Assembly: GCA_017624735.1 (NCBI GenBank)
Contig: JAGAMK010000022.1
Location: forward strand, 1-55,104
Origin: Clostridia bacterium
GTDB lineage: Bacteria; Bacillota; Clostridia; Oscillospirales; Acutalibacteraceae
Direction of reading: 5' to 3'
DNA: 55,104 bases
The notes under the pieces are model-generated. The model was given only the letters and a program-made list of their open reading frames with translations, made no database searches and was not told where the DNA came from. A program made the translations under genes and the position numbers. This document shows positions 1-55,104 of the stretch, piece by piece (the first letter of the stretch is position 1; each line of letters begins with the position of its first letter).

Positions 1-1
1 A

Positions 2-108
2 CCTTAAATCTTATAAGTTTGAGTGCAAAACAAGGCATAAATGCGAAGGAATCCTGACGGATTTCAAGCATTTTAACGAAGTTTTGTGCCAAAATCATTG
101 ATTTAAGG
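2..108. repeat. Rod-like imperfect palindrome (dispersed-repeat or RNA element)
   Basis: The 107 bases fold into one long hairpin. Bases 2-10 pair perfectly with 100-108. Bases 18-31 pair with 81-93 with one bulge and two G-U pairs. Bases 39-44 pair with 68-73, and 48-54 pair with 59-65 around a TGAC loop. No T-run follows, so it is not a plain terminator. It lies beyond the 3' end of the minus-strand PHP gene and could continue left of the window. The centre (GGAATCCTGACGGATTTC) looks like palindromic repeats scattered through Firmicutes genomes, but that is recollection and was not searched. Confidence 0.5.
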
Positions 109-148
109 CTGTTAAATCCCTAATTGAGAGACCCCAAAGGGAACCTTT

Positions 149-829
149 TTATTTCTTCTTAAGTTCGTAATCTTGTTTTAATAATTCTTCAACCAAGGTC
201 TTATTATCCGTAATTTCTTTGTTAAACCATATTCCGCCAGAGCCTAAATCTTCAATTTCGTGATAATCCGAGCCGGATGTGACTAAAAGGCAATATTTTT
301 TTGCCCACATTTCTGCAATGTCGTTACTTGAATTATGTCTTGGATTCCCGTTAAAGATTTCAATGCCGTCGAGGTATTTTGGATTTGTAACCTTCATACC
401 AACTCTGAATGGATGTGCCTGAAAAACTAAAAATCCGTTTTTTTGTGCAAGTTCATAAAATGTTCTGCTATTCATATTAAGAATCTCAGGTGTGTTATAA
501 AGGAAATCTTCATTTATGCCATAAACAAGGTAATCGTTTTCACCTTCACTTGTTCTAAAACGAAGTTCCATACCTAAAAGCACAGATATTCTGCCATTTG
601 CAGTCCTTTTTGCCTCATTATACCCACGAAGAAAAAAGTCAATTTTCTTTTTCCATGGTAACAATTCTCTGCCATATTTCATAAATGTCGATGGGCTTAA
701 ATGGTCGGTTACAATAATTCCGTCATAGCCTGCTTTTATATATTCCTCAACAGCAATTTCTGCTTTTACGTTAGCACAATTACTTGTATTCTTTGTATGA
801 AAATGCATCTCATATAAATATTTTTTCAA
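149..829 (-). CDS. PHP-domain metal-dependent phosphoesterase
   Basis: This 226-residue protein has the PHP fold's ordered metal ligands: HFHT at residues 9-12, TDH near 42, a GMELRF strand around 85, QAHPF near 138 and GSDYH near 186. PHP enzymes hydrolyse phosphoesters with a di- or trinuclear metal site; small cytosolic members act on nucleotides, histidinol phosphate or oligonucleotide ends, and the substrate here cannot be told. The start is a TTG with GAGGAA six bases upstream. An ATG seven codons later sits right against the first metal ligand, which makes it less likely. The gene stands alone, divergent from the NuoE/NuoF operon. It is a different subtype from the HisJ-like PHP gene at 50482. 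Confidence 0.8.
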   Translation of the reverse strand: MKKYLYEMHFHTKNTSNCANVKAEIAVEEYIKAGYDGIIVTDHLSPSTFMKYGRELLPWKKKIDFFLRGYNEAKRTANGRISVLLGMELRFRTSEGENDYLVYGINEDFLYNTPEILNMNSRTFYELAQKNGFLVFQAHPFRVGMKVTNPKYLDGIEIFNGNPRHNSSNDIAEMWAKKYCLLVTSGSDYHEIEDLGSGGIWFNKEITDNKTLVEELLKQDYELKKK

Positions 830-921
830 GGTGATTCCTCAATTCGTTTTTTATTGTTAATATTATATACTCTTTTATAGATAAAGTCGATAAAATTCTA
901 CAAATTTACATTATTTTTTAT

Positions 922-958
922 TTGAAAAAAAATGCATTTTATATTATCATATATGATA
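922..958 (+). promoter_or_regulatory. Sigma-A-like promoter with overlapping 14-bp palindrome
   Basis: TTGAAA (922-927) and TATCAT (945-950) are separated by 17 bases and precede the NuoE-like gene. A perfect palindrome, TATCATATATGATA (945-958), overlaps the -10 box and would be well placed as a repressor operator. No cognate regulator is identified. Confidence 0.4.
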
Positions 959-982
959 GGTTTTTTATACGGAGGTATATAT

Positions 983-1480
983 ATGAGTTGCAATTGTAAC
1001 AACACAAATGATTTCTCACTTCTTGAACCTTGTTTGCAAAAATATGCAACTGTTCCGGGAAGTCTTATTACAATATTACAGAATGCGCAGGAGATTTATG
1101 GCTACCTGCCCGTAGATGTAATTTTACATATTTCCCAAATAACTGGAATTAAAGTTACTAAAATAATGGGTGTCGCAACATTCTATTCACAGTTCAGATT
1201 ACAGCCGGTCGGCAAATATCTTATTATGCTTTGTCAAGGTACTGCTTGCCATGTTAACGGTTCATTGCAAATTGAAAAGGTAATCAATGAATATTTAGGT
1301 ATTAAAGACGGCGAAACAACAGAGGATGGTCTTTTTACCCTTAAAAATGTTGCTTGCCTTGGTTGTTGCAGTTTGTCACCTGTAATGATGATAAATGATG
1401 ATACATACGGTTCATTAACACCTGAAAAAGCTGTGTCAATCTTTAAAGAATTACAAGAAAAAGCAGGGGAGGAAGAATAA
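983..1480 (+). CDS. NuoE/HydC-like [2Fe-2S] subunit of a flavin-based NAD(P)H complex
   Basis: The 165-residue protein is a thioredoxin-fold [2Fe-2S] subunit of the 24-kDa NuoE family. The four ligands are visible in CQGTAC, and in ACLGCC about 35 residues later. These proteins dock onto a NuoF-type flavoprotein and carry or gate electrons to and from its FMN. An earlier in-frame start exists at 932, but the ATG at 983 has GGAGG at 971-975 and is preferred. The N-terminus has a CNCN cluster (Cys 3 and 5). The stop codon overlaps the next start as TAATG, so the first two subunits are probably translationally coupled. It is the first gene of a three-gene operon resembling Stn transhydrogenases; HydC of a bifurcating hydrogenase is the main alternative family member. 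Confidence 0.85.
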   Translation: MSCNCNNTNDFSLLEPCLQKYATVPGSLITILQNAQEIYGYLPVDVILHISQITGIKVTKIMGVATFYSQFRLQPVGKYLIMLCQGTACHVNGSLQIEKVINEYLGIKDGETTEDGLFTLKNVACLGCCSLSPVMMINDDTYGSLTPEKAVSIFKELQEKAGEEE

Positions 1481-3225
1481 TGAAAATTGCAGTTGGTCAA
1501 GGCAGTTGTGGTATCGCCGCAGGTGCTCAAAAAGCTTATGATGTATTGAATTCCAACCTTGATTTAAATAAAAATCAACTTACGGTTACAGGTTGTATAG
1601 GTATGTGTTATCTTGAACCCATTGTTGATGTTTATGCAGACGATGGTCTCCACAGATTTGTAAAAGTAAATGGTGAAATCGCAGAAAAAGTCGCAAATGC
1701 AATAAATAATAACGATTTAACATCAGTTAAAGAATATGAGATTTCTGATGATGACAAACAATTTTTAGATAAGCAAACTAGAATTGCACTTCGCCATTGT
1801 GGTGTGATTAACCCTGAAATTATTGAGGATTATACCAAGGATGACGGATATAAAGCACTTAATAAGGTGCTTACAACAATGTCACCTGAAGACGTAATTG
1901 AAGAAATTAAGGTTTCAGGTCTTGCAGGTCGTGGTGGTGCAGGTTTCCCGACTTGGTTTAAGTGGAATGCTGCTCGTCAGTCACAGGGCGAAAATAAATA
2001 TCTTATCTGTAATGCGGACGAAGGTGACCCGGGTGCTTTTATGGACAGAGCCGTTATTGAAGGCGACCCGCATAATCTTATTGAGGGTATGCTCATAGGT
2101 GCTTATGCAATAGGAGCTTGTGAGGCAATCGTTTATGTTCGTGCCGAATATCCACTTGCGATTAAAAGACTTCAAAATGCTATTGACCAAGCAAAAGCAA
2201 AAGGCTATATCGGTCAAAATATTATGGGCACTTCTTTTTCTTGTGATTTTAGAATTAAAGCAGGTGCAGGAGCATTCGTATGTGGTGAAGAAACTGCTCT
2301 TATTGAGTCGCTTGAAGGCTCACGTGGTATGCCTCGCCTTAAACCACCATTCCCTGCACAGTCTGGTTATTGGCACAAACCATCAAATATCAATAATGTT
2401 GAAACTTTTGCAAATGTTAGTTGGATAATTCTCAATGGTGGTAACGCATTCTCATCAATGGGTACAGAAAACAGTAAGGGTACAAAGGTTTTTGCCCTTA
2501 CAGGTAAAATCAAGCGTGGTGGACTTGTTGAAATACCAATGGGTAAAACTCTCCGTGATGTTATCTTTGACATTGGTGGCGGAATTAAGAATGATAAAAA
2601 CTTCAAAGCCGTTCAAATGGGTGGACCATCAGGTGGTTGTATCCCATCAGAACTACTTGATACTATAATTGACTATAAAGCACTTTCTGCAACTGGTGCA
2701 ATTATGGGTTCAGGTGGTATGGTTGTTATGGACGATAGCACTTGTATGGTAGAAATGGCTCGTTTCTTCCTTGACTTTACTGCAAAAGAATCTTGTGGTA
2801 AATGTGTTCATTGTCGTCTTGGTACAAAGAGAATGCTTGAAATTCTTACTCGTATTACCGAGGGCAACGGTAAGGAAGAAGACATTGAACTTTTGGAAGA
2901 ACTTTGTCTTGCAATCAAAGACGGCGCTCTTTGCGGACTTGGTCAGACTGCACCAAACCCAGTACTTACAACCTTAAAATACTTTAAGAATGAATATGTT
3001 GAGCATATTGTTGAGAAAAAATGTACTGCACATGAATGCACAAATCTTCTTCGTTACGAAATCAACGCAGAACTATGTAAAGGTTGTACATTATGTGCTA
3101 AAAAATGTCCTGTTTCTGCAATTAGCGGAACAGTTAAAAATGCTCATGTAATAGATATGGATAAATGTATCAAATGTGGCAACTGTGTGTCAGTTTGCCG
3201 TTTCAATGCTGTGGAGGTGAAATAA
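1480..3225 (+). CDS. NuoF/HydB-like FMN and NAD(H)-binding subunit
   Basis: The 581-residue protein has the long HydB-type layout. An N-terminal thioredoxin-like [2Fe-2S] domain carries GSCGIAAG and GCIGMC. The FMN/NADH domain has GRGGAGFPTWFKW and the acidic NADEGDPGAF stretch. A 4Fe-4S site follows (SCGKCVHCRLGTKR). The C-terminus has two ferredoxin clusters, CKGCTLCAKKCPVSA and CIKCGNCVSVCRF. In electron-bifurcating enzymes this subunit binds NAD(H) and FMN and passes electrons to ferredoxin. The start overlaps the previous stop (TAATG), with GGGGAGG upstream. The next gene begins immediately after its stop. No [FeFe]-hydrogenase subunit follows, so the partner must be the GltD-like protein. 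Confidence 0.88.
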   Translation: MKIAVGQGSCGIAAGAQKAYDVLNSNLDLNKNQLTVTGCIGMCYLEPIVDVYADDGLHRFVKVNGEIAEKVANAINNNDLTSVKEYEISDDDKQFLDKQTRIALRHCGVINPEIIEDYTKDDGYKALNKVLTTMSPEDVIEEIKVSGLAGRGGAGFPTWFKWNAARQSQGENKYLICNADEGDPGAFMDRAVIEGDPHNLIEGMLIGAYAIGACEAIVYVRAEYPLAIKRLQNAIDQAKAKGYIGQNIMGTSFSCDFRIKAGAGAFVCGEETALIESLEGSRGMPRLKPPFPAQSGYWHKPSNINNVETFANVSWIILNGGNAFSSMGTENSKGTKVFALTGKIKRGGLVEIPMGKTLRDVIFDIGGGIKNDKNFKAVQMGGPSGGCIPSELLDTIIDYKALSATGAIMGSGGMVVMDDSTCMVEMARFFLDFTAKESCGKCVHCRLGTKRMLEILTRITEGNGKEEDIELLEELCLAIKDGALCGLGQTAPNPVLTTLKYFKNEYVEHIVEKKCTAHECTNLLRYEINAELCKGCTLCAKKCPVSAISGTVKNAHVIDMDKCIKCGNCVSVCRFNAVEVK

Positions 3226-5853
3226 TTGAGTATTACATTAACTATTGATGAAAAAAAGATAATCGCAGAAGAAGGTATGACAATACTCAATGTTGCCACA
3301 CAGAATGGAATTAAAATTCCCAATCTCTGTTATGACGGCAGAGTTGAACTCTATGGTGCTTGCGGACTTTGTACTGTTGAGGTGGAGGGTAACCCAAAAC
3401 TTCTCCGTGCTTGTTCAACAAAAGTTGCTGATGGCATGGTTGTGCATACGCAAACTGAAAGAATTAAGGCTTCTCGTAAAGTAGCCCTTGAACTTTTACT
3501 ATCTGACCATACTGGCGACTGTGTTGCACCTTGTAGTAAGGCTTGTCCCGCAGGTACGGATTGCCAAGGCTATGTTGGTCTTATTGCAAATGGTGAATAT
3601 AAAGAAGCAGTTAAACTTATTAAAGAAAAATTGCCACTTCCTGCATCAATCGGCAGAATTTGCCCGCATCCTTGTGAAAAGCAATGTCGCAGACAGTATG
3701 TTGACGAGCCAATATCAATTGCATTCCTTAAAGGATTTGTAGGCGATATGGACTTATTAGGTGATGCTTATGTCCCTGAAATTGAACCTGATACTAATAA
3801 AAAAGTCGCAATTATTGGTGGTGGACCTGCGGGTTTAACTTCGGCATATTTTCTTCGTAAACAAGGTCATAGTGTAACAATTTTTGAACAGATGCCACAG
3901 ATGGGTGGTATGCTCCGTTATGGTATTCCTGAATATCGTCTTCCAAAAGCAGTTTTAGATAAAGAAATCAAGCTTATTGAAGATATGGGTGTAACACTCA
4001 AAAATAATGTGAATATCGGTAAAGATATTTCATTTGAAGAAATCAAAAATAATTTTGATGTTACACTTGTTGCTATCGGTGCTTGGAATAGCAGTAAAAT
4101 GCGTGTTCAGGGTGAAGATTTAGACGGTGTATGGGGTGGTATTGACTTTCTTCGTGAGGTTGCCCTTGGAAATAAACCCGAAATTGGCAAAAATGTTGCA
4201 GTTTGTGGTGGTGGTAATACCGCTATGGATGCTTGCCGTGTTGCAGTTCGCCTTGGTGCAGAAAATGTGTATGTTATCTACCGTCGTACAAAGGACGAAA
4301 TGCCTGCTGACCCGCAAGAGATTCTTGAGTCAGAAGAAGAGGGTGTTATCTATAAATACCTTACAAATCCTATTGAGTTTACAGGTGAAAACGGAAAACT
4401 TAATGGTGTAATCTTGCAAAAGATGGAACTTGGTGAGCCTGATGAAAGTGGTAGAAGAAGACCTGTTGCAATTGAGGGAGAAACCGAAGAAATCGCCCTT
4501 GATAGTGTAATTATGGCAATCGGTCAATATCCGAATCTCAACGGATTTGAAACTCTTGAAGCAACACGAAAAAACACTATTTCAGCAGATGAAAGCAGAT
4601 TTACAACATCAGTTGACGGTGTATTTGCAGTAGGTGATGCAACAAATAAGGGTGCTGACATCGCAATAGCTGCAATCGGTGAGGCACAAAAAGCATCAGT
4701 TGTAATTGACAGATACTTAAATGGTGAAACAGTAGGCTACAAAAAGCCTTATTTCGTTGAAAGAGATAGCAAAGACATAGACTATTCAAAATTCGAGAAA
4801 TCTACAAGAGCCGTAATGCCACACATGAGCCCTGCTGACAGAAAAACTAATTTTAAAGAAGTTAATTTCGGTTTCAGCGAAGAAATGGCTAAGAAAGAAG
4901 CTAACCGTTGTCTTGAATGTGGTTGCCACGACTATTTTGAGTGTAAACTCATCTCCTATGCAAATGATTATGATGTTAAACCATCAAGATTTGCAGGTGA
5001 GAAGCACAATAGAAACCAAGAAAACGCAAACGATTTAATTGCAAGAAATACAGATAAATGTATTCTCTGTGGTCTTTGTGTAAGAGTCTGCGAAGAGGTT
5101 ATGGGCAAGTCTGCAATCGGACTTATTAACCGTGGTTTCAATACTCTTGTTGAGCCTGAACTCTCAAAACACCTCAAAGAAACAGAATGTATTGCTTGCG
5201 GTCAGTGTGTTGCACTCTGCCCAACAGGTGCATTACGTGAGAAAACTGCATTTACAAAAAGTGTTCCTGTTAAAGAATACTCAGCTAAGAGCATTTGCAC
5301 AAACTGTTCTAATCTTTGCGATATTGATTATCGTTATATCGGCTCAACAGTTACCCGAGCATTACCGGTAAATAACGGAATCCTCTGTAAAGGTGGCCGT
5401 TTTGGTGTGCTTAACGAACAGAAAAATACAACTGATTTTGATGCAGTACTCAATTCTGACATTATTGTTATAAGCGGTAGAGTTTCAACTGAAACTGCAT
5501 TTGCTCTTAAAAAGCACGCAGAAGAAAACGAAAAGCAAATATTTACAACTGCAAAAGAAACAGATGCAAACTACTATGCAATTTCAAAACTCAACATTCC
5601 ACAATATAATGGTGAATGTGAAAATACAGTTGAAACCTGCACCTATTACGAAAATGGAACATTTTTCGATAAATATGGTAATAAGAGAGTGCAAAATGCA
5701 ATCTTCAAAGCAGATAACTTCGCGGAGTATGTAAATAACAAACTCAACACACCATATAGTGACTTGAACTTTGAAGCAGAAAAAGCAGTTAATGCAATTT
5801 CAACAGGTAAAGTCACAAATGAAGACATCATCAACGCAAGTAAACTTTTTTAA
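3226..5853 (+). CDS. Stn/NfnB-like fusion: [2Fe-2S]-GltD flavoprotein-ferredoxin with truncated molybdopterin-type Fe4S4 tail
   Basis: This 875-residue protein starts at a TTG with GGAGGTGA at 3213-3220, directly after the previous stop. Domains in order: a [2Fe-2S] ferredoxin fold (residues 1-90, YGACGLCTVEVEG); a GltD/NfnB-type cluster region (CPAGTDCQGY, RICPHPCEKQC); an FAD site (GGGPAGLTS near 195); an NADPH-type site (GGGNTAMDA near 326) and a second FAD motif (AVGDATNKGADIA). Next come CLECGCHDYFEC and two 4Fe-4S sites (CILCGLCVRVC near 610, CIACGQCVALC near 654). A domain like the Fe4S4 head of molybdopterin oxidoreductases follows (CTNCSNLC near 691, ILCKGGRFG). Only about 145 residues remain after it, so the cofactor-binding catalytic body is absent. 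With the NuoE/NuoF-like subunits this predicts an NADH, NADPH and ferredoxin transhydrogenase of the Stn type, not a formate dehydrogenase. Confidence 0.8.
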   Translation: MSITLTIDEKKIIAEEGMTILNVATQNGIKIPNLCYDGRVELYGACGLCTVEVEGNPKLLRACSTKVADGMVVHTQTERIKASRKVALELLLSDHTGDCVAPCSKACPAGTDCQGYVGLIANGEYKEAVKLIKEKLPLPASIGRICPHPCEKQCRRQYVDEPISIAFLKGFVGDMDLLGDAYVPEIEPDTNKKVAIIGGGPAGLTSAYFLRKQGHSVTIFEQMPQMGGMLRYGIPEYRLPKAVLDKEIKLIEDMGVTLKNNVNIGKDISFEEIKNNFDVTLVAIGAWNSSKMRVQGEDLDGVWGGIDFLREVALGNKPEIGKNVAVCGGGNTAMDACRVAVRLGAENVYVIYRRTKDEMPADPQEILESEEEGVIYKYLTNPIEFTGENGKLNGVILQKMELGEPDESGRRRPVAIEGETEEIALDSVIMAIGQYPNLNGFETLEATRKNTISADESRFTTSVDGVFAVGDATNKGADIAIAAIGEAQKASVVIDRYLNGETVGYKKPYFVERDSKDIDYSKFEKSTRAVMPHMSPADRKTNFKEVNFGFSEEMAKKEANRCLECGCHDYFECKLISYANDYDVKPSRFAGEKHNRNQENANDLIARNTDKCILCGLCVRVCEEVMGKSAIGLINRGFNTLVEPELSKHLKETECIACGQCVALCPTGALREKTAFTKSVPVKEYSAKSICTNCSNLCDIDYRYIGSTVTRALPVNNGILCKGGRFGVLNEQKNTTDFDAVLNSDIIVISGRVSTETAFALKKHAEENEKQIFTTAKETDANYYAISKLNIPQYNGECENTVETCTYYENGTFFDKYGNKRVQNAIFKADNFAEYVNNKLNTPYSDLNFEAEKAVNAISTGKVTNEDIINASKLF

Positions 5854-5866
5854 CTAAACTGCAAAT

Positions 5867-5925
5867 CTCCACTTCGCCTCCCTCTGACGAGGGAGGTGTC
5901 ACCGTAAGGTGACGGAGGGAGAGAT
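5867..5925. repeat. Multi-hairpin dispersed element (CTCCCTC...GAGGGAG family)
   Basis: Two adjacent hairpins are visible: CCTCCCTC-TGAC-GAGGGAGG, then GTCACC-GTAA-GGTGAC. They are closed by GGAGGGAGAGA, which can re-pair with the first arm. The same plan occurs at 53604-53668 with different bases. This suggests a small non-coding repeat family rather than a simple terminator. Confidence 0.55.
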
Positions 5926-5959
5926 AGATAACATAAAAGTCTAAATGATTTATATATAG

Positions 5960-5989
5960 GGGACGATGCTCACATCGTCCCGTTTTTGT
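5960..5989 (+). terminator. Intrinsic terminator after the Stn-like operon
   Basis: A perfect 9-bp stem GGGACGATG/CATCGTCCC with a CTCA loop is followed by GTTTTTGTT. It lies about 105 bases past the operon end and before the ankyrin gene. Confidence 0.75.
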
Positions 5990-6083
5990 TGACAATTTTA
6001 ATTTCAATGATATATTTAAATTAGAATCAAAAAGAAAAATAGTGTTTTTGGATGAATACGAATATGTAAAATGAGGTTATACT

Positions 6084-6572
6084 ATGAATTTAAATATTTT
6101 TGATTCTATCATTTCAGACATGTGGTGCTGTGAGGCTAATATGCCAAACAAAAATGATATTGTATCAGACGAGATTATCAAAAATAAAATTGATGATTTG
6201 CAGATTTTAAACCAAAAGGACCGAGATGGTAGAAATTTATTGATGTTTGCTGTAATCTATCAAAGACCTATGATTGTGGAGTATCTTTTAAAAAAAGGAC
6301 TTAATGTAAATGAACAAGATAAAAACGGATTTTCGGCTCTTCATTTTGCGGTACAAAGCAATAGAGTTGATACAATAAAAAGCCTATTAAACTATGGTGC
6401 TGATGTAAATTTAAAAAACGAATTTGGTAATATTCCTCTAATGTTGAGTAACAATGTTACACCAAAAGAAATCTTTAAACTTTTAATCGCCAATGGTACT
6501 GATATATACTGCCCTAATAACTTTGGAGTTACGGTAGCAAATATATTTAAAGAACAAATTGAAGAATGTTAG
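6084..6572 (+). CDS. Ankyrin-repeat protein
   Basis: The 162-residue protein contains three to four ankyrin repeats from about residue 50. These include DGRNLLMFAV..MIVEYLLKKG, NGFSALHFAV..DTIKSLLNYGADV and FGNIPLMLSN..IFKLLIANG. Ankyrin repeats bind proteins; no catalytic domain, signal peptide or membrane segment is seen, so the protein is probably a cytosolic adaptor. The start ATG has a weak AGGTT-like site close upstream. The gene stands alone between two terminators, and its target is unknown. Confidence 0.8.
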   Translation: MNLNIFDSIISDMWCCEANMPNKNDIVSDEIIKNKIDDLQILNQKDRDGRNLLMFAVIYQRPMIVEYLLKKGLNVNEQDKNGFSALHFAVQSNRVDTIKSLLNYGADVNLKNEFGNIPLMLSNNVTPKEIFKLLIANGTDIYCPNNFGVTVANIFKEQIEEC

Positions 6573-6630
6573 AAATAGTAAACGATAAAAGAAGTATATT
6601 AATAATTAAATTTTTATTGTTATGACACCG

Positions 6631-6666
6631 AGCCGATGAAACTCAAATTTCATCGGCTATTTTTGT
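6631..6666 (+). terminator. Intrinsic terminator after ankyrin gene
   Basis: AGCCGATGAAA and TTTCATCGGCT form an 11-bp stem around CTCAA, followed by ATTTTTGT. Confidence 0.8.
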
Positions 6667-6695
6667 AAATAATATGTAAATAAACAACCATTCTA

Positions 6696-6724
6696 TTGCG
6701 AAAAAAATACGAATGTGATATTAT
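6696..6724 (+). promoter_or_regulatory. Sigma-A-like promoter of metF operon
   Basis: TTGCGA and TATTAT are separated by 17 bases. The predicted start lies only about ten bases before the metF ATG (6742), so the leader would be very short, with GGTGAT at its 5' end as ribosome site. There is no room for a riboswitch. Confidence 0.5.
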
Positions 6725-6741
6725 ATTCTCGGTGATTAAGT

Positions 6742-7599
6742 ATGAGGATAACAGAAAAATTAATGGTTAAAGACCAACTTATTTCCTTTGAGGTTTTTCC
6801 GCCAAAAACGGATTCTGCCTTTGATAGTATAGAGTGGTCGGTACGTGAATTATCTGCACATAACCCCGATTTTATGAGTGTTACATATGGTGCAGGTGGC
6901 GGTACTTCGCAATACACAACAAAAATCGCATCGCTTATCAAAAATCGACTTGATACTACCGCGTTGGCACATCTCACTTGTGCATCAACACCCAAAGAAC
7001 AGATAGATAATATCCTTGATACTCTTAAAGAAAATCATATTGATAACATTCTTGCTATGCGTGGCGATATTCCACAAGGCTATGAGAAACCGCAAGGGGA
7101 ATACTATACTTATGCTTACGAACTTGTAAAGCATATCAAAGAATATGGATATTTTGACATTGGCGGTGCTTGTTATCCCGAGTGTCATCCCGAGTGTGAT
7201 ACATTAGAAAAAGATATTGATAATCTTAAAAACAAAGTTGATTGTGGCGTCGATTTTCTCATAACACAGCTTTTCTATGACAACGACATCTTTTATTCAT
7301 TCTTGGAAAAAGTCCGTCAAAAAGGCATTTATGCCCCTGTATTTGCAGGCATAATGCCAATTACAAATATAAAGCAAATTGACAGAATAATCGGTCTTTC
7401 GGGGACAAAGCTTCCAAGCGAAGTAACTGATTTCCTTGAAAAATATAAGGATAGCCCGCAAGATTTAGAAAAAGCAGGTCTTGATTTTGCCGTAAATCAG
7501 ATTAATGACTTGCTCTTAAATGGTGTTAACGGAATTCATATTTATACAATGAATAAACCTTATGTTGCAAGAACAGTTTTAAAGGGGATAAACAGATAA
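6742..7599 (+). CDS. metF: 5,10-methylenetetrahydrofolate reductase
   Basis: This 285-residue TIM-barrel flavoprotein matches the usual MetF length. Family motifs are the N-terminal SFEVFPPK with its catalytic Glu, the SVTYGAGGG flavin/folate segment, HLTCAS, LAMRGDIP, GGACYPECHP and the FLITQLFYD strand. MetF reduces 5,10-methylene-THF to 5-methyl-THF with NAD(P)H or ferredoxin electrons, for methionine synthesis or, in acetogens, the methyl branch of the Wood-Ljungdahl pathway. No MetH, MetV or corrinoid genes lie next to it, so a methionine role is the default. Three bases separate it from the downstream DUF5685 gene, implying one transcript. Confidence 0.93.
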   Translation: MRITEKLMVKDQLISFEVFPPKTDSAFDSIEWSVRELSAHNPDFMSVTYGAGGGTSQYTTKIASLIKNRLDTTALAHLTCASTPKEQIDNILDTLKENHIDNILAMRGDIPQGYEKPQGEYYTYAYELVKHIKEYGYFDIGGACYPECHPECDTLEKDIDNLKNKVDCGVDFLITQLFYDNDIFYSFLEKVRQKGIYAPVFAGIMPITNIKQIDRIIGLSGTKLPSEVTDFLEKYKDSPQDLEKAGLDFAVNQINDLLLNGVNGIHIYTMNKPYVARTVLKGINR

Positions 7600-7602
7600 T
7601 TT

Positions 7603-8442
7603 ATGTTCGGATATGTAACTGCTTATAAACCTGAACTTAAAATCAAAGAATTTGAAGCCTACAAAGGTATTTACTGTACTCTTTGCAAGGAAATGGGCAA
7701 GGAATATGGTCTTTTATCCCGGTTTCTTTTGAGTTATGACGGTACATTTTATGTAATGTATAAAATGGCACTTTCACAGTATAAAATATGTGCAAAGCAA
7801 TCACGTTGTAGTTTTAATCCAGCAAAAAAATGTATGAAAATCACTTGTGACAGCGATGTTTATAAATTGGCAAGTACAATTACTGTAATTCTTGCATATT
7901 TTAAATTAGTGGACAATCTTCACGATAGCGGCTTTTTCAAGAAAATGCTTTTGTATCTCATTTATCCTTATTTTGCCTTACTTAAAAACAAGGCAAAGAA
8001 AAAGTATCCCGATATATTCAAAACTGTTCAGGATGGTATGACTGCACAATTTGAGGTTGAAGAAAACAAAAACGCATCAATAGATTTGTCTGCACACAAT
8101 ACAGCCCACATTCTTGGAAAACTGTTTTCATACAACGAGGAAGACAAGGAAAAAGTATATAAATTCGGATATCAGTTGGGTAGGGTAGTTTACTTTTTAG
8201 ATGCTTTTGATGACTATGAAGATGATGTAAGGAACGCATCATTTAACCCATTTAAAAGCAGTAATAATTTTGTTGACGACGCATCAAAGACAATAAATAT
8301 GTCGATTGGTGAATTGACTAACATCCTTAAACAACAAGAATTATATGATTTTAAACCTATAATAGAAAATATAATTTATGATGGCTTGAATTATCAATTA
8401 GAAAAGATAGAGAATAAACACGGAGGTGAAAAACATGAATAA
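7603..8442 (+). CDS. DUF5685 family protein
   Basis: The 279-residue protein starts MFGYVTAYKPELKIKEFE, with a YKGIYCTLCKEMG motif near residue 25. It also has the Cys-rich CAKQSRCSFNPAKKC stretch near 65-79 and an acidic FLDAFDDYEDD segment near 205. This pattern matches the uncharacterised DUF5685 family, which I recall next to a small J-domain-like gene, as here. The alpha-helical middle with an aspartate-rich motif recalls all-helical isoprenoid-synthase folds, but that is speculation. The conserved cysteines suggest metal binding. The stop overlaps the next ATG by 8 bases, indicating translational coupling. Confidence 0.7.
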   Translation: MFGYVTAYKPELKIKEFEAYKGIYCTLCKEMGKEYGLLSRFLLSYDGTFYVMYKMALSQYKICAKQSRCSFNPAKKCMKITCDSDVYKLASTITVILAYFKLVDNLHDSGFFKKMLLYLIYPYFALLKNKAKKKYPDIFKTVQDGMTAQFEVEENKNASIDLSAHNTAHILGKLFSYNEEDKEKVYKFGYQLGRVVYFLDAFDDYEDDVRNASFNPFKSSNNFVDDASKTINMSIGELTNILKQQELYDFKPIIENIIYDGLNYQLEKIENKHGGEKHE

Positions 8443-9028
8443 TCCTTACGAAATTCTTGGTGTGGGAAAAAATACCACAGAAAAAGATATTATGGACGCT
8501 TACAGAAGAATCGCAGGAGAGATAAATCAGTCAAGCCTTTCAGAATATGAAAAAAATGAAAAAATGCGAGAACTGGATTCTGCTTACGACTATGTTCTAA
8601 ATGAAATCCGAGGCACATCTGCATATACACAAAACACAAACGGAAATTATCAGGATTCTTATGGTAATACGCAATTTGCTGATGTCCGTAATTGTATAAA
8701 GTCAGGTAGATTGGATGATGCTGAAACAATACTGAATGGTGTTCCGTCACAGATGCAGAATGCAGAATGGCATTATCTTAAAGGTATAATTTTTCAACGC
8801 AGAGGTTGGCTTAATGAAGCTTTGAGTCACTTTAAAATTGCATCTTCTATGGAACCAAACAATTTTGAATATGCAAACGCATATAATGCTATGGTTAATA
8901 ATGCAAATGGTGGTTACAGAACATCAAGAAAAGGCTCAGATACGGGTGTTTGCGATATTTGTTCAGCATTGCTTTGTGCAGACTGTTGTTGTGAGTGTTG
9001 TGGTGGGGATTTGATTCCGTGTTGTTGA
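8435..9028 (+). CDS. Degenerate J-domain protein with TPR-like middle and Cys-rich tail
   Basis: The 197-residue protein begins with a J-domain-like helix set (NNPYEILGVGKNTTEKDI, then DAYRRIAGE). The HPD tripeptide needed to stimulate DnaK ATPase is missing; the loop reads EINQSSLSEYEK. Residues 80-155 look like TPR helices (SGRLDDAETILNG, WHYLKGIIFQRRGWLNEALSHF). The last 30 residues hold ten cysteines (VCDICSALLCADCCCECCGG..PCC). GGAGGTG at 8422-8428 selects the ATG at 8435 over an upstream GTG inside the ribosome site. It overlaps the DUF5685 gene, so the two probably act together. The tail could bind zinc or iron or be lipidated or membrane-associated; this is not resolvable from sequence. 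Confidence 0.75.
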   Translation: MNNPYEILGVGKNTTEKDIMDAYRRIAGEINQSSLSEYEKNEKMRELDSAYDYVLNEIRGTSAYTQNTNGNYQDSYGNTQFADVRNCIKSGRLDDAETILNGVPSQMQNAEWHYLKGIIFQRRGWLNEALSHFKIASSMEPNNFEYANAYNAMVNNANGGYRTSRKGSDTGVCDICSALLCADCCCECCGGDLIPCC

Positions 9029-9029
9029 T

Positions 9030-9575
9030 ATGAATGGTAGAAAAAAGCTTTCATTTAAGGTAGCCCTTGGAGGCGTTATAGCAGCACTTTCCCTGTTGCT
9101 TATGCTTGTTGCAGGAGTTACAACAAGTCTTGTTTATGCCATTCCTATGATAACAGGTGCTTTTCTCATGATGCTTGTTATAGAGTTTGGTGCAAGGTTT
9201 GCTGTGCTTGAGTATATTGCAATCTCCATTATTTCATTGTTGCTTTTAGGAAATAAAGAAGCAGCAATAATGTATGTTGCATTCTTTGGATATTATCCAA
9301 TTATCAAAAGTTTTATCGAAAAGATTCCAAGAAAGACTATTGGTTGGATTATAAAATATTTAATCTTCAATGTATCAATGGTTGTAGCATATTTTGTTGT
9401 GTCAAAAATCTTTATGATTACCTTTGATGATTTGGAAGGTTTTGGCAAATATGCTATGCCGGTATTGCTGTTGATTGGTAATATCTTATTTGTGCTGTAC
9501 GATATAATGTTAACAAGATTAGTAACATTATACATCTACAAATGGCAAAAATACGTAAAAAGGATGTTTAAGTAG
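9030..9575 (+). CDS. Multi-pass membrane protein of unknown function
   Basis: The 181-residue hydrophobic protein has about five membrane segments: residues 9-25, 30-48, 55-85, 108-125 and 140-165. A basic KKLSFK N-terminus and a KWQKYVKRMFK C-terminus suggest cytosolic ends. Size and layout are reminiscent of ECF-transporter substrate (S) components, but no family motif is clear. It starts two bases after the J-like gene's stop and is followed two bases later by radC, so it belongs to the metF-radC operon. Confidence 0.65.
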   Translation: MNGRKKLSFKVALGGVIAALSLLLMLVAGVTTSLVYAIPMITGAFLMMLVIEFGARFAVLEYIAISIISLLLLGNKEAAIMYVAFFGYYPIIKSFIEKIPRKTIGWIIKYLIFNVSMVVAYFVVSKIFMITFDDLEGFGKYAMPVLLLIGNILFVLYDIMLTRLVTLYIYKWQKYVKRMFK

Positions 9576-9576
9576 G

Positions 9577-10317
9577 ATGGCGTCAAAAAACCCTGGAACA
9601 AACACTAATAATAAGAAGGGTACAGAAAAGAATATTCACGAGGGTCATAGAGAAAGAATAAGACAAAGGTTTCTAAAAGAGGGTTTGGATAGTTTTCAAC
9701 CGCATAATGTTCTTGAGTTGCTTTTGTTTTATTGCATCCCCATTAAAGATACTAATAAAGTAGCACACTCGTTAATTAACCACTTTGGTTCGCTTTCATC
9801 TGTTTTTGATGCTAGTTTTGAAGATTTATGCAAGGTTAATGGCATAGGTGAAAAAAGTGCAACTCTTATAAAATTAATGCCAGAGTTATTCAGAAAATAT
9901 GAAGTTGATAAGGTGAATAATGAGGATGCAGTTTTAAATACATGCGAACTTGTTGCTGGGTATGTTTCAAAATATTTTAAGGGTGTAACCGAAGAAAGAC
10001 TTTATCTTCTTTGTCTTGATTCTGCTTTCAGAGTATTGTGCTTTGAACAAATAAGTACGGGAACAGTTAATGTGGCTCCAGTAAATAATCGGAAAATTGT
10101 AGAGTTGGCATATAGATATAATGCATCAAATATTATTTTGGTACATAATCATCCATCAGGTGTAGTTGCACCATCGAAAGCTGATGTTAATGCAACAGTT
10201 TCAATGATTGAATTATTTAAATCACTCGGCATAAAATTAAATGACCATATGATAATTGGTAATGGTGAAGACTTCTTCTCTTTTCGAAGAAGTGGGAAAT
10301 GGAAAGGTTTATTTTAA
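9577..10317 (+). CDS. radC: RadC/DUF2466 family JAB-domain protein
   Basis: The 246-residue protein has the two RadC parts. N-terminal helix-hairpin-helix segments occur near residues 20-105 (EGHRERIRQRF, ELLLFYCIP, VNGIGEKSATLIKL). The JAB/MPN+ domain carries VHNHPSGVVAPSKADV, giving the H-x-H-x(n)-S-x2-D zinc site near residues 189-200. A role in DNA repair was proposed historically but the biochemical activity is not settled; the MPN+ motif suggests a metallo-hydrolase. It is the last gene of the operon, followed by a separate tRNA unit. Confidence 0.9.
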   Translation: MASKNPGTNTNNKKGTEKNIHEGHRERIRQRFLKEGLDSFQPHNVLELLLFYCIPIKDTNKVAHSLINHFGSLSSVFDASFEDLCKVNGIGEKSATLIKLMPELFRKYEVDKVNNEDAVLNTCELVAGYVSKYFKGVTEERLYLLCLDSAFRVLCFEQISTGTVNVAPVNNRKIVELAYRYNASNIILVHNHPSGVVAPSKADVNATVSMIELFKSLGIKLNDHMIIGNGEDFFSFRRSGKWKGLF

Positions 10318-10335
10318 AAAAGTTCATCTTTACTA

Positions 10336-10364
10336 TTGACTTTTATTTGTGAATTTCATATAAT
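10336..10364 (+). promoter_or_regulatory. Sigma-A promoter of tRNA-Leu
   Basis: TTGACT and a perfect TATAAT are separated by 17 bases. The predicted start is about ten bases before the mature tRNA. Confidence 0.75.
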
Positions 10365-10381
10365 ATCAAGGTCACATAATT

Positions 10382-10468
10382 GCCGGTGTGATGGAATTGG
10401 CAGACGTGCTGGACTCAAAATCCAGTGGTAGCGATACCGTACCGGTTCGACCCCGGTCACCGGCACCA
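10382..10468 (+). tRNA. tRNA-Leu (anticodon CAA)
   Basis: The acceptor stem GCCGGTG pairs with CACCGGC at 10458-10464 and ACCA is encoded. The anticodon stem CTGGA/TCCAG encloses CTCAAAA, giving anticodon CAA for UUG codons. A long class II variable arm and the GGTTCGACCCC T-arm are present. It is a monocistronic gene with its own promoter and terminator. Confidence 0.96.
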
Positions 10469-10471
10469 CAT

Positions 10472-10498
10472 AAGGACTTCTAGTGAAGTCCTTTTTTA
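10472..10498 (+). terminator. Terminator of tRNA-Leu
   Basis: AAGGACTTC-TAGT-GAAGTCCTT is followed immediately by a T-run. Confidence 0.85.
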
Positions 10499-10529
10499 TT
10501 TTATATATGGTTTTTAAATGCTTTTCTTA

Positions 10530-10558
10530 TTGCATTTACAAATTTAGTGTGATAAAAT
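10530..10558 (+). promoter_or_regulatory. Promoter of M28 peptidase
   Basis: TTGCAT and TAAAAT have a 17-base spacer, 30 bases before the start codon. Confidence 0.5.
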
Positions 10559-10588
10559 AGTTTCATAAATTTTGGAAGGGGAATCTCT

Positions 10589-11806
10589 ATGGATTTAAAG
10601 AAAGTTATTGAGAAAAAAGACTCTGCTGCACAGTTTATGATTGATGAAATCACTCATATTTGCACAAAGTTCGAAAAAAGAGCACCTGGTACTAAAGGTG
10701 AACAACAGGCTTGTGAATATATGGCAGACCAGTTGAAAGAATTAGGTTGTGATACTGTTTATGTTGACGAGTTCAAAGAAAACCCTGACTCTTTCTATGG
10801 TTGGATTTATTTCACAATTACATGTTGTTTCTTAGCACTTGCATCATATTTCTTTTTGCCTGTGCTTTCAATCGTGTTTATAGTCCTTGGACTTGCGCTC
10901 TGCTTCTTGCAGTTTGGCCTTTATAAGAAAACAGTTGATAAATGCTTTAAAGAATTAACAGGTCACAATGCAGCAGGTTTCAAAAAGCCAACAGGTGAAG
11001 TGAAGAGAAGAATTATCTTCAACGGTCACCCTGATGCTACTTGGGAATGGCCTTTCAAATATAAGTTTACATATCTTGGATTTGACATTCACATGATGCT
11101 TTGCTTTTTTGGTGCGTTCTACACTGTTGGTATCGCTATTGCTCGTCTTGTGGGTGCACTTGAGGGTGAGCTTGCAACAAAACTTGGACTTATTGGTCTT
11201 GTTTTCGTTCCTTTCTGGTTTGGCCTTTACTTTATGTGGAATAAAAAGAGAGTTGTTGATGGTGCTAACGATAATCTTTCAGGTTGTTACATTGGTATTG
11301 CAATTCTTAAAGCACTTAAAGAAGAAGGCATTGAACTCGAAAATACAGAAATCGGTGTTGTTCTTACTGGTTCTGAAGAAGCAGGTCTTCGTGGTGCAAA
11401 AGCATGGTGTGAAGCACATGCGCACGAATTCAATGATGTTCCTACATTCGTTTATGCTTATGATACAATTACACAGCCTGAATATATGCAGGTAAACTAT
11501 CGTGACCTCAACGCAACAGTTAAGGCTGACAAGGATGTTGGCGACTTATATTATGAAGCTTGTCAGGAACTTGGTATCCATTGTGGCAAGGGTGTTGTTC
11601 CTCCACTTGGTGGTGCAACTGACTCAGCAGCATTCGCACAGGCAGGTATGCGTTCAATAGGTGTTACAGCACTTAACCATGCGCTTCCTGATTTCTATCA
11701 TACAAGACTCGATACACCTGAAAAACTTAACAAGACATGTCTTGCAGACTGCTTTGCAGCAAGTGTTAAGGTCCTTGAAAAGTTTGATAACGGCGCAAAA
11801 CAGTAA
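10589..11806 (+). CDS. M28-family metallopeptidase with internal membrane segments
   Basis: The 405-residue protein shows the M28 co-catalytic zinc pattern: HPDATWEW near 150, the bridging Asp in GANDNLSG near 228, the Glu pair in GSEEAGLRGA near 262, AYDT near 288 and a late His in FYHTRLDTPEKL near 374. Unusually, hydrophobic hairpins interrupt it at about residues 73-108 and 170-213. These would anchor it in the membrane and may place the active site at the membrane face. M28 enzymes are amino- or carboxypeptidases. It starts with GGAAGGGG at 10573, is monocistronic, and is followed by a strong terminator. The substrate is unknown. Confidence 0.82.
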   Translation: MDLKKVIEKKDSAAQFMIDEITHICTKFEKRAPGTKGEQQACEYMADQLKELGCDTVYVDEFKENPDSFYGWIYFTITCCFLALASYFFLPVLSIVFIVLGLALCFLQFGLYKKTVDKCFKELTGHNAAGFKKPTGEVKRRIIFNGHPDATWEWPFKYKFTYLGFDIHMMLCFFGAFYTVGIAIARLVGALEGELATKLGLIGLVFVPFWFGLYFMWNKKRVVDGANDNLSGCYIGIAILKALKEEGIELENTEIGVVLTGSEEAGLRGAKAWCEAHAHEFNDVPTFVYAYDTITQPEYMQVNYRDLNATVKADKDVGDLYYEACQELGIHCGKGVVPPLGGATDSAAFAQAGMRSIGVTALNHALPDFYHTRLDTPEKLNKTCLADCFAASVKVLEKFDNGAKQ

Positions 11807-11817
11807 TTCAGTAGCTT

Positions 11818-11850
11818 TACTCCCTTGTGAAAGCAGGGGAGTATTTTTTT
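11818..11850 (+). terminator. Intrinsic terminator
   Basis: TACTCCC and GGGGAGTA form the stem, followed by seven Ts, just after the M28 gene. Confidence 0.75.
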
Positions 11851-11872
11851 GTTCATTTTTTATTAAAAAACA

Positions 11873-11901
11873 TTGAAATGAACAATGCGTTGTGTTATAA
11901 T
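11873..11901 (+). promoter_or_regulatory. Promoter of GPH transporter
   Basis: TTGAAA, a 17-base spacer and a perfect TATAAT, about 32 bases before the start codon. Confidence 0.65.
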
Positions 11902-11932
11902 TACAATATTATAATTATGAAAGAGGGATTTT

Positions 11933-13528
11933 ATGAAAATCAATGACCTTTTGCATAAAGTCTATGGCACAAATCCAGCTGACAAAGGCAGTCTTCAGCC
12001 TAAAGAAGCACTTGCTTATGGTATCGCAGGTTTCGGCCAGAACTTTGTTTGCACAATTATAGGTTCATTCCTTACAGTGTTTATGACAGATGCTCTTCTT
12101 TTTGGTAGTGTTCAGGAAGGCGGAATCTTTGGTGCACTTAATGGCGCAACTGCTGTTGCTATTTTGATGCTTGGTGTTCGTATTTTTGACGCTTTCAACG
12201 ACCCGATTATGGGATCAGTAGTTGATAAGACCAGAACAAAGTGGGGTAAATGTCGTCCTTACCTTAAATGGATGGCTATTCCTATTGCTATTATGACAAT
12301 TATTTGTTTCTTGCCACTTCCAGCAAAACAACTCTACTCATTTGTTATTATTGCTGTTATTTACACAGTTTGGTCTGTTGCATATACTATTGCTGACGTT
12401 CCTTACTGGGGACTTTCAACATGTATGACCAACGATACAGTTGTTCGTGGCAACCTTCTTACAGTTACTCGTCTTCTTTGCACACTTGGTGCAGGTATTG
12501 TTACAGTTTTCCTACCTGTTATTACAAATGGAATTACTGCTAAATACAAATATACAGAAGATATGATTGAACAGATTAAGATTGACAAGGCAGCAGAAAT
12601 TGCAAGTATTGTTGATAAACAAGGTATTGACTATGATAAAGCAGTGAATTCTTTTGTTAATACAGTTATCAAAGGTCAGGAAATGAATAATGCGGAAACG
12701 CTTAAATGGATATACTTTATTGCTGCAGTAATTCTTGTTGTTGTGGCAGTTCCAATGTTCTTCTATGGCTTTAAGCATACTAATGAACGCTTTACAACTG
12801 ACGATAACCCACCAAGCTTTGGACACAATATGAAGCTTCTCTTCAAGAACAAAGAACTTCTTCTTATTGTTCTTTCTGGTGTTCTTGGCGGTGCAAGAAT
12901 GGTTTATACATACACAGGTGGTCTTTACTTTGCCAAGTATGTTCTTAAAGACTACGGTGGAGAAGGATTATATAGTATTATTACTCTTCTTGTTGTTCCG
13001 GGAGGACTTATAGCATCTCTCCTTGTTCCGTGGATGTCAAAGAAGTTTACAAAGAAATGGACATACATTATCGTTCACATTTTCGGCGGTATTGTGATGG
13101 CTATTATGTATTTTGTTGGCTATGAGTCAGCAGGAGCCTTAATCGTTGCTGCTATCGGTCTTGTTCTTCTTGGTATTCCACAGGGTGTTAATAACATTAT
13201 CACTTATGCTATGATAGGTGATACTGTTGATTATCTTGAATGGAAAACAGGTGAACGTGGTGAGGGTATCTGCTTCGCTATGCAGACACTTATCAATAAG
13301 ATTGGTATGGCTGTTGGTGCGTTTATCGGTGTTATTTCATTCTCTGTTTCTGGTTGTGATGCTGAAACTCTTACAATTGAAAGTCCTGATACACTTTGGA
13401 ATATGCTCGTTCTTTCAGGCGTTATCAGTATGTTTGCTTGTGCTGTTCCAATGTTCTTCTACACAATCACAGAGAAAAAACAGGCACAGATGGTTGCTGA
13501 AATTGAAGCAAGAAAAGCTACTAAATAA
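11933..13528 (+). CDS. GPH-family (MelB-like) sugar:cation symporter
   Basis: The 531-residue, 12-helix protein has GPH hallmarks. These include YGIAGFGQNF in the first helix, RIFDAFNDPIMGSVVDKTRTKWGKCRPYLKW across helices 2-3 (the Na+/melibiose-type acidic site), WSVAYTIADVPYWGLS and YAMIGDTVDYLEWKTGER near residue 430. GPH transporters import glycosides, pentosides or hexuronides with Na+ or H+. It is longer than MelB (about 470) because of a charged insert at residues 200-245 (DMIEQIKIDKAAE..). It has its own promoter and terminator and no neighbouring glycosidase, so the sugar cannot be named. A Na+ gradient from the decarboxylase operon could power it. Confidence 0.9.
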   Translation: MKINDLLHKVYGTNPADKGSLQPKEALAYGIAGFGQNFVCTIIGSFLTVFMTDALLFGSVQEGGIFGALNGATAVAILMLGVRIFDAFNDPIMGSVVDKTRTKWGKCRPYLKWMAIPIAIMTIICFLPLPAKQLYSFVIIAVIYTVWSVAYTIADVPYWGLSTCMTNDTVVRGNLLTVTRLLCTLGAGIVTVFLPVITNGITAKYKYTEDMIEQIKIDKAAEIASIVDKQGIDYDKAVNSFVNTVIKGQEMNNAETLKWIYFIAAVILVVVAVPMFFYGFKHTNERFTTDDNPPSFGHNMKLLFKNKELLLIVLSGVLGGARMVYTYTGGLYFAKYVLKDYGGEGLYSIITLLVVPGGLIASLLVPWMSKKFTKKWTYIIVHIFGGIVMAIMYFVGYESAGALIVAAIGLVLLGIPQGVNNIITYAMIGDTVDYLEWKTGERGEGICFAMQTLINKIGMAVGAFIGVISFSVSGCDAETLTIESPDTLWNMLVLSGVISMFACAVPMFFYTITEKKQAQMVAEIEARKATK

Positions 13529-13545
13529 TTGTTTTATGAAATATC

Positions 13546-13580
13546 GGACGGTGGTAGGAAACTATCACCGTTCTTTTTTG
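13546..13580 (+). terminator. Terminator with GAAA tetraloop
   Basis: A 12-bp stem at 13546-13557/13562-13573 closed by GAAA is followed by six Ts. It separates the transporter from sfsA. Confidence 0.85.
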
Positions 13581-13587
13581 GTGTAGT

Positions 13588-14262
13588 ATGAAATATGAGA
13601 ATATTATAAAAGGAATTTTTATAGAGAGACCTAATCGATTTATTGCAATATGTGATATCGACGGTAAAAAAGAAATCTGCCATGTAAAAAACACCGGCAG
13701 ATGCCGAGAATTGCTCATAAAAGGTGCTACAGTATATCTTGAGAAAAGTTCTAATCCAAATAGAAAAACGCAATATGACCTTGTTACAGTCCAAAAGAAC
13801 GATAGATTAATAAATATTGATAGTCAAGTTGTTAACAAAGTTGCTTTTGACTTTCTTCCAACACTTTTTGAAGGTGTTAAATTCATAAAACCTGAATATA
13901 AATATGGTAATTCACGATTTGATTTTTATGTTGAAACAGAGTATGAAAAAATATTTATAGAAGTTAAAGGTGTAACACTTGAAAATGACGGTGTAGTTCG
14001 TTTTCCTGATGCTCCAACGGAGAGGGGAATAAAACACCTTAAAGAGCTGCAAAAAGCTGTTAAAGAAGGATATAAGGCCTATGTACTGTTTGTGATTCAA
14101 ATGTCTGATGTGAAATACTTTGAACCGAATTCACAGACACATCCTGAATTTGCAGAAGAATTAAGAAATGCAAGGGATAATGAGGTTGTTCCATTAGCAT
14201 TTGATTGTGCCGTAACACCTGACTCAATAGAAATAAGAAAATCGGTACTGATAAAGATATAA
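13588..14262 (+). CDS. sfsA: SfsA family nuclease-like protein
   Basis: The 224-residue protein matches SfsA in length and motifs: N-terminal FIERPNRFIA, CHVKNTGRCREL near 35, YGNSRFDFYVE and IEVKGVTLENDGVVRFPDAPTERG near 128-155, and VIQMSDVKYFEPN. The D..E-x-K pattern (DFYVE..IEVKG) is a PD-(D/E)XK nuclease core, and SfsA proteins have been linked to DNA/RNA cleavage and to sugar-fermentation gene control. The ATG follows the upstream terminator by only eight bases, so the ribosome site would be in the terminator's T-rich tail; none is obvious. Confidence 0.92.
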   Translation: MKYENIIKGIFIERPNRFIAICDIDGKKEICHVKNTGRCRELLIKGATVYLEKSSNPNRKTQYDLVTVQKNDRLINIDSQVVNKVAFDFLPTLFEGVKFIKPEYKYGNSRFDFYVETEYEKIFIEVKGVTLENDGVVRFPDAPTERGIKHLKELQKAVKEGYKAYVLFVIQMSDVKYFEPNSQTHPEFAEELRNARDNEVVPLAFDCAVTPDSIEIRKSVLIKI

Positions 14263-14264
14263 AA

Positions 14265-14291
14265 AAACGTAGTCAAATTGACTACGTTTTA
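14265..14291. terminator. Bidirectional terminator between sfsA and oadB
   Basis: AACGTAGTC-AAATT-GACTACGTT is flanked by an A-run and a T-run. It serves the converging sfsA and decarboxylase operons. Confidence 0.8.
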
Positions 14292-14317
14292 ATTCTGTGT
14301 ATTTGAGTTTTTTATTA

Positions 14318-15502
14318 TTAACCAAACTGTGAAAGCAAGAAACCGGCAGCAACTGCTGAACCGATAACACCTGCAACATTTGGTCCCATTGCGTGCATCA
14401 AAAGGAAATTTGAAGGGTTATATTTTCTACCTTCAGTTTGTGAAACACGAGCAGCCATAGGAACAGCAGAAACACCTGCTGAACCGATAAGAGGATTAAC
14501 TTTGCCACCTGTCACGAGATTCATAATTTTTGCAAAGATTACACCACCAGCTGTTGAGAATGCGAATGCGAGCAAGCCGATTCCGATAACAAGAAGAGTT
14601 TTCTTATTAAGGAATGCTGACCCTTCTGCAGTAGCACCAACAGTTGTACCAAGCAAAATTGTGACAATATTGCAAAGTGAATTTTGTGCAGTATCTGAAA
14701 GTCTGTCAGTAAGTCCGCTTTCTTTAAAAAGGTTACCGAGCATAAGGAAACCAAGAAGAGGAGCAACTGAAGGAAGAATAAGAACACAGATAACAGTAAC
14801 AATAATAGGGAAGATAATCTTTTCAGCTTTACTAACTGTGCGAAGCTGATTCATTTTGATTTCTCTTTCCTTTTTGGTTGTGAGCATCTTCATGATAGGT
14901 GGTTGTATCAATGGAATAAGAGCCATATATGAATATGCAGCAACTGCGATTGAACCCAAAAGGTGAGGAGCAAGTTTTCCTGTAAGGAAAATAGCTGTAG
15001 GACCATCAGCACCACCGATGATAGCAATGGAAGCTGCTTCCTCAGGTGTAAACTGACCTGAAAGCATAGCAACAGTAAATGCTACATAAATGCCTAATTG
15101 AGCAGCTGCACCAAGCAAAAGGCTTGATGGGTTTGCAAGAAGTGGTCCGAAATCTGTCATAGCACCAACACCCATAAAGATAAGACATGGGAAAATACTT
15201 GACTTAACACCTGCGTATATAAGTCTTAAAACACCGGTGTCATACCAATGAGCATTCGGGTCTAAATATGGATTGTTATCGCCGACAAACGACATGTTTG
15301 TAGGGTCTGCCATAATTTCGGGATAAATGTTAACAAGAAGCATACCAAAAGCAATTGGAATTAAGAGTAATGGTTCAAATTTCTTAACTATTGCAAAATA
15401 TAGAAGAACAAAAGAAACACCAATCATAACCCAGTTTTGCCATGGAAGGTTAACAAAATTAGACTGATTAAAAAGCTCAATAAGAGCATTAATTATTTGC
15501 AT
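14318..15502 (-). CDS. oadB: Na+-translocating decarboxylase beta subunit
   Basis: The 394-residue integral membrane protein is of the OadB/GcdB/MmdB family, the Na+ channel that decarboxylates carboxybiotin and pumps Na+ out. Diagnostic segments include LIPIAFGMLLVNIYPEI, LIFMGVGAMTDFGPLL, IIGGADGPTAIFLT (the conserved Na+-site Asp) and GSAGVSAVPMAARVSQ. Nine or more hydrophobic helices are seen. It is the last gene of the four-gene minus-strand operon alpha, gamma-like, biotin carrier, beta. The substrate (oxaloacetate, methylmalonyl-CoA or glutaconyl-CoA) is set by the alpha subunit, which here looks like a carboxyltransferase for oxaloacetate or pyruvate. Confidence 0.94.
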   Translation of the reverse strand: MQIINALIELFNQSNFVNLPWQNWVMIGVSFVLLYFAIVKKFEPLLLIPIAFGMLLVNIYPEIMADPTNMSFVGDNNPYLDPNAHWYDTGVLRLIYAGVKSSIFPCLIFMGVGAMTDFGPLLANPSSLLLGAAAQLGIYVAFTVAMLSGQFTPEEAASIAIIGGADGPTAIFLTGKLAPHLLGSIAVAAYSYMALIPLIQPPIMKMLTTKKEREIKMNQLRTVSKAEKIIFPIIVTVICVLILPSVAPLLGFLMLGNLFKESGLTDRLSDTAQNSLCNIVTILLGTTVGATAEGSAFLNKKTLLVIGIGLLAFAFSTAGGVIFAKIMNLVTGGKVNPLIGSAGVSAVPMAARVSQTEGRKYNPSNFLLMHAMGPNVAGVIGSAVAAGFLLSQFG

Positions 15503-15515
15503 ATCTGCACCTCAA

Positions 15516-15950
15516 TTAGCCGAGAACTGCAAGAACTTCGTCAGTAGCAACTGATGCACCCTTTGTAGCGATAACCTGTTTAACTGTACCTGCACAAGGA
15601 GCAACGATTTCATTTTCCATCTTCATTGCTTCAAGGATGAAAAGAACATCGCCTTCGTTTACTGATTGACCGTTAGAAACGTTAACTGAAAGAACTGTAC
15701 CTGGCATTGGAGCAGTTACTTTTGTGCCGTCACCAACTGCAACAGGGGCAGGAGCAACTGCAGGAGCTGCTGGGGCTGCTTCAACAACAGGTGTTGCAGC
15801 TGGACCAGCTACAGGTGTTGCAACAGGAGCAACAGGTGCAGCAAGTACAACAGGAGCTGCTGATGGAACAACTGCAGTAACAACTGCTTCGTTAAGTTCA
15901 TTTACTTCAACTTCGTAATCATTTCCGTTTAATGTAACAACATATTTCAT
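15516..15950 (-). CDS. Biotin carrier subunit of Na+-pump decarboxylase
   Basis: The 144-residue protein has a short N-terminal strand region ([19 protein letters not shown]), an Ala/Pro/Val-rich flexible linker (residues 28-75) and a C-terminal biotinyl domain. The biotinylated lysine lies in EAMKMENEI near residue 110. The carrier shuttles carboxyl groups from the alpha subunit to the beta channel. It lies 13 bases upstream of oadB and 14 bases downstream of the gamma-like gene. Stand-alone carriers of this kind are normal in Clostridia and glutaconyl-CoA or methylmalonyl-CoA systems. Confidence 0.93.
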
Positions 15951-15964
15951 TTTAATTTTCTCCT

Positions 15965-16552
15965 TTATTTCTCAATGAGTTTAATTGATTTAAATACAAG
16001 TTTGTCAAGTGGAATTCCTGATTCTTTGCTTGTGATTGCCATTACTTTAGCTGCAGTTTCTTCGTCTGTTTTGTAAAGTTCAGGTGTGTCGCAAAGCTTG
16101 ATTGACTTAAATACAAGTCTTTCAAGTGGAATTTCTGTCTGATGGCTGATAATTGCCATGATTGATGCCGCTGTCTTAAAGTCTGTTTTATAAAGTTCAA
16201 GAGAGTCATCAAGTTTAATTGAACTAAATGAGAGTCTCTGAAGTGGAATACCACTTTCGTGACTTACAATAGCCATAATTGATGCTGCAGTTTTGCAGTC
16301 TGTTTTATAAAGTGTAACACCGTTTGAATATTGAACAGGAGCAGGTGTAACAGTTTCAACCGGAGCAGGGGATGTAACTTTTTCCACAACATGAGTTTCT
16401 GTTGCTGGAGTTTCCTCTGCTTTATTTGCACTGCCTTCAACTGCGCGGATTACCTTTGAAAGCATCACAATAATAACTGCAAGAAGTATAAGAACAATTA
16501 AAACGACAATAAATCCGGTAGCAGAAACACTTAAAATTTCTGGTAATGTCAT
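15965..16552 (-). CDS. OadG-like gamma subunit with triplicated C-terminal domain
   Basis: The 195-residue protein has one N-terminal membrane helix (residues 11-33), typical of the OadG/MmdD assembly subunit. A Pro/Thr linker (45-78) and three tandem 39-residue units follow (81-119, 120-158, 159-195). Each unit has the form LYKTD-x-x-TAA-x-x-MAI-x-S-x-x-x-x-IPL-x-x-L-x-F-x-SIKL. One such unit resembles the small helical end found once in usual gamma/delta subunits; three copies in one chain are unusual. Gamma subunits tether alpha to beta and often bind zinc. It sits between the carboxyltransferase and the biotin carrier, with 12- and 14-base gaps. Confidence 0.8.
15968..16312 (-). repeat. 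Three in-frame 117-base coding repeats
   Basis: The units are 16196-16312, 16079-16195 and 15968-16078 (the last is 111 bases). They encode the three LYKTD...SIKL units of the gamma-like subunit. The copies are clearly related but diverged, so the triplication is not recent. Confidence 0.85.
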
Positions 16553-16564
16553 TTTATGTCCTCC

Positions 16565-17947
16565 TTAGTCGATTCTCTTGATTGAATACTTAAATGTGTT
16601 CTTTTCTTTTTCTGTTCTTGCTTCAAAGAACTTTTCTGCCTGAGCAGGGAATGCGATGTATGAAAGAACATCTTCATCAGATTTTGCTACATCACCGAGT
16701 TCAGCCTTTGTCTGTTCAAACATTGGTTCAAGTTTATCAGCAAAACGGCATGTAACAGGCTCTTCATCACCAAGAACTTTCTTCTGAAGGTCAGCATCAA
16801 TAGGACCTGGTGCTTTACCATACTCACCCTTGATGTATGCTTTAATTTCTTTAGAAATATTCTTGTATCTTTCGCCTACAAGTACATTTGTAACAGCTTG
16901 GTTTCCGACCATCTGGCTAAGAGGAGTAACAAGAGGAGGATATCCCATGTCTTTGCGAACTTGTGGAATTTCTAAAAGAGCTTCTTCCATTCTGTCAAGA
17001 GCATTCATATCTTCAAGGTTTGCCATCATATTTGAAAGCATTCCACCCGGAACTTTATAAGTCAAAGCGTCTGTATCAGTTACAAGTGCTTTTGGTTTTA
17101 AAAGTCCTGATGAGAGATATTGGTCACGAAGTGGTTTAAAGTGGTCATTTACAGCCTTTAATGTGTCTCTGTCAAGACCTGTTTCGTAGCCAAGACCAAT
17201 AAGAGCATCATGTATTGTTTCAGTTGCAGGCTGTGAAGTACCGCCTGAGAAACAAGATGTTGCTGTGTCAATAATATCGCAACCAGCTTCAACAGCCTTA
17301 AGGATTGTCATGTAAGCCATACCTGTTGTGGAGTGAGTGTGCAAGATGACAGGCATTTCAGGCATTGCATCTTTAATTGCACCGACAAGGTCTTTTGCCT
17401 CAACGGGAGTCATAACACCTGCCATATCTTTAATGCAGATTGTAGAGCAACCCATTGCTTTCATTTCTTTACAAAGCGCCACATAATTTTCAAGGGTGTG
17501 AACAGGGCTTGTTGTATAAGAAATAGCACCTGATGCAATTGCACCGTTTTTAATTGTTTCATCAACAGCCACCTGAATGTTACGAACATCGTTAAGTGCG
17601 TCGAAGATTCTAATAACATCAATACCATTTTCAATGCTTTTCTTAACGAACATTCTTACGACATCGTCAGGATAGTGCTTGTAACCGAGAAGGTTTTGAC
17701 CACGAAGAAGCATCTGAAGTTTAGTATCAGGACACTTTTCTTTGATTTTTCTGAGTCTTACCCATGGGTCTTCATTAAGGTAACGAAGACATGAGTCGAA
17801 TGTAGCACCGCCCCAGCACTCAAGAGAATAATAACCTGCCTTATTGAGTTTTTCAAGAATTGGTTCGAAATCAGCGAACGGCATTCTTGTAGCAATAAGC
17901 GACTGGTTGGCATCTCTTAATACGGTTTCTGTAAACTGTACTTTCAT
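16565..17947 (-). CDS. oadA: Oxaloacetate decarboxylase alpha / pyruvate carboxylase subunit B (carboxyltransferase)
   Basis: The 460-residue protein is a TIM-barrel biotin-dependent carboxyltransferase. Motifs are TVLRDANQSLIATRM at the N-terminus, CWGGATFDSCLRYL (ring of metal and substrate residues), LLRGQNLLGYKHYPDD, CIKDMAGVMTP with the catalytic Lys, and the zinc ligands in HTHSTTGMA. It lacks the C-terminal biotinyl domain, which is supplied by the separate carrier gene. The ATG at 17947 has GGAGG eight bases upstream and is preferred to one seven codons earlier. It heads the four-gene operon. The likely substrate is oxaloacetate; a transcarboxylase role with pyruvate is also possible. 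Confidence 0.92.
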   Translation of the reverse strand: MKVQFTETVLRDANQSLIATRMPFADFEPILEKLNKAGYYSLECWGGATFDSCLRYLNEDPWVRLRKIKEKCPDTKLQMLLRGQNLLGYKHYPDDVVRMFVKKSIENGIDVIRIFDALNDVRNIQVAVDETIKNGAIASGAISYTTSPVHTLENYVALCKEMKAMGCSTICIKDMAGVMTPVEAKDLVGAIKDAMPEMPVILHTHSTTGMAYMTILKAVEAGCDIIDTATSCFSGGTSQPATETIHDALIGLGYETGLDRDTLKAVNDHFKPLRDQYLSSGLLKPKALVTDTDALTYKVPGGMLSNMMANLEDMNALDRMEEALLEIPQVRKDMGYPPLVTPLSQMVGNQAVTNVLVGERYKNISKEIKAYIKGEYGKAPGPIDADLQKKVLGDEEPVTCRFADKLEPMFEQTKAELGDVAKSDEDVLSYIAFPAQAEKFFEARTEKEKNTFKYSIKRID

Positions 17948-18017
17948 AGTTTTTGCCTCCAAACACAAATAGTTTATACATAAAATACAAATTATCCCAA
18001 TTTAATGTATTGTGTTT

Positions 18018-18046
18018 ATTATACATTATAAATATATTATTATCAA
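18018..18046 (-). promoter_or_regulatory. Promoter of the decarboxylase operon
   Basis: Reading the minus strand, TTGATA and a perfect TATAAT are separated by 17 bases, about 70 bases upstream of the oadA start. Confidence 0.65.
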
Positions 18047-18083
18047 TAGGAAATGGAATAATAAATAAATTTTTGACGGAATA

Positions 18084-18118
18084 ACAAAAAAAGACACATA
18101 AAAGCGCCTTTTTTGTTA
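18084..18118 (-). terminator. Terminator of TSUP gene pair
   Basis: On the minus strand AAAAAAGGCGC pairs with GTGTCTTTTTT around TTTTAT, ending in a T-run. It lies just past the stop at 18130. Confidence 0.65.
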
Positions 18119-18129
18119 ACAAATTGACA

Positions 18130-18498
18130 TTATTTTTTCTTTGTTTTTAACCTTAAAATTGTTGCAATTCCCGTTGCTATAAGGAATACCGCAAACATCT
18201 TTGAAAGGTAGTGTGTATTAATTAAATTCAATAAAAAACTTGAGATTATTGCACCTGAAATTCCGCCTGATATAACGGGTAATATTTCTTTGTAATTTAC
18301 TTGTTTTTTTATTGTATAAATTATCGTTGCAACAACAGCACAGGGAATGAAAAACAAAAGGTTAATACCTTGTGCTTTTAATTGTGACATATTCATAAAT
18401 ACCGCAAGATAAATAATCAGTACTCCGCCGCCACCAAATCCCATTGCACCAATAAGTCCTGATAAAAAACCTGCAAATATTGATATTATTGTACTCAT
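18130..18498 (-). CDS. TauE/SafE (TSUP) half-transporter, second member
   Basis: The 122-residue membrane protein corresponds to one half of a TSUP transporter. It begins with a glycine-rich helix, GLIGAMGFGGGGVLIIYL, and has four hydrophobic segments. TSUP proteins move sulfite, sulfoacetate or other organic anions. The ATG at 18498 overlaps the previous gene's stop as ATGA, so the halves are translationally coupled and probably form a heterodimer. A TTG start nine codons upstream is possible but less natural. No sulfur-metabolism genes lie nearby, so the substrate is not known. Confidence 0.8.
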   Translation of the reverse strand: MSTIISIFAGFLSGLIGAMGFGGGGVLIIYLAVFMNMSQLKAQGINLLFFIPCAVVATIIYTIKKQVNYKEILPVISGGISGAIISSFLLNLINTHYLSKMFAVFLIATGIATILRLKTKKK

Positions 18499-18845
18499 TT
18501 GAGAAATAATCTCACTCCTGCCCAAATCATAAATAATGCAAAAATAACTGTTAATATATTATTCGATGTTTTTTTTATTACAAAAGTACCTAAAATACTA
18601 CCCGCAAGACCAGGCAGAAGATATATATAAGTATCTGATATATTAACACTGCCTTTTAAAATATAAATAACCGCACTGATAAACGTAATGGGCAAAATTG
18701 TTGCAACTGCGTTGATTTGAGCCTCTTTTTGTTCCATTCCCATCTTTTTATATAGTGGTACTGTCAACATTCCTCCGCCTGCACCTAAAAGAATGTTTAT
18801 AGTACCGATAACAAATCCCGAAAAAAATTTTTTAACATTAGTCAT
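18495..18845 (-). CDS. TauE/SafE (TSUP) half-transporter, first member
   Basis: The 116-residue protein has the glycine-rich first-helix motif INILLGAGGGMLTVPL, then NAVATILPITFISAVIY, and four hydrophobic segments. Full TSUP transporters (about 250 residues) carry this motif twice as an inverted repeat; here each copy is on its own gene. GAGGTGG lies five bases before the ATG at 18845, so the longer in-frame extension to 18959 is rejected. It is divergent from the XRE regulator, which may control it. Confidence 0.8.
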   Translation of the reverse strand: MTNVKKFFSGFVIGTINILLGAGGGMLTVPLYKKMGMEQKEAQINAVATILPITFISAVIYILKGSVNISDTYIYLLPGLAGSILGTFVIKKTSNNILTVIFALFMIWAGVRLFLK

Positions 18846-18910
18846 ATTCCACCTCATTAAATTATTTGATTTTAATCTCTTTATTATCCGTAATGTATAT
18901 GATAAAATAA

Positions 18911-18980
18911 AAATAAACAAATAATTGAATAAATCAAATGACAGTTGAATTTGATTCAATAATCAAGTTATTGTTTATTT
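18911..18980. promoter_or_regulatory. Imperfect inverted repeat in the TSUP/XRE divergent promoter region
   Basis: AAATAAACAA (18911-18920) is matched in inverse by TTGTTTATTT (18971-18980). Between them are further related arms containing TTGAATAAATCAAAT and TTTGATTCAATAATCAA. The position suits an operator serving both directions, but the AT-rich sequence makes chance pairing possible. Confidence 0.3.
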
Positions 18981-19004
18981 CTGCAGTAAAAGCTATTATT
19001 TACT

Positions 19005-19016
19005 TGTAACGTTACA
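19005..19016. promoter_or_regulatory. 12-bp palindrome TGTAACGTTACA upstream of XRE gene
   Basis: This perfect palindrome with a central CG lies 24 bases before the XRE start codon. It looks like a helix-turn-helix dimer operator and suggests autoregulation. No second copy was noticed in the window. Confidence 0.4.
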
Positions 19017-19039
19017 CTAAATTTTTAAGAGGTGATTTT

Positions 19040-20113
19040 ATGACAATTTATTTTGGTGAAAATATCAGAAAACTCCGTAAAGAAAAGGAATTAACTCAAG
19101 AAGCCCTTGCAGATTTTTTAGGAGTAACATTTCAGGCTGTCAGTAAATGGGAAAGAGGAGAAACATATCCCGATATAACCACACTACCTGTAATTTCAAG
19201 ATTTTTCAATGTTTCAATTGATGATTTACTCGGTGTAAATAAAGCCCGCGAAGAAGAAAAAATCAATGAATACCTTGTTTTATATGAAAGATGGCGGCTT
19301 AAAGAAACTACTGAAACTTTTTCAAAATTTAAAATTGCAATTAAAAAATTTCCAGGAGATTACCGTATTCTTGTAAGATATATGGAACTTTTAAGGTGTG
19401 AATGTGATTATAGAGATGAAAAAGCGACTCATGAATTACTTTCAATCTATGATAATATTCAAAGACATTGTACTGATGATAGTATAAGGATGTGGTCAAA
19501 GCGAATAGTCTGTCAACATTTGAATAGACTAGCAGGTTGTACAAATAATTATGACTATCAGAAACAGGCGAATGAAATCCTTGCAGAAATGCCATCTTTA
19601 CTTAATTCAAAAGAATATCTTGAAGTAACAATGAATGATGATATTGAAATGCAAAAAACTGTATGTGAAACTGCAATTACAGAGTTACTTTATTTGCTTG
19701 ATAATTGTTTTGCTCATTATTGTTATTATGACGGTAATTTTACAACTGAATATAAAATTGAAGTAGTTAGCAATACAAATGCGCTTTTCCATACCTTTTA
19801 TCAAAATGAAAATTACGGAAAGAATTGGATGCATCTTGTATATAACTACGGACATTTGGGTCATTGGTATTTTGAGTTAGGAAAAGAGGAAGAAGCACTA
19901 CATTATCTTAAAATTGCCGCTAAATATGCTATTAAGTGTGATTCTGTTTTAGATAATACAGAAACGGTTGCAAAGTTTTATGAGCAAGAAAGAGACTTTC
20001 GGGAAATGAATATGTGTACTCGTATGAAAGAACTTATGACCGAACACTACCCATTATCCGATGAGTTTAAATCAAAACCAGAATTTCAAGAAATCATTAA
20101 GATGTTGGAATAA
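19040..20113 (+). CDS. XRE-family regulator with TPR-like C-terminal domain
   Basis: The 357-residue protein has a Cro/C1-type helix-turn-helix at residues 6-60 (IRKLRKEKELTQEALADFL, VTFQAVSKWERGETYPD). A long alpha-helical region resembling tetratricopeptide repeats follows (residues 85-355; for example LGHWYFELGKEEEALHYLKIAAKYA). Proteins of this design in Clostridia sense peptides or cell state through the TPR part. AGAGGTGA precedes the ATG. It is divergent from the TSUP pair and has palindromes in the shared region. Confidence 0.88.
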   Translation: MTIYFGENIRKLRKEKELTQEALADFLGVTFQAVSKWERGETYPDITTLPVISRFFNVSIDDLLGVNKAREEEKINEYLVLYERWRLKETTETFSKFKIAIKKFPGDYRILVRYMELLRCECDYRDEKATHELLSIYDNIQRHCTDDSIRMWSKRIVCQHLNRLAGCTNNYDYQKQANEILAEMPSLLNSKEYLEVTMNDDIEMQKTVCETAITELLYLLDNCFAHYCYYDGNFTTEYKIEVVSNTNALFHTFYQNENYGKNWMHLVYNYGHLGHWYFELGKEEEALHYLKIAAKYAIKCDSVLDNTETVAKFYEQERDFREMNMCTRMKELMTEHYPLSDEFKSKPEFQEIIKMLE

Positions 20114-20114
20114 G

Positions 20115-20150
20115 TGTAGGGGCAGGTCTCCTGCCTGCCCGTGTTTTTTG
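20115..20150 (+). repeat. GGGGCAGG dispersed hairpin, copy 1, doubling as terminator
   Basis: TGTAGGGGCAGGTCTCC is shared with 55012-55028. GGGCAGG and CCTGCCC form the stem, followed here by GTGTTTTTTG, so this copy can end XRE transcription. Confidence 0.6.
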
Positions 20151-20188
20151 TTTATTTTCGTTCAGCACAGAGACACAACTCTATACCA

Positions 20189-20220
20189 AAAAAGAGATTG
20201 TTTTCACAATCTCTTTTTTT
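20189..20220. terminator. Bidirectional terminator
   Basis: AAAGAGATTG-TTTTCA-CAATCTCTTT has an A-run on the left and a T-run on the right. It sits between the convergent XRE gene and the minus-strand AcsB-like gene. Confidence 0.8.
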
Positions 20221-20229
20221 CATATCTGT

Positions 20230-20925
20230 TCACTTTTTCGCAGTTTTTAAATGCAATTCTTTAAGTCCGTCAACTTCGTCGCAGATTTCTTTAAGATTAC
20301 AAGTTGAACAATCAAACATCACATTGTCAAAAATATGATTTAATGCCGAAGTTGTCTGACTTATTTTTTTTGCAACAGAATTTAATCTATCGAAATTATC
20401 AAAATCAGTTACAAAATAAATTTCTGCACTTTTAACGTAATCAAACTTAAGATACTCATTCAAAAGTGTTTGTCCGTAATCGGCAAAAGTAACACCTGAT
20501 TTAACAGCCTTTTTGCTTACTCTAATTTGTTCACGCATATTAAGAGCAGATGCTCTTGTCATAAATCCGTCAACAGATAAATGATATCTTAATGCTTCCA
20601 ATTCTTTAATCTTGTTAAAGGTGTTTTGTTCATCATCAAAATTTTCAATCTGAATAAAAACAAATTTACCAAAAGGGGAGTCAGACTTGATTTTATCAAT
20701 GTCATCACCCAATAAATATACAGAATTAGAGAAATTAATGTCACTTGTTACCGCAAGACTGCTGACACAAGGTTTTTGACTACCACCAAGTTCAAATGCT
20801 GTATCTGACAAGAAAATTACAGAGTTTTTAGCACTTGTATTAAGTGTTTTGTTGCTCTTAATTAAAACTTTTGCATCATTTAAACTGTTTTTTATTTCAT
20901 TGATAAGGTTATTATATAATTTCAT
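20230..20925 (-). CDS. Short AcsB/CdhC-like protein with a C-x2-C-x5-C motif
   Basis: The 231-residue protein is not a known enzyme by itself. Residues about 85-185 resemble a segment of the acetyl-CoA synthase beta subunit (AcsB/CdhC). The shared pattern is SPFGKFVFI, then RYHLSVDGFM, MREQIRVSKKAVKSG, then a Tyr-Gly and Leu, ending VKSAEIYFVTD. The normal A-cluster cysteines (a CGCFE-type motif) are absent. Instead there is CSTCNLKEIC near residues 205-214, followed by EVDGLKELH, which could bind an Fe-S cluster or metal. It is the last gene of the CooC/dehydratase-like run; its ATG joins the preceding stop as TAATG. The family assignment rests on pattern memory and is tentative. Confidence 0.55.
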   Translation of the reverse strand: MKLYNNLINEIKNSLNDAKVLIKSNKTLNTSAKNSVIFLSDTAFELGGSQKPCVSSLAVTSDINFSNSVYLLGDDIDKIKSDSPFGKFVFIQIENFDDEQNTFNKIKELEALRYHLSVDGFMTRASALNMREQIRVSKKAVKSGVTFADYGQTLLNEYLKFDYVKSAEIYFVTDFDNFDRLNSVAKKISQTTSALNHIFDNVMFDCSTCNLKEICDEVDGLKELHLKTAKK

Positions 20926-21080
20926 TATAATTTCTTATCTCTTTTCATTTTGTCATAGTGCTTCTGCAACCAATCATAAACAACTCTTACAAGCTTCATA
21001 TCAAGGTTGAACCAATAAATTGCAAAAGTTATAAGGAAAAGTGCAAGAATAACACCAAGAATTATAAATAAAACTTCCAT
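20925..21080 (-). CDS. Small single-pass membrane protein
   Basis: The 51-residue protein has one hydrophobic helix (residues 2-24, MEVLFIILGVILALFLITFA). A basic amphipathic tail follows (VRVVYDWLQKHYDKMKRDKK). The ATG at 21080 has AAAGGAG upstream; a longer reading to 21116 would overlap the activase gene. It lies one base after the activase stop and overlaps the next gene by one base. It could anchor the cluster's enzyme at the membrane. No family is recognised. Confidence 0.65.
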   Translation of the reverse strand: MEVLFIILGVILALFLITFAIYWFNLDMKLVRVVYDWLQKHYDKMKRDKKL

Positions 21081-21081
21081 A

Positions 21082-21882
21082 TTAGTTCTCCTTTGCAAGA
21101 CCTTTCTGACGAGCATATTCGGCAGCGCCTAAAGCACCCATAAGCTGTGGGTCAGTCTTTAACTCAACAACGTTGATTTTAAGAACTTTTTCAATTGCCT
21201 TTTTAAGACCATCGTTTTTTGCACAACCGCCTGTAAGAGTAATACTATCAACGGCACCTGCTTTTTTAGCCATAACAAAGCAACGTTTTGCAACTGCTAA
21301 CTGGATACCTGCAGCAATTTCGTCCATTGGTTTTCCTTCACCAACAAGTGAAATAACTTCACTTTCAGCAAAAACTGTACATTGTGCAGTAATCGGAATA
21401 GTGTTTTTAGCGTTAAGTGAAAGCTTTGAGAACTCAGGTAATGTCATTTCAAAAGCATTAGCCATAGCCTCATAGAAACGACCAGTACCTGCAGCACATT
21501 TATCGTTCATAGCAAAGTTTTTAACTGTACCGTCTGTGTCAATTGATATACCCTTAACGTCCTGACCGCCGATATCAATAATTGCTTTAACTTCAGGGTT
21601 TGTAACGTGAACACCCATAGCGTGACAACTGATTTCAGAAATGTTTTCGTCAGCAAATGGAACTTTATTTCTACCATAACCGGTACCGATGAGATATGTA
21701 AGTTCTTTTGCAGAGTTAAGTTCTGAGACTTGTGCAACTGCATCTTGCAGTGCAATTTCAGCACTCTGAACAGGGTTTATTTTGCTTCTATTGGTAACAT
21801 TGGCAATCATATTGCCGTTTTCGTCAAGAATAACGCATTTTGTATATGTTGAACCAACGTCGCATCCACCAAAAAATTTCAT
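21082..21882 (-). CDS. 2-hydroxyacyl-CoA dehydratase activase (HgdC/BcrA-type ATPase)
   Basis: The 266-residue protein is an ASKHA-fold ATPase. Motifs are GGCDVGSTYTKCVI at the N-terminus, DIGGQDVKGI near 100 and the adenosine motif LTGGCAKNDGL near 222. The two cysteines that bridge the dimer's [4Fe-4S] cluster are in DKCAAGTGRF and QCTVFAESEVI. These activases hydrolyse ATP to inject an electron at very low potential into a dehydratase, benzoyl-CoA reductase or double-cubane protein. It lies 15 bases after the 509-residue partner subunit, which fits a dedicated reductase. Confidence 0.92.
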   Translation of the reverse strand: MKFFGGCDVGSTYTKCVILDENGNMIANVTNRSKINPVQSAEIALQDAVAQVSELNSAKELTYLIGTGYGRNKVPFADENISEISCHAMGVHVTNPEVKAIIDIGGQDVKGISIDTDGTVKNFAMNDKCAAGTGRFYEAMANAFEMTLPEFSKLSLNAKNTIPITAQCTVFAESEVISLVGEGKPMDEIAAGIQLAVAKRCFVMAKKAGAVDSITLTGGCAKNDGLKKAIEKVLKINVVELKTDPQLMGALGAAEYARQKGLAKEN

Positions 21883-21897
21883 AATTTATTCTCCTTT

Positions 21898-23427
21898 TTA
21901 CCAAGCAAGGTCATCTTCAAAATCTACAAGTGAAGCATCAAGTGGCTCTTCCTGTAAAACCGTCTGCATATATTTGTTAACCTGGTCACGCATTTCACGA
22001 CGAGAAATTGTGCGTGGGTCCATAAGGTCTTGTTTAACCCAAATAAAGTTAACATTTCTTTCTCTTGCTTGGTCATCAAAAATACCTGTAAGACCATCCA
22101 TACCTTTACATGAAATCTGGTCATACATAATAACTGTGTCGGCATTGTATTCGTCAACAATTCTCCAGAGTTCATCAACAACGTTTTTATAACCGCCCTT
22201 GGTGTGCTTTCTCATAATTGAACGCTGATATGTTTTTGCAAGGTCTTTTAATGCCTGTTCTTTATCTTCTGTGTTAATCTCAAGATATGAAATCATTGTT
22301 TCCATATCCATAACAACGTTAATGCCCCAACAATTTTCAAGCCAGTTTGCAAAGCTTGTGTAGTAGTTAGCTGGGCAGGACCATACAACTGCTCTGTGTC
22401 TCATTTCTTTTGAAACAGGAGTTTTCTTTTCGTAGGCCTTCATCATTATCTTGTTAACTTTTTTGTCAACTTTTAAGAATCTTTCGTTTGTACCACCTGA
22501 AAGGTTGAAATAGAAAATTCTGTAAAGCCAGAAACAAGCACCTGTCATCTGTGGATATTCTGTTCTGTTAATATCCCATTTCTGCAATTCATAATCAAGC
22601 TGTTCGTTGTACTGTTTCATTCGCTTAAAGAACGCATCCCAATCAAACTTTTCACCTGTTTGTTTTTCTATGAATTCAATAAGCGCCTTAATTTCATCAA
22701 CACCATATTCCTGAACGTCTTCACCATTATAGCGAAGTGGAATGCCAAAGAAATGAGTTGGAAGGTTTATTCTTCTGTCAAGGAATGATGAGTTCATAAT
22801 TGAACCGTCACAAGGCATATTTGTGCCAATCATACAACACCCCATTTTAGGATAATCGTCTTCAATAGCAACACCTGCTTCAGCACTTGGAAGGGGACAA
22901 ACATCAGCAGGAACACCAAAACTTTCAACAACCTCAAGATATGGCGGAGTAATCTGCTGGTCAACCATTGAAGATAAGAAAATAGGTAATGTTTGTAATG
23001 GTACAGGAATAAGGTTTGGGAAACCTGTAAAGATTTCGTTTGGAACAATTTCGTCCATCAAAACAATTCTCTTTGAAAGTTTATTGTTTGGATTGATTTT
23101 CTCATCTGCTTTTAATGATAAGTTAATCAAATCAGTTGTGTGTTTGACAATCATATTATAGTGAAGATGAGCCATACGGAGTTGAGGTCCACGAAGTCCT
23201 GCCACGTGTCTGTCAATGAATGATGGAGCAGAGAGATAAGATGCCATCCAACGATAACGCCAAATACCTTTTACTGTAGAGACAGGTGCTTTAAGTGCCA
23301 TTTTGATAATGTCTTTCCATGTAACAAGCCAGCGGTAGTAGTCATACATTGTGTCTTTAAAACCACGCCATTCACGGTGTTTTAATATGGCAGTATGTTC
23401 TTTATAAAGCTTACCGTAATTATCCAT
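21898..23427 (-). CDS. 2-hydroxyacyl-CoA dehydratase / double-cubane-type subunit (HgdA/B-like, large)
   Basis: The 509-residue protein belongs to the HgdB/BcrC superfamily. Likely Fe-S ligands are Cys in GVPADVCPLP, NMPCDGS and YDQISCKGMDG, in the usual order. An extra CC lies in MGCCMIG. Members reduce or dehydrate acyl-CoAs, or as double-cubane proteins reduce small molecules, after ATP-driven activation. It is longer than typical HgdA/HgdB (380-480) because of a helical N-terminal extension of about 110 residues (YDYYRWLVTWKDIIKMALK..). Its start overlaps the preceding subunit by 8 bases. No CoA-transferase, CoA-ligase or acyl-CoA dehydrogenase is nearby, so the substrate is unknown. Confidence 0.85.
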   Translation of the reverse strand: MDNYGKLYKEHTAILKHREWRGFKDTMYDYYRWLVTWKDIIKMALKAPVSTVKGIWRYRWMASYLSAPSFIDRHVAGLRGPQLRMAHLHYNMIVKHTTDLINLSLKADEKINPNNKLSKRIVLMDEIVPNEIFTGFPNLIPVPLQTLPIFLSSMVDQQITPPYLEVVESFGVPADVCPLPSAEAGVAIEDDYPKMGCCMIGTNMPCDGSIMNSSFLDRRINLPTHFFGIPLRYNGEDVQEYGVDEIKALIEFIEKQTGEKFDWDAFFKRMKQYNEQLDYELQKWDINRTEYPQMTGACFWLYRIFYFNLSGGTNERFLKVDKKVNKIMMKAYEKKTPVSKEMRHRAVVWSCPANYYTSFANWLENCWGINVVMDMETMISYLEINTEDKEQALKDLAKTYQRSIMRKHTKGGYKNVVDELWRIVDEYNADTVIMYDQISCKGMDGLTGIFDDQARERNVNFIWVKQDLMDPRTISRREMRDQVNKYMQTVLQEEPLDASLVDFEDDLAW

Positions 23428-24625
23428 TCTCTCTCATCTCCTTTGCTTTTTGGATTTTCTTGATTTCAAGGCTTTCAACAAAAGCTTGAACACGTGTACG
23501 AAGTTGTCCTGATGCTGAGGCTGTGTACTGACGGTCAACTGCCGCAGTTGGAACACCGTAGTCTCCACTCATAACATAAGATGCAAGGGCACGTTCGTAA
23601 CCCCAATATTCGCAGAATTTAATCTGTTCATACATAACACCATCTGCATGGTATGTGTCAACTAATTCTTTAACGTAGTCACGTCTTTCCTGAACCTTTT
23701 CGTGACTCATATATCTTGGACATTGACTGGTTTTCATATAATGAAGCGCAATCTGTGTAAGAACATCATCTTCATCGTTCAAAATGATTTCTTCACGTCC
23801 TGGCATTGAACCAAAACAGAAACGGTCAGCAACAACCAATGCACCACTGTCTTCAATAAGTTTTGTGAAGTCAGGGTCGTCCATTTCAGAACCGACAACA
23901 ACAATTTTTGCTCTGTAATTTTTCTTCTGGTCAGGTTCTCTTGTTTTTAATTCTTCTGCAGTTTCACGAAGTTTGTCAAGAATTAAGTATTTAGGACAAC
24001 AATATGTTGCAACGCAAAGCACGTGGAATTCATAACCTGTAATTCTTGGATTTTCTTCTTTACGGTATTCACCGATTTCTGTAATAAGTCGGCAGATTTC
24101 ATTGTGTTCTTCAACTGCTTTTCTCAATGCCTCATCACTTGTGTCAATGCCGTAAACCTCTTGTAATTTATCAAGAACTTTAACTCTTAACTGATTTGCA
24201 TAGTGTTTAACAGTGTGTTTTTCAATTTTGAACGGTGAGTCAACAAAAGATACAAAGAATTTATCGTTAGGAACAAGTTTAAGTAATTCAAAATGTTCAT
24301 AGCAACGATTCATTTCGGAACAAGTTTCTGAACCGATAAGAGCAGACAGGAAATTGTAACCACCTTCAATACCTCTTTCAAGTAAAGCTTTTGAATAACC
24401 ACAAAGGAATGAACTCATATAATATGTGGCAATATCCATAGAGCCTGTCCTTGGTGCTCTGAGTCTTACTGAAAAACAGTTGTCAAGATTTAATAATACC
24501 TCTGGAATGTGATAGCAAGTATATGCGATAGCGAGTTTGCCATCATTTGTTGCTTGCTTCACAAGGTCATTATTTGCCTCTTGCAACAGGTTTTCAAAAT
24601 AAATTAAATGTTTTAAATCTTTCAT
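23420..24625 (-). CDS. 2-hydroxyacyl-CoA dehydratase / double-cubane-type subunit (HgdB-like, small)
   Basis: The 401-residue protein has the superfamily N-terminus, AIAYTCYHIPEVLL. Cluster-ligand cysteines are likely in SSFLCGYSK, SETCSEMNR and EQIKFCEYWGYER, matching HgdB-type spacing. It would pair with the 509-residue subunit to hold one cluster per chain. Its first codon is adjacent to the stop of the CooC-like gene and its 3' end overlaps the next gene by 8 bases, so production of the three is tightly linked. The C-terminus ends in a charged tail (KKIQKAKEMRENG). Confidence 0.85.
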   Translation of the reverse strand: MKDLKHLIYFENLLQEANNDLVKQATNDGKLAIAYTCYHIPEVLLNLDNCFSVRLRAPRTGSMDIATYYMSSFLCGYSKALLERGIEGGYNFLSALIGSETCSEMNRCYEHFELLKLVPNDKFFVSFVDSPFKIEKHTVKHYANQLRVKVLDKLQEVYGIDTSDEALRKAVEEHNEICRLITEIGEYRKEENPRITGYEFHVLCVATYCCPKYLILDKLRETAEELKTREPDQKKNYRAKIVVVGSEMDDPDFTKLIEDSGALVVADRFCFGSMPGREEIILNDEDDVLTQIALHYMKTSQCPRYMSHEKVQERRDYVKELVDTYHADGVMYEQIKFCEYWGYERALASYVMSGDYGVPTAAVDRQYTASASGQLRTRVQAFVESLEIKKIQKAKEMRENG

Positions 24626-25390
24626 TTATATAACCCCAATCTCATTAAGAGCTTTTTTAACACCGTTTACAACATTTGATTCTGCAGGAAGGTTAAAAAT
24701 ATTTTCTCCCTTGATATCAAATACTGACAAATTCTTATCGTCTTCAATATAACTTAAAACAGGAATACCTTTTGTATCAATGTAATCTTTAAGACTTTCG
24801 TCAGCCATACGATTAACAATTACGCCGATTTTTTCATACATAACAAGCTCGTCCGAAACGGATTTAATTGTGTTTATAACCTGACAACCTTTTTTACTCG
24901 GGTCAGTAATTAAGAGCAGGTGAGTAACTTTTTCCATAACACGACGGTTAATTTGCTCAATTCCCGCTTCACCGTCAATTATAACATAATCAAACTCGTT
25001 TGAAAGAATAGAAATGACTTCTTTTAAATATGTATTGATTTTACAATAACAACCTGCAGTTTCAGGACGACCTACTGCGATAAATGAATATCCGTTTGTT
25101 TCAACAAGTGCGTCAAAAATTCTGTATTTTGCTTCACCTAAAAGTTCAATAGCAGTTCTTGTGTCGCCCTCGTCAACAGATGCAATAATCTCTTTTCTTA
25201 TGTCATCGATTGTAAGTTTTACATCAATTCCCAATGCAGTTGAAAGTCCAACAGCTGGGTCAGCATCAATTGCTAAAATTCTCTTGTCAGGATATTTCTC
25301 CACAAGACATCTTACAATAGTAGCAGAAAGTGATGTTTTGCCAACGCCACCTTTACCTGCAACTGCAATGATAGTTGCTTTTCCTTCCAT
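24626..25390 (-). CDS. CooC-like MinD/ParA-type ATPase
   Basis: The 254-residue P-loop ATPase has a deviant Walker A, GKGGVGKTSLSA, at residues 12-23. DADPAVGLSTALGI follows near 42 and DGEAGIEQINRRV near 138. This arrangement is that of CooC, the ATPase that matures the Ni-Fe-S site of CO dehydrogenase, and of related accessory proteins. CooC's nickel-binding C-x-C is not obvious; the CYCKIN stretch near residue 114 offers C-x-C. No CODH catalytic subunit is in the window, so here it may mature the dehydratase-like or AcsB-like partner. It is the second gene of the run, with 11 bases between it and the upstream membrane protein. Confidence 0.82.
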   Translation of the reverse strand: MEGKATIIAVAGKGGVGKTSLSATIVRCLVEKYPDKRILAIDADPAVGLSTALGIDVKLTIDDIRKEIIASVDEGDTRTAIELLGEAKYRIFDALVETNGYSFIAVGRPETAGCYCKINTYLKEVISILSNEFDYVIIDGEAGIEQINRRVMEKVTHLLLITDPSKKGCQVINTIKSVSDELVMYEKIGVIVNRMADESLKDYIDTKGIPVLSYIEDDKNLSVFDIKGENIFNLPAESNVVNGVKKALNEIGVI

Positions 25391-25401
25391 TTTTTATCAC
25401 C

Positions 25402-26052
25402 TTATTTAATTGCTACCGGCATATTCCATTTAAATGTCATAGCAAGAATTCTTAATATAAATGTAACGGCTATACCAATGATAATTGCGAAAGTTTCATT
25501 GATGTGAATAATCGAACCGTATATGTAGAGTACATAATAAACAGATGCACCAAGTAAAGCTGCAACTGCATAAATACGTTTAACTAAAACGAATGGAGTA
25601 TTGTTTGTAAGAACATCTCGTAACATACCGCCACAAATACCTGTTAAAAGTCCACATGTAATACAAATCAAAGCATCTTCTGGATGACCTTGCTCAATGG
25701 CAACCTTAACACCAACAACTGCAAAAGCACCAAGTCCAAGAGCATCAAAAATATCATTGATATGTTCAATTCTCAATTCGTTTTCGAGATATGTATGGCT
25801 GAATTTTCTTGCAAAAAGAAAAACAATAATTGCTACAATAACGCAAATCAATATGTACCATTTTAAGCCGAAAATAGCTGGTGGGGAAAAACTGAATATA
25901 ACATCTCTCGTAAGCCCTCCGCCATGTGCAGTAATAATGGCAAGAAGAATAACTCCAAAAAGGTCAGTTTTTCTTCTTATAGCAATCATCGCGCCCGAAA
26001 TTGAGAATGCAATAACACCAAGTATTTCAATAAAAGCTGAAAATATTTCCAT
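25402..26052 (-). CDS. UPF0126/TRIC-type membrane channel protein
   Basis: The 216-residue protein has the UPF0126 duplicated fold. Each half has glycine-rich motifs (ISGAMIAIRRKTDLFGV and HGGGLTRDV; GAFAVVGVKVA and ICGGMLRDVL), with about seven helices. Bacterial TRIC-like proteins form trimeric cation channels, and some UPF0126 members have been linked to glycine uptake. The ATG at 26052 has GAGG eight bases upstream; a TTG two codons earlier is possible. It is the first gene of the minus-strand run and is probably co-transcribed with the CooC-like gene, although its function need not be linked. Confidence 0.82.
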   Translation of the reverse strand: MEIFSAFIEILGVIAFSISGAMIAIRRKTDLFGVILLAIITAHGGGLTRDVIFSFSPPAIFGLKWYILICVIVAIIVFLFARKFSHTYLENELRIEHINDIFDALGLGAFAVVGVKVAIEQGHPEDALICITCGLLTGICGGMLRDVLTNNTPFVLVKRIYAVAALLGASVYYVLYIYGSIIHINETFAIIIGIAVTFILRILAMTFKWNMPVAIK

Positions 26053-26099
26053 ATACAAAACCTCGTTTTACAAAACAATACAAAGTTCTACACATTATT

Positions 26100-26127
26100 A
26101 GTATAATTTTAACACAAAACAAATCAA
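26100..26127 (-). promoter_or_regulatory. Candidate promoter of the UPF0126-CooC-dehydratase run
   Basis: On the minus strand TTGATT and TATACT are separated by 16 bases, about 50 bases before the first start codon. Confidence 0.45.
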
Positions 26128-26147
26128 TAGTAAAGTGTTTAATAAAT

Positions 26148-26176
26148 AATAAAAGCCACAATTTGCATTGTGACCT
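26148..26176 (-). terminator. Terminator of bofA-like gene
   Basis: On the minus strand GGTCACAAT-GCAA-ATTGTGGCT forms a stem with wobble pairs and is followed by TTTTATTATTT. Confidence 0.65.
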
Positions 26177-26185
26177 TAAGAAAAT

Positions 26186-26449
26186 TCAAATCATAAACAC
26201 ATCACACAAAAGCATCATTATAACTCCTGATACTCCACCAACAGAAGATACACCAAGGGTCCAATAGTTTACAGGTATATGTACGGATATGTATTTCCCC
26301 AATAAGTTAACTGCGAACAATGAACAAAGACCTTGCAATGCTGTTAGAAAAATCGAAAGAAAGAATTTTTTTGATTTAATATGTGATATAAAAACTATGA
26401 AAAAATAAATAGAAAACGCAATTGCCAAGAAGATTTTGCCGGAATTCAT
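26186..26449 (-). CDS. BofA-like pro-sigma-K processing inhibitor
   Basis: The 87-residue membrane protein has three hydrophobic segments. The end, VNLLGKYISVHIPVNYWTL followed by GVSSVGGVSGVIMMLL, follows the BofA family pattern (VNLLG...PINPLTL...G.PGVI). BofA anchors and inhibits the SpoIVFB intramembrane protease in the mother cell; SpoIVB relieves that inhibition, and spoIVB is also in this window. GGGAG precedes the start. The gene is monocistronic. Confidence 0.7.
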   Translation of the reverse strand: MNSGKIFLAIAFSIYFFIVFISHIKSKKFFLSIFLTALQGLCSLFAVNLLGKYISVHIPVNYWTLGVSSVGGVSGVIMMLLCDVFMI

Positions 26450-26549
26450 TCACTTCACTCCCATATTAAAATTGGACATATTATTTTTATTAAAAATAAG
26501 CTTAAATTATTCCTGCCTGAATATAATAAAAACATAAAGGAGTGATGAA

Positions 26550-26717
26550 ATGGTAAATACAAAATTTACTTATGAACAGTATTGTACTCATATCAAAAAG
26601 AATATTATTATTGAGGAAACACTTTTAGAAGATGGAACTAAAAAAATAGTGTGCACAAATACAAAGTGTATACACAACGAAAAGGACTGTAGGAATAAAT
26701 TAAGACAAAATAATTGA
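26550..26717 (+). CDS. Small four-cysteine protein
   Basis: The 55-residue frame begins at an ATG with AAAGGAG eight bases upstream. It encodes a lysine-rich protein with Cys at 12, 35, 40 and 47 (VCTNTKCIHNEKDC). The C-x4-C-x6-C spacing with His 42 could form a small zinc or redox site. No family is recognised. It is divergent from bofA and ends just before the promoter of the next gene. Confidence 0.6.
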   Translation: MVNTKFTYEQYCTHIKKNIIIEETLLEDGTKKIVCTNTKCIHNEKDCRNKLRQNN

Positions 26718-26725
26718 ATTATTTA

Positions 26726-26754
26726 TTGACCGTTTGATTAAATAATAGTATAAT
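26726..26754 (+). promoter_or_regulatory. Sigma-A promoter
   Basis: TTGACC, a 17-base spacer and TATAAT, 53 bases before the start at 26808. Confidence 0.65.
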
Positions 26755-26807
26755 TATTTACGCTAACAAAATATTTAATATAATTTTATATATTCAGCGG
26801 TGATTTT

Positions 26808-27476
26808 ATGCAGAAAATTGTTGATTCGGTTTACGATATCATCGCATTCTCAAACGGTATCATTTATACAAAAAAGACAGTACTTGAAAATGGTTCTGTT
26901 AAGGTTAGTTTTTACGGATACGATATAAAAAGAATGCAGAATACTCCGGTGACTAAAAGTGTTTATCTTCTTAATAAGTACGGTCCGGAATACAAAAAAA
27001 TAGCAGAACAACTTGGCGATTATGTTTCTTGTGATGCTGAAATTCTTCCAAGTAAACATGTTGTTGTAGTATATAACAGTGGTGAAACCGGAATTTTTTC
27101 ACCTGATGGTGAAATGGTATGGTCAAGTGACTTGAACTATCAAGGCAGTGAGATTTCAGGTGCAGTTGCTGATGGTAATCAGATATGGAGTGTTGTACCA
27201 GACAAAAACTGTGTTGTGAATTATTCTATTTCTCATAAAAAATTTAGCATGAGAATTGGTTCTTTACAGTCAACATCTTTTCAAAATCCTGTATCAATTT
27301 CCAAATATGATAACGAGTTGTTTATCTGTAATGCTGATTCAAAAAAAGTAAGGACAATTAATCTCAAGGACTATTCTGTAAATGATTTCAGAATTTTTGA
27401 TGAGCCTGTTTATAAATATCTGCGTTCCTGCGGAAAAGAGATTGTTGTTCTTGAATCTGGTGTTTATGTTTTGTAA
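26808..27476 (+). CDS. Hypothetical beta-propeller-like protein
   Basis: The 222-residue protein is not recognised. Its sequence is a run of short beta strands with repeated turns (IIAFSNGIIYTKKT, FSPDGEMVWSSDL, VADGNQIWSVVPDKNCVVNYS, ISKYDNELFICNADSKKVRTIN). This suggests about four blades of a WD40/NHL-like propeller, fewer than a closed ring usually has. It has no signal peptide. It shares a promoter with the DUF1292 gene 24 bases downstream. Confidence 0.55.
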   Translation: MQKIVDSVYDIIAFSNGIIYTKKTVLENGSVKVSFYGYDIKRMQNTPVTKSVYLLNKYGPEYKKIAEQLGDYVSCDAEILPSKHVVVVYNSGETGIFSPDGEMVWSSDLNYQGSEISGAVADGNQIWSVVPDKNCVVNYSISHKKFSMRIGSLQSTSFQNPVSISKYDNELFICNADSKKVRTINLKDYSVNDFRIFDEPVYKYLRSCGKEIVVLESGVYVL

Positions 27477-27500
27477 TTTAAAACAAAGGAGAATATAAAA

Positions 27501-27797
27501 ATGAGTGAAGAATTTAATCCTGATCTTGTGTCAGTAGTTGACGAAAATGGTGTTGAACACGTTTTTGAAGAACTTGACAGAATTGAAACTGATACTGCAA
27601 AATATGTAGCACTTCTTCCTGTTTATGATGAGCCAGAAGAAATCCTTGATGACGATGGTGAACTTATCATTCTCAAGGTTTGTGAAGAAGATGGTGAAAC
27701 ATATTTAGAACCTATTGAGGATGATAATGAGTTTAACGAAATAGGCAAAATTTTTGAAGAAAGATTATCCGAATTATTTGCATTTGACGAAGAATAA
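27501..27797 (+). CDS. DUF1292 family acidic protein
   Basis: The 98-residue, strongly acidic protein has the DUF1292 signature. It starts with DLVSVVDENGVEHVFEEL, then YVALLPVYDEPEE, LIILKVCEEDGE and a closing EERLSELFAFDEE. The family is widespread in Firmicutes, often near yrrK/yrzL genes, and has no known function. AAAGGAG lies eight bases upstream. The 6S RNA gene follows directly. Confidence 0.85.
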   Translation: MSEEFNPDLVSVVDENGVEHVFEELDRIETDTAKYVALLPVYDEPEEILDDDGELIILKVCEEDGETYLEPIEDDNEFNEIGKIFEERLSELFAFDEE

Positions 27798-27825
27798 TTT
27801 TATTTTAAGATAATAGAATAATATT

Positions 27826-28015
27826 ACCCTGCGAAGCCCGATAACTGCGGACGATATTAACCCAACACACTATTAAAGGGAGCTTTTTCTCGATTTCATT
27901 GGGAGCAGACCTCCCGTCATTCGACGGAAGAAGGGAGCACAGATATGAACGGAGAGCACCCACCTGCTTAACATGCAGGTTAGTATTCACCGCAACCGAC
28001 TTTGCGGGGCACCTT
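27826..28015 (+). ncRNA. ssrS: 6S RNA
   Basis: The region has the 6S plan: a rod with closing stems and a central open bubble that mimics a promoter. CCCTGCGAAG (27827-27836) pairs with CTTTGCGGGG (28000-28009). TGCGG pairs with CCGCA, and GATATTAACC pairs with GGTTAGTATT (10 bp). The interior GGGAGC / GACCTCCCGTC / GACGG helices and the unpaired CAACACAC segment fit the bubble and terminal arm. A possible promoter is TTGACG-16-TAAGAT at 27784-27811. 6S RNA binds sigma-A RNA polymerase and represses transcription in stationary phase. The assignment is by structure and sequence style, without a model search. Confidence 0.75.
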
Positions 28016-28029
28016 CAATAAAAGAGATT

Positions 28030-28064
28030 ATCTCATTGTATTTATTTACAATGGGATTTTTTTT
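28030..28064 (+). terminator. Terminator of 6S RNA
   Basis: An 11-bp stem ATCTCATTGTA/TACAATGGGAT around TTTATT is followed by eight Ts. Confidence 0.85.
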
Positions 28065-28091
28065 GTTTATATTTTAATTTTCCTGTCAAAA

Positions 28092-28107
28092 CTCCTTGTA
28101 CAAGGAG
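28092..28107 (+). promoter_or_regulatory. Palindrome masking the spoIIR ribosome site
   Basis: CTCCTTGTACAAGGAG is a perfect 16-base palindrome. Folded, CTCCTT pairs with AAGGAG, the Shine-Dalgarno sequence of spoIIR, leaving a GTAC loop. It could tune translation or be a protein-binding operator. Confidence 0.45.
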
Positions 28108-28114
28108 TGATTAT

Positions 28115-28726
28115 ATGAAAAAAACAATAGTGAGAGTTGAGATTTCGATTCTAATAGCAGTACTATTTGCAAATGTATTTAGTTTTGTTGGATTTTCAAA
28201 ACAATGTGATGAAATAAGAAATAAGGTTTTAAGAATGCACGTTATTGCAAATTCGGATGAAGAATATGACCAAGAATTAAAATTAAAAGTACGTGATGCA
28301 GTACTTAGAGAGGGAAGAGAATTGTTTGATGGTAGTCTTACTGCAGATGATGCCGAAGAAAAAATAGTTCCCAATATTGATAGACTAGAAAATGTTGCCT
28401 TGAAAACAATCAGGGATGAGGGTTACGACTATAAGGTAAAAATATATGTAGCAAATGAGTTTTTTAAAACAAGAGTATATGATAATTCTGTAACATTACC
28501 GGCAGGAGAATATACCGCTGTTAAAGTTGTGATAGGTGAGGGCAAAGGAAAAAACTGGTGGTGTGTTATGTTTCCGCCAATGTGTTTGCCAGCAGTTAAC
28601 AATGACACGGGGATTCACGATGTTTTAAACTCGGATGAAATGAATATAGTTAATAATGGACAAAGATATTCTTTTAAATTTAAGATATTAGAAATTTGTG
28701 AGGATTTGTATAAAAAAATAAAATAA
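28115..28726 (+). CDS. spoIIR: Stage II sporulation protein R
   Basis: The 203-residue protein has an N-terminal export helix (residues 6-26). The SpoIIR signatures are RMHVIANSDEEYDQELKLKVRD near 47-68, LPAGEYTAVKVVIGEGKGKNWWCVMFPPMCLP near 130-160 and YSFKFKILEI near the end. SpoIIR is made in the forespore under sigma-F and is secreted into the intermembrane space, where it triggers SpoIIGA to process pro-sigma-E in the mother cell. This is strong evidence for endospore formation. Its ribosome site lies inside a perfect palindrome. Confidence 0.94.
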   Translation: MKKTIVRVEISILIAVLFANVFSFVGFSKQCDEIRNKVLRMHVIANSDEEYDQELKLKVRDAVLREGRELFDGSLTADDAEEKIVPNIDRLENVALKTIRDEGYDYKVKIYVANEFFKTRVYDNSVTLPAGEYTAVKVVIGEGKGKNWWCVMFPPMCLPAVNNDTGIHDVLNSDEMNIVNNGQRYSFKFKILEICEDLYKKIK

Positions 28727-28729
28727 TTC

Positions 28730-28759
28730 TTTACAAATTGTATTTCTCTTTGGTAAAAT
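28730..28759 (+). promoter_or_regulatory. Promoter of the GDPD-GH20-Na/Pi operon
   Basis: TTTACA and TAAAAT with an 18-base spacer, about 40 bases before the GDPD start. Confidence 0.45.
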
Positions 28760-28800
28760 GTTATCTGTAGTAGTTTGAATTTTACCAAGGAGGATTTTTT

Positions 28801-29544
28801 ATGCCACTTGTTTTAGCTCATCGTGGTGCAAACAGACTTGCTCCACAAAATACTATTCCTGCTTTCCAAAAAGCATTAGATTTTATGGCAGATGGAATTG
28901 AAACAGATGTTCATTTGTGCCTTGATAACGAAATTGTGATTTGCCATAATTATACTATTGATGAAACATCCAATGGTGTTGGTCGTATTGATGAAATGAC
29001 ACTTGCGCAACTTAAAAGTTTTGATTTTGGTTCATATTTTAGTAAGGATTTTGCGGATGTTTCTTTGCCAACATTGAATGAACTTTTAGATGTTGTAAAA
29101 GACATGTCATTAATCAATATTGAAATCAAACCACCACAAAAAGATAACGACCTCGTTAAAAAAGTTGTGGAAAAAGTTCATGAGTATGGTATTATAAATA
29201 ATTCAATCATCTCATGTTTTGACCCTGAATGTGTGCGTCAGGTGAAAGATATTGATAAAAATGTTAAAACTGCTCTTCTTTATGAAGAAAATGATTTAGG
29301 AAAAGAGATTATGTCTTTCGGTGTTGCGAAATACTGTAAGCAATTAGGTGTAGATGCAGCACATCCTGAGTATTTTTTGATTTCTCATAAAGAAGTTATG
29401 GAGCTTCATAATTTAGGTATAAAAGTTAATCCTTGGACAGTTAATGAAAAAGAAGAAATAATAAAACTTACAAATTGGGGCTGTGATGCTTTAATTACAG
29501 ATGTTCCCGATTATTGCTTAAAAGTATTGGAGGAAATGAAATGA
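28801..29544 (+). CDS. Glycerophosphodiester phosphodiesterase
   Basis: The 247-residue TIM-barrel protein has the GDPD core: LAHRGANRLAPQNTIPAF at residues 4-21 (catalytic His), DGIETDVHLCLDNEIVICHN near 31-50 (metal Glu/Asp and second His), INIEIKPP near 106 and VNPWTVNEKEE near 211. It releases glycerol-3-phosphate from glycerophosphodiesters. No signal peptide is present, so it acts in the cytosol on imported or lipid-derived diesters. AAGGAGG precedes the ATG. The stop overlaps the GH20 start as ATGA. Confidence 0.94.
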   Translation: MPLVLAHRGANRLAPQNTIPAFQKALDFMADGIETDVHLCLDNEIVICHNYTIDETSNGVGRIDEMTLAQLKSFDFGSYFSKDFADVSLPTLNELLDVVKDMSLINIEIKPPQKDNDLVKKVVEKVHEYGIINNSIISCFDPECVRQVKDIDKNVKTALLYEENDLGKEIMSFGVAKYCKQLGVDAAHPEYFLISHKEVMELHNLGIKVNPWTVNEKEEIIKLTNWGCDALITDVPDYCLKVLEEMK

Positions 29545-31136
29545 GTAAGGCAAAGTACAGCATTATACCAAGACCACAAAAGTATAATGTTCTTGATGGT
29601 ACATATACAATTACACCAGAAACTGCTATTCTTTGTTCACCTGATTTTATAAAAGCAGGTAAGTATATTTCTAATTTTTTGAAGACAAAGAAAGATGCTA
29701 ATAACGGTCAAATTAAAATTGCAAAGGATGAGAGCCTTCGTGCTGAAGCATATCACCTTAAAATTAAGCCAGACGGAGTAACAATTTCTGCCTCTGATGA
29801 AAATGGTGCTTTTTATGGTGTTGTAACTCTTAAAATCATGATTATGCAATCAAAGACCTCAAATGGAGTGGCGGTTGTTAATTGTTCAGAGATATATGAC
29901 TATCCAAAGTTTAGCTATCGTGGTGAAATGATGGATGAGGCTAGACATTTCTACGGTGTTGATGCTGTAAAACGTGCATTGGATGAAATGGCAATGCTGA
30001 AGCTCAATAAGTTCCATTGGCATTTATGCGATGACCAAGGTTATAGAATTGAAAGTGAAGTTTTTCCATTATTAAATGAAATTGCAAGTAAAAGAAAGTA
30101 TGAGCTTCTTGGTGGTGCTGAAATTTTAAGTAAGATTCCTGGACTTCAAAAGGGAGGAAATGAATATTTTCATTATTATAAAAAAGAAGAAATTCGTGAA
30201 ATCGTAGAGTATGCAAAAAATCTTTGCATTGATATAATTCCTGAGATTGATTTACCGGGTCATACTGTTGCGATGCTTGCCGCATATCCGAACCTCTCTT
30301 GTATGAAGGAAAATTACGAGGTTTTTTGTGAAAATGGAATTACAAAGGATATTCTCTGTGCAGGACAAGAAGAAACATACGAGTTTGTTGAAAAACTTTT
30401 AACAGAAGTTGCCGAGTTGTTCCCGTATAAATACTTTCACATGGGTGGCGATGAAGCAATAAAAGGCCATAAAATCTGGGAAAATGATTGCTCTGCGTGT
30501 CAGGCTAAAATGAAAGAGCTTGGTTTTGAAAATGGGAAAGAATTACAGGTTTATTTTAATAATCGAGTAAATGATATTCTTAAGAAACTTGGCAAAACGA
30601 GTGTAGAATGGAATGATGGTATTGGTAATAACACTGATAAAGACATAGTTGGTCACTATTGGTTATTCCGTAGTCCGTCGTGGATTAAAGCAGAGAATAA
30701 CAAACGCAAATTTATTGTATCAACCTGTCCATCATTATATTTTGATTATTCATATGCCATTTGTCCGTTGAAAAAAGTTTATAATTTTGATGTTGTTAAA
30801 TCAGGGTTTATCAATGAAAAAAATGTGTTAGGTATTGAGTTTGAATCATGGTCAGAGTGGATTGATACTTATGATGCTTGGGAGTTTGCGGTTTATCCCC
30901 GAATTTTTGCTTTTGCAGAAGTTGCGTGGACGGAAGATAAGTTTAAAAACTACAAAGATTTCTATAAACGACTTAACTTTTTTAAAGTTTATATGAAATC
31001 AAAAAATATCAATTATTCAAGAATTGAGAAAAAAATATGGTTTAAGGTGAAAAATAAGTCCGTTTTTCATCTTGGTAATCGTGGTGCCGAATATAAATAT
31101 AATGAGTGCCTAAAGGCGAAAGAATTAAAGGGGTAA
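29541..31136 (+). CDS. GH20 beta-N-acetylhexosaminidase
   Basis: The 531-residue protein has an N-terminal GH20b-type domain (residues 1-110) and a TIM barrel. Motifs are KFSYRGEMMDEARHFYG, NKFHWHLCDDQGYRIES and FHMGGDEAIKGH, whose Asp-Glu pair is the substrate-assisted catalytic dyad. A late FESWSEWIDTYD segment forms part of the site. It removes terminal GlcNAc or GalNAc from glycans or chitooligosaccharides. No signal peptide or anchor is seen, so it likely acts on imported sugars. ATG 29541 with GGAGG at 29529 is chosen over an upstream TTG. It is translationally coupled to the GDPD gene. Confidence 0.93.
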   Translation: MSKAKYSIIPRPQKYNVLDGTYTITPETAILCSPDFIKAGKYISNFLKTKKDANNGQIKIAKDESLRAEAYHLKIKPDGVTISASDENGAFYGVVTLKIMIMQSKTSNGVAVVNCSEIYDYPKFSYRGEMMDEARHFYGVDAVKRALDEMAMLKLNKFHWHLCDDQGYRIESEVFPLLNEIASKRKYELLGGAEILSKIPGLQKGGNEYFHYYKKEEIREIVEYAKNLCIDIIPEIDLPGHTVAMLAAYPNLSCMKENYEVFCENGITKDILCAGQEETYEFVEKLLTEVAELFPYKYFHMGGDEAIKGHKIWENDCSACQAKMKELGFENGKELQVYFNNRVNDILKKLGKTSVEWNDGIGNNTDKDIVGHYWLFRSPSWIKAENNKRKFIVSTCPSLYFDYSYAICPLKKVYNFDVVKSGFINEKNVLGIEFESWSEWIDTYDAWEFAVYPRIFAFAEVAWTEDKFKNYKDFYKRLNFFKVYMKSKNINYSRIEKKIWFKVKNKSVFHLGNRGAEYKYNECLKAKELKG

Positions 31137-31142
31137 ATGGTT

Positions 31143-32801
31143 ATGGATATAATGAATTTATTATCATTTTTTACCGGTATCGGACTATTCCTTTATGGTA
31201 TTGATGCCATGGGGCAAGGGCTTGAATATACTGCCGGCTCAAAGATGAAAAAGATTTTGGGTGCCTTGACTAAGAATAGATTTTTAGCTGTTATTATGGG
31301 TGCACTTGTAACTGCACTTATCCAGAGCTCTTCAGCAACAACCGTTATGGTTGTTGGTTTTGTTAATGCAGGTCTTATGAATCTTGCTCAAGCTATTGGT
31401 GTTATTATGGGTGCAAATATTGGTACAACTGTTACCAGTGTGCTTATTGCGATGGATTTAGGTATGATTGCACCTATTGCCTTGCTCATTGGCGTTTTTG
31501 TTATGCTTTTTATCAAAAAGGACATAGTAAAGCATATTGGACAAACTGTAGCAGGTTTTGGTATGCTATTTGTTGGTATGGAGTTAATGGCATATGGCAT
31601 GGCGCCGTTGGGTGAATCAGAATTTTTCACCTATTTTATGACTAACTTCAACAATCCAATAATTGGTGTTCTTATTGGTCTTGTGCTTACAGCAATTATT
31701 CAGAGTTCTTCTGCAAGTATTGGTATTTTACAAGCACTTGCATTACAGGGTCTTGTTCCAATTGAATTTGCTGTTTATATTCTTTTAGGACAAAATATTG
31801 GTACTTGTGTAACTGCACTTCTTTCTGCTGCAGGTTCAAAGACAAACTCAAAAAGAACAGCCGTTATGCACTTGCTATTTAATGTTGTAGGTACTGTTAT
31901 TTTCGTGTTTATTACGGCATTTACACCTTATATTTCACTTCTTCAAGGTATAAGTGATAATGTTTCAGCACAGATTTCAGCAGCACATATTATTTTTAAT
32001 GTTGTTAGTACAATAATTCTTTTCCCATTTGCTAATGTTCTTATCAAAATGGCATGTTTTATTATCCCTGATAAAGAACCCGAGGATTCTAAACTTGAGT
32101 TTAAATTTTATGATGCACATCTTCTCACAACACCTCCTGTTGCAGTTGAACAGATTGGTAAAGAGGTTGTTAGAATGGCGTATCTTGCAAGGGATAACTT
32201 TGACCGTGCAGCAGTAGCCTTGATAAATAACGACACATCTAAGAAAGAAAAGATTGAATCTGTTGAAGAAGTTATTAACTTCCTTAATCACGGAATTACA
32301 AAAAACCTTGTAAAAATCAATGCTCTTGATTTGGACTATAATGATGCAAAATATATTGGTCGTCTTTTCCATGTTGTAAACGACATTGAACGTATCGGTG
32401 ACCATGCTGTAAACCTTTGCGATGCAGAAGTTGTTCGCAGTAGTGAAAAACTTGCAATTTCCGAAAGTGCAGTCGAGGAATTGGAAACAATGCGTAAATG
32501 CGTTATGGATTTGTTAAATGCATCTATTGCGTCATTTGAAAAGCAAGAGTTATCACTTGATGAAGCAAGACAGATTGAAACACTTGAAACAATTTCAGAT
32601 AATCTTAAAGAAAAATATCAAGACGCCCATCTACAACGTCTTAACGAAGAACATTGTGAAACACGTGCGGGTATGATGTTTGTTAATACTCTTATCGATT
32701 TTGAACGTGTTGGTGACCATGCTAAAAACATTGCTTTTGCAGTTGGTAAAAAACCTGACGGTAAAGCTGGTATTGACGAAACAATATTAAACACATATTA
32801 A
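31143..32801 (+). CDS. Na+/phosphate cotransporter family protein with PhoU-like domain
   Basis: The 552-residue protein has two inverted Na/Pi-cotransport repeats with the QSSSATTVMVVGFVNAG and QSSSASIGILQALALQG signatures (near residues 60 and 185), each with GANIGT or GQNIGT downstream. About nine helices end near residue 310. A cytosolic PhoU-like helical bundle follows (RIGDHAVNLCD, RVGDHAKNIAF). It probably imports phosphate with Na+ or exports it. Starts at 31137 and 31143 are both possible; the latter has better spacing from AAAGGGG. It follows GH20 in the same operon. Confidence 0.9.
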   Translation: MDIMNLLSFFTGIGLFLYGIDAMGQGLEYTAGSKMKKILGALTKNRFLAVIMGALVTALIQSSSATTVMVVGFVNAGLMNLAQAIGVIMGANIGTTVTSVLIAMDLGMIAPIALLIGVFVMLFIKKDIVKHIGQTVAGFGMLFVGMELMAYGMAPLGESEFFTYFMTNFNNPIIGVLIGLVLTAIIQSSSASIGILQALALQGLVPIEFAVYILLGQNIGTCVTALLSAAGSKTNSKRTAVMHLLFNVVGTVIFVFITAFTPYISLLQGISDNVSAQISAAHIIFNVVSTIILFPFANVLIKMACFIIPDKEPEDSKLEFKFYDAHLLTTPPVAVEQIGKEVVRMAYLARDNFDRAAVALINNDTSKKEKIESVEEVINFLNHGITKNLVKINALDLDYNDAKYIGRLFHVVNDIERIGDHAVNLCDAEVVRSSEKLAISESAVEELETMRKCVMDLLNASIASFEKQELSLDEARQIETLETISDNLKEKYQDAHLQRLNEEHCETRAGMMFVNTLIDFERVGDHAKNIAFAVGKKPDGKAGIDETILNTY

Positions 32802-32817
32802 TAAAAGGACAAAAGAT

Positions 32818-32847
32818 AAGACCTGTTCATTATGAACAGGTCTTTTA
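32818..32847. terminator. Bidirectional terminator between Na/Pi gene and serA
   Basis: AAGACCTGTTC-ATTAT-GAACAGGTCTT is followed by TTAC. It lies between convergent genes. Confidence 0.75.
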
Positions 32848-32859
32848 CACTCTTAAAAC

Positions 32860-34023
32860 TTATTTAATTACTCTAATTCGAATAATTCCGTTAATCTTCT
32901 TTAATGCTTCAAGTGATTCAGGAGAAGCTTTTGTATCGGAATCGATAACTGTGTAAGCATATTCGCCCTTTGATTTGTTAACCATATTATCAATGTTAAC
33001 CTCTTCGTTGGCGAAAGCAGATGTAATTTTGCTTACAATACCTGAAATATTCTTGTGCATAATTGTTATTCTGTGTTTATCACAAGATGTTAATGTAACA
33101 GCAGGGTAATTAACAGAGTTTACAATGCTACCATTTTCAAGGAAATCGGCAATCTGGTCAACAGCCATCATAGCACAGTTGTCTTCTGATTCAGGAGTAG
33201 ATGCACCGAGATGAGGGATAGCAATTACACCGGGAGCACCAATAACTGCATCATTGGGGAAGTCTGTAACATAAGATGCAACCTTGCCATTTTCAAGTGC
33301 AGAGAGGATTGCGTTTGTATCAACAAGCTCACCACGAGCAAAGTTAAGAATTCTAACTTCGTCTTTCATTGTAGCAATTGTATCGGCATTGATAAGTTCA
33401 CGAGTTTTGTCGTTAAGTGGTAAGTGAAGTGTAATATAATCACTTTCAGCATAAATGACATTAAGGTCATCAGTAAGTTTTACATGGTGATTAAGAGTAA
33501 TACTCTGTGCAACTGAAAGGAATGGGTCATAACCTACAACCTTCATTCCAAGTGCAGCTGCGGCATTAGCAACAAGAATACCAATAGCACCAAGACCAAT
33601 TACACCAAGAGTTTTATTCTTGATTTCAGGACCTGCAAAAGCACTTTTACCTTTTTCAACATCCTTTGGTACAGTGTCACCATTACCTTTTAATGTGAGC
33701 GCCCAGTCAATAGCAGGAACAATCTTTCTTGATGAAAGGAAAAGACCTGTAAGAACAAGCTCTTTAACAGCATTAGCGTTAGCACCAGGTGTGTTAAAAA
33801 CTACAATGCCTTTTTCACTACATTTATCGATAGGAATATTATTAACACCTGCACCTGCACGTGCAATAGCAAGAGTGTTGTTTTCGAATTCCATATCGTG
33901 CATTGATGCTGAACGAACAAGAATTGCATCAGGATTTGCTATATCAGTAGCGCAGTTGTATTCATCACTGAAACGGCAAAGACCAGTTTCAGAAATCTTA
34001 TTTAAAGTTAAAATATTATACAT
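32860..34023 (-). CDS. serA: D-3-phosphoglycerate dehydrogenase
   Basis: The 387-residue D-2-hydroxyacid dehydrogenase has the NAD site GVIGLGAIGILVANAAAALG near 140-160 and the catalytic Arg in LNFARGELVD near 228. The Glu/His pair of the relay is in the following domain, with IPHLGASTPESEDN near 268. A C-terminal ACT domain (residues 315-387, HRITIMHKNISGIVSKI) probably binds serine for feedback control. It oxidises 3-phosphoglycerate, the first step of serine synthesis. It lies 12 bases after serC in one minus-strand transcript; no serB is adjacent. Confidence 0.94.
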   Translation of the reverse strand: MYNILTLNKISETGLCRFSDEYNCATDIANPDAILVRSASMHDMEFENNTLAIARAGAGVNNIPIDKCSEKGIVVFNTPGANANAVKELVLTGLFLSSRKIVPAIDWALTLKGNGDTVPKDVEKGKSAFAGPEIKNKTLGVIGLGAIGILVANAAAALGMKVVGYDPFLSVAQSITLNHHVKLTDDLNVIYAESDYITLHLPLNDKTRELINADTIATMKDEVRILNFARGELVDTNAILSALENGKVASYVTDFPNDAVIGAPGVIAIPHLGASTPESEDNCAMMAVDQIADFLENGSIVNSVNYPAVTLTSCDKHRITIMHKNISGIVSKITSAFANEEVNIDNMVNKSKGEYAYTVIDSDTKASPESLEALKKINGIIRIRVIK

Positions 34024-34035
34024 ATTTGTTTCTCC

Positions 34036-35118
34036 TTATGAGTTTGCTTTTTCAAATTCTGTCATGAATTCTACAAGTTTTTCAACACCTTCAACAGGCA
34101 TAGCATTGTAGATAGATGCTCTCATACCACCAACTGAACGGTGACCTTTAAGGTTAACAAAACCTGCTTCAGTTGCTTCTTTAATGAATTTAGCATTAAG
34201 TTCTTCACTATCTGTTACAAATGGAACATTCATGAGTGAACGGTCTTCGGGAACAACTGTGCCTTTGAACATTTTGCTATTATCAAGGAAGTCGTAAAGT
34301 ATTTTTGCTTTTTTTACATTTCTCTCTTTAATTGCTTCAAGGCCGCCCATTTCTTTGAGCCATTCAAGAACAAGTTTACAAATGTAAATCGTATAGCATG
34401 GTGGAGTGTTGTAAAGAGAATCGTTGTCAGCCATAATTTGATAATTAAGCATTGTTGGTGTGATATCTCTTGCATTACCAAGCATATCCTCACGAATAAT
34501 ACAAATTGTAAGACCTGCAGGAGCAACATTCTTCTGTGCGCCGCCATAAACCATAGCAAATTTTGAAACATCAATAGGCTCTGAAAGGAAACAAGAAGAA
34601 ATATCTGCGATAAGCGGAACATCACCTGTGTCAGGAAGCTCGTGATAAACAGTACCATAAATTGTGTTGTTCATACAGATGTAGAAATAGTCTGCATCCT
34701 TTGTGAATTCGTTTTTATCAAGTTTTGGAATATATGAGAATGTTTTGTCAGCTGATGATGCAACTGCTTTACATTCGCCATATTTTTGAGCTTCTTGATA
34801 TGCTTTTTTTGCCCATTGACCTGTGATAACAAAGTCAGCCTTGCCATTCTTATTCATAAAGTTAAGTGGAATGGCAGCAAACTGTGTTGAAGCACCACCT
34901 TGTAAGAATAAAACCTTATAATTATCAGGAATATTCATAAGTTCACGAAGAAGCTGTTCTGCACCTTTGATAATGCTGTCGTAAACCTTTGAACGATGGC
35001 TCATTTCCATAACGGACTGGCCGCTACCTTCATAATCAAGCATTTCTGCCGCAGCCTTTTTTAGAACTTCCTCAGGAAGCATTGAAGGACCTGCTGAAAA
35101 ATTATAAACTCTTGCCAT
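34036..35118 (-). CDS. serC: Phosphoserine aminotransferase
   Basis: The 360-residue fold-type I PLP enzyme has VYNFSAGPSMLPEEVL at its N-terminus, FLQGGASTQFAAIPLN near 70 and the PLP lysine in YGGAQKNVAPAGLT near 197. The family-typical SLYNTPPCYTIYICK and GGMRASIYNAMP follow. It converts 3-phosphohydroxypyruvate and glutamate to phosphoserine. The ATG at 35118 has GGAGG eight bases upstream. It is first in the serC-serA operon. Confidence 0.95.
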   Translation of the reverse strand: MARVYNFSAGPSMLPEEVLKKAAAEMLDYEGSGQSVMEMSHRSKVYDSIIKGAEQLLRELMNIPDNYKVLFLQGGASTQFAAIPLNFMNKNGKADFVITGQWAKKAYQEAQKYGECKAVASSADKTFSYIPKLDKNEFTKDADYFYICMNNTIYGTVYHELPDTGDVPLIADISSCFLSEPIDVSKFAMVYGGAQKNVAPAGLTICIIREDMLGNARDITPTMLNYQIMADNDSLYNTPPCYTIYICKLVLEWLKEMGGLEAIKERNVKKAKILYDFLDNSKMFKGTVVPEDRSLMNVPFVTDSEELNAKFIKEATEAGFVNLKGHRSVGGMRASIYNAMPVEGVEKLVEFMTEFEKANS

Positions 35119-35181
35119 AAATATGACCTCCAAATGTGTTTTTACAATAAATTATATGTTAAAAAATTAAACATTGATGGA

Positions 35182-35211
35182 ATTATAACAAAATTAATGT
35201 AGGAAAGTCAA
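35182..35211 (-). promoter_or_regulatory. Promoter of serC-serA
   Basis: On the minus strand TTGACT, an 18-base spacer and TATAAT, about 64 bases before serC. The rest of the 274-base divergent region holds only the lon promoter; no riboswitch or T-box is visible. Confidence 0.6.
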
Positions 35212-35331
35212 TAGAATGATAAAAGATTAACAAACTTTTTTCAAAATATTTTCCAAATGAATGATAACTTGTGAAGAATTTTAACAAAGTTAGCTTGAAT
35301 AGTGAATTTTGTAAAAAAATCGCACATTATA

Positions 35332-35360
35332 TTGCAGATAAGTAAAATTTATTATATAAT
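35332..35360 (+). promoter_or_regulatory. Promoter of lon
   Basis: TTGCAG and TATAAT with a 17-base spacer. The predicted start is near 35367, just before AGGAGTG. No CIRCE (HrcA) element is seen. Confidence 0.6.
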
Positions 35361-35392
35361 ATAATTTCATAATAGGAGTGATATTTTTATTT

Positions 35393-37744
35393 ATGGAAAA
35401 AACTAATGTTTTATTTGATGAATTTAATGAAAAATCATTTTCAGTTCCAATGGTAGCTTTGCGTGGACTTGTTATTTTTCCTGAGATGACAATGCATTTT
35501 GATGTTGGAAGACCAAAGTCTGTTAAAGCAATAAGAGCTGCAATGGAAAAGAAAACAAATATATTTCTTGCAGCACAGATTGATATGGAATGTGATGACC
35601 CGAGAATTGATGATATTTATCGTTCTGGAGTTGTCTGTGAAATTAAGCAGGTTATGAAGTTGCCTGGAACCGATACTCTTCGTGTTATTGTTTATGGACT
35701 TTATCGTGCAGAACTTTTACATATGAACTCAGCCAATCCATACTTGTCTGCAATAGTACGTAAGATTGAATCCGAAAAAGTATCTGTTGAAGATGCAATG
35801 TATGAAGAAGCACTTGTACGTAATCTTGTTGGTGTTTTTGAAGAATACGCATATTTTCTTCCTAAATTGCCAAATGACATTGTTGTCGGCGTATCAGTTA
35901 GAAAAGAGGCAGCAGAAATTACTGACTATATTCTTTCAAATATTCCGCTTGACTATGCTGTTAAACAGGGATTGTTAGAAGAACTTAATCCGTTAAAGAG
36001 AGCTGAATCTCTATGTCTTATTCTTAAAAGAGAAATTGAGCTTTTAGCTATTGAGGAAGAAATCAATAATAAAGTTCAGGAACAGATGGAAGAAAACCAA
36101 CGAGAGTATTATCTTCGTGAACAAATAAAGGCTATTTCAGAAGAACTTAACGAAGGTGATGGTGCAATTTCTGAATCTGAAGAATATAAAGAGCAAATTC
36201 GTGCTATTGGCTTTTCTGCGGATATTGAAAGAAAACTTATTCGTGAATGTGACAGACTTATGAAAATGCAATCATCAAGTCCGGAATCGGCTGTTATCAG
36301 AAATTATCTTGATAAAATTATTTCATTACCGTGGTCTTATTGCACAGAAGAAAATATTGACATTGAACACGCACAGGAAGTTCTGGATAATGACCACTAT
36401 GGTCTTACTGATGTTAAGGAGAGAATTATTGAATTCCTTGCAGTACGTAAAATCAATCCTGATGTTAAAGGTCAAATTATTTGTCTTGCTGGACCTCCCG
36501 GTGTTGGTAAAACATCAATTGCTCGTTCACTTGCTAGTGCTATGGGAAGAACTTATGCACGGATTTCCCTTGGTGGTGTTCGTGACGAAGCGGACATCCG
36601 TGGTCACAGAAAAACTTACATAGGCTCAATGCCTGGCAGAATTATTGATGCAATTGAATCTGCAAAGAGTTCAAATCCTTTGATTCTTCTTGATGAAGTT
36701 GATAAGCTTGGTTCTGACCATCGTGGTGACCCGTCATCTGCACTTCTTGAAGTGCTTGACGCAGAACAGAATAACACATTTACAGACCATTATCTTGAAA
36801 TTCCATATGATTTAAGTAAGGCTATGTTCATTACAACTGCAAATGACAAGAGCAGAATTCCTGCACCTTTGCTTGATAGAATGGAAATTATTGATATCCC
36901 TGGCTATACTTATGAGGAAAAATTCAATATTGCTAAAAAGCATTTAGTACCAAAACAAATTGTCGCTAACGGACTTAAGAAATCTTACGTAAAAATTACC
37001 GATAAAGCTCTTAAAACAATAATCAGTGGTTACACAAAAGAAGCAGGTGTCCGTGTTCTTGAAAGAACAATTGCAAAGGTTCTTCGTAAAATTGCAGTTG
37101 AATATGCAAAGGGATTTGATGGAAAAATATCTGTGAAAGATACTGATTTGGAAAAATATCTTGGAGCAGTTAAATTCAAGCCTGACGAAAGTTCAAAATT
37201 TGACCAGGTTGGTGTTGTTAACGGACTTGCTTATACATCAGTTGGCGGTACAATGCTTACGGTTGAAGTTGCTGTTATGGATGGAAAGGGAAACCTTGAA
37301 CTTACCGGCTCACTTGGCGATGTTATTAAGGAATCAGCAAAAGCAGCAATCAGTTACATAAGGACAAATGCAGAAAAGTATAGAATTGATAAGGATTTCT
37401 ATCAGAACAAAGATATACATATCCATTTTCCAGAGGGTGCTGTTCCAAAAGATGGACCATCGGCAGGTGTAACAATCTTCACTGCTCTTGTTTCTGCACT
37501 TTCAGGATGCAAAGTTAAATCAAATGTTGCTATGACAGGTGAAATTACAGTTACAGGTAGGGTGCTACCAATAGGTGGACTTCGTGAAAAAACAATGGCT
37601 GCGTATGTTGAAGGAATTAAAACGGTTGTTGTACCTGAAGCAAATCGTAGCGACCTTGATAAGGTTGATGAAAAGGTTAAAGAAAAAATCAATTTTGTAT
37701 TTGCAAAAACAGGTGATGATGTATTAAAGGTTGCACTTGTGTAA
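35393..37744 (+). CDS. lon: ATP-dependent protease La
   Basis: The 783-residue LonA protease has an N-terminal substrate-binding domain (VPMVALRGLVIFPEM), a coiled-coil middle (EEEINNKVQEQMEENQREYYLREQ), and an AAA+ module. The AAA+ module shows Walker A GPPGVGKTS and Walker B LILLDEVDK. The protease domain has the catalytic Ser in PKDGPSAGVT and Lys in GGLREK. It degrades damaged and regulatory proteins in the cytosol. The AGGAGTG at 35374 is 12-14 bases from the ATG at 35393, a little long; a GTG at 35378 lies inside it and is rejected. The lon-ysxC pairing is common in Firmicutes. Confidence 0.95.
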   Translation: MEKTNVLFDEFNEKSFSVPMVALRGLVIFPEMTMHFDVGRPKSVKAIRAAMEKKTNIFLAAQIDMECDDPRIDDIYRSGVVCEIKQVMKLPGTDTLRVIVYGLYRAELLHMNSANPYLSAIVRKIESEKVSVEDAMYEEALVRNLVGVFEEYAYFLPKLPNDIVVGVSVRKEAAEITDYILSNIPLDYAVKQGLLEELNPLKRAESLCLILKREIELLAIEEEINNKVQEQMEENQREYYLREQIKAISEELNEGDGAISESEEYKEQIRAIGFSADIERKLIRECDRLMKMQSSSPESAVIRNYLDKIISLPWSYCTEENIDIEHAQEVLDNDHYGLTDVKERIIEFLAVRKINPDVKGQIICLAGPPGVGKTSIARSLASAMGRTYARISLGGVRDEADIRGHRKTYIGSMPGRIIDAIESAKSSNPLILLDEVDKLGSDHRGDPSSALLEVLDAEQNNTFTDHYLEIPYDLSKAMFITTANDKSRIPAPLLDRMEIIDIPGYTYEEKFNIAKKHLVPKQIVANGLKKSYVKITDKALKTIISGYTKEAGVRVLERTIAKVLRKIAVEYAKGFDGKISVKDTDLEKYLGAVKFKPDESSKFDQVGVVNGLAYTSVGGTMLTVEVAVMDGKGNLELTGSLGDVIKESAKAAISYIRTNAEKYRIDKDFYQNKDIHIHFPEGAVPKDGPSAGVTIFTALVSALSGCKVKSNVAMTGEITVTGRVLPIGGLREKTMAAYVEGIKTVVVPEANRSDLDKVDEKVKEKINFVFAKTGDDVLKVALV

Positions 37745-37754
37745 AGGAGTATTT

Positions 37755-38342
37755 ATGAGATACGATAAAGCGGAATTTAAAGCAGCATACGGCACATTCG
37801 GTCAGCTACCAGATTCTGATTTGCCGGAAATCGCTTTTGCAGGACGTTCAAATGTTGGTAAAAGTTCGTTACTTAACAGACTGTTTCAACGTAAAAACTT
37901 AGCAAGAGTAAGTTCAGTACCTGGAAAAACAATTACAATCAATTTCTATCAGGTTGATGATGTTAATTTCGTTGACTTGCCTGGTTATGGTTATGCAAAA
38001 GTTGCTAAAACTGAAAAAGACCGTTGGGCAGAAATGATGGAAGGGTATTTCAATTCTGACCGAAATATTAAACTTGTAGTTCAGCTTGTTGATATGCGTC
38101 ATCCACCAACAAAGGATGATGTAATGATGATGGAATTCTTACAAGCAAGTGGCTATGAATTCATTGTTGTTATGACAAAGTCGGACAAGCTTAAAAAGAA
38201 AAAAGAATATAACGAAAGAATTGAAAATTCCAAAAAAGAAATGAGTTTTGTACCTCAGGATAGAATTATTCCATTCTCATCAGAAACAGGTGCAGGACTT
38301 GATGAAATAAAGAAATATATTGAAGGATATTTAGGTGAATAA
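37755..38342 (+). CDS. ysxC: Ribosome biogenesis GTPase YsxC/EngB
   Basis: The 195-residue TRAFAC GTPase has G1 GRSNVGKSSLLN, G2 around SSVPGKTITINFY, G3 DLPGYGYAKV, G4 TKSDK and G5 SSETGAG. YsxC assists late assembly of the 50S subunit and is often essential. The ATG at 37755 has AAAGGAG upstream and lies ten bases after lon; a frame extending back into lon is rejected. Confidence 0.95.
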   Translation: MRYDKAEFKAAYGTFGQLPDSDLPEIAFAGRSNVGKSSLLNRLFQRKNLARVSSVPGKTITINFYQVDDVNFVDLPGYGYAKVAKTEKDRWAEMMEGYFNSDRNIKLVVQLVDMRHPPTKDDVMMMEFLQASGYEFIVVMTKSDKLKKKKEYNERIENSKKEMSFVPQDRIIPFSSETGAGLDEIKKYIEGYLGE

Positions 38343-38343
38343 T

Positions 38344-39615
38344 ATGAGTAAAGTACCATTTACAACAAAAGAGAAATTAGAGGAAATAGCAAAGGTTTAT
38401 CCAACTCCTTTCCATCTTTATGATGAAGCAGGAATTCGTAAAAATGCAGAGAATCTTAAAAAAGCATTTGCTTGGAATAAAGGGTTTAAAGAGTATTTTG
38501 CTGTTAAAGCAACTCCAAATCCATTCCTTATTAATATTCTAAGAGATTATGGTTGCGGTTGTGACTGTTCATCAATTACTGAGCTTATGCTTTCAAAGGC
38601 AATCGGTGCAGTTGGGGATGACATTATGTTCTCATCAAACGATACACCTCCTGCAGAGTTTAAATATGCGGATGATATCGGTGCAATCATTAACCTTGAT
38701 GATATTACACATATCGACATTCTTGAAAAAACTCTTGGTTATCTTCCAAAGAAACTTTCTTGCCGTTATAATCCGGGCGGATATTTCTCAATTGCAAATA
38801 ACATTATGGACAATCCCGGCGATGCAAAGTATGGTATGACAACAGAGCAACTCTTTGAAGCATTCAAGATAATGAAATCAAAGGGTGTTGAGGAGTTTGG
38901 TATTCATGCTTTCCTTGCTAGTAACACAGTTACTAATGAATACTATCCAACACTTGCAAGAACTCTTTTTGAAGTTGCTGTTAAGCTTAAAGAAGAGACA
39001 GGTGCACATATTAAATTCATCAACCTTTCAGGTGGTATAGGTATCCCTTATCGTCCTGACCAAGAGGGTAATGATATTTTTGCAATCGGTGCGGGTGTTG
39101 AAAAAGTTTATAACGAAATTCTTGTACCAGCAGGAATGGATGATGTTGCAATCTATACTGAACTTGGTAGATTTATGTTAGCACCTTATGGTGCACTTGT
39201 AACTCGTGCTATCAACGAGAAACATACTCATAAAGAATATATCGGTGTGGATGCTTGTGCAGTAAACCTTATGCGTCCTGCAATTTACGGTGCATATCAT
39301 CACATTACAGTTATGGGCAAGGAAAACGAGCCTTGCGACCACAAATATGATGTAACAGGTTCACTTTGTGAAAATAACGATAAATTTGCTATCGACAGAA
39401 TGTTGCCAAAAGTTGATATGGGTGACCTTATATTTATTCACGATACAGGTGCTCACGGCTTTGCCATGGGTTATAACTATAATGGTAAGCTTAAATCAGC
39501 AGAAATTCTTCTTAAAGAAGATGGCAGTTTTGATTTGATTCGTCGTGCAGAAACTCCTGCTGACTATTTTGCAACATTTGATTGTTTTGATTTTTATAAA
39601 AAAGTTACTGAATAA
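38344..39615 (+). CDS. lysA: Diaminopimelate decarboxylase family protein
   Basis: The 423-residue fold-type III PLP enzyme has the PLP lysine in YFAVKATPNPFL near residue 59. GCGCDCSSITEL and the glycine-rich NLSGGIGIPYRPDQ phosphate site follow. Later motifs are ELGRFMLAPYGALVT and GSLCENNDKF (the active-site Cys region), then DTGAHGFAMGYNYNG. LysA converts meso-diaminopimelate to lysine. AGGTG at 38333 favours the ATG at 38344 over a GTG three codons earlier. It starts just after ysxC. Broader family members also decarboxylate other basic amino acids; the motif set best fits LysA. Confidence 0.86.
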   Translation: MSKVPFTTKEKLEEIAKVYPTPFHLYDEAGIRKNAENLKKAFAWNKGFKEYFAVKATPNPFLINILRDYGCGCDCSSITELMLSKAIGAVGDDIMFSSNDTPPAEFKYADDIGAIINLDDITHIDILEKTLGYLPKKLSCRYNPGGYFSIANNIMDNPGDAKYGMTTEQLFEAFKIMKSKGVEEFGIHAFLASNTVTNEYYPTLARTLFEVAVKLKEETGAHIKFINLSGGIGIPYRPDQEGNDIFAIGAGVEKVYNEILVPAGMDDVAIYTELGRFMLAPYGALVTRAINEKHTHKEYIGVDACAVNLMRPAIYGAYHHITVMGKENEPCDHKYDVTGSLCENNDKFAIDRMLPKVDMGDLIFIHDTGAHGFAMGYNYNGKLKSAEILLKEDGSFDLIRRAETPADYFATFDCFDFYKKVTE

Positions 39616-39629
39616 TTTGAGGTAATACT

Positions 39630-42600
39630 ATGTCTTTCGTTCATTTGCATGTTCATACAGAATACAGCTTGCTTGACGGTGCTTGTCGTCTTGATAGGCT
39701 TTGTTCTGTTGCGAAAGAACGTGGACAGAATGCTATCGCAATTACTGACCATGGTAATTTGTTTGGTGCAGTTGATTTTTATAAATCAGCAAAAAAATAT
39801 GGAATTAAACCCATTATTGGTTGCGAAGTTTATGTTGCTGCTCGTTCAAGGTTTGATAAAGTCCATGGTGTTGACTCCAATCGTCATCATTTGGTATTGA
39901 TTTGTGAAAATGAAACAGGATATAAAAATCTTATTAAATTAGTTTCATCTGCTTGGGTGGATGGCTTTTATACAAAACCTAGAATTGACCGAGAACTTTT
40001 AGAAAAACATCATGAAGGTTTAATTGCTCTTTCAGCATGTTTAGCAGGTGAGATCCCTAAGCTTATTTTAAATAGTGAGTATATCAAAGCAAAAGAAACA
40101 GCTCTTTGGTATTCTAACCTTTTCGGTAAGGACCATTATTACCTTGAAATGCAGAATCACGATATTCCTGAACAAACTATTGTAAATGAAGCACTTATAA
40201 GACTTTCAAATGAGACTGGAATTCCACTTGTTGCTACGAATGACGTTCATTATGTGAACAAAGAAGATGCACATATTCAGAAAATTTTGATTTGTATTGC
40301 AACTAATCATACAATTGATGAAGAGAATTCTCTTGAGTTTACAAGTGATAATTTTTATTTAAAATCCGAGCAGGAAATGAGAGTTTTGTTTTCAAATTCA
40401 CAAGATGCAATAGACAATACTCAAAAAATTGCAGATATGTGTAATTTTGATTTTGAATTTGGTAAAACAAAACTTCCTAATTTCATTGTTCCTGATGGTT
40501 TTTCTCATTATGAATATTTTAAAATGAAATGTTATGAGGGATTAAAGAAAAGATATGGCGAAAATCCCGATTCACTTTATGTTGACAGACTTGAATATGA
40601 ATTGTCAGTTATTGAAAACATGGGTTATGTTGACTACTTCCTTATAGTAGCCGATTTCATTCAGTATGCTCGTGATAATGGTATTCCAGTAGGCCCTGGT
40701 CGAGGTTCAGGTGCCGGTAGTATATGTGCATACTGTATGGGAATAACTAATGTTGACCCAATAAAATACAATTTGATTTTTGAAAGATTTTTAAATCCTG
40801 AAAGAGTTAGTATGCCCGATATTGACGTTGACTTCTGCTATGAAAGACGTCAGGAAGTTATTGATTATGTTATAAACAAATATGGTTACGACCATGTTTC
40901 ACAGATTATTACCTTTGGTACTATGGCTGCACGTGCTGCAATTCGCGATGTTGGCAGGGCTATGGGTATGCCTTATGCTATAGTTGATAATGTGGCAAAA
41001 AAAATTCCAAGAACACTTGGAATAACTATTGAAAAAGCACTTAATGAGAGCGATGAGTTAAAAACACTTTATGAAAGCGATGGAAAAACAAAAGAACTTA
41101 TTGATACAGCCAAAAGTGTTGAAGGTATGCCACGAAATTCGTCAACCCACGCGGCAGGTATTGTTATTACAGATAGACCTGTAAGTGATTATGTTCCGCT
41201 CGCTAAAAATGATGATTCTGTTTTAACTCAATTCACAATGACAACAATTGAAGAATTAGGACTTCTCAAAATGGACTTTTTGGGACTCAGAACATTAACT
41301 GTTATTAATGATTGCGTTAAAATGGTTAAGAAAAAGAATCCTGATTTTGATATTGAGAAAATTTCTTATGACGATAAAAAAGTTTATGAATTATTTACCA
41401 ATGGTCTTACCGATGGTGTTTTCCAATGTGAATCATCAGGTATGAAGAGCGTTTTTATGCGACTTAAACCAACGAATCTTGAAGATATTATTGCCGTTAT
41501 TTCGCTTTACAGACCTGGTCCTATGGATTCAATTGATTCCTACATTCAAAATCGACATAATCCTGAAAGAATAAGATATAAAACTCCAATGTTAAAGAAT
41601 ATTCTTGATGTTACTTATGGTTGTATGGTATATCAGGAACAAGTTATGCAGATTTTCCGTTCTTTAGCAGGGTATTCTCTTGGCAGAGCTGATATTGTTC
41701 GTCGTGCAATGTCAAAGAAAAAACATAAGGTTATGGAAGAAGAAAGAGCCTTTTTCTGTGATGGTTGTGCAAAAAACGGTATAAGTAACGAGATAGCAAA
41801 TGAGATTTTTGATGATATGTCATCCTTTGCTTCTTATGCTTTCAATAAGTCTCATGCAGCAGCATATGCAGTTGTTGCATATAGAACAGCATATTTGAAA
41901 TGTTATTATCCTTGTGAGTTTATGGCAGCTTTGCTTACGAGTGTGCTTGATAACTCAGATAAAGTCGCTAATTATATTGATGATTGCAAAAAGAATGAAA
42001 TTGAAATTCTTCCGCCAAATGTAAATTACACATATAAAACCTTTACTGTTGCTCCAAATGGAAAAAAAGCAATCATGTTTGGTTTACTCGCAATTAAAAA
42101 TTTGGGCCATGATTTTATTGATACAATAATTTCAGAACGTGAAAGAAACGGGCGTTTTACATCTTTCTATTCATTCTGTAAAAGAGTTCACGGAAAAGGT
42201 TTCAATCGTCGTGCAGTTGAAAGTTTGATTAAGAGTGGTGCATTAGATGGTTTAGGTAATAACCGTCAAGAAATGCTTATGAACCTTACAAATGTTATCG
42301 ATGATTTGGATAGCACAAAGAGAAGAAATCTTGATGGACAGATTGGGTTCTTTGATTTGTTAAGTAATGATGTCGCAACGGAATTCAAAATGAAGAGTTT
42401 TGTTGAGTATCCAACAGAAACACTTTTATCGTATGAGAAAGAAACCACAGGACTTTATATTTCTTCCCATCCGATGGAACGATATGCACAATTGAAGAAA
42501 AAATTGAAATGTGACAGTATTGGTGAGTTTACAAGTGATGAGAACGAGTTTTCTTATAAATATTCAGATACAACATCTGTTAAAATTATTGGTATAATTT

Positions 42601-43061
42601 CAAGTGTAACCAAAAAACAGACTAAAAATGGCGATACAATGGCATTTATCACGGTAGAAGATGTTGATGGTTCAGTTGAAGTGATAATTTTCCCGAAACT
42701 TTATTCAAAATATGCGAATATTATATATAATGGAAATATTCTGATGCTTGGTGGTCGTCTTTCGGTTAAGGAAGAAGAACGAGCAAAAATAATTCTTGAT
42801 TTTGCTGAATCTGCTGAAAGTGTTGAAGCAAATCAGGTAAAAAAGATTGGTTTATTTATTCGTACTGAAAATGAATTGTCAGAAATCTATAAAAAATGTA
42901 GTGAGATAATTTCATCAACACCATCAGGAGACATACCAGTATATTTCTATTTTTCAAGCAGTAAAAAATATTTTCCATGCAAAAAAATCACTGTTGATGA
43001 TTTAATATTAGTTCAATTGAAGTCAATTGCCGGGGAACAGAATGTAATCTTACAAAAATAA
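39630..43061 (+). CDS. dnaE: DNA polymerase III alpha subunit DnaE
   Basis: The 1143-residue C-family polymerase starts with an intact PHP domain (HLHVHTEYSLLDGACR, TDHGN). GPGRGSGAGSI lies near 355 and the palm carboxylates are in PDIDVDFCYERR near 395. A tandem helix-hairpin-helix region and a C-terminal OB-fold (VKIIGIISSVTKKQTKNGD, near 985-1060) follow. It replicates DNA; in Firmicutes with PolC it extends primers, and polC is outside this window. GAGGTAATACT precedes the ATG. It follows lysA by 14 bases. Confidence 0.96.
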   Translation: MSFVHLHVHTEYSLLDGACRLDRLCSVAKERGQNAIAITDHGNLFGAVDFYKSAKKYGIKPIIGCEVYVAARSRFDKVHGVDSNRHHLVLICENETGYKNLIKLVSSAWVDGFYTKPRIDRELLEKHHEGLIALSACLAGEIPKLILNSEYIKAKETALWYSNLFGKDHYYLEMQNHDIPEQTIVNEALIRLSNETGIPLVATNDVHYVNKEDAHIQKILICIATNHTIDEENSLEFTSDNFYLKSEQEMRVLFSNSQDAIDNTQKIADMCNFDFEFGKTKLPNFIVPDGFSHYEYFKMKCYEGLKKRYGENPDSLYVDRLEYELSVIENMGYVDYFLIVADFIQYARDNGIPVGPGRGSGAGSICAYCMGITNVDPIKYNLIFERFLNPERVSMPDIDVDFCYERRQEVIDYVINKYGYDHVSQIITFGTMAARAAIRDVGRAMGMPYAIVDNVAKKIPRTLGITIEKALNESDELKTLYESDGKTKELIDTAKSVEGMPRNSSTHAAGIVITDRPVSDYVPLAKNDDSVLTQFTMTTIEELGLLKMDFLGLRTLTVINDCVKMVKKKNPDFDIEKISYDDKKVYELFTNGLTDGVFQCESSGMKSVFMRLKPTNLEDIIAVISLYRPGPMDSIDSYIQNRHNPERIRYKTPMLKNILDVTYGCMVYQEQVMQIFRSLAGYSLGRADIVRRAMSKKKHKVMEEERAFFCDGCAKNGISNEIANEIFDDMSSFASYAFNKSHAAAYAVVAYRTAYLKCYYPCEFMAALLTSVLDNSDKVANYIDDCKKNEIEILPPNVNYTYKTFTVAPNGKKAIMFGLLAIKNLGHDFIDTIISERERNGRFTSFYSFCKRVHGKGFNRRAVESLIKSGALDGLGNNRQEMLMNLTNVIDDLDSTKRRNLDGQIGFFDLLSNDVATEFKMKSFVEYPTETLLSYEKETTGLYISSHPMERYAQLKKKLKCDSIGEFTSDENEFSYKYSDTTSVKIIGIISSVTKKQTKNGDTMAFITVEDVDGSVEVIIFPKLYSKYANIIYNGNILMLGGRLSVKEEERAKIILDFAESAESVEANQVKKIGLFIRTENELSEIYKKCSEIISSTPSGDIPVYFYFSSSKKYFPCKKITVDDLILVQLKSIAGEQNVILQK

Positions 43062-43070
43062 CCAAATATA

Positions 43071-43099
43071 TTGCATTTTGGTAATTCTTGTGTTATTAT
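43071..43099 (+). promoter_or_regulatory. Promoter of pfkA-aroK
   Basis: TTGCAT, a 17-base spacer and TATTAT, about 45 bases before pfkA. Confidence 0.5.
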
Positions 43100-43143
43100 T
43101 AAGGCTCAATGTGGATATAAAACTTAATTAAAGGGTGAGTATA

Positions 43144-44106
43144 ATGAAAACAATCGGTGTTCTTACAAGTGGCGGCGACGCTCCAGGTATGAATGCGGCT
43201 ATCCGTTCAGTTGTTCGTGCAGCATGTGAAAACGGTATGCGAGTAATGGCTATCAGAAGAGGATATAACGGACTTATGCAGGGCGATATGTATGAAATGA
43301 ACCTTCGTTCAGTTTCTAATATTATCAACCGTGGTGGTACAGTTCTTTATTCTGCAAGAAGCCCTGAATTCAAAACTGAAGAAGGACTTCAGAAAGCACT
43401 TAAAGTTGCTAAAGATGTTGGTCTTGATGGTGTTGTTGTTATCGGTGGGGACGGTTCTTTCCGTGGTGCTCGTGACTTGTCACTTCGTGGACTTCCTTGC
43501 GTTGGTGTTCCTGGTACAATCGATAATGATATTGCATGTTCAGATTACACAATCGGTTATGATACAGCAATGAATACTGTTCTTGAAATGGTTGATAGAC
43601 TTCGTGATACATCTGAGTCACATGACCGTTGCACAGTTGTTGAAGTTATGGGTAGACGTGCAGGTTATATCGCACTTAATGCAGGTATCGCTTGTGGAGC
43701 TACATCAATCCTTATTCCGGAAGTAGAATATGATTTCCAACGTGATGTTATCGATAGAATGAAGAGAACACAGCTTACCGGTAAAAAGCATTTTATTATT
43801 GTTGTTGCTGAAGGTATCGGTGGTGTTGATGAAATGGCAAAACGCATCGAGGCTGAAACAGGTGTTGAAACAAGAGCAACAGTTCTTGGTCACGTTCAGC
43901 GCGGTGGTCATCCAACGGTACGTGACAGAGTTACAGCTTCTCTTATGGGTTATAAGGCTGTTGAACTTCTTAAAGAAGGTATCGGCAACAGAGTTATCGC
44001 TATGAAACATGATGAAATTGTTGATTATGATATATTTGAAGCACTTAACATGAAGAAGGAAATTAACCTTGAAATGTACAAGATTGCTCACGAAATCTCA
44101 ATATAA
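43144..44106 (+). CDS. pfkA: ATP-dependent 6-phosphofructokinase
   Basis: The 320-residue enzyme has LTSGGDAPGMNAAIRSVVR at the N-terminus, VIGGDGSFRGA near 102 (Gly at the position typical of ATP-dependent enzymes), PGTIDNDIACSDYTIG with the catalytic Asp, EVMGRRAGYIA and HVQRGGHPTVRD. It phosphorylates fructose 6-phosphate, the committed step of glycolysis. The ATG at 43144 is chosen with AAGGGTGAG upstream; a GTG at 43135 lies in that site. Confidence 0.96.
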   Translation: MKTIGVLTSGGDAPGMNAAIRSVVRAACENGMRVMAIRRGYNGLMQGDMYEMNLRSVSNIINRGGTVLYSARSPEFKTEEGLQKALKVAKDVGLDGVVVIGGDGSFRGARDLSLRGLPCVGVPGTIDNDIACSDYTIGYDTAMNTVLEMVDRLRDTSESHDRCTVVEVMGRRAGYIALNAGIACGATSILIPEVEYDFQRDVIDRMKRTQLTGKKHFIIVVAEGIGGVDEMAKRIEAETGVETRATVLGHVQRGGHPTVRDRVTASLMGYKAVELLKEGIGNRVIAMKHDEIVDYDIFEALNMKKEINLEMYKIAHEISI

Positions 44107-44108
44107 AT

Positions 44109-44603
44109 ATGTCTAATATCGTTTTAATTGGTATGCCCGGATGTGGCAAGAGCACGGTTGGTGTTATTCTTGCTAAAACATTGGGTATCGGCTTTGTTGA
44201 TACTGATTTGATTATTCAGCAAAATGAAAAACGACTTTTGCAGGAAATAATTGACAATGACGGAATTGAGAAATTCCTTGATTGTGAAGCAAAAGCTGTT
44301 TTGAGCTTTGACGGTGATAATTTTGTAGTTGCAACAGGTGGTAGCGTAATTTTCCGTGAAGAAGCAATTAACCATTTAAAGAAAAATGGTAAAATTATTT
44401 ATCTCAACGTTTCACTTGATGAAATTAAAGCACGACTTGATAATATCAGGACTCGTGGTGTTGCTGCTACTAAAAATCAGACCATTGACGATATTTATAA
44501 TGAGCGTTCATCTTTATACTTAAAATATGCTGATTATGTTCTTGATTTGAATAATTCAAATGTTGCACAGACAGTCGAAAAGATTTGCAATTTAATAAAA
44601 TGA
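44109..44603 (+). CDS. aroK: Shikimate kinase
   Basis: The 164-residue P-loop kinase has Walker A GMPGCGKSTVG at residues 7-17. The shikimate-binding Asp is in VDTDLII and Arg/Gly in ATGGSVIFRE. The shikimate kinase lid Arg would lie in DNIRTRGVA. It makes shikimate 3-phosphate in aromatic amino-acid synthesis. It begins two bases after pfkA, so the two share a transcript. It is followed by a strong terminator. Confidence 0.9.
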   Translation: MSNIVLIGMPGCGKSTVGVILAKTLGIGFVDTDLIIQQNEKRLLQEIIDNDGIEKFLDCEAKAVLSFDGDNFVVATGGSVIFREEAINHLKKNGKIIYLNVSLDEIKARLDNIRTRGVAATKNQTIDDIYNERSSLYLKYADYVLDLNNSNVAQTVEKICNLIK

Positions 44604-44611
44604 AAAAATTT

Positions 44612-44653
44612 GCCTTACGGTTTGTGAAAATTCTCCGTAAGGCGATTTTTTTA
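44612..44653 (+). terminator. Terminator of pfkA-aroK
   Basis: GCCTTACGG and CCGTAAGGC are separated by 14 bases and followed by GATTTTTTT. Confidence 0.8.
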
Positions 44654-44719
44654 CCTTCAATAATTAAAATAAGTTGTGGCAAATTATTAGTGCGATATTT
44701 TTCGCATGGAGGTGATAAT

Positions 44720-45955
44720 TTGTATAGACTTATAAGGATGTTTTCCGTTGTGTTATCAGTACTATCTTTAATAATTTTTACGTTAATATTTACTTTTAAC
44801 ATTTTTATTCCTGATAAAATAACAATTATTGATAGCAATCCGTATAGTGACTATAATTTTCTTGGAATTGAACTTTTAAACTTTCAATCTCAAAAAAACG
44901 TAAATTTAATTCAAAATAAAAAAAGTAAAGACGATAAGATACAAGTTAATCTTTTGAATATTATTCCCATTAAAGAAACTGTTATAAATAATAGCAAAAG
45001 ACAATATGTAGTGCTTGGTGGAGAATGCTTTGGAATTAAAATGTATACGGATGGCGTAGTAGTTGTTGATATTGATGATGTAGAAACTGAATCCGGAGCA
45101 AAAAGTCCTGGAAAAACTGCAGGTGTGAAAATTGGCGATGTTATTAAAAAAGTTGATAACGTTTATATAAAATCAAATTCACATTTTTCTAAATTATTAC
45201 AAGAGAGCAAAGGTAAGGAACTAGAGTTTGAAATTATAAGGGATGGAAAAAAACAAAAAGTAAAGTTCAAAACATTGAAAGAAAAGGATTCAAACAAGTA
45301 TTGTGCAGGACTTTGGGTAAGAGATAGTACAGCAGGGCTTGGAACAATTTCATTTTATAATCCAGAAAACAATTCATTTGCAGGATTAGGACATGCTGTA
45401 TATGATATTGATACTAACAGATGTCTTCCACTAAAAAATGGTGAGGCTTGTCCCGTTACAATAAATGGAATATATAAAAGTGATAAAGGTAACGTGGGTG
45501 AACTTTGTGGTGTACTTGGAAACAACGTTTTCGGAAATTTATGCATTAACTGTGATGTGGGCGTGTATGGTTTTACAAAATGTCCGAATAAAGAAAAGAT
45601 TCCCGTTGCAATAAAAAGTGAAATAAAAACAGGTAAGGCTCAAATTGTTTGCTCCGTCGATAACACAACAAAGTATTATGATGTGGAAATAACAAGAATA
45701 TTTTCAAAAAGCAATGATGTTAATAAAGATATGATAATTAAAATAGTTGATGATGAGTTGATAGAAAAAACAGGTGGAATCGTACAGGGGATGAGCGGAA
45801 GTCCCATAATTCAGAATGGAATGTTTGTTGGTGCCGTAACTCATGTATTTGTGAATAACCCGAAACAAGGCTATGCAATACTCGCTGAAAAAATGCTTGA
45901 AACCTCCACTTGTCAGGAAATGCAAAAGCATGAACAATTAAATAAAGCATCCTGA
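44720..45955 (+). CDS. spoIVB: SpoIVB serine peptidase (sporulation)
   Basis: The 411-residue S55 peptidase has an N-terminal membrane helix (FSVVLSVLSLIIFTLIFTF). A PDZ domain follows (about 100-180; SPGKTAGVKIGDVIKKVDN). The peptidase core has the His in GLGHAVYDIDT and the Ser in GMSGSPIIQNG near 355. It is secreted from the forespore and signals SpoIVFB to process pro-sigma-K. The TTG at 44720 has GGAGGTGAT at 44708-44716 and avoids the upstream terminator; a longer frame from 44585 overlaps aroK and is rejected. spo0A, often the next gene in Clostridia, is not here. Confidence 0.92.
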   Translation: MYRLIRMFSVVLSVLSLIIFTLIFTFNIFIPDKITIIDSNPYSDYNFLGIELLNFQSQKNVNLIQNKKSKDDKIQVNLLNIIPIKETVINNSKRQYVVLGGECFGIKMYTDGVVVVDIDDVETESGAKSPGKTAGVKIGDVIKKVDNVYIKSNSHFSKLLQESKGKELEFEIIRDGKKQKVKFKTLKEKDSNKYCAGLWVRDSTAGLGTISFYNPENNSFAGLGHAVYDIDTNRCLPLKNGEACPVTINGIYKSDKGNVGELCGVLGNNVFGNLCINCDVGVYGFTKCPNKEKIPVAIKSEIKTGKAQIVCSVDNTTKYYDVEITRIFSKSNDVNKDMIIKIVDDELIEKTGGIVQGMSGSPIIQNGMFVGAVTHVFVNNPKQGYAILAEKMLETSTCQEMQKHEQLNKAS

Positions 45956-45959
45956 CAAA

Positions 45960-45994
45960 AAGGGTAGAGTGTAAAAACTCTACCCTGAATTTTT
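45960..45994 (+). terminator. Terminator of spoIVB
   Basis: AGGGTAGAGT-GTAAAA-ACTCTACCCT is followed by GAATTTTTG. Confidence 0.8.
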
Positions 45995-46011
45995 GCTTTG
46001 TTTTAAAAATA

Positions 46012-46040
46012 TTGATTTTTCATATTCTCCGTGATATACT
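46012..46040 (+). promoter_or_regulatory. Promoter of the structured RNA
   Basis: TTGATT and TATACT are separated by exactly 17 bases. The expected start is at about 46046-46047, the first bases of the RNA's closing helix. Confidence 0.55.
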
Positions 46041-46045
46041 AATCT

Positions 46046-46214
46046 TGCGACATAAACTGAATATTTGGACAAACTATATGAGGATGTATTTTTATTTCTT
46101 GATAAAAATGCATGCTCTGTTTCAGCATTCTCTAATAGTTTGTCGAAAGTTTGTGTCGCAGCAATCGGAGTTATGCGTTTTTTGTGCGTTGACTTCGGTT
46201 GACGCACTTTTTGT
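46046..46214 (+). ncRNA. Candidate structured non-coding RNA, family not recognised
   Basis: About 169 nucleotides between spoIVB and the BspA-like gene fold tightly. P1 is 46046-46058 with 46148-46160, 13 bp with one G-U. P2 is 46068-46077 with 46135-46144, ten Watson-Crick pairs. G80-A81-G82 can add to P2 by pairing with 46130-46132. P3 is 46084-46095 with 46102-46113, 12 bp with one G-U and a TTCTTG loop. A short hairpin at 46114-46126 completes a branched core. A 23-base linker leads to a 10-bp terminator hairpin with a UUCG tetraloop (46184-46207) and a T-run. No convincing reading frame covers it. The BspA gene has its own promoter, so it is more likely a free small RNA than a leader. 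Confidence 0.6.
46184..46214 (+). terminator. UUCG-loop terminator
   Basis: GTGCGTTGAC-TTCG-GTTGACGCAC forms ten pairs (two G-U), with the stable C(UUCG)G loop, followed by TTTTTGTTTT. Confidence 0.8.
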
Positions 46215-46345
46215 TTTGTGGGGGAGATTTTTATGGTAGACGATTTCTAAATTAGTAATTTGTCTTGTGAAAAGTATTTGTCAACAGGATAGCTTGGATT
46301 TTTCCTGCAATTTTGCAGAAAAAATCTGCAGTTTTGTATTCGAGA

Positions 46346-46375
46346 TTGCTAAACAAATTATAAATCTGATAATAT
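46346..46375 (+). promoter_or_regulatory. Promoter of the BspA-like gene
   Basis: TTGCTA and TAATAT with an 18-base spacer, 45 bases before the start. A CTGCAA/TTGCAG hairpin (46305-46318) lies upstream. Between 46215 and 46345 nothing else stands out. Confidence 0.4.
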
Positions 46376-46419
46376 TTATAAAAAGATATAAATATTGTCT
46401 GTAAAAGGAGAATAATATT

Positions 46420-48639
46420 ATGAAAAAGATTACAAGCATTTTACTTTCATTAGTTTTGATTATATCTGTTTTTTCAATTACTGCTTTTGGTGCAAAAAGT
46501 GGTGACTTTACATACACGGTACTATCAGAAACTGATAAAACCTGTAAAATTACAGCATATAGTGGCTCATCAAAAAATGTTGTTATTCCCGATAAGCTTG
46601 ATGGCTATAAAGTAACAACAATTGAAATGTTAACTTTCTATATGGATAAAGCTTTAACAGTTGAACTTCCTGCAACTGTAAACACATTGGACGGACAAGC
46701 TTTTAATCAAATGAACTCAACTGTAAACAGTATTACAGTTGCCGAAGACAGCCCATATTTTTCATCAGTTGATGGAGTTCTTTACAGCAAAGACAAAACA
46801 ACTTTAGTTGTTTATCCTGCAGCAAAAAGTGATGAAACATATAAGGTTATAGATGGCGTCAAATCTATTTACAAGTATGCTTTTAGTGATACTTATATTA
46901 CTAAAGAAATTATTTTGCCTGATAGCTTACAAGTTATTGAGGATAATGCTTTTGATAACTGCAAATCATTAGTAAAAATAAATTTGCCTGTTGGATTAAA
47001 GTCTATTGGTTTTAAAGCTTTTAAGAACTGTGATTCACTTGAATCACTTGTTATACCTGATAGTGTAACCTATATAGGCACTATGGCTTTTGGAAACTCC
47101 GAATCATTAAAAAGCGTATCATTACCAAATACTTTAGAAGTCATTAGTGCCTCAATGTTTCAATCTTGTGTTTCATTAGAAAGTATTACAATACCTCAAT
47201 CAGTTAAAACAATATCTGAATATGCTTTTCAGAGTTGTGATTCTCTCGTTGAAGTTATAATTCCCGATAATGTTACCAGTATTGAAAAAAGTGCTTTTGC
47301 GTGGTGCGATAATCTTACAAGTGTGACAATCGGTGATGGTGTAACGACCATAGGAGGTGGTGCATTTAGCGATTGCGGAAGTCTTACAAGCATAACAGTA
47401 GATAGCAATAATCAATATTATTCAAGTGATGAATACGGTGTGTTATTTAACAAGAATAAAACCGAACTTATTAAATATCCTAAAGGTAATACAAGAACGA
47501 GCTATACCATTCCTGATAGTGTAACAATAGTCGATGACAAGGCATTTTATGATTGTGATAATCTTACAAATGTAACAATAAGTGACAGTGTAACGACAAT
47601 CGGAGATAGTGTATTTAGCCTTTCCTACAATCTTACAAGTATTACTATTGGTGATAGTGTTACTGAAATCAGTAGTTCTGCATTTAAATCTTGCCCCAAT
47701 CTTACAAATGTCACATTCGGTGACAGTGTAACAAAAATCGGTGGTTCTGCATTTTATAGTTGTAAAGGTCTTGCAAGTATAACAATCCCCGACAGTGTAA
47801 CAGAAATCGGCAATTATGCATTTAATGGTTGCACAAAACTTACGGATGTATATTACCCCGGTACAGAAGAACAATGGAATCAAATAACAATTGGCAAAAG
47901 CAACTACCCACTCACTAATTCAACTATTCATTATAATTATGTTCCAACATTCACAGGCATTAAGGATAATCATTTCTGCAAAGACGATGTAATGCAGAAA
48001 GCATATCAGCTCGTTGAATTTGATGGTGATTTCTATTTCATTGGTGACAGACACGAAATCATTAAAGGTAGAAAAGCATACCTCAGCGAAGAAAGAATCA
48101 ATGGTCTTACATATGCAGATGGTACACCAATTGCAGTTGGTTCTTACGAATTTGACGAAAATGGTAAAATGATAATGCGTGAAGGCATTGTTGGTAATAA
48201 TATTTATAAAAATAATACATTATTAAAAGCATATCAGCTTGTTGAGGTTGACGGTGATTTCTATTTCATAGGCGACAGACACGAAATCATTAAAGGTAGA
48301 AAAGCATATCTCAGCGAAGAAAGAATTAATGGTCTTACATATGCAGATGGTACACCAATTGCAGTTGGTTCTTACGAATTTGACGAGAATGGTAAAATGA
48401 TAATGCGTGAAGGTGTTGTTGGTAACAATATTTACAAAAACAACACTATGTTAAAGGCATATCAGCTCGTTGAGGTTGACGGAGATATCTATTACATAGG
48501 TGACCGCCACGAAATAATCAAGGGCAGAAGAGCTTATGTCAAAGAAGACAGAATCAACGGCGTTACATTTGCAGACGGAACACCGATTAGTGCAGGGTAT
48601 TATGAATTTGATGCTGACGGAAAAATGATGGTTGAATAA
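46420..48639 (+). CDS. BspA-like leucine-rich-repeat surface protein with C-terminal tandem repeats
   Basis: The 739-residue protein has a signal peptide (KKITSILLSLVLIISVFSI, cleavage near AFG-AKS). LRR_5 repeats follow at residues 40-500, each like IPDSVTEIGNYAFNGCTKL. A link to VPTF follows, then three 76-residue repeats (527-602, 603-678, 679-740) beginning KAYQLVE.DGD and containing FIGDRHEIIKGRKAY and ADGTPI. BspA-type LRR proteins of gut bacteria bind host or bacterial surfaces. No LPXTG or SLH anchor is visible, so the terminal repeats may attach it to the wall. AAAGGAG precedes the ATG. Confidence 0.88.
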   Translation: MKKITSILLSLVLIISVFSITAFGAKSGDFTYTVLSETDKTCKITAYSGSSKNVVIPDKLDGYKVTTIEMLTFYMDKALTVELPATVNTLDGQAFNQMNSTVNSITVAEDSPYFSSVDGVLYSKDKTTLVVYPAAKSDETYKVIDGVKSIYKYAFSDTYITKEIILPDSLQVIEDNAFDNCKSLVKINLPVGLKSIGFKAFKNCDSLESLVIPDSVTYIGTMAFGNSESLKSVSLPNTLEVISASMFQSCVSLESITIPQSVKTISEYAFQSCDSLVEVIIPDNVTSIEKSAFAWCDNLTSVTIGDGVTTIGGGAFSDCGSLTSITVDSNNQYYSSDEYGVLFNKNKTELIKYPKGNTRTSYTIPDSVTIVDDKAFYDCDNLTNVTISDSVTTIGDSVFSLSYNLTSITIGDSVTEISSSAFKSCPNLTNVTFGDSVTKIGGSAFYSCKGLASITIPDSVTEIGNYAFNGCTKLTDVYYPGTEEQWNQITIGKSNYPLTNSTIHYNYVPTFTGIKDNHFCKDDVMQKAYQLVEFDGDFYFIGDRHEIIKGRKAYLSEERINGLTYADGTPIAVGSYEFDENGKMIMREGIVGNNIYKNNTLLKAYQLVEVDGDFYFIGDRHEIIKGRKAYLSEERINGLTYADGTPIAVGSYEFDENGKMIMREGVVGNNIYKNNTMLKAYQLVEVDGDIYYIGDRHEIIKGRRAYVKEDRINGVTFADGTPISAGYYEFDADGKMMVE
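47998..48639 (+). repeat. Tandem coding repeat, 228-base units
   Basis: The units are 47998-48225, 48226-48453 and a partial one at 48454-48639. The first two are nearly identical in DNA over most of their length; the third is more diverged, with many synonymous changes. This indicates recent duplication or gene conversion of units 1 and 2. Confidence 0.9.
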
Positions 48640-48646
48640 ATATTAA

Positions 48647-48687
48647 AAGGGTAGTAACCATAAAATGTTACTACCCTTAATCTTTTA
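48647..48687. terminator. Terminator after BspA-like gene
   Basis: AAGGGTAGTAAC and GTTACTACCCTT form a perfect 12-bp stem followed by AATCTTTTAT. It lies between convergent genes and may serve both. Confidence 0.75.
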
Positions 48688-48695
48688 TATGATGT

Positions 48696-50051
48696 TTAGT
48701 TTTTCAAGCTCTGTAATGGTGCGGGGATTCGTCCGCCACGATTTATGAATTTAGCAGGGGATGCTGTGTTTAATTTCATAACAGGACCATATCCTAAAAG
48801 TCCGCCGAAATTGAGTGTGTCACCAATATTTTTACCAATAGCAGGAATAAGTCTTACGGCAGTAGTCTTTGAATTAACCATACCAATTGCAGCTTCATCA
48901 GCAATAATACCTGAAAGCACTTCTGCAGTTGTATCGCCTGGGACAATAATCATATCAAGACCAACGGAGCAAACACATGTCATCGCTTCAAGTTTTTCAA
49001 TTGTCAATGCACCGTTTGTTGCTGCTGCAATCATACCTGCATCTTCTGAAACAGGAATAAATGCACCTGAAAGTCCGCCAACATGCGAAGATGCCATAAC
49101 GCCACCTTTTTTAACAGCATCATTAAGGAGTGCTAGACAAGCAGTTGTGCCGTGTGCACCACATTGTTCAAGTCCCATTTCTTCAAGAATATAGGCAACA
49201 GAGTCGCCAATTGCAGGAGTTGGAGCAAGGGATAAGTCAACAATACCAAATGGTACTCCAAGTCTTTTTGAGGCCTCACAAGCAACAAGTTGTCCCATTC
49301 GTGTAATCTTGAATGCTGTTCTTTTAACCATATCGGCAATTTCAGTAATATTAGCATCAGGAATTTTTGAAATTGCCGAACGTACAACACCCGGTCCTGA
49401 AACACCAACATTGATTACACAGTCAGGCTCACCGACACCGTGGAAAGCACCTGCCATAAATGGATTATCTTCGGGTGCATTACAGAATACAACCAACTTT
49501 GCAGGACCGATACAACCTTTGTTTGCAGTAACCTCGGCAGATTCTTTGATAATCTGTCCCATTAACTTAACTGCATCCATATTGATACCTGCTTTTGTTG
49601 AGCCGATATTAACAGATGAACAGATGTGGTCTGTCACATCAAGAGCCTCAGGAATACTACGAATAAGTGCTTCATCACCAGATGCAAAACCTTTCTGAAC
49701 AAGGGCAGAGTAACCACCGATAAAGTTAACACCAACAGTCTGTGCAACTCTTTCAAGTGTTTTTGCATATAAAACAGGGTCACCTTTGCCTGATGCTAAG
49801 ACCATTGAAATTGGAGTAACGGAAATTCTTTTGTTGATAATCGGAATACCGTATTCTTTTTCAATATCTTCACCTGTTTTTACAAGGTTTTCTGCTTTTC
49901 TTGTCATTTTCTCATAAATCTTATCGCAAGTTGATTTTGCATCACCTGTGCAACAATCAAGTAGGGAAATACCCATTGTTATTGTTCTGATGTCAAGATT
50001 TTCATCCTGAATCATATTGATAGTTTCAAGTATATCGTGTGTATTAATCAT
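48696..50051 (-). CDS. UPF0210/DUF711 (PFL-like) family protein
   Basis: The 451-residue protein is a DUF711 member. It begins [21 protein letters not shown] and has [14 protein letters not shown] near 130, [19 protein letters not shown] near 165, [12 protein letters not shown] near 235, [12 protein letters not shown] and [20 protein letters not shown] near 335. The family resembles glycyl-radical (pyruvate formate-lyase-like) barrels without a radical site; its reaction is unknown. It lies 15 bases after the ACT-domain gene, and the two are widely conserved neighbours, implying a ligand-regulated pair. Confidence 0.9.
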
Positions 50052-50066
50052 TTTTTATACCTCAGG

Positions 50067-50336
50067 TTATATTCTGTGCATTGAGTTGAAAATGTCTTCG
50101 TGCATAACGTGGATAGAAAGTGACATTTCTTCACCAATTGCAGTAACTTTGTCTGAAAATTCTGTGAAAGGAACTGTTGACTTTTCTAAATCAACAAGCA
50201 TAATCATACAGAACATATCCTGTAAAATTGATTGTGATACTTCAATAACGTTAACGCTGTTTTCAGCGCAAACTCCTGATACTTTTGCAAGAATACCAAC
50301 CATATCCTTACCAACTACGGTAATAATACCTCTCAT
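50067..50336 (-). CDS. ACT-domain protein, UPF0237 family
   Basis: The 89-residue protein is a single ACT domain: RGIITVVGKDMVGILAKVSGV at the N-terminus, then VNVIEVSQSI and FCMIMLVDLEKS. ACT domains bind amino acids as dimers. It most likely senses a small ligand for the UPF0210 partner downstream. The ATG at 50336 has GGAGG eight bases upstream; a start five codons earlier is rejected. Confidence 0.88.
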   Translation of the reverse strand: MRGIITVVGKDMVGILAKVSGVCAENSVNVIEVSQSILQDMFCMIMLVDLEKSTVPFTEFSDKVTAIGEEMSLSIHVMHEDIFNSMHRI

Positions 50337-50366
50337 GTGTAATACCTCCAAAATTAAATTGACAGT

Positions 50367-50395
50367 ATTTTAACACATCATATTAAAAAAGTGAA
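50367..50395 (-). promoter_or_regulatory. Promoter of ACT-UPF0210 pair
   Basis: On the minus strand TTCACT, a 17-base spacer and TAAAAT, about 30 bases before the start. Confidence 0.4.
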
Positions 50396-50424
50396 TAAGT
50401 TTCTTAATAACTTTTTATTTTTTA

Positions 50425-50454
50425 TTGAAAATATATGGTAATTTGTAGTAAAAT
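50425..50454 (+). promoter_or_regulatory. Promoter of PHP-ispE-GGR operon
   Basis: TTGAAA and TAAAAT with an 18-base spacer, 27 bases before the PHP start. Confidence 0.5.
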
Positions 50455-50481
50455 AGCTTTAGATAGCTGGAGGGGATTGCT

Positions 50482-51306
50482 ATGTATAAAAATATTGTGG
50501 ATTTGCACGTTCATACAGATAATTCGTTTGACGGAAATCATTCTGCAACTTTTTTCTGTGAGCAAGCAGAATTTATGGATTTAAGAGCAGTTGCTTTTAC
50601 TGACCACTGTGAAGTTGACCAATTTGTAGGCGACCCAACATATGAAAAACGCATTTTTCAGGCATTTTTTGAAATTGCAAAGGTGCGTTCTGCGTTTCGT
50701 GGTAAGTTGTTGGTTCTTAATGGTATAGAATTAGGTCAGCCATCGTATGATATTGAAACTGCAAATAAAATAATCAATTCACATGATTACGACCAGATTT
50801 TAGGTTCAGTTCACAATCTTCGTGGTGGTGAGGATTTCTATTTTATGGAAAATCTCACTCTTGATGAGGCTGAAAAACTTTTAAAAGAGTATTTTGATGC
50901 ACTTATTGAAATGCTCCATTGGGGCGATTTTGATGTACTAGCTCACTTGACATACCCATTAAGGTATTTCTACTCCAAATCCAACCTTGAAATTGATTTG
51001 AATAAGTTTAAAACTCAAATTGATGAAATTCTTTTACTTACTGCAAAATCAGATAAGGCACTTGAAATCAATACAGCGGCACTTCGTCAACCGCTCAATA
51101 AACTTTCACCGGAAGTTGATATTGTAAAGCGTTTCAAAGAACTTGGTGGTAAATATGTGACAGTAGGTTCTGATGCTCACTTTGCAGAACATCTTGCAGC
51201 AGATATCGATATGGCTTACAGTTGTGCCCTTGAAGCAGGATTTGACTCTATAACATTTTTCCAAAAACGTACTCCTATACAAATGAAGATTGAAGTGGAG
51301 GAATAA
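50482..51306 (+). CDS. PHP-domain histidinol-phosphatase-like protein (HisJ/HisK family)
   Basis: The 274-residue protein has the HisJ-type PHP ligand set: DLHVHTDNSFDGN at residues 7-19, FTDHCEVD near 39, NGIELGQP near 80, SVHNLRGGEDFYF near 111, DVLAHLTYPLRYF near 150 and GSDAHFAEHL near 229. Histidinol phosphatases act in histidine synthesis; without his genes nearby the substrate stays open. GGAGGGG lies upstream. It is followed three bases later by ispE. Confidence 0.85.
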   Translation: MYKNIVDLHVHTDNSFDGNHSATFFCEQAEFMDLRAVAFTDHCEVDQFVGDPTYEKRIFQAFFEIAKVRSAFRGKLLVLNGIELGQPSYDIETANKIINSHDYDQILGSVHNLRGGEDFYFMENLTLDEAEKLLKEYFDALIEMLHWGDFDVLAHLTYPLRYFYSKSNLEIDLNKFKTQIDEILLLTAKSDKALEINTAALRQPLNKLSPEVDIVKRFKELGGKYVTVGSDAHFAEHLAADIDMAYSCALEAGFDSITFFQKRTPIQMKIEVEE

Positions 51307-51309
51307 TAA

Positions 51310-52173
51310 ATGAAAGTTAAAGCAGCAGCAAAAATCAATTTAATGCTTGATATTCTTAAACGACTTGATAATGGTTATCATAGTTTGTTTATGATTATGC
51401 AGTCCGTTGATTTATACGATGTAATCAATGTTGAAAAAAACAGTAATAACGAAATCTTTATAAAATGCGATACCAAAGGTGTGCCTTGTAACGAAAAGAA
51501 TATCGCATATAAATGTGCTAAAGCCTTTTTTGATGCACTTTCCATTGACGACAGGGGCGTTACCATCGAAATCGAAAAAAATATCCCTATGGCTGCCGGA
51601 ACAGCAGGTGGAAGTGCTGACGGTGCAGGTGTGCTTTACTGTTTGAATAAAATATACGAAACAAATCTCACAGAAAAAGAACTTTGCGATATCGGTGCAA
51701 AAGTTGGTGCAGATATTCCATTCAGTCTTGTTGGTGGAACTGCAATAGCACTCAATACAGGTAATGTTATTGCTCCTGTTAAGAATTTACCAGAATGTTA
51801 TATTGTTCTTGCAAAACCGGACCAGGATGTTTCAACGCCTGAGGCCTATGCGCAGTTTGATTCCCTTACACGCGTACGTCACCTTGACAGAGTCTCAATG
51901 ATTGAGGCCGTTGCAGAGGGCGATTACGATAAAATCTGCGGCTTGTGTGGTAATGTATTTGAACAAGCTGTTGAAGTGCCAAAACGTCCTCATATAAAGG
52001 GTGTTATGAGAAAATGTGGTGCTGATGCTTGTTGTATGAGTGGTAGTGGACCAACTGTTTTTGGTATTTTCAGTGATAAAGGAAAAGCAGAGGATGCTTA
52101 TTCAAAATTATCTAAAAAATATGCTCATGTTTATCTTTGTAAACCAGCAAACAAAGGAATAGTTGAGGTGTAA
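51310..52173 (+). CDS. ispE: 4-diphosphocytidyl-2-C-methyl-D-erythritol kinase
   Basis: The 287-residue GHMP kinase starts KAAAKINLMLDILKRLDNGYH (catalytic Lys/Asn region). It has the ATP loop IPMAAGTAGGSADGAGVLY near 95-113, with the catalytic Asp in GADIPFSLVGGTA, and the GHMP motif 3 MSGSGPTVFGIF near 250. It phosphorylates CDP-methylerythritol in the MEP isoprenoid pathway. In the loop the usual GLGGGSSDAA reads GTAGGSADGA. It sits between the PHP gene and a prenyl-reductase-like flavoprotein. Confidence 0.94.
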   Translation: MKVKAAAKINLMLDILKRLDNGYHSLFMIMQSVDLYDVINVEKNSNNEIFIKCDTKGVPCNEKNIAYKCAKAFFDALSIDDRGVTIEIEKNIPMAAGTAGGSADGAGVLYCLNKIYETNLTEKELCDIGAKVGADIPFSLVGGTAIALNTGNVIAPVKNLPECYIVLAKPDQDVSTPEAYAQFDSLTRVRHLDRVSMIEAVAEGDYDKICGLCGNVFEQAVEVPKRPHIKGVMRKCGADACCMSGSGPTVFGIFSDKGKAEDAYSKLSKKYAHVYLCKPANKGIVEV

Positions 52174-52197
52174 AAAACAACTGGGAGAGGGATTATT

Positions 52198-53595
52198 GTG
52201 AAAAATTATGATGTTTTTATTGTAGGTGCATCAACAACGGGTTGCTGGTTTGCCTATAAAATGGCAGAACAAGGATTTAAAGTTCTTGTAATTGAGAAAA
52301 ACGAGCCTGATGATGTTTCAAGAGAATATGATGTTTTTCATATGGGAAAAGCTGATATGAAAAAATTTGACTTGCTTATTCCTGATGAAGGTGACCCATT
52401 ACGTGAATTCTGTTTTGGACATTCCACAATGATTTCACCTTATGGTAATTATCCAAAGGCTTGTGCCGAAGCACCTGTTATTGGTTTACATAAGCACGAT
52501 TATATCATGGCTATGGCTGAAAGAGCAAAAAAAGCAGGTGCAGAGATTATCTATGGTGCATCATTCACTGATTTTATTTATAATGACAATAATAAAATTA
52601 TTGGTGCGAAATACATAACTGCGGACGGTGAAAATGAAGCTTATGCACGAATTGTAGCGGATTGTTCAGGTATTCCAGCGGTGGCTCGTACAAAGCTTCC
52701 TGACACATCAGTTGTTGGGAATTTCAAGCTTACAAATAAAGATATTCTTTATGTTGTTCTTTATTATGCAGAATATCTCAAAAAAGATTTTGACCCAAGA
52801 GAACTCGACGGTTTCTTCCTTTCATATAAATCCTGGTCTGCTCCGTCAGATAATCCAAATGGTGCAATTCTTGGTATTGGTGCATTCTATGGATATGATT
52901 ATGCCGAAGAAATCTTTAAAGAAGATTTTATGAAGAATGTTAAATTCCCTGAATATAAGGTTGAGAGAGTAGAAAAGGGTATGACACCATATCATACATC
53001 CGTATATTCTCTTGTTGATGACGGCTTTATTTCTCTTGGTGATGCTGCTTGTCATACAAAACCAACTTGTGGTGAAGGTTGCACATCTTCGCTTGTTGCA
53101 GGAGAAATTGCAGTTGAAGTTATTTCAAATCTTCTAAAATCAGATAAATTCCTTACAAAAGAGAGAATGTGGAGTATTAACAAACGCTATATGACAGCAC
53201 AGGGGAAAGACTTTGACTCAATGCGACCACTCCTTATGGGCATTATCTCACTTGGCTACGATGAGGCAGAATATCTCTTTAAAAATGATATTATGTTTAG
53301 CGAAAAGATTCTTGGCGGTATGGATACAGGACTTGTTCTTGATGGGAATGACATTGCAAGTATTGTTAAGGGTATCGTAAGTGGTATTGCAAGTAAAAAT
53401 ATCAGTGTAACATCAATTGCTAAACTTGTTAAAGGACTTATGTATAGCACGCAAGTTGGCACATTGTATGACAATTATCCAGTAACCTACGAAGATTTCC
53501 CTGAATGGAAAGCAAAAGCAGATAAACTTTGGGCAGAAATCGGACCGGTTGCAAACACTTGTGACCCAGTAATTCTTAAAAAATTAGGATATTAA
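52198..53595 (+). CDS. Geranylgeranyl-reductase-like FAD oxidoreductase
   Basis: The 465-residue flavoprotein has an N-terminal FAD Rossmann motif, VFIVGASTTGCWFAYKMAEQG, with Ala and Ser-Thr-Thr where GxGxxG is usual, then VLVIEKNEP. A second FAD site is GFISLGDAACHTKPTCGEGCTSSLVAG near 275-300, typical of the GGR/digeranylgeranylglycerophospholipid reductase family. Such enzymes saturate prenyl chains or reduce related lipids. The preceding ispE makes an isoprenoid role attractive, though this is inference. It starts at GTG with GGGAGAGGG upstream. The ligand-binding part has an extra Cys pair (CGEGC). Confidence 0.78.
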   Translation: MKNYDVFIVGASTTGCWFAYKMAEQGFKVLVIEKNEPDDVSREYDVFHMGKADMKKFDLLIPDEGDPLREFCFGHSTMISPYGNYPKACAEAPVIGLHKHDYIMAMAERAKKAGAEIIYGASFTDFIYNDNNKIIGAKYITADGENEAYARIVADCSGIPAVARTKLPDTSVVGNFKLTNKDILYVVLYYAEYLKKDFDPRELDGFFLSYKSWSAPSDNPNGAILGIGAFYGYDYAEEIFKEDFMKNVKFPEYKVERVEKGMTPYHTSVYSLVDDGFISLGDAACHTKPTCGEGCTSSLVAGEIAVEVISNLLKSDKFLTKERMWSINKRYMTAQGKDFDSMRPLLMGIISLGYDEAEYLFKNDIMFSEKILGGMDTGLVLDGNDIASIVKGIVSGIASKNISVTSIAKLVKGLMYSTQVGTLYDNYPVTYEDFPEWKAKADKLWAEIGPVANTCDPVILKKLGY

Positions 53596-53603
53596 GTCTT
53601 ATT

Positions 53604-53668
53604 TAGGCTCCCCTTGTTAGGGGAGCTGTCATTTTTTTGCAAAAAAATGACTGAGGGGTAGTCAAACT
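53604..53668. repeat. Multi-hairpin dispersed element, second copy
   Basis: GGCTCCCCT-TGTT-AGGGGAGC is followed by TGTCATTTTTTTG-CAAAAAAATGACT and then GAGGGGTAG. It matches the plan of 5867-5925, with different bases in the second hairpin. It may also terminate transcription of the GGR-like gene. Confidence 0.55.
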
Positions 53669-53685
53669 AATCCTCAGCCTATTTT

Positions 53686-54147
53686 TTATATGTTAAGATT
53701 CATTATATACTCAAACAATCTTGTACAACCAAGCAAAACATCGTCATAAGTGGTCTTAAAGTCCCTTGTGTACCACGGGTCTGCAACATCACGGTCAATA
53801 TGTGCAAAACTTAATAATTTATGTATCTTGTTGTCTTTGTCATAACCGATAATACGGTTAATGTTCCGCATATTTGCACTATCCATTCCGATTATGAAAT
53901 CATACTTTTCATAGTCGGATTTTTTTAATTGCACTGCTTGACGTTTAGAATAAGTAATACCCATTTCATCAAGAATTTTCTTTGTGCCCCAATGAGTGTC
54001 GTTGCCGATTTCTTCCGTGCTTGTTGCACTTGAACAAATAAGGAAATCATTTTCCATACCATTCTTTTTTACGATATCTTTCATCACAAATTCCGCCATA
54101 GTTGAACGGCAGATGTTTCCATGACAAACAAACATAATTTTAATCAT
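53686..54147 (-). CDS. Low-molecular-weight protein-tyrosine phosphatase
   Basis: The 153-residue protein has the LMW-PTP P-loop VCHGNICRSTMAE at residues 6-18 (C-x5-R-S). The general-acid Asp is in DVADPWYTRDF near 127-137. It removes phosphate from tyrosine in proteins or from arginine, as in McsB-type systems. The ATG at 54147 follows AGGTGATATT. An in-frame extension of 15 residues lacks a ribosome site. It is monocistronic. Confidence 0.92.
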   Translation of the reverse strand: MIKIMFVCHGNICRSTMAEFVMKDIVKKNGMENDFLICSSATSTEEIGNDTHWGTKKILDEMGITYSKRQAVQLKKSDYEKYDFIIGMDSANMRNINRIIGYDKDNKIHKLLSFAHIDRDVADPWYTRDFKTTYDDVLLGCTRLFEYIMNLNI

Positions 54148-54227
54148 AATATCACCTAATGTAACTATATCATAAATTAATAATTCTTTCAATTGTATGG
54201 GATGGTGTTATCAGTGTCCCGAAACTA

Positions 54228-54256
54228 TTGACAAAGGATATTATGAATGATAAAAT
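54228..54256 (+). promoter_or_regulatory. Near-consensus sigma-A promoter before the toxin remnant
   Basis: Perfect TTGACA, a 17-base spacer and TAAAAT. The promoter would read through the inverted repeat and toxin fragment into the DUF5412 gene. Confidence 0.7.
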
Positions 54257-54292
54257 TTAACTAAGGTTAGAGAATAATCACATTGGGACGGA

Positions 54293-54313
54293 CACAGAGA
54301 ACCGTCCCCTGTG
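54293..54313. repeat. Inverted repeat, left arm
   Basis: CACAGAGAACCGTCCCCTGTG matches the complement of 54970-54990 at 20 of 21 positions. The two arms flank the toxin fragment and the DUF5412 gene. Confidence 0.8.
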
Positions 54314-54550
54314 TTCTCATTCCAGTTTAATGATTTGGTGATTCAGGGTCAAGATATTGGAAATATCAATTTTGGTTATACTGGTAAAGCGCTTGGATTG
54401 CCAGATTCAGTTTTGTTAGCTGGCGCGGGTTATGCGCAAATAAAGGCAGGAACATCCAATTTTTCATTTATTATGGCTTCCAATGGAGATGATCTTCGCG
54501 ACCAAATGTATATAATGTATGGAATTATGCTTTACAATGAAGATCATTAA
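54311..54550 (+). pseudogene. Truncated polymorphic toxin type 44 C-terminal domain
   Basis: The frame encodes the end of a Tox-44 domain (NINFGYTGKALGLPDS, then LLAGAGYAQIKAGTS and GDDLRDQMYIMYGI). These toxin tips normally sit at the C-terminus of large secreted RHS or YeeF/LXG-type proteins. Everything before about ten residues upstream of the motif is missing, and the only start (GTG) lies in the left inverted repeat without a ribosome site. It is therefore probably a silent toxin-tip cassette or a relic. The DUF5412 gene follows within 15 bases, as an immunity gene would. Confidence 0.7.
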
Positions 54551-54563
54551 GGAGGTTATGAAG

Positions 54564-54962
54564 ATGAAAAGAACTATTATGATAATATTATCTATAATAT
54601 TAGGCATCGTCTTAATAGTATTGCTCTCCTTGTTTATTCGAATTTATATTATTCCAATTTTAAATATTGGAAACTCTCAAACAAACACTCAGGAAACTTT
54701 TTTAATGGTTTCTCAGTCACCAGATGGTAAATATAATTTAGAAGCATATAGAACAGAACCTGGCGCAACCGTTGATTTTTCAATTAGGGTTTATGTAATA
54801 AGAGATAATAAAAAAAGTATTATTTATGATGCATATCATGAATACGAAGCCAAAATTGTTTGGATTGATAATACAACGGTTTCAATTAATGGAAAAACAC
54901 TTGATATATCACAAGGCGAAAAGTACGATTGGCGAAGTGCACAGGGAAGTGCACAGGGGTAG
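54564..54962 (+). CDS. DUF5412-like membrane-anchored protein, candidate immunity protein
   Basis: The 132-residue protein has one N-terminal helix (residues 2-27, TIMIILSIILGIVLIVLLS) and an extracytoplasmic beta domain (SQSPDGKYNLEAYRTEPGA, VDFSIRVYVI, IVWIDNTTVSINGKTLDI). This matches my memory of DUF5412. Position behind a Tox-44 tip suggests immunity, which is inference. GGAGG at 54551-54555 favours the ATG at 54564. The last eight residues (SAQGSAQG) come from a 12-base tandem repeat belonging to the flanking repeat DNA, so the native C-terminus was probably replaced. Confidence 0.7.
   Translation: MKRTIMIILSIILGIVLIVLLSLFIRIYIIPILNIGNSQTNTQETFLMVSQSPDGKYNLEAYRTEPGATVDFSIRVYVIRDNKKSIIYDAYHEYEAKIVWIDNTTVSINGKTLDISQGEKYDWRSAQGSAQG
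54934..54957 (+). repeat. Two tandem 12-base units GAAGTGCACAGG
   Basis: Two exact copies are present and a degenerate third begins at 54966. They encode the SAQG repeat at the end of the DUF5412 protein and merge into the right inverted repeat. Confidence 0.85.
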
Positions 54963-54969
54963 GGGAGTG

Positions 54970-54990
54970 CACAGGGGACGGTTCTGTGTG
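54970..54990. repeat. Inverted repeat, right arm
   Basis: CACAGGGGACGGTTCTGTGTG is the inverse partner of 54293-54313 with one mismatch. Confidence 0.8.
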
Positions 54991-55010
54991 TTCGGTTGAT
55001 TAAGGTTTAA

Positions 55011-55040
55011 TGTAGGGGCAGGTCTCCGTGCCTGCCCTTA
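55011..55040. repeat. GGGGCAGG dispersed hairpin, copy 2
   Basis: TGTAGGGGCAGGTCTCC, then CCTGCCC, as at 20115-20150. There is no T-run here, so it is a repeat rather than a terminator. Confidence 0.6.
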
Positions 55041-55104
55041 TCAGAATCATACACAACCAACCTTGTAGGAAAATATACTTTTGAAGATATTGGCAGAGAA
55101 ATCA
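55041..55104 (+). pseudogene. Partial coding fragment running off the window
   Basis: An open frame (SESYTTNLVGKYTFEDIGRE) begins abruptly at the end of the GGGGCAGG repeat and continues past the window edge. It has no start codon or ribosome site and looks like the inside of a gene cut by repeat DNA. The family is not recognised. Confidence 0.35.

Follow-up and report, generated by a model that had tools for sequence, protein, structure and literature searches.

Enzymes of the superfamily that includes class I benzoyl-CoA reductase and the double-cubane proteins catalyse some of biology's most strongly reducing reactions. The CxC motif of CooC has a role in nickel binding. In the available part of PMC11971306, C36/73/100/263/293/327 of BzdN are the ligands of an [8Fe-9S] double cubane, and the discussion leaves open what double-cubane proteins do biologically apart from benzoyl-CoA reduction. 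The window analysed here is a whole stretch of DNA of 55,104 nt, and the operon host is described as a gut bacterium.

We found that a minus-strand operon in this window encodes a CooC-type ATPase, two HGD-D subunits, an activase, a 50-aa membrane protein and a CdhC/AcsB-like protein (AcsBl). We propose, with a probability of about 0.58, that these six core genes specify an ATP-driven, strongly reducing Fe-S enzyme of the above superfamily together with dedicated accessory proteins. This supports the original prediction of an ATP-driven low-potential Fe-S system. No paper describing this gene combination was found among the matches listed, subscription papers being mostly outside the scope of the search, and the available parts of PMC10134865, PMC11574389, PMC7000372 and PMC4148979 do not describe it. 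New here are the recurrence of the core, its ligand wiring, the affinity of the ATPase to AcsV-type CooC without CODH, and an AcsBl made of domain 2 only plus a tail. The operon offers a concrete handle on how such centres are built and which substrates they serve in gut anaerobes.

Composition and recurrence of the operon

The features, in the direction of transcription, are as follows.

25402..26052, minus strand: UPF0126 membrane protein (PF03458)
24626..25390, minus strand: CooC/AcsF-type P-loop ATPase, 254 aa (solved relative CooC 3kje; P-loop)
25043..25051, minus strand: GCYCK, the CxC motif within the ATPase, which aligns with CYCR in CooC 3kje
23420..24625, minus strand: HGD-D subunit, 401 aa (beta/BzdN type), predicted [8Fe-9S] double cubane (PF06050, E 4.4e-93)
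21898..23427, minus strand: HGD-D subunit, 509 aa (alpha/BzdO type), predicted catalytic [4Fe-4S] (PF06050, E 5.3e-47)
21082..21882, minus strand: acyl-CoA-dehydratase-type activase, 266 aa, ATP-driven electron donor (TIGR00241)
20925..21077, minus strand: single-span membrane protein, 50 aa (span read by eye)
20230..20925, minus strand: stand-alone acetyl-CoA-synthase domain-2-like protein, AcsBl, 231 aa (CdhC PF03598)
20281..20313, minus strand: C-terminal tail of AcsBl, D205-C206-x2-C209-x5-C215 (three Cys in 24/24 homologues)
20188..20219, minus strand: hairpin behind the last gene, probable terminator (fold z -4.64)

All seven ORFs of the original prediction were confirmed within positions 20230-26052, as was its claim that they lie 15 bases or less apart or overlap: from 5' to 3', 11 bp separate UPF0126 from the ATPase gene and 0 the latter from the 401-aa subunit gene, which overlaps the 509-aa subunit gene by 8; 15 bp then lead to the activase gene and 4 to the membrane-protein gene, which overlaps that of AcsBl by 1. 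Profile searches bore out the families proposed for the ATPase, both HGD-D subunits, the activase and the CdhC/AcsB-like protein. None of 200 shuffles was as good as the terminal hairpin, which is absent from the pattern-scan listing. UPF0126, previously counted as part of the system, is probably co-transcribed here and lies outside the conserved core; we rejected it as an operon member, its gene being adjacent in only 4 of the 15 same-genus loci whose sequence covers that flank.

The membrane protein, predicted at 51 residues, has 50 aa if translation starts at an internal ATG and 63 aa if it starts at the first one. It matches no Pfam family over cut-off and has a conserved C-terminal NLDxKL...YD stretch. 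In all window-type loci whose sequence extends past the activase gene, the next gene downstream encodes a homologue. The activase scored 214.9 bits with TIGR00241 (cut-off 125.4), and its two predicted cluster cysteines, C129 and C168, are present and invariant in 25/25 homologues.

Four families of the class contain the six-gene core. Among 391 sampled class genomes, 7 have the long HGD-D subunit (>700 bits), and these are also the 7 with the short AcsBl. The next-best match to the long subunit, at a second locus in G239, reached 91.1 bits, and the best in any other genome 61.5 bits. Because the two genes co-occur, the grouping is more than chance. Twelve of 17 same-genus loci have the core in one cluster and in the same order, one is rearranged and four are cut by contig ends; the six loci from other genera comprise five in the same order and one that is cut. 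The original prediction had named, as a finding that would count against it, genes usually occurring apart. The core six were found together, but spare HGD pairs occur without a second CooC, activase or AcsBl of their own, two in G278 (one of them divergent from the full operon) and one in G368. Since AcsBl and CooC each match once in these two genomes, among the best 3 to 7 candidates scored per genome, the ATPase and AcsBl may work in trans, maturing or activating the enzyme.

A second class of clusters (type 2) has the short AcsBl followed by CooC, with activase genes before them, in 6/6 cases; the membrane protein was not found in these clusters. The L155 cluster combines CooC with HGD subunits and has no AcsBl, so that CooC and AcsBl are separable. 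No substrate clue common to the flanks emerged among the genes that were family-scanned, most same-genus flanks having been compared by ORF size only. Formyltetrahydrofolate synthetase, considered as a marker of the Wood-Ljungdahl methyl branch, was uninformative (30/30 genomes, 18 with and 12 without the operon).

Cluster ligands of the HGD-D subunits and the acyl-CoA question

In the 401-aa subunit, C37/75/102/270/302/338 are invariant in 24/24 homologues and align with the six BzdN ligands (positions counted by hand). The 509-aa subunit, whose HGD-D domain spans only residues 128-487 behind a long N-terminal extension, keeps C177/C206/C440 in 26/26 homologues; they line up with cysteines of MbdO, although that match is weak (E 3.3e-05), as well as with those of 10 reference sequences. 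The weak match to solved alpha subunits is a counterpoint to this assignment. An extra cysteine, C198, was considered as a metal ligand; it is present in 24/26 homologues and, by eye, in 2/10 reference sequences. Ligand cysteines and a double-cubane centre had been predicted; this part stands for the 401-aa subunit with its six ligands, whereas the 509-aa subunit has three, of the [4Fe-4S] kind. Judged from these signatures, the predicted ligand wiring is that of class I benzoyl-CoA reductase, unlike that of 2-hydroxyacyl-CoA dehydratase, in a six-versus-three comparison for which many reference rows aligned only in part.

The subunits score below the cut-offs of the curated models: far below for benzoyl-CoA reductase (99.8 against 453.8 for TIGR03190 and 22.3 against 486.55 for TIGR02260) and for HadC (90.7 against 700), and with 135.8 and 54.1 against 350 for NF040772 (DCCP). 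An ordinary 2-hydroxyacyl-CoA dehydratase was rejected on the six ligand cysteines, the low scores and the lack of partners among the genes scanned. Furthermore, the Glu65/His131 pair of BzdO, which lies beside the cluster-bound water, appears not to be kept in the 509-aa subunit: the His131 position is E, N, Q, T, L or A across homologues in an alignment that does not include BzdO, with the Glu65 column resting on our own reading of the motif. At C206+3, window-type proteins have Ser, and MbdO too is without His there.

It is possible, though we hold it only tentatively, that the enzyme resembles benzoyl-CoA reductase or a dehydratase in acting on a CoA thioester, with AcsBl helping to bind or deliver CoA esters. 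Three type-2 clusters with AcsBl have two acyl-CoA dehydrogenases beside the HGD genes (L090 by Pfam, L148 and L152 by similarity), and L155 holds a BzdQ-type activase (420.7, cut-off 380.2), a CoA-transferase, an acyl-CoA ligase and a thiolase; these genes make an acyl-CoA substrate possible. The gene behind the L085 operon encodes an NADH:flavin oxidoreductase (PF00724), a family that includes dienoyl-CoA reductases. The superfamily members of known catabolic function also act on CoA esters, according to the available text of PMC11971306. On the other hand, the apparent loss of the residue pair, the low scores with the benzoyl-CoA reductase and HadC models and the lack of CoA-transferase, ligase or acyl-CoA dehydrogenase genes among the window ORFs and operon neighbours scanned argue against such an enzyme, and L155, the clearest acyl-CoA cluster, has no AcsBl. 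The original prediction that CoA-transferase, CoA-ligase and acyl-CoA dehydrogenase are missing holds for the 30 family-scanned ORFs of the window, which has 66 ORFs of at least 100 aa, and for one scanned flank gene at each of five other-genus operons, but not for the related clusters.

The ATPase, AcsBl and nickel

The ATPase is of the MinD/CbiA type, with CooC 3kje as its best solved relative (E 6.6e-16, profile of 9 homologues). The predicted P-loop was confirmed (GKGGVGKT), and a CxC motif is also present, with C114 and C116 kept in 23/23 homologues. In one profile search, the ATPase was nearest (176-210 bits) to a CooC group like that beside AcsV, in which 16/20 have AcsV, ACS or gamma-subunit genes as neighbours, 3 have CODH and 1 has neither; the CODH-type group scored about 80-125 bits, and all four members checked lie beside CODH, two of them also beside ACS. 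In a tree, the HGD-linked CooCs fall on one side of a branch (96/90), apart from 24 others.

AcsBl matched CdhC PF03598 (E 3.1e-07, 30.8 bits, cut-off 24) and the solved 3git/1oao (E about 1e-6), and its residues 33-191 align to ACS 329-487 (profile-profile, probability 98.2). With the full-length ACS equivalog model NF040764 it scored 33.8 against 800, and its 231 residues lack an A-cluster domain with the full ligand set. By homology, then, AcsBl is acetyl-CoA synthase domain 2 alone, followed by an invariant C-x2-C-x5-C tail that also occurs, by eye, in five further sequences. We infer that this tail is an Fe-S or metal site; with it, AcsBl could be an electron carrier or a structural subunit instead of a maturation or activation factor. 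The tail cysteines come into register with those of the A-cluster once the alignment is extended; because shuffled tails scored as well in 43/60 trials, homology is not claimed.

The host genome has no PF03063 (CODH/HCP) protein, so the client of CooC must be something else; a CO dehydrogenase elsewhere in the genome was accordingly rejected for this host, while CooC may serve one in the genomes G239, G351 and G368, where PF03063 proteins are present. For the same reason, CooC and CdhC domain matches here should not be annotated as implying CO dehydrogenase or Wood-Ljungdahl carbon fixation. No NiFe hydrogenase was found in the host, its CbiM match is marginal (24.4 bits, cut-off 23.1), and PF03063, NiFe hydrogenase and CbiM had no match in 11 other operon-bearing genomes of the genus. 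Nickel use is thus not visible in these searches, in which CbiM represented the transporters, and genomic support for nickel handling by the ATPase is thin.

Neither the mixed-metal or nickel centre nor the C1 substrate proposed earlier is supported by these results. It is unlikely that CooC inserts nickel into AcsBl or the active site for CO2/CO or C1 reduction, even as a substitute for CODH/ACS, in spite of the invariant CxC, the AcsV-type affinity of the ATPase and the pairing of CooC with an ACS domain in a genome without PF03063, given that the nickel markers are absent or marginal, AcsBl lacks the rest of the A-cluster domain with no support for its tail alignment, and the operon has no corrinoid or methyltransferase gene. 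We consider it equally improbable that the ATPase loads metal via or into AcsBl to form a mixed-metal double-cubane centre for C1 or small-molecule chemistry. Such a system might even be the missing CO2/CO enzyme of acetate-forming, carbon-fixing anaerobes without known CODH/ACS; as far as the accessible part of PMC7000372 goes, 'Ca. Galacturonibacter soehngenii' fixes carbon into acetate without known CO dehydrogenase/acetyl-CoA synthase.

AcsBl is also the least conserved core member (27-83% identity to the window protein). Being small, carrying three invariant cysteines and travelling with the activase, it could act as acceptor or relay if the HGD enzyme pushed low-potential electrons onto a metal centre, by a logic like the ATP-driven activation of corrinoid proteins or methyl-CoM reductase, and in a fermenter so ATP-costly a reduction would suit catalytic-amount activation better than a bulk electron sink. 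We regard this as unlikely: the cluster showed no enzyme that could be the target, and the existence of spare HGD pairs that lack AcsBl points to a separate function of the pair.

Proposed mechanism and comparison with known systems

Under our preferred reading of a strongly reducing Fe-S enzyme with accessory proteins, reduced ferredoxin would, by homology, load a [4Fe-4S] cluster held by C129 and C168 at the activase dimer interface. ATP hydrolysis would then drive single electrons into the [8Fe-9S] double cubane of the 401-aa subunit, where they could be stored before passing to the [4Fe-4S] on the three cysteines of the 509-aa subunit; there, the substrate would undergo reduction or radical-based turnover. 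The 50-aa protein may tether the enzyme, composed of the 401-aa and 509-aa subunits and the membrane protein itself, to the membrane, as read from hydrophobicity and conservation only. The ATPase and AcsBl, with its three-cysteine tail, would form a pair for metal-site maturation or activation, related to parts of the acetyl-CoA synthase toolkit and acting in trans on the enzyme. In the available part of PMC11971306, E. coli with a bzdNO plasmid produced BzdNO, so double cubanes in general do not require a maturase of their own.

Like BzdNO/BzdPQ, the class I benzoyl-CoA reductase of the bzd type, the operon encodes an ATP-driven activase and an HGD-D heterodimer, of which one subunit has the six cysteines for a double cubane and its partner the three for a [4Fe-4S] cluster. 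It differs in having one activase gene instead of two, in the added CooC, AcsBl and membrane protein, in the long N-terminal extension of the 509-aa subunit, in the apparent absence of the Glu65/His131 pair, and in that no aromatic pathway genes were seen beside it. DCCP (E. coli YjiM/YjiL) shares the six-cysteine signature of the 401-aa subunit and a partner activase, and YjiM also the C-D-G at the second cluster cysteine of the 509-aa subunit; unlike DCCP, the operon encodes two subunits that differ from each other, the second having just three ligand cysteines, and its DCCP score is below the cut-off (135.8 vs 350). With the 2-hydroxyacyl-CoA dehydratases HadBC and HgdAB it has the HGD-D fold family and the activase in common, whereas its 401-aa subunit has six ligand cysteines, not three (contrast L114, PCCACC, and L107, PCCSC-), no CoA-transferase was seen with it, and its HadC score is 90.7 vs 700. 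AcsBl resembles CODH/ACS beta (AcsB/CdhC) over about 155 residues of domain 2 and, unlike it, has neither the N-terminal nor the A-cluster domain, only the C-x2-C-x5-C tail. Finally, the ATPase shares its P-loop, CxC motif and overall family with the metal-inserting CooC/AcsF ATPases, while differing from them in its genome without a CODH family protein, its place beside HGD genes and its own side of the tree.

Gene content and conservation of the operon

The seven genes of the original prediction indeed lie together on the minus strand at 20230-26052, separated by gaps of at most 15 bp or by small overlaps, and the names proposed for them match Pfam, NCBIfam and PDB profile searches. The members are as follows, the span of the 50-aa protein having been read by eye:

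Within 20230-26052, minus strand: UPF0126/PF03458 membrane protein
Within 20230-26052, minus strand: CooC-type ATPase
Within 20230-26052, minus strand: a pair of HGD-D (PF06050) proteins, HGD401 (401 aa) and HGD509 (509 aa)
Within 20230-26052, minus strand: acyl-CoA-dehydratase-type activase
Within 20230-26052, minus strand: single-span membrane protein of 50 aa (TM50)
Within 20230-26052, minus strand: CdhC/AcsB-like protein of 231 aa (AcsBl)

A strong hairpin follows 3' of the last gene. A search of the source genome (2.04 Mb, 97.5% complete) found no further HGD-D gene and no second CdhC domain.

HGD509 is present in 17 of 36 genomes of the genus (35 searched plus the source genome); the 59 genomes searched included two further ones with weak matches only. 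In wider stretches of these 17 loci, the order CooC, HGD401, HGD509, activase, TM50, AcsBl is identical in 12; contig ends cut four, and one (L033, in G034) is rearranged, with CooC moved directly before AcsBl. The UPF0126 gene had been counted as a member of the unit, but it adjoins the operon in only 4 of the 15 loci with the upstream flank in view and is therefore not part of the core. By size and similarity, the flanking ORFs vary between lineages. Two tandem HTH-plus-repeat regulator genes adjoin the operon in two loci (L022 and L027), the window has one (19040-20113) and a further locus (L023) has none beside it.

Beyond the genus, the same gene order was found in five of six loci, the sixth being cut; the TM50 of one locus (L085) was found by eye. 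The AcsBl profile matched 8 of 391 sampled genomes of the class, seven with the short form (the source genome, G065, G239, G257, G278, G351 and G368) and the eighth with a full-length acetyl-CoA synthase (ACS) of 716 aa. The HGD509 profile matched 20 of the 391, and its matches above 700 bits fell in exactly the same seven genomes, consistent with the expectation that these genes belong together; the next best were a match of 91.1 bits at a second locus of G239 and one of 61.5 bits in another genome. Two identical sets of seven would arise with a chance of ~4e-15 if independent, a figure that serves as a guide only because the genomes are related. In the phylum sample, 42 of 398 genomes matched the AcsBl profile, with the short form in the source genome and G602 only and ORFs of 729-784 aa in the remaining 40.

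The window also carries genes for a bifurcating-hydrogenase-like complex (932-5853 and 6742-7599; 2Fe-2S thioredoxin-like, Nuo51-like and an 875-aa Fer2/pyridine-nucleotide oxidoreductase) near methylenetetrahydrofolate reductase, and a 6S RNA gene at 27823-28014 (Rfam RF00013, 60.9 bits). Beyond a TauE pair, at 14318-17968 on the minus strand, lie genes of a sodium-pump decarboxylase (OadA-type alpha, biotin carrier, OAD beta); OadA was found close to the operon in near relatives only (L023, L027-L029).

Predicted cluster ligands of the HGD subunits and activase

In BzdN of class I benzoyl-CoA reductase, according to PMC11971306, an [8Fe-9S] double cubane is held by Cys36/73/100/263/293/327, and the active-site [4Fe-4S] cluster of BzdO by Cys95/128/380. 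Counted by hand on the alignment, C37/75/102/270/302/338 of HGD401 fall exactly on the six BzdN ligand positions; each of the six is kept by 24 of 24 homologues. YjiM and other double-cubane-type proteins share this six-cysteine signature, whereas it is broken in the L114 and L107 reference proteins; many other reference rows aligned in part only. With a profile built from window-type HGD401 proteins plus that of L090, the HGD401-type subunits of all CooC-linked clusters, together with extra HGD401-HGD509 pairs, scored 256-774 bits, against at most 135 bits for all other HGD-D proteins tested.

In HGD509, C177, C206 and C440 occur in 26 of 26 homologues and coincide in the alignment with cysteines of 10 reference sequences; against the solved MbdO they also land on cysteines, albeit in a weak match (E 3.3e-05). 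BzdO Glu65 and His131 seem not to be kept in HGD509, with BzdO lying outside the alignment and the Glu65 column taken from a motif; MbdO has no His at the place of His131 either. The activase retains C129 and C168 in 25 of 25 homologues.

The CooC-type ATPase and the AcsB-like protein

CooC binds nickel through a C-x-C motif, and AcsF inserts nickel into ACS. The operon ATPase has CooC (3kje-3kji) as its best solved relative (E 6.6e-16); the C-x-C motif lines up between the two and is kept by 23 of 23 homologues. With the CooC profile, window-type proteins of the class sample scored 383-422 bits in six genomes (the contig of G065 ends before the gene), and the CooC of L155, a second cluster in G239, scored 318 bits. 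An ACS locus, L089, has two CooCs, and the remaining CooCs split into two groups, each named after the one of these that it resembles. The group resembling the one beside AcsV reached 176-210 bits (n=20) and that resembling the one beside CODH about 80-125 bits. In the former, AcsV, ACS or gamma-subunit genes are neighbours in 16 of 20 cases, a CODH gene in three and neither in one, so the nearest group is mostly, though not wholly, ACS-linked; in the latter, all four with neighbours in view adjoin CODH, two of them ACS too. In a CooC tree, a branch (96/90) separates all 28 HGD-linked proteins from the remaining 24, with long branches leaving the exact joins unsure.

No PF03063 (CODH/HCP) protein was found in the source genome, in 11 further genomes of the genus that carry the operon or in G065, G257 and G278; G239, G351 and G368 hold some. 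Since the family is missing from the source genome, the client of CooC here is not CODH. NiFe hydrogenase was absent from the 27 genomes examined, bar one short match in G278, and CbiM was strong in G257 only and marginal in the source genome, so nickel use is not otherwise visible from these markers.

Residues 33-191 of AcsBl match ACS 329-487 with a probability of 98.2 (profile-profile comparison of 30 AcsBl with 42 full-length ACS), corresponding to residues 337-487 of the 729-aa ACS 1oao and to domain 2. The comparison found neither the N-terminal nor the A-cluster domain of ACS in AcsBl. All 24 proteins compared keep a short tail, D-C-x2-C-x5-C, at the position corresponding to the start of the A-cluster cysteines in ACS. 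The two are in register on an extended alignment, but 43 of 60 shuffled tails score as well, so homology between them is not supported. The tail is best described as a probable Fe-S or metal tail.

Proposed division of labour and relation to known systems

Two genomes that carry the full operon hold spare HGD pairs as well. G278 has two, each with a TM50: one is divergent from the complete operon (L085), the other stands alone (L153, G278:C19); G368 has one (L154, G368:C23), with no TM50 seen beside it. In the stretches read, none of these pairs is accompanied by an extra CooC, activase or AcsBl. Each genome gave one AcsBl and one CooC match among the best few candidates scored; activases were read in the locus stretches. 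Because the spare pairs lack these partners, the arrangement suggests that HGD401, HGD509 and TM50 make up the enzyme itself, with CooC, activase and AcsBl acting in trans. Given this split, the best explanation, to which we assign a probability of about 0.58, is that the operon would encode a double-cubane enzyme driven by ATP, together with a maturation or activation pair that is dedicated to it and related to parts of the acetyl-CoA synthase toolkit. E. coli carrying a bzdNO plasmid produced BzdNO (PMC11971306), which weakens the case for a maturase serving the double cubane alone and keeps an additional metal or cofactor step a live option.

A second arrangement occurs in the class of G602, where 69 of 97 genomes match the AcsBl profile and six hold short AcsBl. 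Four of the six also hold an ACS-sized match elsewhere; short AcsBl is therefore no substitute for ACS. The order in these clusters (L090, L148-L152), as far as contigs reach, is HGD, HGD, activase(s), AcsBl, CooC, and no TM50 was found in them. CooC and AcsBl are neighbours as in the rearranged L033, but here AcsBl comes first. Upstream of HGD-HGD-activase-activase-AcsBl-CooC, L090, L148 and L152 carry two acyl-CoA dehydrogenases (assigned by Pfam for L090 and by similarity to it for the others) and an unannotated protein of 594 aa in L090, 467 aa in L152 and two ORFs (221 and 401 aa) in L148.

L155 (G239:C1 3116001-3134000), additional to the window-type operon of G239 and free of AcsBl, encodes a CoA-transferase, a CooC-type ATPase, two HGD-D subunits, a BzdQ-type activase scoring above cut-off, a second activase, an acyl-CoA ligase and a thiolase, along with transposase-like ORFs judged by eye. 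The cluster looks like a benzoyl-CoA-reductase-like pathway equipped with a CooC of its own, and CooC is thus tied to HGD enzymes more widely than AcsBl is. That the substrate of the window's enzyme is a CoA thioester, turned over by a benzoyl-CoA-reductase-like or dehydratase-like acyl-CoA enzyme, we regard as rather unlikely, and we favour the double-cubane enzyme with its own maturation or activation pair.

In the open-access literature we found no published description of this gene combination, and as far as found there the operon is undescribed. According to PMC7000372, 'Ca. Galacturonibacter soehngenii' incorporates 13C-bicarbonate into acetate and has CODH activity, yet carries no known CODH/ACS genes; a tie between the operon and this CODH-less acetate formation is speculation. 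Taken together, the operon is real and conserved, and it joins the class I benzoyl-CoA reductase/double-cubane family to CooC/AcsF-type and ACS-domain partners.
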